Part shown: positions 1-38,777 of the stretch, piece after piece
How the letters are laid out: each line of letters begins with the position of its first letter
Position numbering within the stretch: position 1 is the stretch's first letter
Assembly (NCBI GenBank): GCA_003282885.1
Contig: QBYJ01000011.1
Coordinates: 1 to 38,777, forward strand
Direction: 5' to 3'
Origin: SAR116 cluster bacterium AG-325-F22
GTDB taxonomy: Bacteria > Pseudomonadota > Alphaproteobacteria > Puniceispirillales > Marisalimonadaceae
Length of the DNA stretch: 38,777 nucleotides
Translations under genes and position numbers: made by a program
Notes under the pieces: generated by a model
Database searches by the model: none
Seen by the model: the letters and a program-made list of their open reading frames with translations, nothing else
Told to the model about the DNA's origin: nothing

Positions 1-140
1 ACATAATGACGAAATTTTATACCTGATCGTTTAGTTATCCAATCGTCAGAGGTATTAACAAATTTAGAAAGATCTTCATTCGAATATTTATTTTTTGGTA
101 AATATGAGCCAACCCCTGTCAATAGTATTTTTTTAGAAAT
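1..140 (-). CDS. fabH: 3-oxoacyl-ACP synthase III (FabH), N-terminal part, cut by window edge
   Basis: FabH condenses acetyl-CoA with malonyl-ACP to start fatty acid synthesis. Only the first ~46 codons are present; the rest lies beyond base 1. The translation contains GVGSYLPKNKYSNEDL followed by TSDDWITKRSGIKFRH, the typical N-terminal block of the family. It follows plsX by about 26 bases, the usual alphaproteobacterial order. The frame has no ATG or GTG near the expected start. A GGAG at about 149-152 (minus strand) lies 8 bases before an ATT at 140-138 (giving MSKKILLTGVGSYLPK) and 5 bases before an ATC at 143. The only TTG in frame, at 122, is too far from that site. I placed the start at the ATT. 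A missing base in the run of seven A just after it is the alternative. The identity is firm; the start is not. Confidence 0.8.
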   Translation of the reverse strand, partial: MSKKILLTGVGSYLPKNKYSNEDLSKFVNTSDDWITKRSGIKFRHY

Positions 141-166
141 GATAATTTCTCCACATATGATTAAAA

Positions 167-1186
167 TTATAAATTTAAACTTATTTTACTAATTTTATTT
201 TTTAAGTCATGAATGAAATTATACTTAACCATGTCTAATGCAACACAGATTGCATTCGCAAAACCAAAAGCATCTGTTCCACCATGACTTTTTACCGCGA
301 TACCATTTAAACCTAAAAAAACAGCCCCATTATATTTTCTAGGATCCATTTGTAATTTAAAATCGCTAATTGCTCTTCTGGCAAATAAATATCCTATTTT
401 AGAACTTAAAGAGCTAGATAATGCTTTTTTTAGATAAGATGTTACTAATAATGCAGTTCCTTCAGCAGTTTTTAAAGATACATTTCCACTAAAACCATCA
501 GCAATAATTACATCAGAAATACCTTGAGCAATCTTATCCCCTTCAATAAAGCCTGTATAATTAATTTGATCTTTTAAGTTAGATAATATTTGTGATGCCT
601 CTTTTATATAATCTAGACCCTTTTGTTCTTCTTCACCAATGTTCAAAAGAGATATTGAAGGATTAGTAACTCCCATAACTATATTTGCAAAAGCCTGTCC
701 CATAAACGCAAATTGAACTAAATTTTTGGCATCACATTCTATATTTGCACCCAAGTCGAGCATACAGCTTTCACCTGTTATAGTTGGAAAATAAGCTGCA
801 ATTGCTGGTCTACTAATACCTTCAATAGGTCTAAGAAATAGTTTTGTCATTGCCATTAATGCGCCTGTATTTCCAGCTGAAATTATAGCGTCAGCATGTC
901 CTGATTTAACTGATTGAATAGCCATGCCCATAGAAGAATTCTTACCTTTTCTAACAGCAATACTTGGCTTTTCATTTGCATCAATAAACTCGTTTGTATG
1001 AATAATATCAGAATTTTTGAGCATTTTTATAGAACTTATTAAGGGTAGAAGTTTATTTTTATTTCCAAAAAAAGAAAACTTTACATTAGGATGTCGTATT
1101 TTTGATTGTGCAGCCCCTTTAACTATTATTTCAGGAGCATTATCACCACCCATAGCATCCAAAGACAAGTGAATAGATTTTGTCAA
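167..1186 (-). CDS. plsX: Phosphate acyltransferase PlsX
   Basis: PlsX makes acyl-phosphate from acyl-ACP, the acyl donor for the first step of phospholipid synthesis; it is a peripheral membrane enzyme. The N-terminal signature LSLDAMGGDNAPE is present, followed by the family blocks SAGNTGALMA and a late IADGFSGNVSLKTAEG segment. At about 340 residues it is full length. The frame can be extended to a TTG at 1198, but the GGAG ribosome-binding site overlaps that codon and sits 6 bases before a second TTG at 1186. The latter start gives MTKSIHLSLDAMGGD and is preferred. fabH follows directly. In many relatives a DUF177 gene, often with rpmF, comes just before plsX; only about 100 bases without a gene separate it here from the CBP3-like gene. 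Confidence 0.93.
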   Translation of the reverse strand: MTKSIHLSLDAMGGDNAPEIIVKGAAQSKIRHPNVKFSFFGNKNKLLPLISSIKMLKNSDIIHTNEFIDANEKPSIAVRKGKNSSMGMAIQSVKSGHADAIISAGNTGALMAMTKLFLRPIEGISRPAIAAYFPTITGESCMLDLGANIECDAKNLVQFAFMGQAFANIVMGVTNPSISLLNIGEEEQKGLDYIKEASQILSNLKDQINYTGFIEGDKIAQGISDVIIADGFSGNVSLKTAEGTALLVTSYLKKALSSSLSSKIGYLFARRAISDFKLQMDPRKYNGAVFLGLNGIAVKSHGGTDAFGFANAICVALDMVKYNFIHDLKNKISKISLNL

Positions 1187-1299
1187 AAATAGCTCCAATA
1201 TAAAATTAACTATAAATCTTTAGATTATTAAAAAATAATAATTATCAATAACACATAATTAAAATAAAGTAATATAAGTATTATAATATCTTAAAAACA

Positions 1300-1839
1300 T
1301 TAATCGTAATCAGGGAAGTTAAATTTATCTAATAAGAAATATTCATCACTTTTATTTTCAAACTGTACAAATATTTTTTTACAATACTCTACTAATAAAC
1401 TTGGGGAGTTACCAATATCATTTACATTTCTGTAAACATTTTTAATAATATGCTTTTTTAATTTATCAAAATCTTTATTAATCAAACAATTACAATAAAC
1501 TTGTTGACGGCCCATATACAAATTAATCATTTGCTTTATCTTAATATGCACTCCTGCATCTCCTGCACCTAATTCCCTCAAGCTTAAATCCAAGTCTATA
1601 AAAATCTTATCAAATAAATTTTGTGATAAATCTCTACCTATAGAGCCACATTTAGAGAGATTAAATGTTAGAATTATTGAAAACAGCATCAACAAATCAT
1701 ATCTACCGTCAATTGTATCAGGAACTAATAGCTTGTCATAAAAAGCTTTATTTCGAGAAACATTGACAATCTTATAATAAAAACTATCAATTAAATCTCT
1801 TGTTTGAGATTGAGAACTTGTATACGAATTGAAAAACAT
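1300..1839 (-). CDS. Ubiquinol-cytochrome c chaperone family protein (CBP3/UQCC1-like)
   Basis: This 179-residue protein matches the ubiquinol-cytochrome c chaperone family (mitochondrial Cbp3/UQCC1), which helps cytochrome b and the bc1 complex assemble. The visible evidence is the pattern of the family core: RYDLLMLFSIILTFNL, then the stretch around LRELGAGDAGVHIKIKQM and a following LYMGRQQVY, which corresponds to the conserved RE.GVGDl.VgkkvKkm...fyGR block. It has no signal peptide and is presumably cytoplasmic. It is divergent from the OmlA-type lipoprotein gene with 63 bases between the starts. This pairing with plsX-fabH downstream is common in alphaproteobacteria. The identity rests on motif recall, not a search. 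Confidence 0.75.
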   Translation of the reverse strand: MFFNSYTSSQSQTRDLIDSFYYKIVNVSRNKAFYDKLLVPDTIDGRYDLLMLFSIILTFNLSKCGSIGRDLSQNLFDKIFIDLDLSLRELGAGDAGVHIKIKQMINLYMGRQQVYCNCLINKDFDKLKKHIIKNVYRNVNDIGNSPSLLVEYCKKIFVQFENKSDEYFLLDKFNFPDYD

Positions 1840-1902
1840 TTATAAAATCAAAAATATTAAATTATGATAATATATATCAAAAAAAACTAGCTGGGAACTT
1901 AT

Positions 1903-2334
1903 ATGTATTATTTCAAACTTTTTATTTTTATCTTCTCCTTTATTTTAGCATCCTGCTCTCCAACTGTTCAAAATAATGGTTTGACTGAAGTTAAGTTCAA
2001 TAAAATTAAAATTGAAATTGGTAAAACTTCTAAGAAAGATTTAACAAATAAATATGGACCTCCATTTTTTGAAAGTGTTTTCAATAAAAATGTAATATAT
2101 TATATATCACATAAAACAAGTTATAAACTTTTAGATAAATCTGAAACTAAAAAATTATTGCTTTATGAAATTATCCTAAACGATAAAAATATTGTTGAAA
2201 ATTTCCAAAAATTTTCTGAAAAAGATACTGTCAACATATCAGTTTCAGAAAAGAACAGTGACAAAGGTACAGGTGCTGTATTTATATTAAAAGAAATTTT
2301 AAACAATATGAGAAAAAATAATTATCAAGATTAG
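1903..2334 (+). CDS. bamE: BamE/OmlA (SmpA) family outer-membrane lipoprotein
   Basis: A 143-residue lipoprotein with a signal peptide (YYFKLFIFIFSFILASC) ending in a clear lipobox, LASC, so the mature chain starts at Cys17. The segment IEIGKTSKKDLTNKYGPPFFES resembles the BamE/SmpA fold (i..G.t...v...lG.P...). Its likely role is as an accessory of the Bam machine that inserts beta-barrel proteins in the outer membrane. The last four bases overlap the end of thiL on the other strand. It is divergent from the CBP3-like gene, with an A+T-rich 63-base spacer that must hold both promoters; I could not pick convincing -35/-10 pairs there. Confidence 0.75.
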   Translation: MYYFKLFIFIFSFILASCSPTVQNNGLTEVKFNKIKIEIGKTSKKDLTNKYGPPFFESVFNKNVIYYISHKTSYKLLDKSETKKLLLYEIILNDKNIVENFQKFSEKDTVNISVSEKNSDKGTGAVFILKEILNNMRKNNYQD

Positions 2335-3266
2335 AAATGCATATACGATTTGTTTTTCAAATAATTATTGTTATCTTTTAATTTAACATAATTTTTTTTA
2401 AAGCCTTCAAAAAAACCTATGCTTGTTAAAGCTATATTTTTTTCTAGAGATATTTTTTTTAAAGCTTTTTCATAAATTGGTTTACAAGAAAATAACAATT
2501 CATAGTCATCACCTCCATACAAAGCTGCATCTAATAAGAGACTTTTGTTAAGGTTTATAGAAGGTAAAGGTATTTTTGCAATATCAAGTACAACTGACAA
2601 ACTTGAATTTTTGGCTAAATGACCAGCATCTTGTATTAAACCATCTGAGATGTCTATCATACAATTTGCTATTTTATTAAGAGAAAGACCAAGATCTACT
2701 CGCGGTTGTGGAAATAAATATCTTTTTTTGGCTGAAATAAAACTCTTTGACTTAGAAACAAAATTATCTAACCCAATTTTTGAAAGTCCTAACACACCTG
2801 ATACGTAAAGCATATCCCCAATTTTTGCACCGTCTCTTGAAATTGATTTTTTATTTAATGTCTCACCAAATATAGTTATAGTTATGCTAATGTTTTGTAA
2901 TGATGATGTTAAATCACCTCCAATTAATTTTAAACCATACAATTCTTGATCTTCAAAAAGACCTTTTGCAAATTTTGGTATAAAATTCTTAACTTTATAT
3001 TTAGGAACACTTATAGCCAAATTATAAAAAATTGGCTTTGCCCCCATAGCAGCCATATCTGATAAATTTACTCTTAAACTTTTTTTTGCAATATCTTTTG
3101 GATTTTCATTACCAAAAAAATGTATACCTTCTGCCAATGTATCAGTACTTATAATGAGATCATGATTTGATTTTTGTTTAAAAACAGCTGCATCATCTTT
3201 TAGATTCCTAGCTTCATCACTTGTAAGTGGCTGGAAGTATTTTTCTATGTAATCAAACTCATTCAT
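2331..3266 (-). CDS. thiL: Thiamine-monophosphate kinase ThiL
   Basis: ThiL phosphorylates thiamine monophosphate to thiamine diphosphate, the active cofactor. The 311-residue protein shows the family signatures in order: LKDDAAVF, ISTDTLAEGIHFF (metal and phosphate binding), the central LGLSKIG region with NLSDMAAMGAKP, MIDISDGLIQDAGHLAKNS, and YGGDDYELLFSC near the end. Its length is normal (E. coli 325). It follows nusB by 21 bases, the usual nusB-thiL pairing at the end of the riboflavin cluster. It converges with the OmlA gene, overlapping by four bases. No good ribosome-binding site is visible before the ATG. Confidence 0.95.
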   Translation of the reverse strand: MNEFDYIEKYFQPLTSDEARNLKDDAAVFKQKSNHDLIISTDTLAEGIHFFGNENPKDIAKKSLRVNLSDMAAMGAKPIFYNLAISVPKYKVKNFIPKFAKGLFEDQELYGLKLIGGDLTSSLQNISITITIFGETLNKKSISRDGAKIGDMLYVSGVLGLSKIGLDNFVSKSKSFISAKKRYLFPQPRVDLGLSLNKIANCMIDISDGLIQDAGHLAKNSSLSVVLDIAKIPLPSINLNKSLLLDAALYGGDDYELLFSCKPIYEKALKKISLEKNIALTSIGFFEGFKKNYVKLKDNNNYLKNKSYMHF

Positions 3267-3287
3267 TTGGAATATATTTATATTTTT

Positions 3288-3752
3288 TTATTTAGATATG
3301 TTTTCTAAAATTCCATTTGCAAAATTTGGATTTCCACCAAAAGACTCAATTATACTAATGTACTCGTTAATAATTATAATTTTTTTAAATTTTTTATCAA
3401 AGCATAATTCATAAGTTGCTAATCTAAGCACTGATTTTTCAGTTTCGCTTAATCTATTAAAGCTCCAATCTTTTGACAAGTGCTTAGAAATTATATGATC
3501 AATACTTAATTTATTTTTAAAAACACCTCTAGTAATTGAATTAAACAAATCAGTATCAATTTTTTTTATACCTAATTCTAATAAGATTAATTTTAAATAA
3601 TTATCCATATAAGACTTAATTAATAAATCTATATCAATATCTACGAAGGATGCCCCATAGAGAACTTGAGTAGAACAAATCCTAGATGCAGTTTTTTTTA
3701 TTATTGAATTATGCCTAACATTTTGTTTTGTATAAATTTGATATTTAGTCAT
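3288..3752 (-). CDS. nusB: Transcription antitermination factor NusB
   Basis: NusB binds boxA RNA with NusE (ribosomal protein S10) in rRNA antitermination. The 154-residue protein has the all-helical NusB pattern: an N-terminal RI-C-TQVLYG helix equivalent to R..A.q.LY, the central DWSFNRLSETEKSVLRLATYEL, and a C-terminal INEYISIIESFGGNPNFANGILENI that matches the iNEyvelak.f....faNGvLd.i signature. The start overlaps the end of ribH by 8 bases, as expected for the conserved ribH-nusB pair. The N-terminal ~18 residues are a basic extension without recognised motif. Confidence 0.93.
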   Translation of the reverse strand: MTKYQIYTKQNVRHNSIIKKTASRICSTQVLYGASFVDIDIDLLIKSYMDNYLKLILLELGIKKIDTDLFNSITRGVFKNKLSIDHIISKHLSKDWSFNRLSETEKSVLRLATYELCFDKKFKKIIIINEYISIIESFGGNPNFANGILENISK

Positions 3753-4194
3753 ATAAAATATTATTTTTATGTTTAATTAGAGACAGACATGCTAAAGCAG
3801 CCCCTCCTCCTTTGTTAAGTTTAAAAGGATCTGATCTTTCAATTGCTTGATCTTTATTCTCAACAGTTAAAATTCCATTTCCTATCGGCAAAGAATACGT
3901 AATTGATAACTCACTTAAACCTCTAGCTGATTCATTAGAAACAATTTCAAAATGATATGTTTTACCTCTAATTATACATCCCAAAGCAACAAAACCATCA
4001 AATATATGGTTTTTTGATGTTCGTTCAGAAAAGTATTTAATTACAGGAGCAATTTCTAAAGCACCAGGAACATAAATTATTTTAAATTTGACAGAATTTT
4101 CTTTTAAAATCTGTGATGCACCTTTTATTAAGTTTTTAGTTATATCCTTGTAATATGGTGAACAAACTAAAAGCACTTTTTTATTTTTAAACAT
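3745..4194 (-). CDS. ribH: 6,7-dimethyl-8-ribityllumazine synthase (lumazine synthase)
   Basis: RibH condenses 5-amino-6-ribitylamino-uracil with dihydroxybutanone phosphate to lumazine, the last intermediate before riboflavin. The 149-residue sequence shows VPGALEIAPVIKYF (substrate loop), VALGCIIRGKTYHFEIVSNESARGL (with the catalytic His of the RGxTxHF motif) and PIGNGILTVENKDQA. Its length is typical. It sits 4 bases behind ribBA and overlaps nusB by 8, so translation of the three is probably coupled. Confidence 0.96.
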   Translation of the reverse strand: MFKNKKVLLVCSPYYKDITKNLIKGASQILKENSVKFKIIYVPGALEIAPVIKYFSERTSKNHIFDGFVALGCIIRGKTYHFEIVSNESARGLSELSITYSLPIGNGILTVENKDQAIERSDPFKLNKGGGAALACLSLIKHKNNILYD

Positions 4195-4198
4195 TTAA

Positions 4199-5296
4199 TT
4201 AACCTAATTTTTTCCAATTTTTAATGCTTAAACCAAATCCTTCTAAACCAATTGCAGTTGTTTTTGTATTAGATAAAATCGTCATATTTTTAACTCCTAG
4301 ATCTAATAAAATTTGTGCTCCAACTCCGTAATCTCTGATACTTTTTAAATTTCTAGTTGAATTATTTGTATTTCTAGAAAATTTCTTGGATAAAGATTCC
4401 GAAGATATATCTCTTATTAGTATAATTATACCACTTTTGTTTTTTGAAATAGTTTCCATTGCAGAGGAAAGTTCTAAGCCAGTCCTATGACTTGACTGAT
4501 CTCCAAGAACATCCGACAATAAATCTAATGCATGAACTCTTACTAAAATAGTGTCTTTCTTATTAATCACTCCTTTTACTAGAGCAATGTGTTCAGAATT
4601 ATCTATAATATTTTTGAAAACAATTACTCTCCACACACCTCCAAATTTACTTTCTAATATAGATTCTGAAACTCTTCTAATATAGAATTCATTTTTACGT
4701 CTATAGGAGATTAAATCAGAGATAGAAGCAATTTTAATTTTATGTTTTTTTGAAAACTTTATGAGGTCTGGCAATCTTGCCATCTCCCCATTATCTTTCA
4801 TAATTTCACAAATAACCCCAGAAGGGTTTGAATTTGCTAACTTGGCAATATCTACTATAGCCTCAGTATGACCAGCTCTTATTAAAGTTCCACCATCTTT
4901 GGCAATAAGAGGAAAAACATGACCAGGAGTTGTTATTTCATTTTTAGAAACATTTAAATTTATTGCAGTTTTAATTGTTAAAGATCTATCCCCTGCTGAA
5001 ATACCAGTAGTAACGCCATCACTTGCTTCTATAGAAACTGTGAAAGCAGTTTCAAACCTACCTTCATTTCTTCGTTCCATAAGAGACAGGCCTAATTTTT
5101 CAGATTGAATTCGCGTTAAAGATAAGCAGATAAGTCCTCTACCATATTTTGCCATGAAATTAATTGCTTCAGGAGATGCATACTCACCTAAAACACATAA
5201 ATCACCTTCGTTTTCCCTATTTTCATCATCTACAAGAATAAATATTTTACCTTTTGAAGCATCTTCTATAACTTCTTCAATTTTAGACAAACCCAT
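4199..5296 (-). CDS. ribB: RibBA-type protein: active DHBP synthase with degenerate GTP cyclohydrolase II domain
   Basis: Residues 1-~205 are 3,4-dihydroxy-2-butanone 4-phosphate synthase, with the metal-binding loop DDENRENEGD (23-32) and the PGHVFPL...RAGHTEA block (124-146) intact. Residues ~205-365 align to GTP cyclohydrolase II, but the zinc site that should read about like CLTGD...RCDCG is RVHALDLLSDVL...SSHRTG at 253-273, with no cysteine. The late RDYGVGAQILLDLGV piece (321-335) is kept. The second domain should therefore not open GTP's ring, so RibA activity must come from another gene. Such RibBX hybrids are known in alphaproteobacteria. A ribosome-binding site TTGGAG precedes the ATG. 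Neighbours are ribH (4 bases on) and ribE. Confidence 0.93.
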   Translation of the reverse strand: MGLSKIEEVIEDASKGKIFILVDDENRENEGDLCVLGEYASPEAINFMAKYGRGLICLSLTRIQSEKLGLSLMERRNEGRFETAFTVSIEASDGVTTGISAGDRSLTIKTAINLNVSKNEITTPGHVFPLIAKDGGTLIRAGHTEAIVDIAKLANSNPSGVICEIMKDNGEMARLPDLIKFSKKHKIKIASISDLISYRRKNEFYIRRVSESILESKFGGVWRVIVFKNIIDNSEHIALVKGVINKKDTILVRVHALDLLSDVLGDQSSHRTGLELSSAMETISKNKSGIIILIRDISSESLSKKFSRNTNNSTRNLKSIRDYGVGAQILLDLGVKNMTILSNTKTTAIGLEGFGLSIKNWKKLG

Positions 5297-5341
5297 TTCA
5301 ACTCCAAGATAAAAAATTAAGATGTTTAGATAATAACATAT

Positions 5342-5953
5342 TTATTTATTAGCATTAATTCTCTCTAAATATCTAGCCAAAATATCAATTTCAATATTCA
5401 CAACTGTATTTACATCAAAGTTTAAAAAACTTGTGTTAGCCCATGTATGTGGAATAATATTTACGGTAAATGTTTTAGAAAACACTTCATTAACCGTTAA
5501 AGATACTCCATCAATTGAAACAGAACCTTTTGGAGCGAAGTATTTTATAAATTGATCTTCTATAAAAAAAGTAATTTTATAAGATCCATTTATTTTTTTT
5601 ATAGATTTAATTTTAGCAGTAGTATCAACGTGGCCATAAACAAAATGACCACCTAATTCGTCTCCGACTTTTAGTGATTTTTCTAAATTAATAATTGTTC
5701 CAACCTTCCAATAAAGAAAATTAGTCTTAGATGTAGTTTCATCGCTTACATCAAAAAATAATAAATTATCAGTAATTTTTTTTAATGTTAAACAAATACC
5801 TGAGCATGCAATTGATGAACCAATTATTAATTGGTCAAGTTCAAAAGGGTTATCTAATTGTGAAGATTTTATAATAGAGATTGACAATTCCCAATCATTA
5901 GGATGGCTTATATTTTGAATTTTACCAATACTGCTAACAATCCCTGTAAACAT
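5342..5953 (-). CDS. ribE: Riboflavin synthase, alpha subunit
   Basis: It catalyses the dismutation of two lumazines into riboflavin and the pyrimidine that RibH reuses. The 203-residue protein has two repeated lumazine-binding barrels: the first begins at the hallmark MFTGIV and contains GSSIACSGICLTL, the second contains GHFVYGHVDTTAKI and GSVSIDGVSLTVNEV. Start and length agree with the family. It lies 9 bases after ribD and 45 before ribBA. I looked for an FMN riboswitch in the 45-base spacer and found none; it is too short. Confidence 0.95.
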   Translation of the reverse strand: MFTGIVSSIGKIQNISHPNDWELSISIIKSSQLDNPFELDQLIIGSSIACSGICLTLKKITDNLLFFDVSDETTSKTNFLYWKVGTIINLEKSLKVGDELGGHFVYGHVDTTAKIKSIKKINGSYKITFFIEDQFIKYFAPKGSVSIDGVSLTVNEVFSKTFTVNIIPHTWANTSFLNFDVNTVVNIEIDILARYLERINANK

Positions 5954-5962
5954 ACTTTATCC

Positions 5963-7066
5963 TCATTTGTTCAATTTTCTAATTTCTAACACATCATCAT
6001 CAAAAGTTCTTAAATAAGATAAATTATAATTTTCAATACTATTCATTGAATTAATATTTAAATTATCAATCATTGGAATACCTTCATTTCCAATGATTTT
6101 ACCTGAACGAAATATAAGAAGTTTATCGATTATACCCAGAGATAATAATATAGTATTTATTTTTGAACCGGCTTCAATTAATAAATTATTTATACCTCTA
6201 ATAGCTAAATCATAAAAAATAGTATTAAAATAGTCTTTATTACTCAGACCCTTTTCAATTTTAATATTTTTTATTTTTTTATTTTTAGAAATATTTTTAT
6301 CAATTTCTAATAAAGAATAAGTGAAAATTTCAGTATTTGGTGATGAATTATATATTTTATAGTCATGTGTGACTTTTAAATATCTATCTAAAATCACTTT
6401 TGTAGGACTTCTATTTTCTAAGCCATCTAATCTACAATTCATTTCTGGATTATCAGAAATAATAGTTGAACTCGTAGTCATTATAGCATCATTTTGAGAT
6501 CTAATTAAGTGTACATAATTCCTACTTAAATCATTTGTAATCCATTTTGATTGATTGTTATTCAATGCAATTTTTCCATCTAGTGAACAAGCTATTTTCA
6601 ATGATACAAATGGTTTTTTATTTAATATTCTAGAAAAAAAACCATCATAAATATCTAAACAATCATCTTGCAGATAACTTTGATAAACTTTAATGTTACT
6701 CTTTTTTAAGATTGTAACTCCTTTACCTGCTGTTCTTGGATCAGGATCAATGTAGCTAATAAAAATTTCACAAATTCCAGAAGCGGCAATTAATTTTGCA
6801 CATGACATTCCAGTTGAATTTTCATGAGCACATGGTTCTAACGTTACATACATAGTTGAACCTAATAGATTATTTTTATCTTTTACACTATTTATTGCGT
6901 TCTCTTCAGCGTGGGGTCTTCCAGAACTTGAAGTTCTTCCTGAAGATAATAGAATATCATTTTTGACAATCACACAACCTACTGGAGGATTTTTACCAGT
7001 TATACCTTTGGATCTTTTTGCAAGCAAAATCGCATAATTCATCCATTTATTATGATTAAATATCAT
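5963..7066 (-). CDS. ribD: Bifunctional pyrimidine deaminase / reductase RibD
   Basis: RibD deaminates and then reduces the pyrimidine made from GTP, the second and third steps of riboflavin synthesis. The deaminase domain (about 1-145) has the zinc residues of the HAE...PC...C motif: His52 and Glu54 in PHAEENA, Cys79 in LEPCAH and Cys88. The reductase domain (about 150-360) starts at KKPFVSLKIACSLDGKIA. The usual GRTPPC before the last zinc cysteine is here NSTGMSC, a divergence that keeps the cysteine. Length (367) is normal. It lies in tandem between nrdR (17 bases) and ribE (9 bases). Confidence 0.94.
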   Translation of the reverse strand: MIFNHNKWMNYAILLAKRSKGITGKNPPVGCVIVKNDILLSSGRTSSSGRPHAEENAINSVKDKNNLLGSTMYVTLEPCAHENSTGMSCAKLIAASGICEIFISYIDPDPRTAGKGVTILKKSNIKVYQSYLQDDCLDIYDGFFSRILNKKPFVSLKIACSLDGKIALNNNQSKWITNDLSRNYVHLIRSQNDAIMTTSSTIISDNPEMNCRLDGLENRSPTKVILDRYLKVTHDYKIYNSSPNTEIFTYSLLEIDKNISKNKKIKNIKIEKGLSNKDYFNTIFYDLAIRGINNLLIEAGSKINTILLSLGIIDKLLIFRSGKIIGNEGIPMIDNLNINSMNSIENYNLSYLRTFDDDVLEIRKLNK

Positions 7067-7083
7067 TTAATAAACTTACAAAA

Positions 7084-7536
7084 TTAATCTTTGATTTCTG
7101 TTTCAACAAATTTACCAAAATCGCTAGCTTCTCTAAAATTTCTATAAACGGAAGCATATCTTATATAAGCTACATTATCAATTTCAGCTAGAGCGTTCAT
7201 TACTAATTCACCAATAAACTTTGATTGTATTTCACTGTCACCACTGGACTCTAATTGTCTAACAATACCATTAACAGCACGATCAATAGCCTCATCGTTT
7301 GTTTGACGCTTTCTAAGAGCCAAAAGCATTGATTTTACAATCTTATCCCTATCAAATTGAATTTTTTTTCCATTTCTTTTGATTACAATTAAATCTCTTA
7401 ATTGAATTCTTTCAAAAGTTGTAAACCTTGAGCCACAACTTGTACATAACCTCCGCCTTCTAATTGTAGCTCCATCTTCACTTGCCCGAGAATCTTTTAC
7501 TTGCGTATCATCTTTCCCACAAAAAGGACATCTCAT
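7084..7536 (-). CDS. nrdR: Transcriptional repressor NrdR
   Basis: NrdR senses ATP/dATP and represses ribonucleotide reductase genes through NrdR boxes. The 150-residue protein has the N-terminal zinc ribbon with Cys3, Cys6, Cys31 and Cys34 (MRCPFCG ... LCTSCGSRF) and the ATP-cone domain from about residue 49 ([20 protein letters not shown]) to 139, including [11 protein letters not shown]. The glyA-nrdR-ribD order is the standard alphaproteobacterial arrangement. No nrd gene is in this window. Confidence 0.96.
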
Positions 7537-7551
7537 AATAGTCTCCCTAGA

Positions 7552-8823
7552 TTAGTAAATTGGAAATTTTTTACATAAATCCTTTACTTTATTATATGTC
7601 ATTTGTTCTTGCTTTTCACTTGATCTATTATTGACAAATTTATCTAGTACGTCTGAAATATGATTTCCTACTAATTCAAATTCTTCCACTTTAAATCCTC
7701 TAGTTGTAGCTGCAGCTGTTCCAAATCTAATTCCTGATGTAATAGTTGGTGGTAAAGGATCAAAAGGAATACCATTTTTATTACAAGTTAAACCAGCATT
7801 CTCTAGAGCTGTTTCAGCATTTGATCCAGTTATATTTTTGTCTTTTAAACTAAGTAATACTATATGATTGTCCGTTCCTCCTGAAACTATATCATATCCT
7901 CTTCTTATTAATGTATTTGCAAGGCATTGTGCATTCAACACAATATTTTTAGTATAAGTTCGGAATTCATCTGTTAGGGCTTCTCCAAAACCTGCGGCTT
8001 TACCTGCTATTACATGCATCAATGGACCACCTTGAAGGCCAGGAAAGACAGCAGAATTAATTTTTTTAAAAAGTTCTTCATTATTAGTTAAAATCATCCC
8101 TCCTCTTCCAGATCTAAGAGTTTTATGAGTTGTTGTAGTAACAACATCTGCAAAATGAATTGGATTCGGATGAACACCACCTGCTACTAAACCTGAAAAA
8201 TGAGCCATATCTACCAATAAAAAAGCATTAATTTTATTAGCAATTTCTTTGAATTTTTTAAAATCAATTATCCTAGAATATGCTGAACCTCCAGCTATAA
8301 TTAACTTTGGCTTATGTTCCATTGATAGTTTTTCTATTTCTTCAAAATTTATTAGTGCATCTTCTTTTCGAACTCCATATTGAATTGCGTTAAACCACTT
8401 ACCCGAAATATTTGGTTTTGCACCATGTGTTAGATGACCACCCGCATCTAAACTCATACCAAGTATAGTGTCACCTGGTTTTAATATGCTAAGAAAAACA
8501 GCCTGATTAGCTTGAGCCCCAGAGTGAGGTTGAACGTTTACAAAATTAGCACTGAAAAGTTTTTTTGCCCTGTCAATTGCAAGTTTTTCAACTTCATCAA
8601 CAAATACACACCCACCATAATATCTTTTACCTGGCAAACCTTCAGCATATTTATTAGTTAAAACTGACCCTTGTGCTTGTAACACTGATTTTGAAACAAT
8701 ATTTTCAGAGGCTATTAATTCAATTTGATTTTGCTGCCTAATAAGTTCTTGATCTATAATTTTAGATAAAATTGGATCGTAGTTATTTATATCATCATCA
8801 AAAAAACCGTCTTTATAAAACAT
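7552..8823 (-). CDS. glyA: Serine hydroxymethyltransferase
   Basis: This PLP enzyme interconverts serine and glycine with tetrahydrofolate as one-carbon carrier. The 423-residue sequence includes [18 protein letters not shown] (cofactor and substrate contacts), the [12 protein letters not shown] block and the PLP-lysine motif [14 protein letters not shown]. It is full length. It starts 30 bases after rpiB and ends 15 before nrdR, in the direction of the whole minus-strand run. Confidence 0.97.
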
Positions 8824-8853
8824 TTATTATTCCTTAATTTTATTATACAATTA

Positions 8854-9282
8854 TTAAATTTTATTTACTCTTAAACTATGCCTTCCAGCCTCAAAATCTG
8901 TATTTAAAAATTCATACACTATATCCATGGCCAAACTATCTGTTATAATTCTGCCACCTAAAGCGAGCACATTAGCATTATTATGCTTTCTACTTTTAGA
9001 TGCCATTTCGGCAGTTGTACATAGAGCTGCTCTTATATGCGAGTATCTATTTGCAGCCATAGAAATACCTATACCAGTGCCACAAAATAATATTCCTTGT
9101 GAATTTAGATCATTTATTAATTTATCTGATAAAAGTTTTGCGTAATCTGGATAATCAACTGCATCAAGAGAAAAACATCCTAAATCTTCTATTGGTTGTT
9201 TTTTTTTAATTAAGAAATCTTTGACTAATTCCTTCAATCTATAACCACCATGATCTGAGGCCAAAAAGATTTTTTTTAACAT
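8854..9282 (-). CDS. rpiB: Ribose-5-phosphate isomerase B
   Basis: RpiB converts ribulose 5-phosphate and ribose 5-phosphate in the pentose phosphate pathway. The 142-residue protein has FLASDHGGYRLKE at the start, the catalytic cysteine in GILFCGTGIGISMAANR, and NNANVLALGGR, all RpiB hallmarks. It precedes glyA, as in many alphaproteobacteria. About 100 A+T-rich bases separate it from the DUF1467 gene; a promoter there is possible but I cannot point to one. It can connect with the 6-phosphogluconate dehydrogenase found further along in the window. Confidence 0.95.
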   Translation of the reverse strand: MLKKIFLASDHGGYRLKELVKDFLIKKKQPIEDLGCFSLDAVDYPDYAKLLSDKLINDLNSQGILFCGTGIGISMAANRYSHIRAALCTTAEMASKSRKHNNANVLALGGRIITDSLAMDIVYEFLNTDFEAGRHSLRVNKI

Positions 9283-9384
9283 ACAATTAATACCAATGAA
9301 CTTATCAACTTATAACCATAGACTTAACCTAGAAAAGTAGAAACTTCAATTTGAAAATAAATAAATAAGATAAATTTTATATCG

Positions 9385-9627
9385 TTATATAATTGTTACA
9401 AAATACTTTAATAAACCTTCCACTACAATCCAATAAGTAAACACTGAAGGAATAAATGCAATTATGAAAGATAGAAAAAATTTAAGTTTAAGGTTGGTTT
9501 TTATTGGTGCTGAGTTTGCATTTCCTTGATTAGGTTTATCAGACACTTCAACGCCAAAAGGAAGAGACATAAAAAATACGATCAACCACATCATTAAATG
9601 AACTAAAATAAAGGATAAAGTACTCAT
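9385..9627 (-). CDS. DUF1467 family small membrane protein
   Basis: An 80-residue protein with two predicted membrane helices (about 5-22 and 48-75) separated by a short polar loop. The N-terminal LVHLMMWLIVFFMSLPFGVEV and C-terminal YWIVVEGLL fit the DUF1467 family, which in alphaproteobacteria sits just after the RNase J gene. The function is unknown. It starts 10 bases after the RNase J stop and so probably belongs to the same transcript. Confidence 0.8.
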   Translation of the reverse strand: MSTLSFILVHLMMWLIVFFMSLPFGVEVSDKPNQGNANSAPIKTNLKLKFFLSFIIAFIPSVFTYWIVVEGLLKYFVTII

Positions 9628-9637
9628 TTAACAAACT

Positions 9638-11293
9638 CTAAACTCTATTGACATGGACTTTAACTATCGGCCTTTTAGAAAAATATAACTTGAATTCTCG
9701 CCTAACTAATTTTGAAATTTGATTAATAAGTTCTTCATCTAACATTTCTTTAAAGGAAGATAGATTTTCTACAAAATCCTCTATTTTAAGAGATAAATCG
9801 ATTAAAATATTCTCAACAATATTACTATCAGACACACCTGTTTGAGATATTTGCGGAGTAATAACAAGGTATCCATCTTTATTGATAACTATAGAAATAG
9901 TAACAAATCCATTCCACAAAGAATGTCTTCTAGTTGTGAACCTTTCATTATTAATTGGAATTATTTCACCTGCGTCAAATACATGCGTAGTAAATTTAAT
10001 TTTAGATATTGCATTTGGAGTCTTTGCATTTAATTTAATAATTTCTCCATTTTTTGGCTTTATAACATTTGGTACTTGACAATTACTCGCTAAATCTGCG
10101 TGTGCTTCAATGTGTTCTCTAGTTCCATGAACAGGGATAGAAATTTTTGGTTTGATATATGAGTACATCTCTATAAGCTCGTCTCTTGATGGGTGTCCTG
10201 ACACATGAACATTTTTATCATCATCTGTAATTATTTCTATACCCCTTTCTAAAAATCTATTTTGTACTTTTAAAATTGCATTTTCATTTCCTGGAATTTT
10301 TCTACTAGAAAATATTAAGGTATCACCTTTTATCAGTTTGATAAATTTGTCAGCATCCTTGGAGATTCTAGAAAGTGCAGAGTTTGGTTCTCCTTGTGAA
10401 CCTGTGGAGATTATTAGAACATTTGACCTTGGAATAAGGCTTAAGTCCTTTAAAGACAATAAATCTGGAATATCTTTTAAAAATCCAACCTCTTTTGCTG
10501 CATCAATAGCTCTTAACAAAGCTCTACCTACTACTAAAACTGTTCTATCAGTTTTCAATGCAATATCTAATATTGACTTAATTCTACTTATATTTGATGA
10601 AAAACAAGTCACAAGTACTGTGCCTTTTCTATTTTTAATTGTATCTAACAAACCGTCATATGCAAAGTTTTCAGATGGAGTTTTACCATTAATTAGTGCA
10701 TTCGTTGAATCACAGACCATTGCTAATATTCCACTTGCACCTATTGAACGAAAGTTTTTTATATTAGTTTTTTCATTTAGGTTAAATGATTCTTCTAACT
10801 TCCAATCTCCTGAATGAAAGATATTACCTTCTTTTGTAGCAATTAATATTGAAACTGGATCAGGGATTGAGTGTGAAGTTTGAATAGCTTTGATTTGAAA
10901 AGGACCAATTTTAATTTGTTCATTAATAGTCAAAGTTTTTAATATTAATTTTTTTTCTTTATTATTTTCTTTCAACTTTCTTTTTAATAAGGCCATTGTA
11001 AATGATGTGCCCCAGATAGGACAATTAATATCATCTGCAAAATAAGGTATTGCTCCAATATGGTCTTCATGGCCATGAGTTAAAAATATACCTAAAAAAT
11101 CATCGCCTAAAGATTTAATGAATTCAAAATCTGGTAATAAAACATCTATACCTAAATCAGTTTCATCAGGAAATGAAATGCCTAAATCTATTAAAATCCA
11201 CTTGTCTTCAAAATGGTACAAATTTGCATTCATACCTATTTCTTCAGATCCTCCAACAGGTAGAAATAATAAATCAGATTTTTCCCAATGCAT
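9638..11293 (-). CDS. rnj: Ribonuclease J
   Basis: A 551-residue metallo-beta-lactamase/beta-CASP ribonuclease for mRNA decay and RNA maturation. The zinc motif THGHEDHIGA gives His73, His75, Asp77 and His78. Further blocks include FHSGDWK, the beta-CASP segment VLVVGRALLRAIDAAKEVG, STGSQGEP, SGHPSRDE and PVHGTREH. A C-terminal domain completes it. The coaX-rnj-DUF1467 order is conserved in alphaproteobacteria. It is separated from coaX by 19 bases. Long open frames on the opposite strand (for example 10338-10817) are shadows of this gene. Confidence 0.94.
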   Translation of the reverse strand: MHWEKSDLLFLPVGGSEEIGMNANLYHFEDKWILIDLGISFPDETDLGIDVLLPDFEFIKSLGDDFLGIFLTHGHEDHIGAIPYFADDINCPIWGTSFTMALLKRKLKENNKEKKLILKTLTINEQIKIGPFQIKAIQTSHSIPDPVSILIATKEGNIFHSGDWKLEESFNLNEKTNIKNFRSIGASGILAMVCDSTNALINGKTPSENFAYDGLLDTIKNRKGTVLVTCFSSNISRIKSILDIALKTDRTVLVVGRALLRAIDAAKEVGFLKDIPDLLSLKDLSLIPRSNVLIISTGSQGEPNSALSRISKDADKFIKLIKGDTLIFSSRKIPGNENAILKVQNRFLERGIEIITDDDKNVHVSGHPSRDELIEMYSYIKPKISIPVHGTREHIEAHADLASNCQVPNVIKPKNGEIIKLNAKTPNAISKIKFTTHVFDAGEIIPINNERFTTRRHSLWNGFVTISIVINKDGYLVITPQISQTGVSDSNIVENILIDLSLKIEDFVENLSSFKEMLDEELINQISKLVRREFKLYFSKRPIVKVHVNRV

Positions 11294-11312
11294 TAAATTA
11301 CTTTCTCATTAC

Positions 11313-12107
11313 TCAAACAGGTTTGTTTTTTAAAAATAAATTGACTAATCCAATCAAAGTCAAATCATCAATTATATGGTCAATTGACTCTATAGAGTTT
11401 TTAAATAAATGACTTAATCCACCCGTTGCTATAACTTTGTGATTCGAAAATTTATCAATAGATTTAATTTTATATATTAAACCTTCAATCATTGATACAT
11501 AACCCCAAAATATGCCTGACTCCATAGCATTTATAGTGTTTTTACCAACAATTTCATTAATGTCAGTCAATGATTTCAAGGAAATTCTAGGAAGTCTTGC
11601 TGCAGCTAAATATAAAGCCTCCAAGGATAAATTTACTCCAGGTGCAATAATTCCTCCATTATAACTACCATCTTTTCCAACTAAATCAAAAGTCGTAGCT
11701 GTTCCTAAATCAATTATAATTGCTGGAGATAAATTTAGTTTTGCTGCCGCAAAAGAATTCACTAGACGATCAGCACCTGCTTCGTTTGGATTATCAATAT
11801 TAACTTTTATTCCAATTTCGAAGTTATTTTCTCCAACAACATATGACTTAACATTAAAATATTTTTTTATTAATGATTTAATATTTAAAAGTGTTTCAGG
11901 AACAACTGATGCAATGCATACCCCAGTAATATCTTTCAATCCAAAATTTGATAAATTTAACATTTGTAATAACCAAGGATAGTAAATATCAGCAGTTCTT
12001 TTAGAATCGTTATCAATTCTCCAACAACTTTCTTGTCGTATGTTTTTATTATAAGAATATAAAGCGAAAACGGTGTTCGTGTTTCCACAATCAATAGCTA
12101 AAATCAT
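11313..12107 (-). CDS. coaX: Type III pantothenate kinase
   Basis: CoaX phosphorylates pantothenate, the first step to coenzyme A. The 264-residue protein has the ASKHA-fold phosphate loop AIDCGNTNTVFALY, the central NEAGADRLVNS motif, IIDLGTATTFDLV, and GGIIAPGVNLSLEAL. It overlaps the end of birA by four bases (translational coupling). The birA-coaX-rnj order is the one that follows complex I genes in most alphaproteobacteria. Confidence 0.95.
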   Translation of the reverse strand: MILAIDCGNTNTVFALYSYNKNIRQESCWRIDNDSKRTADIYYPWLLQMLNLSNFGLKDITGVCIASVVPETLLNIKSLIKKYFNVKSYVVGENNFEIGIKVNIDNPNEAGADRLVNSFAAAKLNLSPAIIIDLGTATTFDLVGKDGSYNGGIIAPGVNLSLEALYLAAARLPRISLKSLTDINEIVGKNTINAMESGIFWGYVSMIEGLIYKIKSIDKFSNHKVIATGGLSHLFKNSIESIDHIIDDLTLIGLVNLFLKNKPV

Positions 12108-12844
12108 AGTAAATCATCAACTGGAAAAGTAATTGTTTCAACAGAATAATAATCTAAAATATTATTTTCAACTTGAACTTGTAAACAACCATCGTTTCCT
12201 AATCCTAGGAAAACGCCTGTTATTGGTTGCTTTAATGAATTAAAAGTTAAGCTAATTGTTTTTTCTCTATTCCTGATATATTTATTAATTCTATTTTTAA
12301 AATAAGAAAATCCCTCATCTTGCCAAATAAAATAATTATAAAAAATTTTATTTAAAATTTTGTAAGAAATTTGTTCTAAAGACATTTTATTTTTAATATA
12401 ATTATTAATTTTAGTCGTTTTCCATTTAGTTTCATATTGGGGAGTTTTTACAACATTTAAACCTATACCTACAATAATAAAATTATCAAAAGCTTCTAAT
12501 AAAACTCCAGAGATTTTTTTATTATCAATTAATACATCATTTGGCCACTTCAGTTCAATAAGATTCCTATTAATACCAAAATCTATTAAAGTTTCCAATA
12601 TTGAGTATCCAATTAATAGCGATAATTGATGCCAATCTATTTTATTCTTTTTTGGTCTAAAAATAGACGATAAAAATAAATTTCCCTCTAACGATTCCCA
12701 TTTATTTTTATTCCTGCCCCTTCCATTACTTTGTGCATAAGATAAATAAGAACTTCCTTCTAAAGAGCCCTTAATGGCTTCTTTTTTAGCAATATCGTTA
12801 GTACTAGAACAAGACTTTAAAATATTTAAATCAATATTAATCAA
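12104..12844 (-). CDS. birA: Biotin--[acetyl-CoA-carboxylase] ligase
   Basis: It attaches biotin to the biotin carboxyl carrier protein. The 246-residue protein has only the catalytic domain; the DNA-binding N-terminal helix-turn-helix of E. coli BirA is absent, so it is not expected to act as a repressor. Seen motifs: KSCSSTNDIAKKEA, the biotinyl-AMP loop SNGRGRNKNKWES (family GRGRxGR.W) and LKWPNDVLIDNKKISGVLLE. It follows the NuoL-like gene after 33 bases and overlaps coaX by 4. Confidence 0.93.
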   Translation of the reverse strand: MINIDLNILKSCSSTNDIAKKEAIKGSLEGSSYLSYAQSNGRGRNKNKWESLEGNLFLSSIFRPKKNKIDWHQLSLLIGYSILETLIDFGINRNLIELKWPNDVLIDNKKISGVLLEAFDNFIIVGIGLNVVKTPQYETKWKTTKINNYIKNKMSLEQISYKILNKIFYNYFIWQDEGFSYFKNRINKYIRNREKTISLTFNSLKQPITGVFLGLGNDGCLQVQVENNILDYYSVETITFPVDDLL

Positions 12845-12877
12845 AAATATTACCTTAATGTTTAAATTAACAAAACT

Positions 12878-14572
12878 TTAACGGTTTAAATCAAGATATG
12901 ATGAATATTTATTAAAATGCCTATTATGTTTAATTTTAGCATAATTTCCTATTTTGGGAATTACGACATAATTAAAAATAGATAAGAATAAACCTAAAAA
13001 ACAAATAACATTTGTTAAATTTATAAACCAATCATATATTTCATATTTGTGTTTTATTGAATAATCTGCATAAATATTTAATACTAAATTCCACAAATAT
13101 TCTGAATTTGAACCAGAAAATAAATTATTTAGAAACCAACCAGAAAAAATTAAAAATATTGTCAACACAAGTAGTATTGTTTTAGTCAAAAACATTTTTT
13201 CATCAATTTTATCATATAGATGGATATTACAATTATTTTGACATAAAAATACAACTAAAATATTTTTAAATAAAGTATAGGATAATAAAAATATATAACA
13301 AAAACATATCATCATAAGAAAAGAAATGTTAAATTCATTTAATAGCAAAAGTGAAGAAAAAATTAACTTTTTAGAATAAAAGCCAGAAAAAAAAGGAATT
13401 CCAATTAATGAAAAAGAACTAATTAATGTGAATAAAAATGTAGAAGGAGTCTTAATTAAAAGAGATCCCATTTTGTTTATTTGATATTCACCATTAAGTT
13501 TTATCATTATAATTGTAAAGCTTAAAAAAAGCATTGTTAAGGATAATGTTGAGGTGATTAAATAAAAGAACGCACCATTATATACTTTTAGTCCAATTAA
13601 AAAGATTATTATGCCGAATTGGGAAGAAGCAATATATAATGCCAGACTTTTTAAATCTTTTGAATTGAAAAATAATAAAGTAAAAATTATTATTAAAAAA
13701 AGACCTAATAATGCAATTATATTAAAAAAATTATAAGATGTCTGAATTAATGGTAAAAAACGTAAGAGAAAATAAATTCCGGAGGGTATATATATTGCTG
13801 AAAATAATAAAGCAAATGTGGAAGGTTTAATTTTTAAATAGTAATATATTGAACTTTGTTTAAAAAATTGTCTGCATCTCAATAAAAAAGATAAAAATAA
13901 AATTAATAAAATTAACTCAAAACTAGTGATTTCTAGATCAAGGAATATTAATTTATTGTTTGTTGCAAAGTAATTACTTTCAAATATGACGTCAAAATTA
14001 ACTGAATTTGTGTATGAGTAAAGAAAAAACAAACATAAAAAAATACCTAAATCTGATAGTCTGTTATAGATAAACACTTGATCTTTATTATTTGGATCCT
14101 TTTGTTTTTTTGACTTATTTATTAAAAAATAGGAAGACATTATTATTATTTGCCAACCTACAAATAATTGAATTAAATTATTAGAAGACACCAGTATTAA
14201 TATACCAAATATTGATAGAGATGAGTTTTTAATTATTTTTAGATCAAATTTATTTTCTTCATATATACTTATTGAATAAATTGTGAAGATAGTTGCAAAA
14301 AAAGTTATAATAATGATTAATCCCGATACAAATAAATCTAACCTTAAAGACCAATCAATTAAAAAGTGTTCTAATTTTATAATTGAATAAAAATAAAGAG
14401 GCAGATCACTATCTAAATTTAATAATTTTAAAAATATAAATATACTTATCATAAATGATGAACTCATGAAAACTGAGTGCAAAATAAATAACAAATTTGT
14501 TTTTTTCATTTTTTCCAAAAACTGGAAAGTTAAAAAACTCAGTAAGGGAAAAATAAACAACAATATTTCCAT
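12878..14572 (-). CDS. NuoL-like (complex I / Mrp antiporter family) membrane protein lacking key proton-path residues
   Basis: A 564-residue polytopic protein with about 14 membrane segments. Its middle aligns by eye to NuoL: IYSISIYEE, LVSSNNLIQLFVGWQ, YNRLSDLGIFLCLFFLY with SVNFDVIF, and IGIPFFSGFYSKKLI. Compared with E. coli NuoL as I recall it, Glu144 is Gln141, Lys229 is Arg232, the TM histidine after PTPVSALI is Phe257, and the HLMTHAFFK histidines and lysine are Tyr337, Ser341 and Leu345. Asp178 (Asp174) and Lys399 (Lys401) remain. The long C-terminal lateral helix seems shortened. It therefore probably does not pump protons. It lies between nqrF and birA, where nuoN is normally found. 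The frame is also open to a TTG at 14599, but the ATG at 14572 has a GAG upstream and is preferred. Relict or new role is open. Confidence 0.75.
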   Translation of the reverse strand: MEILLFIFPLLSFLTFQFLEKMKKTNLLFILHSVFMSSSFMISIFIFLKLLNLDSDLPLYFYSIIKLEHFLIDWSLRLDLFVSGLIIIITFFATIFTIYSISIYEENKFDLKIIKNSSLSIFGILILVSSNNLIQLFVGWQIIIMSSYFLINKSKKQKDPNNKDQVFIYNRLSDLGIFLCLFFLYSYTNSVNFDVIFESNYFATNNKLIFLDLEITSFELILLILFLSFLLRCRQFFKQSSIYYYLKIKPSTFALLFSAIYIPSGIYFLLRFLPLIQTSYNFFNIIALLGLFLIIIFTLLFFNSKDLKSLALYIASSQFGIIIFLIGLKVYNGAFFYLITSTLSLTMLFLSFTIIMIKLNGEYQINKMGSLLIKTPSTFLFTLISSFSLIGIPFFSGFYSKKLIFSSLLLLNEFNISFLMMICFCYIFLLSYTLFKNILVVFLCQNNCNIHLYDKIDEKMFLTKTILLVLTIFLIFSGWFLNNLFSGSNSEYLWNLVLNIYADYSIKHKYEIYDWFINLTNVICFLGLFLSIFNYVVIPKIGNYAKIKHNRHFNKYSSYLDLNR

Positions 14573-14660
14573 ATTATAACTCAAACATTTTAATATCAAA
14601 ATATTTAGTAAAACAGCTATTAATTAACTTAAATTATTAATAAATTAATTAGATTAATAA

Positions 14661-15881
14661 TTATCCACCAAAATCATCAAGCATAATATCTTCTCTATCA
14701 ACTCCTAAGTCAAGAAGCATATTGATAACTGATTGGTTCATCATTGGAGGACCACACATATAAAACTCACAATCCTCAGGGGCTGGATGATCTTTTAAAT
14801 ATTGTTCGTACAACACATTATGTATAAATCCAGTGTGACCTTCCCATTTATCTTCAGGCATTGCATCTGAAAGAGCAACATGCCAGCTAAAATTAGGATT
14901 ATCTTTATCTAATTTGTCAAAATCTTCTACGTAAAACATTTCTTTCTTTGATCTGGCACCATACCAAAAAGTAACTTTGCGTTTTGTCTTAATTCTATTG
15001 AATTGATCAAAAAGATGACTTCTCATCGGAGCCATACCAGCTCCGCCGCCAATAAAAACCATCTCTTTATCAGTTTCTCTAGCATAAAACTCACCGAAAG
15101 GACCAGATATTACAACTTCATCACCTGCTTTTAAGTTAAAGATGTATGATGACATTTTACCTGCTGGGATACCTGAAGATCCAGGTGGAGGAGACGCAAT
15201 TCTTACATTTAACATTACTATACCTTTTTCGGCAGGACAATTAGCCATTGAATAAGCTCTTTCAATAGGTTCATTACTTTCGGCATTGAAGTCCCATATT
15301 TTAAATCTGTTCCAATCTTCATGATATTCTTCATCAACGTCAAAATCCTTATAGGACAAAGAATATTTTGGAGCCTCAATCTGTATATAACCACCAGCAC
15401 GAAAATTTACATCTTCGCCTTCTGGTAATTCTAATATTAATTCTTTTATAAATGTAGCCACGTTATCATTGCTACGAACTTTACATCTCCATTTTCTTAC
15501 ACCAAAAACTTCTTCTGGAACTTCAATTTGCATATCTTGCTTAACTGCAACTTGACAAGATAATCTGTCACCACAAGACGCTTCTCTTTTATTAATGTGC
15601 CCAAGTTCAGTTGGGAGAATCGATCCACCACCAGCGTGAACTTTAACTCTGCATTGAGCACATGTGCCGCCACCACCACAAGCTGAAGGTACGAAAAGTT
15701 TTTCAGAAGCTAATGTTTGTAATAATTTACCACCTGCAGGAACTGTGACGGTCTTTTCACCATTAATGGTGATATTAACATCGCCAGAAGAAACTAATTT
15801 ACTTCGCGCTAGTACTATTATTGAAACTAAAGTTAGTACAATCATTGTAAAAAGAGTTATACCGAGAATAAAAGTGTCCAT
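14661..15881 (-). CDS. nqrF: Na+-translocating NADH:quinone reductase subunit F
   Basis: NqrF takes electrons from NADH and passes them through FAD and a 2Fe-2S cluster into the sodium pump. The 406-residue protein has one N-terminal membrane helix (about 4-25), a plant-type ferredoxin domain with Cys68, Cys74, Cys77 ([12 protein letters not shown]) and Cys109, an FAD domain with RAYSMAN near residue 212, and an NADH domain with [14 protein letters not shown] and the C-terminal CGPPMMN. It ends in DDFGG, the common terminus of NqrF. It is the last of the six nqr genes, 12 bases after nqrE, and about 88 bases before the NuoL-like start. Confidence 0.97.
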
Positions 15882-15893
15882 TTATTTAAATCC

Positions 15894-16505
15894 TTAAAGT
15901 TTAACACCAGAAAAACACATAAAAGCCATAGCCATTAATCCAGCAGTAATGAATGTAATACCCAAGCCTTGAAGACCATCTGGAATATCACTATATTTAA
16001 GTTTTTCTCTTACTCCAGCCATTGTAGCTATAGCCAAAGCCCAACCAAAACCAGAAGCTATTCCATAGGTTGTAGCTTCAGAAAAATTATAATCCCTTTC
16101 AACCATAAATAATGAACCACCTAAAATTGCGCAATTAACTGTTATTAATGGTAAAAAAATACCTAATGCGTTGTATAAAGGTGGAAAATACTTGTCTAAA
16201 ATCATTTCTAAAATTTGAACTAATGCTGCAATAACACCAATATAGGATATCAATCCTAAAAATGTCAAATCAACATCAGGAAAGCCTGCCCACGCAAGGG
16301 CTCCAGGCTTAAGTAAATAAGATAATATAATGTTATTAGCTGGAACAGTTATAGACTGAACTATCATTACTGAAATGCCAAGACCAATAGCAGTAGAAAT
16401 TTTTTTAGATACAGCAATAAATGTACACATACCAAGAAAGAAAGACAGTGCAAGATTTTCAACAAATATTGCTTTTACAGCTAATGAAATCAGGGCTTCC
16501 ATCAA
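15894..16505 (-). CDS. nqrE: Na+-translocating NADH:quinone reductase subunit E
   Basis: NqrE is one of two related six-helix membrane subunits (with NqrD) that hold the intramembrane iron centre. The 203-residue protein starts [24 protein letters not shown], with the Cys of the FLGMC motif, and has a second Cys in [10 protein letters not shown], the symmetric partner. These cysteines are the recognised iron ligands of the family. It overlaps nqrD by four bases. Confidence 0.97.
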
Positions 16506-17155
16506 TGAATCTCTAATGATTGTATTTTATATTCTCGAGCTTCAACTTGCGATTTCTTCCAAGAACGGACACCCCAAATTAAAAAACCAATTATAAAAAA
16601 TGCGGATGGCGGCAATAACAATAATCCGTTTGGAACATACCATCCACCATTGTTTACTGAGTCTAAAATAGTTATTCCAAATAAAGTACCTGATCCAAAA
16701 AGTTCTCGAACAACACCTACACACATTAATAACAAGCTATAGCCTAACCCATTTCCAACTCCATCAACAAAAGAATTGAAAGGAGTATTTTTCATCGCAA
16801 AAGCTTCTGCTCTTCCCATAACAATACAGTTTGTTATTATTAATCCAACAAATACAGATAAAGTTTTTGAAATTTCATAAGCGTAAGCCTTTATTATTTG
16901 ATCAACAAGGATAACAAGAGAAGCTATTATAACCATCTGGACAATTATTCTTATAGAATTTGGGATATAATTTCTTAGGAAAGAGATAAATAACGAGGAA
17001 AATCCTGTAACAGCAATAACAGCTAAAGACATAACAAAGGCTACATTCAAAGAAGAGGTTACTGCTAAAGCTGAGCAAATACCCAAAACCTGAAGAGTTA
17101 TAGGATTATTATCAACTAAAGGATCGACTAGTAATTGTTTTCTAGTCTGTGACAT
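16502..17155 (-). CDS. nqrD: Na+-translocating NADH:quinone reductase subunit D
   Basis: The 217-residue partner of NqrE in the membrane core. Six hydrophobic segments are visible; [10 protein letters not shown] near the start and [19 protein letters not shown] in the middle carry the two cysteines that with those of NqrE bind the iron cofactor. [12 protein letters not shown] is a further family block. Start and stop overlap nqrC by one base and nqrE by four, a tight operon. Confidence 0.97.
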
Positions 17156-17946
17156 TAAGCCGCTCCATTTTTTAAATTATTAAGAAATTTTTTAAAGCCA
17201 TCTTTACCCATCCAAAACTTTACTAAATTATCTACGCCATTGGAAGTAAGTGTAGCTCCTGCTAATGCATCAATATGATGTTCTTTATATTTTTGAGTTT
17301 TAGCAACTTGTATCATTAATTCGCCATTTTCATTATTTAACTTTTTACCTTTCCACTGAGCTTTCCATTTAGGATTATCAACTTCAGCACCTAAACCAGG
17401 TGTTTCAGCATGTTGATAAAATTGAAGACCAAAAATATCATTAAGATTATCCTCTAATGCAATAAAGCCATATAATGTAGACCATAAACCATATCCATGG
17501 ATAGGTAGAATAACTTTATCTAGGGATCCATCATCTTTTTTTAATAGATAAATAGTAGCATAGTTAGTTCTTCTTCCTATAGATGCAGGATCATTTTCTA
17601 GAGACACACTTAGCAATGGATCTTGAGCTGCTTTTTTATCATCAAAAATTGATGGGTCAAATTTATCAGTAAATTTACCACTATTAAGGTCGACAACCAA
17701 TGGTTGGAATGAAGAAAATGTTTTATTTACGTCAATGCCTTCATAATAAACGCCCGCTACTTGCAGAATATTTTTTTGCTTATCAATTGCTTTATTAACT
17801 TCCTGAATAGACTTAAGGTTTACAGCGGCAAAAGAGACAACCATAGAACAAACAAAGCATAAAGCAGTTGCGACTATAATTGTTTTAAAAATACCATCGA
17901 CTGGCATATTTTTAAATTTTGTAAATATATTGTTTGAATCAGACAC
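17155..17946 (-). CDS. nqrC: Na+-translocating NADH:quinone reductase subunit C
   Basis: NqrC has one N-terminal membrane helix (about 20-42) and a periplasmic domain with covalently bound FMN. The flavinylation motif D-x-x-x-G-A-T is [13 protein letters not shown], so FMN should be on Thr232 through a phosphoester bond made by ApbE. Other family blocks are [14 protein letters not shown] and [11 protein letters not shown]. Length 263 is normal. The start overlaps nqrB by 8 bases. Confidence 0.96.
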
Positions 17947-19147
17947 TTGATATAGCCCTTCTTTTGATGTTCGCCATTACTACAAAATGATCTATCAATG
18001 GAGCAAAAATATTTCCAAATAAAATCGCTAACATCATTCCTTCTGGAAATGCTGGGTTTAAAACTCTTATCATCACAACCATGAAACCAATTAAAGCCCC
18101 ATAAATATAACGACCCATATTAGTATGGCTAGCAGAAACTGGCTCTGTAACCATAAATACTAAACCAAAGGCGTAACTACCAATTACTAAATGCCAATAC
18201 CACGGCATGCTAAACATAGGGTTAGTATCAGAACCAACCCAATTTAAAAAAGATGAAAAGACTATCATACCTAATAAACAGCCAACAATCATTCTATAGT
18301 TAGCTATCTTTGTCATCAAAAGAAAAACTAACCCCATACCTATGGCTAGCGTTGAAGTCTCACCTAATGATCCTTGAATGTTACCTAAGAATGCGTCTAG
18401 CCAAGTTATTCCATAATTGCTAAGATTTTCATAACCTTCAGATGCTGAAATACCTAAGGAAGTAGCAGCAGAATAACCGTCAACTGGTGTCCAAATTGAA
18501 TCACCTGACATGTAAGCTGGGTAAGCAAAATATAAAAATGCACGACCTGTGAGGGCAGGATTAAGGAAATTTTTACCAGTCCCTCCAAACACTTCTTTTC
18601 CAACAACAACTCCAAAGGCTATACCTAGAGCAACTTGCCACAAGGGGGTAGATGCGGGTAAAGTAAGTGCAAAAAGCATAGAAGAAACTAAAAAACCTTC
18701 ATTAACCTCATGTCCTCTTATTGTAGCAAACGTGACTTCACATATACCACCTGCAATCAGAGTTGTTAGATAAATAGGAAGAAAATATAATAAACCATGA
18801 GAAATATTAGATAATAGACTTTGTGGATCGAGTCCAAGTCCTGTTAATTTTAAAAGAGCAATTCTCCAACCTATTTCACCACTTGAACCGACAGAAGCTA
18901 AAGCTGTGTTGGTTTGAAAACCAGTATTATATAAAGCCCACAATATGCAAGGTATGGTTGATATAACGACATAAGTCATTATTCTTTTCATATCAACAAA
19001 ACTTCTGGCGTGAGGAGCTACTTTTGTTACAGTATTACTAGTAAAAAGTATTGTCTCAACCATTTCAAAGATCGGATAATATTTTTCATACTTTCCACCT
19101 CTTCCAAAATGAGGTTCAATAGAATTGAAATAACTACGTAATGACAT
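17939..19147 (-). CDS. nqrB: Na+-translocating NADH:quinone reductase subunit B
   Basis: NqrB is the ten-helix subunit carrying covalent FMN and, in the known enzyme, riboflavin, and forming the sodium path. The 402-residue protein has the family blocks GGKYEKYYPIFE, EVFGGTGKNFLNPAL and the C-terminal VTEPVSASHTNMGRYIYG. The FMN motif, usually D-G-x-S-G-A-T, reads VDGYSAATS here (Thr229), so the Gly before Ala-Thr is Ala. The gene overlaps nqrC by 8 bases and follows nqrA by 3. Confidence 0.96.
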   Translation of the reverse strand: MSLRSYFNSIEPHFGRGGKYEKYYPIFEMVETILFTSNTVTKVAPHARSFVDMKRIMTYVVISTIPCILWALYNTGFQTNTALASVGSSGEIGWRIALLKLTGLGLDPQSLLSNISHGLLYFLPIYLTTLIAGGICEVTFATIRGHEVNEGFLVSSMLFALTLPASTPLWQVALGIAFGVVVGKEVFGGTGKNFLNPALTGRAFLYFAYPAYMSGDSIWTPVDGYSAATSLGISASEGYENLSNYGITWLDAFLGNIQGSLGETSTLAIGMGLVFLLMTKIANYRMIVGCLLGMIVFSSFLNWVGSDTNPMFSMPWYWHLVIGSYAFGLVFMVTEPVSASHTNMGRYIYGALIGFMVVMIRVLNPAFPEGMMLAILFGNIFAPLIDHFVVMANIKRRAISSV

Positions 19148-19150
19148 TAA

Positions 19151-20494
19151 TTAACCTTCTTTCTCAATTTTTTGAAGACTTTCTCTTAAAGCTACACCAT
19201 ATTCATATTTAGCAGGACAAGCAAAAGTGCATAAAGCTACGTCTTCTTCGTCTAATTCTAAAGCACCTAAAGACTGAGCAACGTCAGTATCCATAACCAA
19301 CAATGATCTTAACAATTGGGTAGGTAAAAGGTCTTGTGGCATTAAAGTTTCAAAGATACCTGTAGGTACCATTGCCCTTCTACCACCATTTAGATTTGAT
19401 GTTAAATTAAATAACTTAAAAAAACTAAACGCTGATAGTAAAACTGGCATTACAGAAAATTTGCTAGGTTGTGGTTTAATCCAACCAAAAAAATGTTTTT
19501 CTTTATCTTCTTTTATGATTGTTATTTGACGAGAATATTTTCCTAAATAAGCCAAATCATCAACAGCATGAAACCCAGACAAGACTGAACCTGAAATTAC
19601 TCTGCAATTTTCAGTTTTTGGGTATTCACCCTCAAGTATATCATCTAAAGATGCGCCTAAAACTGTTTTAACTAATCTTGGGTTGTTGGCAAGAGGTCCT
19701 GCAATTGATACAATTCGATCTATATTAATAAAGCCTGTAGAAAATAGTTTGCCTATGGCGATAACGTCTTGATAGCCAATTGACCATACAGTTTTATCAG
19801 AGCTTGGAGGATCAAGAAAGTGCATGTGTGTACCTGGCAAACCAGCAGGATGTGGGCCTGCAAATTCGCATGTTTCAAATTCGCTAGATTTAATACTGCT
19901 ATTTTCTTTTTTACAAATGAACACCTTACCATCCGTGAGCGAAGAAATCTTTTTGACGCCTTCATTAAAAGCTTTTAAATCATTATTAATAATTAATTCT
20001 GCGTCTGGGCATAACGGCTCAGTGTCCATAGCTGTAACAAAAATTGAAGAAGGTTTTGAATCACTTGCTGGAACCTTTGAATAAGGCCTTGTTAGGAATG
20101 AAGTCCATAAACCACTATCTAACAAGCAATTTTTAATAAATTCATTCTTATTTTTAATCTTTGAATGTAATTTTGTTATTGCTATTCCCTTATGAGCAAA
20201 ATCTTCAACTTCTATTACAACGCTTAAAAGAACTCTTTTTTCTCCTCTATTAATTTCTGAAACTTTTCCTTTGCAGGGAGACACATACAAAATTTCTTGA
20301 TGGTCTTTATGGCAAAAAAGTGGGGTACCTCTTACAACACTGTCACCTACATTGATAAGCATTTTAGGTTTAAGACCATTGTATTCAGGACCTAATACAG
20401 CAACTGTTCTAGGATGTTCAATATCATTAATAACTTGCTTCGGAATTCCCAATATCGGTAAGTCTAAACCTTTTTTTAATTTAAATTTTTTCAT
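19151..20494 (-). CDS. nqrA: Na+-translocating NADH:quinone reductase subunit A
   Basis: NqrA is the soluble cytoplasmic subunit with a quinone-related role and no redox cofactor. The 447-residue protein starts FKLKKGLDLPILGIP, as the family does (ikikkGLDlPi.G.P), and shows AVLGPEYNGLKPKM, RPYSKVP.....PSSIFVTAMDTEPL and ISGSVLSGFHA. It is the first gene of the nqr operon; a promoter is proposed at about 20565-20593. The ribosome-binding site before its ATG is weak. Confidence 0.97.
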   Translation of the reverse strand: MKKFKLKKGLDLPILGIPKQVINDIEHPRTVAVLGPEYNGLKPKMLINVGDSVVRGTPLFCHKDHQEILYVSPCKGKVSEINRGEKRVLLSVVIEVEDFAHKGIAITKLHSKIKNKNEFIKNCLLDSGLWTSFLTRPYSKVPASDSKPSSIFVTAMDTEPLCPDAELIINNDLKAFNEGVKKISSLTDGKVFICKKENSSIKSSEFETCEFAGPHPAGLPGTHMHFLDPPSSDKTVWSIGYQDVIAIGKLFSTGFINIDRIVSIAGPLANNPRLVKTVLGASLDDILEGEYPKTENCRVISGSVLSGFHAVDDLAYLGKYSRQITIIKEDKEKHFFGWIKPQPSKFSVMPVLLSAFSFFKLFNLTSNLNGGRRAMVPTGIFETLMPQDLLPTQLLRSLLVMDTDVAQSLGALELDEEDVALCTFACPAKYEYGVALRESLQKIEKEG

Positions 20495-20564
20495 TAAAAA
20501 TTATTTAGCCTTTGAAACTTGAAAAGTGAGGATTATGTGTAAGTCCACTAAATATGAACTATAT

Positions 20565-20593
20565 ATTATATATAAAAAAAAAAACAAGGTCAT
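20565..20593 (-). promoter_or_regulatory. Probable sigma70-type promoter of the nqr operon
   Basis: On the minus strand, ATGACC (20593-20588, four of six matches to TTGACA) is followed after 17 bases by a perfect TATAAT (20570-20565). The spacer is largely an 11-base T run. Transcription would start near 20558, leaving a leader of about 63 bases before nqrA. The surrounding 237-base spacer to apbE is very A+T rich, so a chance TATAAT is possible. Confidence 0.45.
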
Positions 20594-20731
20594 ATATAGA
20601 TTTTTTTGAGTTTTTTTTAAATTTTTAAATATTAAATTAATATGCTTTAAAAATGGACAATTTAAACTAACAATCATTCAATTTATGATGTATTAGTTTA
20701 TGATAATTTTATGAAATAGTAATTACTCGTT

Positions 20732-21754
20732 ATGTCATACTTTAATTTTTTTATCTATATAATTCTTTATTTGTTATTATCATCATGTGCTGAAAATAAA
20801 AGTCATAATGTTGACCTAAAAGGCAATACTATGGGTACTTATTATTTAATAAGCTTAGTAGACATTCCGAAAACTATAACGAAAGAAAAATTACAATTAG
20901 AGATTAAAGATGCTTTGTCTAAAGCTAATAAAATTTTATCTAATTGGGATGAAACTTCAGAAATTAGTCAATTAAATAACAATAGAACTACAGAACCAAT
21001 CATTATCTCTAATGATTTAATAAATGTTTTCAAGGAGGCAATTATTATAAATGATAAAAGCAATGGATATTTTGATTTAACATTAGATCCATTGATAGAA
21101 TTGTGGGGGTTTGGTTATTCAAAAAACAACACTATTGAGAGAGTTCCAAGTAAAGATAAAATAAAAGACACTCTAACCTTAGTTAGTCAAAATAAACTGC
21201 TACACATTAATTCCAAAAATCAATTATTAAAAAAAAATGAAGATGTTAAACTAAATTTATCAGCTATAGGTAAAGGTTACGGAATAGATATCATTGCTAG
21301 AACATTGGATGATCTAAATATAAAAAATTATATTATTGATATTGGAGGAGATATATTTGTAAAAGGACATAATAAAAATAATACAGATTGGGTAATTGGA
21401 ATAGAAAATCCAAAATTAGATGAGAAGTTGATCAAAGAGATTATTACTGTATCAAATAAAGGAGTAGCTACTTCAGGCGATTATAAAAATTACTTTTCAA
21501 AAAATGGAACAACATATTCACATATCATTAATCCTAAAAATGGGATGCCGATTACACACTCAACAAAATCAGTTACAGTAGTATATAAAAATGCAATGAG
21601 TGCGGACGGATGGGCAACAGCACTACTTGCTATGGGAAGTAAAGTAGGATTAAAGGTTGCAGAAAATGAAAAAATTGCTGTTATGTTTGTGGATGAAGTA
21701 GAGGATAAATTATTGAAAATTAAAAGTAGCCAGTTTAAAAATTTAAATAAGTAA
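20732..21754 (+). CDS. apbE: FAD:protein FMN transferase ApbE (lipoprotein)
   Basis: ApbE moves FMN from FAD onto threonines of NqrB and NqrC in the periplasm. The 340-residue protein has a lipoprotein signal peptide ending LLLSSCAEN (lipobox LSSC). The family motifs are GNTMGTYYLISL, NLSAIGKGYGID, IDIGGDI, the HIINPKNGMPI block and SADGWATALLAMG with the metal-binding Asp. It is divergent from nqrA and is followed by nqrM, so the maturation genes sit beside the operon they serve. Confidence 0.96.
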   Translation: MSYFNFFIYIILYLLLSSCAENKSHNVDLKGNTMGTYYLISLVDIPKTITKEKLQLEIKDALSKANKILSNWDETSEISQLNNNRTTEPIIISNDLINVFKEAIIINDKSNGYFDLTLDPLIELWGFGYSKNNTIERVPSKDKIKDTLTLVSQNKLLHINSKNQLLKKNEDVKLNLSAIGKGYGIDIIARTLDDLNIKNYIIDIGGDIFVKGHNKNNTDWVIGIENPKLDEKLIKEIITVSNKGVATSGDYKNYFSKNGTTYSHIINPKNGMPITHSTKSVTVVYKNAMSADGWATALLAMGSKVGLKVAENEKIAVMFVDEVEDKLLKIKSSQFKNLNK

Positions 21755-21792
21755 AAATTGAATTTAATCTGATAATAATGTACTAAGGCTAT

Positions 21793-21999
21793 ATGGAAAT
21801 TTTCTTTATCACATTTATAATCGTATCTATAATAATAATACTAATGTCGCTTGGTGTAATGTTAATGGGTAAAAACATTAAAGGCAGTTGTGGTGGTCTT
21901 AATGCAATTTCTGGATCAGATAAGTGCTCAATATGTAATAAGGATATAGATCCTAATAATCCTCTTATTGACCAACTAAATTGCAAAAGAAATAACTAA
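21793..21999 (+). CDS. nqrM: Na+-NQR maturation protein NqrM
   Basis: A 68-residue protein with one N-terminal membrane helix (about 4-26) followed by GKNIKGSCGGLN and a CSICNKD motif. These four cysteine-region features are those of NqrM (formerly DUF539), required for Na+-NQR maturation and thought to deliver the iron of NqrD/NqrE. It is 38 bases after apbE and likely cotranscribed. A 65-residue opposite-strand frame over the same bases is a shadow. Confidence 0.93.
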   Translation: MEIFFITFIIVSIIIILMSLGVMLMGKNIKGSCGGLNAISGSDKCSICNKDIDPNNPLIDQLNCKRNN

Positions 22000-22003
22000 C
22001 TTT

Positions 22004-22192
22004 TTATCCTTTCATTGGTATAAGTGCTAATATTAAAAATGATAAAGAGGAAATTAATCCATAGAACCAGGATTTGTAAATCCAATTTTTGTCTTTTTTT
22101 ATCCAATTCTCTCTAAAAGCTCGGCCAGAAAAAATAAGTGCAACCAATAGAATTAAACCTTGCATGGAGCTGTATGATAAATCTAAAAACAT
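22004..22192 (-). CDS. Small two-helix membrane protein, unknown function
   Basis: A 62-residue frame with an ATG start. Two hydrophobic segments (about 9-24 and 40-58) flank a basic-aromatic loop, RENWIKKDKNWIYKSWFYG. I do not recognise a family. It converges with nqrM, with 4 bases between the stops, and lies 51 bases from the transporter gene that follows. Lysine and tryptophan placement looks protein-like and no better frame competes, so I think it is real, but short A+T-rich frames with membrane-like composition can occur by chance. Confidence 0.5.
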   Translation of the reverse strand: MFLDLSYSSMQGLILLVALIFSGRAFRENWIKKDKNWIYKSWFYGLISSLSFLILALIPMKG

Positions 22193-22243
22193 AAATATAA
22201 CCAGTCAATAATATTATTAAAAAGTTTTTTTTAAACTTTATAC

Positions 22244-23137
22244 CTAATTAACCTGATCTCTCTTTTTTTCAAACATATAAATTCCTAAGAAAATTAAAAT
22301 TAAAGAAATTAAGTGATACAATTTGAATAACTCACCAAGAAGAAGAACTGCTAAAATAGAAGCAAACACAGGTACTAGGTTAGTGTAAAGACCTGATCTT
22401 GCTGGTCCAATTTTTTCAACTCCTTTCATAAAAAATATTTGCGCTAAAAAAGATGGAAAAATAATTATAATACTTAAAATGATTATACCTTTCATACCTG
22501 GCAAAACTAAATTGCTATTGAAAGTTTCATAAAATAATCCAGGTAAAGATCCAATAAATGCTACATACGAAAAGAATGTAAGTAAAACTAAAGCTCCAAT
22601 TTTTGGTTTTTTTCTAAGCCCTACAGCATAAACAGCATATAAAGTACAAGCAAATATCATCACAATATCTCCTTTGTTTAATTGAAGTGTCATAAGTGCG
22701 TAAAGATTTCCTGAACTTACAACTAACAAAACAGCAACAAACGTAATGATTACGCCAATTAGTTGGGGTATATTTATTTTTTCTTTTAACCAAATTCTAG
22801 ATATAATTATTATAAAAGCAGGCATAGTACCTTGAACTAATCCTAGATTTATAGCTATAGTATCATGTGCGGCAATATAATAAAAAGAGTTGAAACTAGT
22901 AAAACCAAACAAACCCATAATGACTAACCATTTGAGTCTATATTTTAAAACTTTCCAAGTTTCAAACAACTCTTTTCTACATAAAAAAGTTAATAAAATT
23001 GATACAAAAAACCATCTGACGCTTACAACAAGCAATGGTGAAACTTCATCTACTGCTGCCCTGCCTGCAATTGTATTAAAAGCCCAAAACAAAGAAGTTA
23101 AGGTTAATAAAAAATGTGCGTTAGTGAATATTTTCAT
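22244..23137 (-). CDS. EamA/DMT family transporter
   Basis: A 297-residue protein with about ten membrane helices in two EamA repeats, each near 140 residues. Repeat 1 has the usual FWAFNTIAGRAAVDEVSPLLVVSVRW...  opening; repeat 2 starts around NKGDIVMIFACTLYAVYAVGLRK and ends with LVPVFASILAVLLLGELFKLYH, the family's E-containing block. Substrate cannot be read from sequence; members export amino acids or metabolites. It is divergent from the molybdenum hydroxylase genes with 111 bases between. Two EamA genes with similar layout follow the hydroxylase. Confidence 0.9.
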   Translation of the reverse strand: MKIFTNAHFLLTLTSLFWAFNTIAGRAAVDEVSPLLVVSVRWFFVSILLTFLCRKELFETWKVLKYRLKWLVIMGLFGFTSFNSFYYIAAHDTIAINLGLVQGTMPAFIIIISRIWLKEKINIPQLIGVIITFVAVLLVVSSGNLYALMTLQLNKGDIVMIFACTLYAVYAVGLRKKPKIGALVLLTFFSYVAFIGSLPGLFYETFNSNLVLPGMKGIIILSIIIIFPSFLAQIFFMKGVEKIGPARSGLYTNLVPVFASILAVLLLGELFKLYHLISLILIFLGIYMFEKKRDQVN

Positions 23138-23248
23138 TCAGAAATAGTGTTTAAAAAAAACTTAAATATTGAATAAGAAGTATTTAATTGTTATTTATTA
23201 ATACAAGCCTTTTATCATATATACAAATTTATAATTTCGGGAGTAAAA

Positions 23249-24118
23249 ATGTCAGATACTCAATACTTAGCAGCCTCCACAATTGAAGAAGCTGTTAATG
23301 CTCATTCAAAAGCAAATGGTTCGGCTAGATTTTTAGCTGGAGGTACAGATTTATTAGTTCAAATTAAGAGTGGGATTAGAAAACCTAACTTAGTTATTGA
23401 TGTTAAAAAAATAGTTGAATTAAATTCGATAGAAGAAATATCAGAAAATGAATTTGTAGTTGGTGCCTCTGTGTCAGGTGTTAACTTAAATAGAAACAAA
23501 AAATTTTCTAAACTTTGGCCAGGTGTTCTTGAAGCATTTAGACTTATTGGTTCTGAACAAATACAAGGAAGAGCTTCGTTAGGTGGGAATATTTGTAATG
23601 GATCTCCAGCAGGTGACAGCGTGCCAGCATTGATTGCTGCTGGATGTATAGCTTTAATAGCTGGGCCAAATGGTAAAAGAGAGATACCAATTGAAGAATT
23701 TCATATTGGTCCTGGAAAAACTGTGTTGGATAATGGAGAAATGTTAGTAAGCCTAAAATTTCCAAAACGTGAAATAAACTCCTCTGACGCCTATTTGAGG
23801 ATGACACCAAGAACTGAAATGGATATAGCTGTTGTAGGCTGTGGAGTTAACATCACTTTTGAGAATAACGTTTGTACTGCTGCTAGAGTTTCTTTAGGCG
23901 CAGTTGCTCCAACACCTCTTCTTATAAGAGAAGCATCCAAAATAATGGTCGGCTCAGATCTTAATTCTGAAATTTTAGATAAAGTTTCAAATATATGCAT
24001 GGATTTATGCGACCCTATTGATGACAAAAGAGGAACTATAGATTACAGAACTAAAGTTGCTGGTGTTTTATTTAAAAGAGCAACATTAACCACAATTGAT
24101 AGAATTAAAGGAAATTAA
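23249..24118 (+). CDS. Molybdenum hydroxylase, FAD-binding (medium) subunit
   Basis: The FAD subunit of a xanthine-dehydrogenase-family enzyme, passing electrons from the iron-sulfur subunit to an acceptor. The 289-residue protein has the two FAD motifs: FLAGGTDLLVQIK (32-44) and RASLGGNICNGSPAGDSVPAL, followed by the C-terminal CO-dehydrogenase-type domain with GVNITFENNVCTAARVSLGAVAPTPL and DYRTKVAGVL. A GGGAG ribosome-binding site sits 6 bases before the ATG. It is first in a medium-small-large run, with 3 bases to the next gene. The order resembles coxMSL, but see the large subunit. Confidence 0.92.
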   Translation: MSDTQYLAASTIEEAVNAHSKANGSARFLAGGTDLLVQIKSGIRKPNLVIDVKKIVELNSIEEISENEFVVGASVSGVNLNRNKKFSKLWPGVLEAFRLIGSEQIQGRASLGGNICNGSPAGDSVPALIAAGCIALIAGPNGKREIPIEEFHIGPGKTVLDNGEMLVSLKFPKREINSSDAYLRMTPRTEMDIAVVGCGVNITFENNVCTAARVSLGAVAPTPLLIREASKIMVGSDLNSEILDKVSNICMDLCDPIDDKRGTIDYRTKVAGVLFKRATLTTIDRIKGN

Positions 24119-24121
24119 CTT

Positions 24122-24601
24122 ATGGCTAAAATTCAAGTGTCAACAAAAATTAATAATGAAAATGTCGATTATCTATGTGAACCTCATGACACTATGTTAG
24201 ACGTTTTAAGAAACCAATTAGAGCTAACAGGTTCTAAAGAAAGTTGTGGCTCAGGTGATTGTGGTTCCTGCAGTATTATTTTAGATGGTGAACTTGTTTG
24301 CTCATGCTTAATGTTAGCCGCTGAAGCCGAGGGTAGTAAATTAGAGACGATTGAAGGTATGTCAGAAGGTGGAAAACTTCATGCCTTACAACAAAAGTTT
24401 TTAGAAAAAGCAGCGTTACAATGCGGTATTTGTACACCTGGTTTTCTGATGGCATCAAAAGCTTTGCTTGATCATAATCCATCACCAACTGAAACTGAAG
24501 TAAGATTTTGGTTAGCTGGAAATTTATGTAGATGTACTGGTTATGATAAAATCGTAAAAGCGGTTCTTGAAGTTGCTGATGATATGAAGGAGAGTGCTTA
24601 A
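24122..24601 (+). CDS. Molybdenum hydroxylase, 2Fe-2S (small) subunit
   Basis: The 159-residue small subunit binds two 2Fe-2S clusters. The plant-type cluster uses Cys42, Cys47, Cys50 and Cys62 (ESCGSGDCGSCSII ... CSCLML); the helical-domain cluster uses Cys101, Cys104, Cys136 and Cys138 (LQCGICTPGFLM ... GNLCRCTGYDKI). All eight ligands are present. Its stop overlaps the ATG of the large subunit. Its 120-codon opposite-strand frame (24276-24638) is a shadow. Confidence 0.95.
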   Translation: MAKIQVSTKINNENVDYLCEPHDTMLDVLRNQLELTGSKESCGSGDCGSCSIILDGELVCSCLMLAAEAEGSKLETIEGMSEGGKLHALQQKFLEKAALQCGICTPGFLMASKALLDHNPSPTETEVRFWLAGNLCRCTGYDKIVKAVLEVADDMKESA

Positions 24602-26838
24602 TGAATGAAATTAGTAATAAATGGATTGGGAAAAACACTGTCAGACCTGATGGTGCAGAAAAAGTAACTGGTAGAGCTCAATATTCTTCAGATACTACAA
24701 TGCCTGGAATGATATGGGGACATGTATTAAGAAGTCCTCACCCTCACGCTAAAATCAAATCTATTAACACAAAAAAAGCTGAAACTCTCGACGGTGTTAA
24801 AGCTGTAATTACTTCTAAGGATATTGTTGATTTTCCTTTGGATAAACCTGTAATTCTTGGTATACAAGATATGCGCTGGATGTGTAGAAATGTTATGGCT
24901 AGAGACAAAGTATTGTTTCATGGTCATCCACTAGCAGCAGTGGCTGCTACCACAGAGGCAATAGCAGAGGAAGCATGTAATCTTATTGAAGTAGATTATG
25001 AAATTTTACCTTGGACAATTGACATTGAAGACGCAATTAAACCAGATGCTCCAATTTTACACGATCATATTAAATTTAATGATAAACCGTCTAACATAGC
25101 GGGTACTCTAGAGCATAAAAAAGGTGATATAGAAGAAGGTTTTGCAAAAGCTGATGTTATTATAGAACGCGATTTCAAAACAGAAGCCGTTCACCAAGGT
25201 TATTTAGAAACTCATTCATGCCTTGTAAGTGTAGCGGCCGATGGTAGAGCTACTATTTGGAGCTCAAGTCAAGGTCAATTTATGGTAAGGGCCATGACAT
25301 CTTTTCTTACAGGTATTCCTCAAAGTAATATAAGAGCTATACCAGCAGAAATTGGTGGAGGTTTTGGAGGTAAAACAATTGTTTATCTTGAACCTCTAGC
25401 AACAGTTTTGTCCCAAAAAACAGGTCGTCCTGTTAAAATTGTTATGAATAGAGAAGATACGATGAGGGCTTCTGGACCTACTTCAGGCTCAAAAAGTAAA
25501 ATTAAAATCGGAGCTACTAAAGATGGAAAGATTGTAGCTGCTCAAGGTACATATTATCTCCAGGCTGGTGCATTTCCTGGATCTCCTATTAGAGGTGCCG
25601 TTGGATGTTCATTAGCGCCTTATGATATTCCTAATGCGCATACTTTTGGATATGATGTTGTATCGAATAGATGTAAGGTTGCGGCATATAGAGCGCCTGG
25701 AGCACCAATTGGCGCTTACGGCGTTGAATGCGTATTAGATGAAATTGCAGAAGCTTTAAAAATTTGTCCGCTTGAGTTAAGAAAATTAAATGCTGCAAAA
25801 GAAGGCACCAAAGCTGTACATGGGCCAACGTATCCAACAATGGGTTACATGGAAACACTAGATGCTGCAATAAACCATCCACATTACAAATCCCAACTAG
25901 GGAAGCATCAAGGAAGAGGTGTTGCAAGTGGATTTTGGTTTAATGCTGGCGGAGAATCTAGTGCACAACTTAATATTACAGAAGATGGAAATGTAGTTGT
26001 TACTACTGGTCACCCTGATATTGGGGGTTCTAGAGCTTCTATAGCAAATATTACCGCAGAACTTTTAGGAATCCATCATGATAGAGTTTCTGTGTTAATA
26101 GGTGACACAGCAACCATTGGATATAGTAATTTGACTGGAGGAAGTAGAGTCTTATTTGCATCTGCAATGGTTGTAACTGAGTCCGCTAAAATAGTAATTA
26201 AGCAACTTAAACAAAGAGCCGCTAAAATTTGGGGGATTGATGAAGAAGCTATTGAATGGGAAAATGGTGAAGCTCGTCCAGCTGGAGACAATGCTGGTAA
26301 TTTTGATCCATTATCTTTAGCAGAATTGGCTGGTAAAGCTACTGCTACTGGAGGACCTATTGGTGCAGGTTATCAAGTGAACACTGAAGGAGCTGAAGGC
26401 GGATTTGCAACTCATATTTGTGATGTTGAAGTTGATATGGACTTAGGCATAGTAAGAGTAAAAAAATATACTTCTATACAGGACGTGGGAAAGGCTATTC
26501 ATCCAGACTATGTTGAAGGTCAACTGCAAGGTGGCTGTGCACAAGGAATTGGATGGGCCTTGAGTGAAGAGTATATTTATAACAAACAAGGTCATTTGGA
26601 TAACACAGGGTTCCTTGATTATAGAATGCCAGTTTGTTCTGATTTACCTATGCTAGATACAGTTTTAATTGAAGTTCCTAACCCAAAACATCCGCAAGGT
26701 GTTAGAGGGGTAGGTGAAGTTCCACTGGTTCCACCTTTGGCCGCCATTTCAAATGCTGTATATCAAGCTATTGGAAAAAGATCTTATAGTTTACCGATGT
26801 CACCACCAAAGGTATTGAAAATTATCGAAGGCAACTAG
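24601..26838 (+). CDS. Molybdenum hydroxylase, molybdopterin-binding (large) subunit; substrate unknown
   Basis: A 745-residue xanthine-dehydrogenase-family large subunit. The cofactor loop GGGFGGKT (252-259) and the C-terminal active-site glutamate in RGVGEVPLVPP (Glu706) are present, as is the QGGCAQGIGWAL block. The loop that in form I CO dehydrogenase carries the catalytic cysteine (AYxCSFR), and in form II reads AYRGAGR, is AYRAPGAPIGAYG (362-374). So it should hydroxylate an N-heterocycle, aldehyde or similar compound, not oxidise CO. No cofactor-insertion chaperone (XdhC/CoxF type) is adjacent. Two EamA transporters follow 30 bases on. Confidence 0.93.
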   Translation: MNEISNKWIGKNTVRPDGAEKVTGRAQYSSDTTMPGMIWGHVLRSPHPHAKIKSINTKKAETLDGVKAVITSKDIVDFPLDKPVILGIQDMRWMCRNVMARDKVLFHGHPLAAVAATTEAIAEEACNLIEVDYEILPWTIDIEDAIKPDAPILHDHIKFNDKPSNIAGTLEHKKGDIEEGFAKADVIIERDFKTEAVHQGYLETHSCLVSVAADGRATIWSSSQGQFMVRAMTSFLTGIPQSNIRAIPAEIGGGFGGKTIVYLEPLATVLSQKTGRPVKIVMNREDTMRASGPTSGSKSKIKIGATKDGKIVAAQGTYYLQAGAFPGSPIRGAVGCSLAPYDIPNAHTFGYDVVSNRCKVAAYRAPGAPIGAYGVECVLDEIAEALKICPLELRKLNAAKEGTKAVHGPTYPTMGYMETLDAAINHPHYKSQLGKHQGRGVASGFWFNAGGESSAQLNITEDGNVVVTTGHPDIGGSRASIANITAELLGIHHDRVSVLIGDTATIGYSNLTGGSRVLFASAMVVTESAKIVIKQLKQRAAKIWGIDEEAIEWENGEARPAGDNAGNFDPLSLAELAGKATATGGPIGAGYQVNTEGAEGGFATHICDVEVDMDLGIVRVKKYTSIQDVGKAIHPDYVEGQLQGGCAQGIGWALSEEYIYNKQGHLDNTGFLDYRMPVCSDLPMLDTVLIEVPNPKHPQGVRGVGEVPLVPPLAAISNAVYQAIGKRSYSLPMSPPKVLKIIEGN

Positions 26839-26868
26839 TTTTAAAGTTTTGATTTTTGTTTTAATTTT

Positions 26869-27819
26869 ATGACCCAAAGTAATAAAACAATTATCATATT
26901 AGCGTATTTAGCCGCTTTTTTAGGTGTATGTGGGCATGCTAGTTCAGAATTTTTTGTAAAACTATCTGGTATAACTGGTGTTGAAGTCTCTGTTTGGAGA
27001 TTTGGATTAGGAGGATTTGCACTCTTAATTCTATGCATGTTAAATCCTACTTCTAGAAAATTAATTAACCCACTAAAGGAAAATGCATATCCTATTGTAA
27101 TTCTTTCTGTTTTAGGAATGGCTTTCGGTCAATTTCTATTTCACTGGGCTTTAGATTTTGCATCTGTTGTACAAGTTGCCACTATGGTAACAATAATGCC
27201 GATAGGTGTGGTTTTTGTGGCAAGAGTTATTGAAGGAACAAAAATAACACCTCCAAAAATTATCAGTGGTATTGGAGCTTTCTTAGGATGCATATTTTTG
27301 TTAACGGATGGTTATCTTGATCAACTTAGTGGAACAAGTAACAGTTTAATTGGAATATGTTTATCAATAGGATGCGCTCTAATTGGCGCAATCTATCTTG
27401 TAATGGTAAAGCCTTATGTGCAATTATACGGATCTGTTCGAATGACAACATACACCTTCACCCTTGGATTTTTGGCATTATATCCATCTATTGGCATAAT
27501 CTGGGGTATATGGGTAAACCCACTTGATCTTTTTGATCGATCAAGTGTTGAATATTTTTCAATCATTTCACTTGGTATTTGGAACACTTGCATTGCCTTC
27601 ATTTTGTGGCTGTGGGGACTTTCTAAAATCCCTGATGTTGCTCGAGGTAATTATTTATTCTTTTTAAAACCTGTAATAGCACTTTGCCTCGCTTTTTTTA
27701 TTTTGAAGGACGATATCAGCATCAATCAATTAATAGCAATATTTGTAATAACTAGTTTCGTTATATTAGAGATTTTCTACACACCAATCTCTAAAATAAT
27801 TAAAATAAATGACAATTAA
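26869..27819 (+). CDS. EamA/DMT family transporter (first of a tandem pair)
   Basis: A 316-residue, ten-helix protein with two EamA repeats. The N-terminal repeat holds CGHASSEFFVKLSGITGVEVSVWRFGLGG; the second ends with FFLKPVIALCLAFFILKDDISINQLIA, the typical E/D block before the last helices. It starts 30 bases after the molybdenum hydroxylase large subunit on the same strand and overlaps the next EamA gene by 11 bases, so a link to import or export of the hydroxylase substrate or product is plausible but inferred from position only. Confidence 0.9.
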   Translation: MTQSNKTIIILAYLAAFLGVCGHASSEFFVKLSGITGVEVSVWRFGLGGFALLILCMLNPTSRKLINPLKENAYPIVILSVLGMAFGQFLFHWALDFASVVQVATMVTIMPIGVVFVARVIEGTKITPPKIISGIGAFLGCIFLLTDGYLDQLSGTSNSLIGICLSIGCALIGAIYLVMVKPYVQLYGSVRMTTYTFTLGFLALYPSIGIIWGIWVNPLDLFDRSSVEYFSIISLGIWNTCIAFILWLWGLSKIPDVARGNYLFFLKPVIALCLAFFILKDDISINQLIAIFVITSFVILEIFYTPISKIIKINDN

Positions 27820-28693
27820 AAATAATACACTTTCCTCAATTTGCCACATGATTTTTGTCTCTTTATTTATTGGTGGAACAACTATGATCGCTAAAGTATT
27901 AGGCACGGACTTATTGGGAAAACCATTAAATCCAATGCAAATTAGCCATTCTAGATTTCTTTTTGCATTTATTTTAATTTTTCTTTTTTTTTTGAAAACA
28001 AAATCAAAAATAATACAACCTAACTATAAACTTCATTTTAGTAGATCTTTTTGTGGATGGATTGGGATAACTATATTATTCGGAACTTCAATTCTAATAC
28101 CTGTTTCAGATGCAACAGCTTTGATATTTATCAACCCAATTTTTACAATGATTTTTGCAATACCATTATTAGGAGAGACTGTTAAAACTACAAAATGGTT
28201 TGCGGTCGCTATTACCTTTATTGGAGCAATTGTTTTAATTAGGCCAGAAAATAATCTTCTAGAAATACAATATGTCTATATATTATTAATTTTTGGAGCT
28301 TTAGCTTTAGGACTAGAGTCTATATTTATAAAAATTCTTACAATAGAAGAAAAATCTAAACAAATATTGCTAATAAATAATGGAATTGGATTAATGATTT
28401 CATCGATACCGATATATTTCATCTGGATTTCACCAAACATAAAACAAATTTTAGCTTTGTTTTTTGTTGGCACACTAATGCTTTGCGCACAAATATGTTT
28501 TATTCAAGCAATGAAAAGAAGTGAAGCTCATTTTGTAGCACCCTTTTTTTATTTCACTTTGATTTTTGTATGTATTTATGATTTCTTTATTTTTAAAATT
28601 TTACCTGACAAAATCAGTATTATTGGAACGACTTTAATAATTGTTGGAGGAGTAATTCTATATGTAAGTCAAACAAGATCTAAGTTAAGTTAA
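27809..28693 (+). CDS. EamA/DMT family transporter (second of a tandem pair)
   Basis: A 294-residue, ten-helix protein of the same superfamily. Blocks seen are PMQISHSRFLFAFILIFLFF, FGTSILIPVSDATALIFINPIFTMIFAIPLLGETVKTTKW and, in the second half, AQICFIQAMKRSEAHFVAPFFYFTLIFVCIYDFFIF. It resembles RhaT/SAM-type EamA members more than its tandem neighbour does. Its start overlaps the end of the preceding EamA gene by 11 bases; the two could act together or be paralogues. An A+T stem follows it at 28705-28723. Confidence 0.9.
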   Translation: MTIKNNTLSSICHMIFVSLFIGGTTMIAKVLGTDLLGKPLNPMQISHSRFLFAFILIFLFFLKTKSKIIQPNYKLHFSRSFCGWIGITILFGTSILIPVSDATALIFINPIFTMIFAIPLLGETVKTTKWFAVAITFIGAIVLIRPENNLLEIQYVYILLIFGALALGLESIFIKILTIEEKSKQILLINNGIGLMISSIPIYFIWISPNIKQILALFFVGTLMLCAQICFIQAMKRSEAHFVAPFFYFTLIFVCIYDFFIFKILPDKISIIGTTLIIVGGVILYVSQTRSKLS

Positions 28694-28704
28694 ATCTAAT
28701 AGTA

Positions 28705-28723
28705 AACAATATTTTATATTGTT
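28705..28723. repeat. Perfect 8-base inverted repeat with 3-base loop between the EamA and gnd genes
   Basis: AACAATAT and its exact complement ATATTGTT flank a TTT loop. It lies in the 70-base gap after the second EamA gene. A weak A+T hairpin like this could be an intrinsic terminator remnant or an operator, but no T run follows it on the plus strand. In sequence this A+T rich a chance repeat is likely. Confidence 0.25.
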
Positions 28724-28763
28724 ATAAAAAAATAATTTTTAAATAAAATAGGTAATAGATAGT

Positions 28764-30143
28764 ATGAATATTGCACTTATTGGACTTGGTTCAATGGGCT
28801 ATAATTTAGCTAAAAATATGGTTTCTAAAAATTATCAAGTAAATGCGTATGAAAAAAATAAATTAATTGTTGAAAGCATAAATAATGACAATATCAAAAA
28901 TTTATGCTTATTAAATTCTACTAAAGAGCTAATTGATAAGACCCCCTCACCAAGAATAATATTGCTAAGCCTTCCAGCAAATAAAATTGATGAGTGTATA
29001 AGTGATTTAATAAATTATTTAAACCCAAAAGATATAATTGCAGATCTAGGAAATTCATTATATTTACATTCGATTGAAAGAGAAAAACTTTTAAAGGATC
29101 ATAATATTAGTTTTTTAGGAATTGGTATTTCAGGCGGGCCTAGAGGAGCTAAGAATGGCCCTGCTATAATGGTTGGCGGCTCAAAAAGCGCATGGGAAAA
29201 TGTAAGGTGTATATTTGAAGATATAAGCGCTAAAATTGATAACAAAAGTGCCTGCTGTTATTTTGGAAGCGCGGGATCCGGTCACTTTGTAAAATTAATT
29301 CATAACGGGATTGAATATGCACTTATGCAAGGATTAGCAGAAATAAGTAATATTTTAGAACACGCTTATAATATGGATAATGATTTACGAGCTAAAAAAT
29401 TCGAAGAAATATTAAAAACTCAGTCCTCTTCTTTTCTTTTAAAAATTACCTCAGAAATTATAAGTGCTCAAAATAATAATAGCCAATATTTCATAGACGA
29501 AGTAGATAACAAAATAGAGCAAAATGGAACAGGAATTTGGGCTATAAAGGCAGCTTTAGAACTTGGAGTAAGTATTCCATCAATTTATGAAGCTGTTTCT
29601 ACAAGGTCTCTTTCAAATAATTTTAAGCAAAAATCAAAAGTTAAAAATAATGACCAAATACTTTCTAAAAAAATTGACGATGTTGAAATACCCCTCGAAG
29701 AAATCATCTTTTTTAATTTTGCCTGCTCCCTATATCAAGGCCTTAATCTTATAAAAAAATCTAATATTTGGGATTTTTTTGATTATAACATAGAGGATAT
29801 TTTTCAGGCATGGAGTGCAGGATGTATATTACAGGGCCATTACATTAATTTTATATCTCAAAAATATAAAAATCACAAAAACTTAAATTTTGAATTTCTA
29901 CATAGTTTAATTGAAGAAAAATGTTCAAAAAAATTCAATTTAATAAGGGAATTTAATTCAAACGGAATAAGATCTGGCCTCCCTTGCCCTGTCTTATCTT
30001 CAAATCTTGCATATTACGATTTAATTTTTTCAAATCATAAAATTGGAGAAACTATCCAATTACAAAGAAGTTTTTTTGGACTTCATCCAATAAAGAATAA
30101 AAAAGATTACAATAAAATAAAACCTTATTGGACTAAATTATGA
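28764..30143 (+). CDS. gnd: 6-phosphogluconate dehydrogenase, decarboxylating
   Basis: It oxidises 6-phosphogluconate to ribulose 5-phosphate with CO2 release, making NADPH. The 459-residue protein has the Rossmann loop GLGSMG (7-12), GIGISGGPRGAKNGPAIMVGG (119-139) and the catalytic block GSGHFVKLIHNGIEY with Lys177, Asn181 and Glu184, matching E. coli Lys183, Asn187 and Glu190. The terminal LQRSFFGLHPIKNK resembles the usual AQRDYFGAHTYER but is diverged. The full C-terminal helical domain is present (E. coli 468). It overlaps gluconokinase by 4 bases, giving gluconate to pentose phosphate flow; RpiB, elsewhere in the window, uses the product. No zwf, edd or eda is in view. Confidence 0.9.
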   Translation: MNIALIGLGSMGYNLAKNMVSKNYQVNAYEKNKLIVESINNDNIKNLCLLNSTKELIDKTPSPRIILLSLPANKIDECISDLINYLNPKDIIADLGNSLYLHSIEREKLLKDHNISFLGIGISGGPRGAKNGPAIMVGGSKSAWENVRCIFEDISAKIDNKSACCYFGSAGSGHFVKLIHNGIEYALMQGLAEISNILEHAYNMDNDLRAKKFEEILKTQSSSFLLKITSEIISAQNNNSQYFIDEVDNKIEQNGTGIWAIKAALELGVSIPSIYEAVSTRSLSNNFKQKSKVKNNDQILSKKIDDVEIPLEEIIFFNFACSLYQGLNLIKKSNIWDFFDYNIEDIFQAWSAGCILQGHYINFISQKYKNHKNLNFEFLHSLIEEKCSKKFNLIREFNSNGIRSGLPCPVLSSNLAYYDLIFSNHKIGETIQLQRSFFGLHPIKNKKDYNKIKPYWTKL

Positions 30144-30640
30144 ATAAAAAATTTGTTACTTTTTTGATTATGGGTGTTGCTGGTTCAGGAAAAACAACAA
30201 TAGCAGAAAAACTTTGTAAAAAAATGAATGCTTTTCTAATAGAAGGAGACGACTATCACAGTAAAAATAATGTAAAAAAAATGAGTTCGGGTATCCCCTT
30301 AAATGACGAGGATAGATATGATTGGCTTATTAAAATTAGAGAAGAAATTATTAAAAGGAAAGAAAAAGAAAATCTTGTTGTCACTTGCTCCGCCCTCAAA
30401 GAAAAATATAGGACAATACTTAATGTTAAGAATTATTATTTAGTTTATTTAAAAATTAAAAAAGAAACAGCTCGAAAAAGGATACGTAGTAGGCAAAATC
30501 ATTTTATGCCAAACAGCTTGGTTGAAAGCCAATTTTCAATTTTAGAAGAGCCTGAAAAAGCCATAACTTTAGATGAACCCCTAGAACCAGATAAAATGGT
30601 CAATCAATTAATGTCAATTTTTAAAAATAGCAAGCCTTAG
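30140..30640 (+). CDS. gntK: Gluconokinase
   Basis: It phosphorylates gluconate to 6-phosphogluconate with ATP. The 166-residue protein has the P-loop MGVAGSGKTTIAE (11-23), the gluconate block EGDDYHSKNNVKKMSSGIPLNDEDRYDWL, the CSALKEKYR motif and MPNSLVESQFSILEEP, all typical of GntK. It is coupled to gnd by a 4-base overlap. One base separates it from the helicase gene. Confidence 0.94.
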   Translation: MNKKFVTFLIMGVAGSGKTTIAEKLCKKMNAFLIEGDDYHSKNNVKKMSSGIPLNDEDRYDWLIKIREEIIKRKEKENLVVTCSALKEKYRTILNVKNYYLVYLKIKKETARKRIRSRQNHFMPNSLVESQFSILEEPEKAITLDEPLEPDKMVNQLMSIFKNSKP

Positions 30641-30641
30641 T

Positions 30642-31928
30642 ATGGAAATTAAAGTCAATAAAAACAGTGATATATCTGATATTATTGAACTCGAAGATGA
30701 ATTCAATGATATTTTTAATAAGATGGAATATTCTAATCAAAATATTTTTATTACTGGTAAAGCTGGGAGTGGTAAAACAACATTATTAGAATACTTTCGT
30801 ATCAACTCTAAAAAAAATTTTGTTATACTTGCTTCAACAGGAATATCTGCAATTAAAGCCAAAGGTAAAACCATACATTCCTTTTTCTTATTCCCACCCA
30901 GAATATTAATAAATGAAAAACTTAAAAGATTAAGAGGTAATTTAATTAAAAACGTTGATACTATTTTGATTGATGAATGTTCTATGATTAGATGTGACGT
31001 TCTTGACGCAATAGACCAGTCACTTAGACTTAATAGGAATAATGATGAAATTTTTGGTGGAGTTCAAATTATACTTTTAGGTGACATTCATCAACTTCCA
31101 CCAGTGATACGAGAAAATGAAAAAGATATCTTTGATAATTTTTATCCTAATGGACATTATTTCTTTCATGCTAATTGTTATGAAAATAGCAATATAAGGA
31201 CATATGAACTCACAAAAATATATAGACAAAAAGATACTGAGTTTATTGAAATACTTAATAAAATTAGATCTGGAAATATAACTGAAACAGATCTCATACC
31301 CTTAAATAACAAAGTAATTAATCAAGGAATTAATGATTTATATGAGTCTATAATATTATCACCCACTAATCGTAAGGTTGACGCTATTAATAGTACAAAT
31401 CTTAAAAGTATAAGTAATGAAATATTTTCATATCAATCGTCAGAAACAGGCGACTTTAAAGAAAAACCCGCTGACGAAGTTCTTGAGTTAAAAGTTGGTG
31501 CTCAAGTAATGTTAATTAAAAATGATATTAAATCTCCTAAGAGATGGGTGAACGGTTCTATCGGGATAGTTACTGATTTAACGCATGATAGCATTCATTT
31601 GAAAATAAAAAATAAGGTTCATAAAATAACACAAGACACTTGGGAAAAATTTGATTATTTAATAAAAGATGGTCAAGTTTTACATGAAGTTGTGGCAACT
31701 TTTACCCAATATCCGATCAAATTAGCTTGGGCAGTAACAATTCATAAAAGCCAAGGACAAACTTTTGAAAAAGTTATAATTGATTTAGATAGAGGTTCTT
31801 TTGCACCTGGTCAAACCTACGTGGCTTTGAGTAGAGTAACATCTTTAGAGGGATTATTTTTAACTAGGCCAATAAATATCTCAGATATACTTTTTAATAA
31901 TAACCTAAGTTTGTCTTTTCCTATTTAG
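30642..31928 (+). CDS. PIF1/RecD-type superfamily 1 helicase-like ATPase
   Basis: The 428-residue protein is an SF1B helicase core: Walker A GKAGSGKTT (39-47), motif Ia with ASTGISAIKAKGKTIHSFF, Walker B ILIDECSMI (108-116), motif III LGDIHQLPPVI (146-156), a LSPTNRKVDAIN motif, and C-terminal AVTIHKSQGQTFEKV and YVALSRVTSLEGL. That is the PIF1 order, without additional domains. Substrate is unknown (perhaps G-quadruplex or forked DNA, as for PIF1). Its start is one base after the gluconokinase stop, so it is probably in the same transcript, an odd pairing with sugar metabolism. Its last bases overlap the opposite EamA gene. Confidence 0.9.
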   Translation: MEIKVNKNSDISDIIELEDEFNDIFNKMEYSNQNIFITGKAGSGKTTLLEYFRINSKKNFVILASTGISAIKAKGKTIHSFFLFPPRILINEKLKRLRGNLIKNVDTILIDECSMIRCDVLDAIDQSLRLNRNNDEIFGGVQIILLGDIHQLPPVIRENEKDIFDNFYPNGHYFFHANCYENSNIRTYELTKIYRQKDTEFIEILNKIRSGNITETDLIPLNNKVINQGINDLYESIILSPTNRKVDAINSTNLKSISNEIFSYQSSETGDFKEKPADEVLELKVGAQVMLIKNDIKSPKRWVNGSIGIVTDLTHDSIHLKIKNKVHKITQDTWEKFDYLIKDGQVLHEVVATFTQYPIKLAWAVTIHKSQGQTFEKVIIDLDRGSFAPGQTYVALSRVTSLEGLFLTRPINISDILFNNNLSLSFPI

Positions 31929-32871
31929 ACTTTAACTTTCTTTGCTCACGAAAGGCTATCAAAATACCAGAAAAAGCTATAAAGAACATACCAATTAAAT
32001 TCAAAAGAGTTGGCCACACTCCAAAAAATATCTTTCCCCAAATAGCTGCAAATACTAAATAAGAATAATCCATTGGTGCCAACCAGCTGCTTTCTGCTGT
32101 CTGGTATGCTTTTGCCAATAGAATATTCCCCGAAATATTAAGAATTGAACACGAAAAGCAAAATACAAAAACAATTAGAGTTAAAGATGGCCAACCTATA
32201 AAAATAAATGGACTATTCCCCCTAAGAAAATTATTTTGAAATATTAATTCAAATAACAATATTCCTAGCGATGCTGAAATAAAAAACATTACCCCTACAG
32301 CTAAAGTAAGAGACATAACAGACTCTTGCCTGCAGTACTTCCTTATTAAAATAATATTACAAGCAAAGAAAAAGCCTGCCATGACAGGTAAAATTTGTAA
32401 AAATTTAAAATTTTCAGACCATGGTTCTAAAATAAGCAAAGCTCCAAAACTTCCTAATATTAGGGCAAAAAATCTCCATAAACCTATTCTTTCCTTAAGA
32501 AATATAATTGCTAATAAAGATACAAAGATTGGGAATGTATAAAGACCTGCTGCCATTTGAGCAAAACTTAATTGTGGCGACGCTGCAAAAAAACAAAACA
32601 TGCAGGTAGTCATTGTCAATGCTCTCAAATATACCGGTTTCCATTTAAGTGGAAATAGAATGTCAATCCCATTAGTTATCTTAGCAATACCAAATAACAA
32701 AATAATATTTCCGATTGAACGTATAAATTGAAGTTGCCAAAAGCTTGTTTCACTAGCCATGTATTTAATTAGACTATCTTGTAAAGATAAAATTATAACA
32801 CCTATGATTAACATAGTAAGTGAGGAAACAGGATTATCAGTTACCTGTGGGTTAAAAAAATTAAATTTCAA
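31921..32871 (-). CDS. EamA/DMT family transporter
   Basis: A 316-residue, ten-helix protein with two EamA repeats: repeat 1 with DSLIKYMASETSFWQLQFIRSIGN and AAGLYTFPIFVSLLAIIFLKERIGLWR, repeat 2 ending with LAPMDYSYLVFAAIWGKIFFGVWPT. The pattern fits the group of bacterial EamA permeases with an N-terminal DS.iK motif. It converges on the helicase gene with 8 bases of overlap and lies 22 bases behind the acyl-CoA synthetase gene on the same strand. Substrate unknown. Confidence 0.9.
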   Translation of the reverse strand: MKFNFFNPQVTDNPVSSLTMLIIGVIILSLQDSLIKYMASETSFWQLQFIRSIGNIILLFGIAKITNGIDILFPLKWKPVYLRALTMTTCMFCFFAASPQLSFAQMAAGLYTFPIFVSLLAIIFLKERIGLWRFFALILGSFGALLILEPWSENFKFLQILPVMAGFFFACNIILIRKYCRQESVMSLTLAVGVMFFISASLGILLFELIFQNNFLRGNSPFIFIGWPSLTLIVFVFCFSCSILNISGNILLAKAYQTAESSWLAPMDYSYLVFAAIWGKIFFGVWPTLLNLIGMFFIAFSGILIAFREQRKLKSK

Positions 32872-32893
32872 TACCTTAAAACCATATCAAACC

Positions 32894-34643
32894 TTAAAAA
32901 TAGGATTTTTTATATAAGCTTTCTATTTCATTTTTGTAAAAAGCTTCAATCACACGCCTTTTCACTTTAAGAGTTGGGGTTAATTGACTATTCTCAATAC
33001 TAAAAAGTTTCTCTGACAAAATAAATTTTCTAATTTTTTTGTTTTGCGATAACTGCTTATTTACATTGTTAATAATATTTTGGAAATCTGTTTTCATTTT
33101 TTGAACATTGCTTCTATTTGTCTTTAACAATGTTTCACTTGGGATAAGTACAGATATTAGAAAAGGTCTATTATGTCCACAAACAAGAGCTTGTTCAATT
33201 TCATCGTAAGACATTAAGAGATTTTCGATTGGTACAGGCGCAATGTTTTCTCCACCAGAGTTTACAATCATCTCATTTATTCGGCCAGATATATATAGGT
33301 ATCCATCTTCATCTATCGATCCCAAATCTCCAGTATGTAGCCAACCATCTATTATTGTATTATTAGTGTTTTTTTTATCTTTCCAATATCCTTTCATAAG
33401 AGAATTGCCTTTAACAAGTATCTCATTCTGTTTAGATAATTTAATATCAATACCTTTTATAACTGGACCAACAGAGTTGATTTTTATGTTATTAATTGGA
33501 TTACATGATATGAGTGGTGAGCATTCGGTTTGTCCATAGCCTTGCAAAATATTAATACCAAGAGAATGGAAAAACAAACCAATCTGTTCATTTAAGGCAG
33601 CTCCACCTGATATAAAAGCTTTTAAATTACCACCAAATTTTTTTTGAATTTTTTTTCTTACTAATTTATCTAAAGCAAAATCTTGAAGTTTTTCTATAAA
33701 AAGTAATTCACGTTTTTCAAATTTTTTTGTTCCTAATTCAATAGTTTTAGAAAAAAGTTTTTGAGTAATCTTACTTTGATTTGATAACTGATTGTTTATT
33801 TTTTTATGCAATACGTCATAGAGCCTAGGTACAGCAGTCATTAAAGAGGGTTTGACACTCAGTAAATCATTAACAATTTGATCACGATTTTCGTTGAAAA
33901 AAATTTCTGCTCCAATCAGAATTGGAAGGAAAAAGCCAGCAGTGTGTTCATATGCATGTGAAAGTGGAATTATAGATAAAAACTTATGGTCTTTAACTTC
34001 TAGTTCTTTAACAAGTTCATTTGCACCTAAGATATTTGATATAATAGACTTGTGAGTAAGCATTACACCTTTAGGTTTACTGCTTGTGCCAGACGTATAT
34101 ATAATAGAAACCACATCATCTTCTTTGACTTTGTAAAGAGTGTTTTCTTTGAAGCTAGATTTACTTAAACTTTTAGATCCCTTATCAATGAGATTATCGA
34201 AACTATTAATAGTCTTATTTAATTTTGGACTCTTAACTTCATCAATGCATACTATATGTTTTATTTTATCTAATTTTGGCAAAATATTTTCTATAATTGA
34301 TAATAATTTTGAGTTCAAAAAAAACAACAGAGGCTTCAGAGTGAGATAAGAGATAAAATATCTCATCTTCGTTGCTTGTGGTATAACCAGGAACAGTAAT
34401 GGCACCTAATGATATTATAGCTAAATCAACCACACACCATTTATAAGAATTTTCAGCTATAATTGATATCTTATCATTTTTTCTAACACCTATTTCATGT
34501 AAACCGACACTTAAGTCTTTAACAAGGTCACTAGCTTCGTTCCAAGAAATATGACTCCATTCACCATCTTTTTTGAAACCAAACAATGTTTTATTTTGAT
34601 ACAATAATGAGTTTTCAAAAAAAAGTTGTGTTAATGTGTTCAT
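32894..34643 (-). pseudogene. Long-chain acyl-CoA synthetase (AMP-forming) interrupted by a one-base frameshift
   Basis: Activates fatty acids as acyl-CoA. The N-terminal part (from ATG at 34643) runs as far as SEASVVFFEL and then leaves frame; the rest continues in another frame with LNSKLLSIIENILPKLDKI. The two frames meet at a run of eight A on the plus strand (34317-34324). Removing one base gives SVVFLNSKLLS and a continuous 582-residue protein (the span is 3x583+1 bases). The rest is intact: SIIYTSGTSSKPKGVMLTH (ATP loop), GYGQTECSPLI, GWLHTGDLG, ISGRINEMIVNSGGENIAP. Choices are a real mutation, an assembly error, or polymerase slippage restoring frame. The lack of other damage argues against old decay. 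Confidence 0.8.
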
Positions 34644-34777
34644 TTAAATTAACCTAAATAATATTAAGTTATTCTTAATCATATTTTTAATTAAATAAAC
34701 AATACTTTTTTTATATAGCAATGTTTTTTTAATTTTCATAATTAGAATATTTTATAATTTTGAAAGGTGTTTCAGTC

Positions 34778-35752
34778 ATTAAAAACAAATTTATATTTTT
34801 CTTAGTCGCTTTATTTTTTTTTATAACACTTATTTTCACAATGCATAAAAATAACATAAGTTTTAAAAGTAGTTTTAATATCAACTTGATTGGAAATGAC
34901 TTAGACCAATATTTAGAAAACAAAGAAAGTCAATTTTCTGATCTAAAAAAAGATGTTCAAAAAAAAATAATATGGTTTAGAAAGAAAAATACTAAAACTA
35001 ATATTTCAATTGTATATATACATGGCTTCTCTGCTTCATTAGAAGAAGTACGTCCCCTTCCTGATTTAATTGGGAAAGACATAAAAGCAAATATATTTTA
35101 TACTAGGTTAACAGGCCACGGAAGAAGTTCTGATGCAATGGGTTTGTCATCTATATCAAATTGGGTTAATGACCTACATGAAGCAATTGAAATTGGAAGT
35201 AGAATTGGTCAAAAAGTAATTTTAATTTCCACTTCAACTGGTGGCACATTGAGTGCTATTTCAGGATTAAATGAAAATCTTTCAAAAACAATATTAGGAT
35301 ACATATTTATTTCACCTAATTTTGGTATAAATCATAAATTAGCCAACTTAATTTCATGGCCTTATTCTGAATATTGGTTGCATTTATTTATAGGAAAAAC
35401 AAGAACTATAAAACCTAGAAACGAATTAGACAAAAAATTTTGGACATTATCATATCCTACAAAAGCTCTTATACCTATGGCTAGATTAGTCAAAAAAATT
35501 AATAAAAAAAACTTTAATAATGTAAATAAGCCTGCTTTGTTTTACTTTTCAATGGATGACGAAGTTGTTGAACCTAAAAAAACTTTAGAATTTATTGAAA
35601 ATTGGGGAGGTGAAACAAAAACTATAAATGTAAAAATGTCAGAGTTTGATGATAAATACTCACACGTAATTGCTGGAGATATTTTATCGCCAGGCCAAAC
35701 AGAGTTTGCAAGGAAAGGAATGGTTGAGTGGATAAAAAGCTTGTCTAATTAA
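34778..35752 (+). CDS. Membrane-anchored alpha/beta hydrolase
   Basis: A ~325-residue hydrolase with an N-terminal membrane segment (FIFFLVALFFFITLIF), so it is probably anchored in the inner membrane facing the periplasm. The fold markers are IVYIHGFSAS (oxyanion strand), RLTGHGRS, the nucleophile elbow LISTSTGGTLS (Ser159 counted from the TTG at 34760), MDDEVVEP (acid) and YSHVIAGD (histidine). The elbow is S-x-S-x-G instead of G-x-S-x-G. The longest reading starts at a TTG at 34760 without a ribosome-binding site. AAGGTG at 34764-34769 lies 8 bases before an ATT at 34778, which I chose. Substrate unknown. Confidence 0.75.
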   Translation: MKNKFIFFLVALFFFITLIFTMHKNNISFKSSFNINLIGNDLDQYLENKESQFSDLKKDVQKKIIWFRKKNTKTNISIVYIHGFSASLEEVRPLPDLIGKDIKANIFYTRLTGHGRSSDAMGLSSISNWVNDLHEAIEIGSRIGQKVILISTSTGGTLSAISGLNENLSKTILGYIFISPNFGINHKLANLISWPYSEYWLHLFIGKTRTIKPRNELDKKFWTLSYPTKALIPMARLVKKINKKNFNNVNKPALFYFSMDDEVVEPKKTLEFIENWGGETKTINVKMSEFDDKYSHVIAGDILSPGQTEFARKGMVEWIKSLSN

Positions 35753-35758
35753 AAAAAA

Positions 35759-36724
35759 TTAAGTTTTTGACAATATATCTTCAACTAATTTTTGCACTCT
35801 AAACGCCTCATTAATCGTTGCTAAACTGTTAGGTTTATTGTTAATTTTAAGAACTAAGTTGTCAAGTTGCGCTTTTAAACTTACTGCCCTTGGATCTTTA
35901 GGCTCTTTTCTAAGAGAAATAAAATTTTTACCACTAGATACTGATTCTTTGTAGAACTCAGATACTTTTCTACTATTTTTAGACCCTTTGATTGTAAGTT
36001 CCTGTCGGTCTGGTTGCATGCCGCCGACACTTGCAAAAATATTAACGGGCAAACCATTTTCATTTTCTAATTTTGCAAGAACAGAAGTTTCACATAATTC
36101 TTGATTTTCAGGATATGAAGTATTAGCCCAAATTAGTTTAAGAGGACCTAAAACACGTTCAGTGAAAAATATAAAATGAGATATTACCTCTCTTGTCATA
36201 CCGCCCTCTTTTTTAAACCTAAGCCAATCCGCTTCTTTTTGCCATTCACGTGGCCAAGAACAGTATGTAACAATAATATCAACACCTAGCATATCTCCCA
36301 TTTCACCACTATTTTTACTAGCCAATAAATCAGCTAGAGCAACACCTGCAGCTTGAGTAAAATTCACAGCCATGGGAACATCATAATTTTGGAGTTTTTT
36401 AATAAAATTTCTACTTTCTTGAATGTTTATCCCAAATGGTTTTTCTAAAAATAGAGCTTTACCCATTTCAACGGTTTTAATAGCATACACTTCCCTTACA
36501 GTTGGTGGACATGCTAAATAAACTAAGTCTGCTTTTTCAATCGCCTCATTAGCACTTTTCATAATTTTAGATTTACAATCTATTTTTATCGCATTTTCAC
36601 AAGCAACTGGGCTGGGATCCCACAAATAATCTGGTCTAAATTTTTTGTGTAACCTCATATGCTTCATCATACGAGTGCCCATTATACCCAAACCAATAAT
36701 GGCTACACTAATTGTCATTTGCAT
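35759..36724 (-). CDS. Gfo/Idh/MocA family oxidoreductase
   Basis: A 321-residue NAD(P)-dependent sugar or polyol oxidoreductase of the Gfo/Idh/MocA family. The Rossmann part starts VAIIGLGIMGTRMM (loop GLGIMG), continues with DLVYLACPPTVREVYA and the EKPFG motif, whose Lys is usually catalytic. The C-terminal half has the GGMTREVISHFIFF segment with the His of the active site. Substrate cannot be named. It converges on the hydrolase gene with 6 bases between the stops. The hotdog thioesterase gene lies 24 bases before it on the same strand. Confidence 0.88.
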   Translation of the reverse strand: MQMTISVAIIGLGIMGTRMMKHMRLHKKFRPDYLWDPSPVACENAIKIDCKSKIMKSANEAIEKADLVYLACPPTVREVYAIKTVEMGKALFLEKPFGINIQESRNFIKKLQNYDVPMAVNFTQAAGVALADLLASKNSGEMGDMLGVDIIVTYCSWPREWQKEADWLRFKKEGGMTREVISHFIFFTERVLGPLKLIWANTSYPENQELCETSVLAKLENENGLPVNIFASVGGMQPDRQELTIKGSKNSRKVSEFYKESVSSGKNFISLRKEPKDPRAVSLKAQLDNLVLKINNKPNSLATINEAFRVQKLVEDILSKT

Positions 36725-36748
36725 TCCTTATTAATCATTATATTAAAG

Positions 36749-37177
36749 TTACTTAAGCGGAAATGTTGAGGTGGCGTGACATAAAATATCATTTTTATTA
36801 TTTTCAGAATATACTTTTGTTTCTCCAATTGCGATAGTACTCCCAAATCTTTGAACCACACTTTCAATAATAAAATAATTTCCAAATGCAGGACGTATAA
36901 AGTTATTATTTTGTGAAAGTGTGCCTCTCTGTGATTTTAAGGACGTATTCATGGCAATTGACATAGTTGTATCAATAACAGACATTATCACCTGTCCAGA
37001 AAGAGCACCAGTGACGAACTGATATTCTTTTGAGTTTTCTAACCTAGCTACTACCCTTCCCTTTTCTATTTTTAAAAAAGATAATTTAAGTTGCTTTACA
37101 TAGGGAGCAAAAATAAAATCATATATTCTTTCAATATTATCAATAGTAATAGTTTCAGTTGGTAATTCATTTTTCAT
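36749..37177 (-). CDS. PaaI-type hotdog thioesterase
   Basis: The 142-residue protein has the hotdog fold pattern: FVTGALSGQVIMSVIDTTMSIAMN (the catalytic helix region with Asp), RGTLSQNNNFIRPA (strand after the helix) and ETKVYSENN...ILCHATSTF at the end. These resemble PaaI/YbgC-like acyl-CoA thioesterases. Substrate unknown. It lies 24 bases upstream of the oxidoreductase gene and could be cotranscribed with it. Upstream the intact genes stop for almost 700 bases. Confidence 0.8.
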   Translation of the reverse strand: MKNELPTETITIDNIERIYDFIFAPYVKQLKLSFLKIEKGRVVARLENSKEYQFVTGALSGQVIMSVIDTTMSIAMNTSLKSQRGTLSQNNNFIRPAFGNYFIIESVVQRFGSTIAIGETKVYSENNKNDILCHATSTFPLK

Positions 37178-37221
37178 GGGTTTATCCTTGAATCGAAGTA
37201 TAATAAAATTGTAGCAAAAAT

Positions 37222-37526
37222 TTATTCATTATGTCTCAGAAAAGATTCAGTTACACCAATACCAGCAGCATCATAGGCATCATAAATTTCATCTGCACCA
37301 GACGATTTTAATAAATCTGGATTCCCTGAGATCTTGTAGGTACTATTATTCTTCCTTTAAAACCATATTTTCTAGCCTGTTTTACCGACCAATTTTGAGC
37401 ATGAAACTCAGGCAAAGCAAGTATAATAGTTGTTAATTTACCAAATCTTAATTTAGACCAAAAACCTGGGTCTTCGGCATCTGCAAAGGATACTCTTTTT
37501 CCTTGTTTCAAAAGATCAATATCAAG
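37222..37526 (-). pseudogene. Remnant of a K+ channel/antiporter RCK (TrkA-N) domain, frameshifted
   Basis: From 37526, DIDLLKQGKRVSFADAEDPGFW, then FGKLTTIILALPE and QARKYGFKGRIIVPT, is the NAD-binding RCK pattern of KefB/KefC and TrkA proteins (Asp-x-Asp, G-D-A.DP.F, vlA.P, G..g.iiv.tR). The frame stops at 37308, but a shifted frame continues with NPDLLKSSGADEIYDAYDAAGIGVTESFL to a stop at 37222, which matches the tail of such domains. The N-terminal membrane portion is gone and a stop lies at about 37527. A 67-codon open frame here is thus part of a broken gene. Confidence 0.6.
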
Positions 37527-37639
37527 TTAACAAACAAATTAGAATAGAAAAGAATGATCCTTATTTTCAGAAAATTTCTAATGGCTGGGGAGAATCTCTC
37601 AAAAAAAGTATAAAAAAACTGCCACCATTTAATTTTTAA
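37527..37639 (+). pseudogene. Possible C-terminal gene fragment, family unknown
   Basis: An open frame with protein-like content, NKQIRIEKNDPYFQKISNGW then GESLKKSIKKLPPFNF and a TAA at 37639, with no start codon or upstream domain. It abuts the RCK remnant on the other strand. The final GWGESLKK... resembles the last helix of SRPBCC/AHSA1 proteins, but that is a guess. It might be chance. Confidence 0.25.
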
Positions 37640-37803
37640 TTATTATAAATGATTAAATTTTTTACAACTTAAAAAGAATCGCCGAAGATAGACTTACTTA
37701 CAAGAACGAGTTTATAAAAATATAAGTGTGATATTTTTTTTATAACTAACACTATTCATTTTTTTTAAACTTTTTAATATCTTTTATACTCTAAATAAAA
37801 TCG

Positions 37804-37831
37804 TTAGAATATTTATTTACGAAATTATACT
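37804..37831 (+). promoter_or_regulatory. Probable promoter of the RutD-like gene
   Basis: TTAGAA (37804-37809, four of six to TTGACA), 16 bases, then TATACT (37826-37831, five of six to TATAAT). An AGGAG at 37861-37865 precedes the TTG start by 6 bases, leaving a leader of about 34 bases. The base composition makes such matches common. Confidence 0.4.
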
Positions 37832-37871
37832 ATACTAATAACTAAATGATATAACACTTAAGGAGTATGTT

Positions 37872-38693
37872 TTGACGACTGGAGAATATCTCTGTGACAT
37901 GCCAGAGAAATTAGTTTTTCGTGGTGGCTTTGGATTAAAAAAAAAACCTAATGTCCTACTTCTTTTACCAAAAACAAAAGGACCAATCGGCATAAAAAGC
38001 TTTAAAAAGTTAATTAAAGATAATTTTAACTTACTGGAATATGATGACGTAGAAACAGAGAAATTAGGCATTTTCAACACTTTTTATGATAGTTCTCTTG
38101 AAAACAAAGCTTTAGCTGTCAATATTGCTATGGAAAAATGGAAAGGGGTTAAATTTCATATTATAAGTCATTCCACTGGTTGTGGTTTAGGAGCATTTAT
38201 AGCAAAAAATCATATAGAAGATTGTGAGAGTCTTATTTTAATTAGCCCTTGGAATAAAAAAGATAAAGACTTTACTTCAATACAAAAAAATAGAGTAGAT
38301 AATTCCAAAAATCTAGAAACTATAATGTATCTTAAAAGTGAATATAATCTTTTATATTCTTCCGAATATATTAATAAATATAAGGTGCAATTTATTGAGC
38401 ATATACTTAATCAGAAAAATGACAGTATTGACGTTGTTAATAAGGAACAACGATTAAAATCCATTTTGGATTGTAATATTGGAAACGAACTTCATAAACT
38501 TAAACAACCTAAACTATTTATCAATGCTCTTGATGATAAATTAATGAAAGTGTATCACGGCATAGAACTTCAGAAACTCTGTAATAACTCACAATTAGTT
38601 ACTCTTAATAGTGGCGGTCATATGCTAACAGAAACGCGAACAAATGACCTAATTAAACATATTAAGAAGTTTTTAAATTTCATAGGAAGTTAA
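37872..38693 (+). CDS. RutD-like alpha/beta hydrolase
   Basis: A 273-residue hydrolase starting at TTG behind a clear AGGAG ribosome-binding site. Motifs are KFHIISHSTGCGLGAFIAKNH (nucleophile Ser101, again S-x-S-x-G), ESLILISPWNKKDKDF, LFINALDDKLM (acid) and SGGHMLTE (His). The ISPW...D segment and the tyrosine-rich helix after it (YNLLYSSEYINKY) resemble RutD of pyrimidine degradation, where INGW appears. The RutD link is only suggested by that resemblance. The neighbour 2 bases later looks like a dipeptidase, so the operon may concern cyclic amides or peptides. Confidence 0.6.
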   Translation: MTTGEYLCDMPEKLVFRGGFGLKKKPNVLLLLPKTKGPIGIKSFKKLIKDNFNLLEYDDVETEKLGIFNTFYDSSLENKALAVNIAMEKWKGVKFHIISHSTGCGLGAFIAKNHIEDCESLILISPWNKKDKDFTSIQKNRVDNSKNLETIMYLKSEYNLLYSSEYINKYKVQFIEHILNQKNDSIDVVNKEQRLKSILDCNIGNELHKLKQPKLFINALDDKLMKVYHGIELQKLCNNSQLVTLNSGGHMLTETRTNDLIKHIKKFLNFIGS

Positions 38694-38695
38694 TA

Positions 38696-38777
38696 TGAAT
38701 ATAGAACAACAGTTATCAAATAATATTCATAGTCACATTTCTATTGATGGATTAGTAATAGCCAAATTCTCCAGATC
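38696..38777 (+). CDS. Start of a possible M19 membrane dipeptidase, cut by window edge
   Basis: The window ends 27 codons into a frame beginning at ATG 38696, MNIEQQLSNNIHSHISIDGL then VIAKFS. The pattern IDGLVIAKFSR resembles the N-terminus of peptidase family M19 (renal dipeptidase-like), where a DGhnD or DGL..a..R block opens the barrel. It is 2 bases after the RutD-like stop and so in the same operon. The identification rests on one short motif. Confidence 0.35.

Follow-up and report, generated by a model that had tools for sequence, protein, structure and literature searches.

Probable replacement of complex I by a Na+-NQR at a single locus in a SAR116 genus, with a NuoL-like gene beside it

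Main finding

In one genus of the SAR116 clade, a Na+-NQR operon lies between the same two flanks that enclose the complex I (nuo) genes in sister genera; NuoD and true NuoF are missing from the genus, one contaminated genome aside. We consider it probable that nqr entered the nuo locus, that complex I was then deleted, and that one NuoL-derived gene was kept in most members.

The locus and its genes

The window is the whole stretch of DNA that was analysed (38,777 nucleotides of contig QBYJ01000011.1 from SAR116 cluster bacterium AG-325-F22), and all coordinates refer to it. A sequence-only reading of this DNA had listed nqrABCDEF, a NuoL-like gene, birA, coaX, rnj, and DUF1467 in that order on the minus strand, and profile matches bear it out. 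The six subunits form one operon, and for each of them at least one NCBIfam equivalog model scores above its cut-off: nqrA (19151..20494; TIGR01936, 498 bits, cut-off 321), nqrB (17939..19147; TIGR01937, 516 bits, cut-off 350), nqrC (17155..17946; TIGR01938, 248 bits, cut-off 144), nqrD (16502..17155; TIGR01939, 331 bits, cut-off 245), nqrE (15894..16505; TIGR01940, 329 bits, cut-off 248), and nqrF (14661..15881; TIGR01941, 680 bits, cut-off 295). Motifs read from the sequence include DGYSAAT in NqrB and AGATLTS in NqrC, together with cysteines 27 and 110 in NqrD, 27 and 125 in NqrE, and 68, 74, 77, and 109 in NqrF. The threonine of the NqrB SAAT motif we take to be the expected FMN-threonine site; the threonine motifs of NqrB and NqrC presumably accept FMN, the NqrF cysteines presumably hold the 2Fe-2S center, and those of NqrD and NqrE are, we assume, also functional residues.

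Both maturation factors are encoded beside the operon, divergently from it on the plus strand: apbE, for FAD:protein FMN transferase (20732..21754; Pfam ApbE, 271.6 bits), and nqrM, with four cysteines (21793..21999; Pfam NqrM, 29.5 bits, cut-off 22). On sequence criteria the operon is that of a Na+-NQR, and sodium pumping is predicted. The upstream flank is a minus-strand gene for an EamA-family transporter (22244..23137; Pfam EamA).

Next after nqrF on the minus strand comes the NuoL-like gene, here called LL (12878..14572; 564 aa), which matches Pfam Proton_antipo_M and misses the TIGR01974 (NuoL) cut-off, with 215.3 vs 407.5 bits. Its start was placed at the conserved MEILLF; the longest ORF begins at 14599. 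The downstream flank, on the same strand, opens with birA (12104..12844; TIGR00121, 137 bits, cut-off 83) and continues with coaX, for type III pantothenate kinase (11313..12107; Pfam Pan_kinase, 219 bits), and rnj, of the RNase J family (9638..11293), which at 399.7 bits falls 0.3 below the TIGR00649 cut-off of 400 and passes that of Pfam RNase_J_b_CASP (128 bits). DUF1467 follows (9388..9627; Pfam, 49.3 bits, cut-off 29.4), and the last gene of the block traced is rpiB (8854..9282; TIGR01120, 163 bits, cut-off 139, and synteny).

Gene order across relatives

We refer to the host's own genus as g1 and to its sister genera in the same family as g2, g3, and g4. The full order stands on a single contig in 16 of the 18 own-genus loci that have nqrF and birA on one contig (window included), while the remaining two (G030 and G027) and both g3 loci lack the NuoL-like gene only. 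Since the order recurs on many single contigs, it reflects neither chance nor one misassembly.

All five nuo loci of the family have EamA directly before nuoA, and in 19 of the 20 nqr loci it stands upstream of nqrM-apbE-nqrA. At the other end, birA-coaX-rnj comes after nuoN in nuo loci (five from g2 and g4, and ten fetched loci of other families) and after nqrF or the NuoL-like gene in nqr loci, with g1 and g3 showing nqrA-F (then LL in g1) followed by birA-coaX-rnj; nuoA-K, nuoM, and nuoN are not found at the own-genus nqr locus. A tree of birA-coaX-rnj unites the nqr-bearing g1 and g3 in one clade (99/99), sister to the nuo-bearing g2 and g4, from which we conclude that these flanks are native. 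Because nuoA-N lies between the same two flanks in the sister genera, the nqr locus corresponds to the old nuo locus, and the proposal of an in-place exchange of nuo for nqr is supported.

It is extremely improbable that nqr reached birA independently of nuo loss and that the shared neighbourhood is coincidental. In favour of such a reading, non-SAR116 nqr loci seldom showed nuo genes in the flank that was fetched (4/75; 69 of the 75 had at least 3 kb beyond nqrF), but here both flanks are nuo flanks, with a NuoL-derived gene in between. Among the relatives compared, none turned up in which nqr precedes birA independently of nuo loss.

Absence of complex I

NuoD is absent from 39 of 40 own-genus genomes, many of them incomplete, and from all five rated 90-100% complete; it occurs in 0/2 genomes of g3, 3/4 of g2, and 2/3 of g4. 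NqrA was found in 28/40 own-genus genomes and 2/2 of g3, and in none of g2 or g4. The host MAG is itself 63% complete, so that the absence of nuo there depends on these relatives. With that scope, no complete nuo operon was found elsewhere in the genome.

NuoF scored above its cut-off in one of the 30 own-genus genomes searched, G029, which is also the sole NuoD exception; both matches lie on contig C96. Its contig C68 carries a second nuoJ-N-birA-coaX-rnj set, with rnj at 37% identity, and its own nqr locus is on C112. We treated C96 and C68 as foreign contigs, that is, as contamination, and did not accept G029 as a real genome with both systems; apart from it, no SAR116 genome had nqr and nuo together. 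Own-genus matches to the NuoF family at about 370 bits were likewise rejected as NuoF, being below the cut-off and occurring order-wide beside true NuoF; they probably represent a formate-dehydrogenase-type subunit.

Order of events

We propose that, in the ancestor shared by the genus and g3, an alphaproteobacterial-type nqr cluster with nqrM-apbE divergent from nqrABCDEF would have inserted between EamA and nuoA. Complex I would afterwards have been deleted from nqrF onwards, with most own-genus members retaining one NuoL-derived gene, LL, as a residue. We infer that insertion preceded deletion because relatives in other lineages look like earlier stages. An arrangement with nqr directly upstream of nuo occurs in UBA1957, in two Rhizobiaceae MAGs, and in G335, each of which has NuoD. 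Two genomes without NuoD (G461 and G471) have nqr-nuoJKLMN-birA-coaX-rnj; a third (G469) shows nqr-nuoJKLMN up to a contig end inside nuoN, and a fourth (G488) nqr with a broken nuoN. G157 and G142, from other families, have nqr but neither NuoD nor, within the stretch fetched, any nuo gene, so that nuo loss beside nqr need not involve the nuo locus.

The simple swap first suggested from the window is supported as a replacement at the locus, but these relatives point to two steps, with nqr going in ahead of nuoA first and erosion following. It had also been suggested that apbE and nqrM were brought next to nqr. They were probably not acquired separately: among 66 other nqr loci, 39 have a divergent apbE no more than 1.5 kb upstream of nqrA (downstream of nqrF in 21/66, in neither position in 6/66).

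Origin of nqr and of the NuoL-like gene

In the NQR tree, SAR116 and Methylophilales fall inside an alphaproteobacterial NQR clade, HTCC2181 nqr being sister to SAR116 nqr and both standing beside UBA1957 and the SP147 group. To the question of whether the genes are alphaproteobacterial or transferred in, the tree answers that they are of alphaproteobacterial type.

LL and NuoL split from NuoM and NuoN with 100/100 support, subject to a long-branch warning, and LL residues 37-488 align with 8qby chain L (E 2e-40). Trees built both with NuoM/NuoN and in their absence, and also ones that took in SP147-group NuoL, gave LL no firm place among NuoL sequences; the branches are long. Descent from the family's own NuoL finds 2 of 19 diagnostic columns for it, 3 against, and 14 neither, and a clade of LL with family NuoL was not recovered but not rejected (p 0.16; p 0.285 with SP147-group NuoL included).

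It is possible, although we lean the other way, that LL is not the host's own and arrived together with nqr, the donor being similar to the SP147 group, where altered nuoJKLMN already stand behind nqr. LL joins SP147-group NuoL in the best tree (51/100), the nqr genes of that group and of UBA1957 adjoin the SAR116-Methylophilales clade, and in both nqr abuts nuo or nuo remains. However, the two NuoL lineages are very long-branched, so that the join may be an artefact, and the support is weak; the data do not reject a clade with the host family's NuoL, and the two Methylophilales that the NQR tree places as sister carry no nuo gene in the stretches fetched.

Sequence and selection in LL

LL is collinear with NuoL but about 70 C-terminal residues are gone: it stops at NuoL residue 571 of 643, with neither the C-terminal lateral helix nor the last helix. 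Six proton-path residues (E144, K229, H254, H338, K342, and D400) are retained in 15/15 NuoL rows compared and replaced in 16/16 LL. K229 is Arg in every copy, so the positive charge there stays, and D400 is Glu once. R175 and D178 persist in 16/16, H334 in 9/16, and K399 in 5/16, while H254, T257, M258, and V259 of helix VIII are lost throughout (16/16). With most of its proton-path residues replaced and no C-terminal anchor, LL is most likely non-pumping. A structure predicted from five alignment rows was too poor for use (mean pLDDT 49).

The frame is open in all 16 copies read, at 559-573 aa, and flagged stops lie outside it. Across three pairs, dN/dS was 0.23-0.30 for LL, 0.00-0.08 for nqrA-F, and 0.16-0.21 for birA, and LL was well below 1 in every pair that yielded a value. 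LL is intact and under purifying selection, and it is most likely a non-pumping membrane protein beside the Na+ pump. That it is instead a functionless relic being lost is quite unlikely. LL does evolve fast (pairs at 81-82% identity where nqrF has 99%), most of its proton path is replaced, it is missing from four genomes with an otherwise intact locus, and G488 has its broken nuoN at the same place; the open frames and the low dN/dS speak against this.

A further reading, which we find rather unlikely, is that LL and the SP147-group nuoJKLMN were recruited as partners of NQR, either as an accessory subunit or as a Na+/H+ antiporter. Their ORFs are intact across wide divergence (dN/dS 0.17-0.30, NG86) and retained beside nqr in two lineages, and in the SP147 group E133, K217, and K395 of NuoN and E144 of NuoL persist in 3/3 each. 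In the available part of PMC4938563, a single NuoL gave B. subtilis Na+ tolerance, on which E144Q and K229A had little effect; however, the helix VIII residues lost from LL are those mutated in that work. SP147-group NuoK, moreover, lacks E36 and E72 in 3/3, nqr persists without LL in G030, G027, and both g3 genomes, and the genome has a separate Mrp-like cluster. As an antiporter, such a partner would draw on the sodium gradient to make a proton gradient. The broader idea, that altered and largely silenced complex I arm subunits came to work with the sodium pump after NQR takeover, and did so twice (NuoL in SAR116, NuoJKLMN in the SP147 group), we regard as doubtful. If true, it would mean a hybrid assembly of NQR and a complex I arm, of which our literature search found no description.

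Relation to known systems

The replacement of nuo by nqr with an adjacent nuoL was already reported in 2021 for SAR116 LGC2-C and LGC2-D (PMC8547437), and it is the same event and the same nuoL as here. The accessible part of that report names HTCC2181 as the nearest nqr, whereas we find UBA1957 and the SP147 group beside HTCC2181-SAR116; it gives no locus boundaries, nuoL residue state, selection, or intermediates, which the present analysis does. Exchange of nuo and nqr is also described in Marinimicrobia (PMC6143742) and Methylophilaceae (PMC6794327), likewise marine lineages trading two NADH dehydrogenases, but as far as the available parts of these papers go, as presence, absence, and transfer and not as single-locus replacement with a leftover subunit. 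Our literature search found no description of the exact nuo/nqr flanks in SAR116, of a NuoL relic that has lost proton-path residues and C-terminus yet has a dN/dS of 0.2-0.3, or of nqr upstream of intact nuo, nqr with nuoJKLMN, or nqr with a broken nuoN.

LL is homologous to NuoL/ND5 of complex I (solved structures include 8qby and 3rko), which has the proton-path residues that LL has mostly lost and the C-terminus that it lacks. MrpA and MrpD belong to the same superfamily but match much more weakly (MrpA 7.8e-11). We rejected LL as an Mrp subunit, its best matches being NuoL/ND5 and its neighbours nqrF and birA, with no mrp partner genes.

With both flanks known and living relatives that resemble intermediates, the order of steps in a switch of entry enzyme from proton to sodium becomes testable by comparison. 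LL and the NuoJKLMN sets are selected, natural NuoL-type proteins minus many charged proton-path residues, and may inform on non-proton roles. Phylogenies of Alphaproteobacteria use NuoL as a marker (PMC8879329, in the part available), and NuoL relics could mislead such trees.

Sodium and proton gradients

NADH oxidation would now build a sodium gradient. Sodium-type ATP synthase c subunits carry an E-S-T sodium signature. The three own-genus copies read are identical; they show LTEAVALF without that signature and resemble those of nuo-bearing relatives of the order. Nothing here therefore points to a sodium ATP synthase, and the enzyme looks proton-driven; if so, conversion between the two gradients would fall to a separate Mrp-like antiporter, for which there is a cluster on another contig.

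Gene order at the locus

On the minus strand, nqrABCDEF runs from 20494 to 14661, each subunit scoring over the cut-off of its curated model, and is followed by a NuoL-like gene (14572-12878; hereafter LL) and then by birA, coaX, rnj, DUF1467, and rpiB. Upstream of nqrA lie the divergent apbE and nqrM, with an EamA gene (22244-23137) in the upstream flank. The coordinates and gene names given in the sequence-only reading are correct. By NqrF (93-99% identity), the closest named records are SAR116 cluster genomes L085-L089, in which this gene order recurs as far as the contigs extend. A xanthine-dehydrogenase-like three-gene set adjoins the locus (23249-26838), with 81-99% identity to counterparts in the compared genomes (G002, G013, G030, and G044) of the host's genus, g1, and of g3, a sister genus in the same family.

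Replacement of complex I by NQR

The same reading proposed that NQR had replaced the complex I (nuo) operon in place at birA-coaX-rnj, and this is now well supported, by a reciprocal NuoD/NqrA pattern and by the same two flanks in nuo-bearing sister genera. Among 81 related genomes, NuoD was found in 1 of 40 from g1 (the host included), 0 of 2 from g3, 3 of 4 and 2 of 3 from sister genera g2 and g4, and 30 of 32 from other families of the order. NqrA shows the opposite pattern (28 of 40 in g1, 2 of 2 in g3, and 0 of the remaining 39). The host assembly (1.6 Mb, 88 contigs) is 63% complete; NuoD was likewise not found in five g1 genomes rated 90-100% complete (G009, G013, G014, G022, and G030) or in the similarly rated g3 genome G041. 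For the remaining g1 genomes, completeness is 52-89%, and any one absence among them carries little weight. The sole g1 match, in G029, is on foreign contigs, and among 30 g1 genomes searched only G029 exceeded the cut-off for NuoF. For complex I, these genome-wide searches covered NuoD, NuoF, and NuoL-like matches.

Three genomes call for separate mention. In G029 (5% contamination), contigs C68 and C96 (L071 and L072) hold a second nuo operon, which is foreign and brings its own birA-coaX-rnj. G078, a member of the order rated 95% complete, gave no match for NuoD, NqrA, or rnj, probably through a missing contig. In G035 (L052, a MAG), the matches to nqrA and nqrE are both split in two, and that to nqrA contains an in-frame stop; this may reflect sequencing error.

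Of 52 stretches fetched, gene order was read in 51 by tblastn. At 15 nuo loci of the order (5 from g2 and g4, 10 from other families), nuoA-N is followed by birA-coaX-rnj; these include G045, whose contig stops within rnj, and the nuo-bearing sister genome G048, where nuoM and nuoN are incomplete and seemingly joined (L068:5334-6317) by true deletion or assembly error. In g1 and g3, nqr occupies the position of nuo. LL lies between nqrF and birA at 16 of the 18 g1 loci with both on one contig (window counted), and is missing there from G030, G027, and both g3 genomes; in other g1 genomes the stretch was interrupted by contig ends or not found. At all five g2/g4 loci, the EamA gene (56-62% identity) stands immediately before nuoA. 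Of the 20 nqr loci fetched with apbE in the stretch, 19, all but that of G041 (g3), have it ahead of nqrM-apbE-nqrA. A birA-coaX-rnj tree places g1 and g3 (99/99) next to g2 and g4 (100/100), and the downstream flank is therefore native.

A 2021 SAR116 study (PMC8547437), in the parts consulted, describes nuo-to-nqr replacement with an adjacent nuoL in genera LGC2-C and LGC2-D, which are presumably g1 and g3.

The leftover NuoL-like gene

LL groups with NuoL, separate from NuoM and NuoN (100/100), aligns with it nearly gap-free, and ends at NuoL residue 571 of 643. We compared 16 LL copies with 15 NuoL rows in which the scored residues are invariant (NuoL numbering). E144, K229, H254, H338, K342, and D400 are replaced in all 16; K399 is replaced in 11 and H334 in 7, and R175 and D178 are always kept. 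E144 becomes Q, Y, or H, and D400 becomes E once; K229 always becomes R, so that charge is kept. Apart from this comparison, T257, M258, and V259 of helix VIII are replaced in all 16 LL copies. The roles of H334, H338, K342, and R175 are those we presume for NuoL. Those of E144, K229, D178, H254, K399, and D400 follow the consulted parts of PMC4938563 and PMC9271201.

These replacements count against proton pumping by LL. In the part of PMC4938563 consulted, E144Q or K229A had little effect on single NuoL in B. subtilis, so changes at those two residues alone would leave room for a cation role of LL outside complex I.

In three pairs, dN/dS was 0.23-0.30 for LL, 0.00-0.08 for nqrA-F, and 0.16-0.21 for birA; other pairs gave 0.17-0.37 for LL. 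LL is thus evolving fast yet constrained, and such low values argue against pure decay. LL could derive from the nuoL of the host itself or have arrived with nqr, two origins between which the trees do not discriminate.

Intermediate-looking stages in relatives

In four genomes, all with NuoD, nqr stands directly upstream of nuo genes: UBA1957, two Rhizobiaceae MAGs (L137 and L143), and G335, which has lon and hup (recognised by eye) upstream of nqr. In UBA1957, G335, and the genome of L143, the locus was traced through nuoN to birA and rnj, with coaX unmatched in the last.

The SP147 group comprises other nqr-carrying alphaproteobacterial relatives. G461 and G471 carry nqrA-F, nuoJKLMN, birA, coaX, and rnj, and G469 carries nqrA-F and nuoJKLMN as far as its contig end. 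In G488, between nqrA-F and birA-coaX-rnj, there is a nuoN remnant (L205:9740-10585) that corresponds to roughly residues 202-465 of NuoN and is broken by a stop and changes of frame. Contigs of G470 and G472 stop within nqr. No NuoD turned up in any of the six, for which no completeness values are given. Judging from these other lineages, nqr would first have been inserted upstream of nuoA, and nuo would then have eroded. Nuo genes were near nqr at just 4 of 75 non-SAR116 loci.

The complex I arm of G461, G469, and G471 has lost NuoK E36 and E72 in all three. In NuoL, D178, H338, K342, K399, and D400 are replaced in all three, E144 is kept in all, and K229 and H254 are kept in two. NuoM has lost E407 in all three, E144 and K234 in two, and K265 in one; NuoN keeps E133, K217, and K395 in all three and K247 in two. 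Between G461 and G469, dN/dS is 0.17-0.24 (NG86) or 0.21-0.38 (YN00) for nuoJ-N and 0.016-0.032 (NG86) for nqrDEF. The arm is therefore altered, not uniformly dead.

The SP147-group records L091, L202, L203, and L207 have nqrA-F, open-frame nuoJKLMN, and birA-coaX-rnj, L203 reaching its contig end in nuoN; no NuoD was found with them, and this set of NQR and complex I arm genes is under purifying selection. Elsewhere in the class, G157 and G142 (L168 and L169; 95 and 100% complete) have nqr, with NuoD not found and no nuo gene in the fetched nqr stretches, that of G142 stopping just past nqrF; as a side reading, these are further losses of complex I.

Literature-search listings and the consulted parts of PMC4014512, PMC6143742, PMC6794327, PMC8879329, and PMC12361115 yielded neither the exact flanks of the swap, nor the loss of proton-path residues from an LL still under selection, nor the stages seen in the SP147 group; part of this may show in Figure S4 of PMC8547437, which concerns this locus.

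Origin of the nqr genes and energy coupling

NQR is rare in the class, the NqrA cut-off being passed by 8 of 385 sampled genomes, the host's included. The sequence-only reading had asked whether NqrA-F are alphaproteobacterial or transferred in; a quick-search LG+G4 tree built from joined NqrA-F, which retained 101 of 106 rows, places SAR116 NQR within the alphaproteobacterial NQR clade. Its 16 rows (SH-aLRT 99) are sister to two Methylophilales (100), together lying beside UBA1957 and the SP147 group (100), with Pseudoruegeria next (94). The gammaproteobacterial outgroup also takes in two divergent rows from Alphaproteobacteria, and the flank and NQR trees disagree on the placement of g3 and G029. 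Salcher et al. (PMC6794327, in the parts consulted) likewise traced the NQR of HTCC2181 to the marine Roseobacter lineage.

A Mrp-like multisubunit antiporter cluster, identified from the size and order of its genes and from weak matches to the NuoL family rather than by profile, lies on host contig C1 (L231). Its subunits include ones of 497, 485, and 569 aa, and many genomes of the order gave matches to similar subunits. In three own-genus genomes, the ATP synthase c subunit is without what we take to be the sodium signature, so a sodium gradient built up by NQR would have to be converted before ATP could be made from it.
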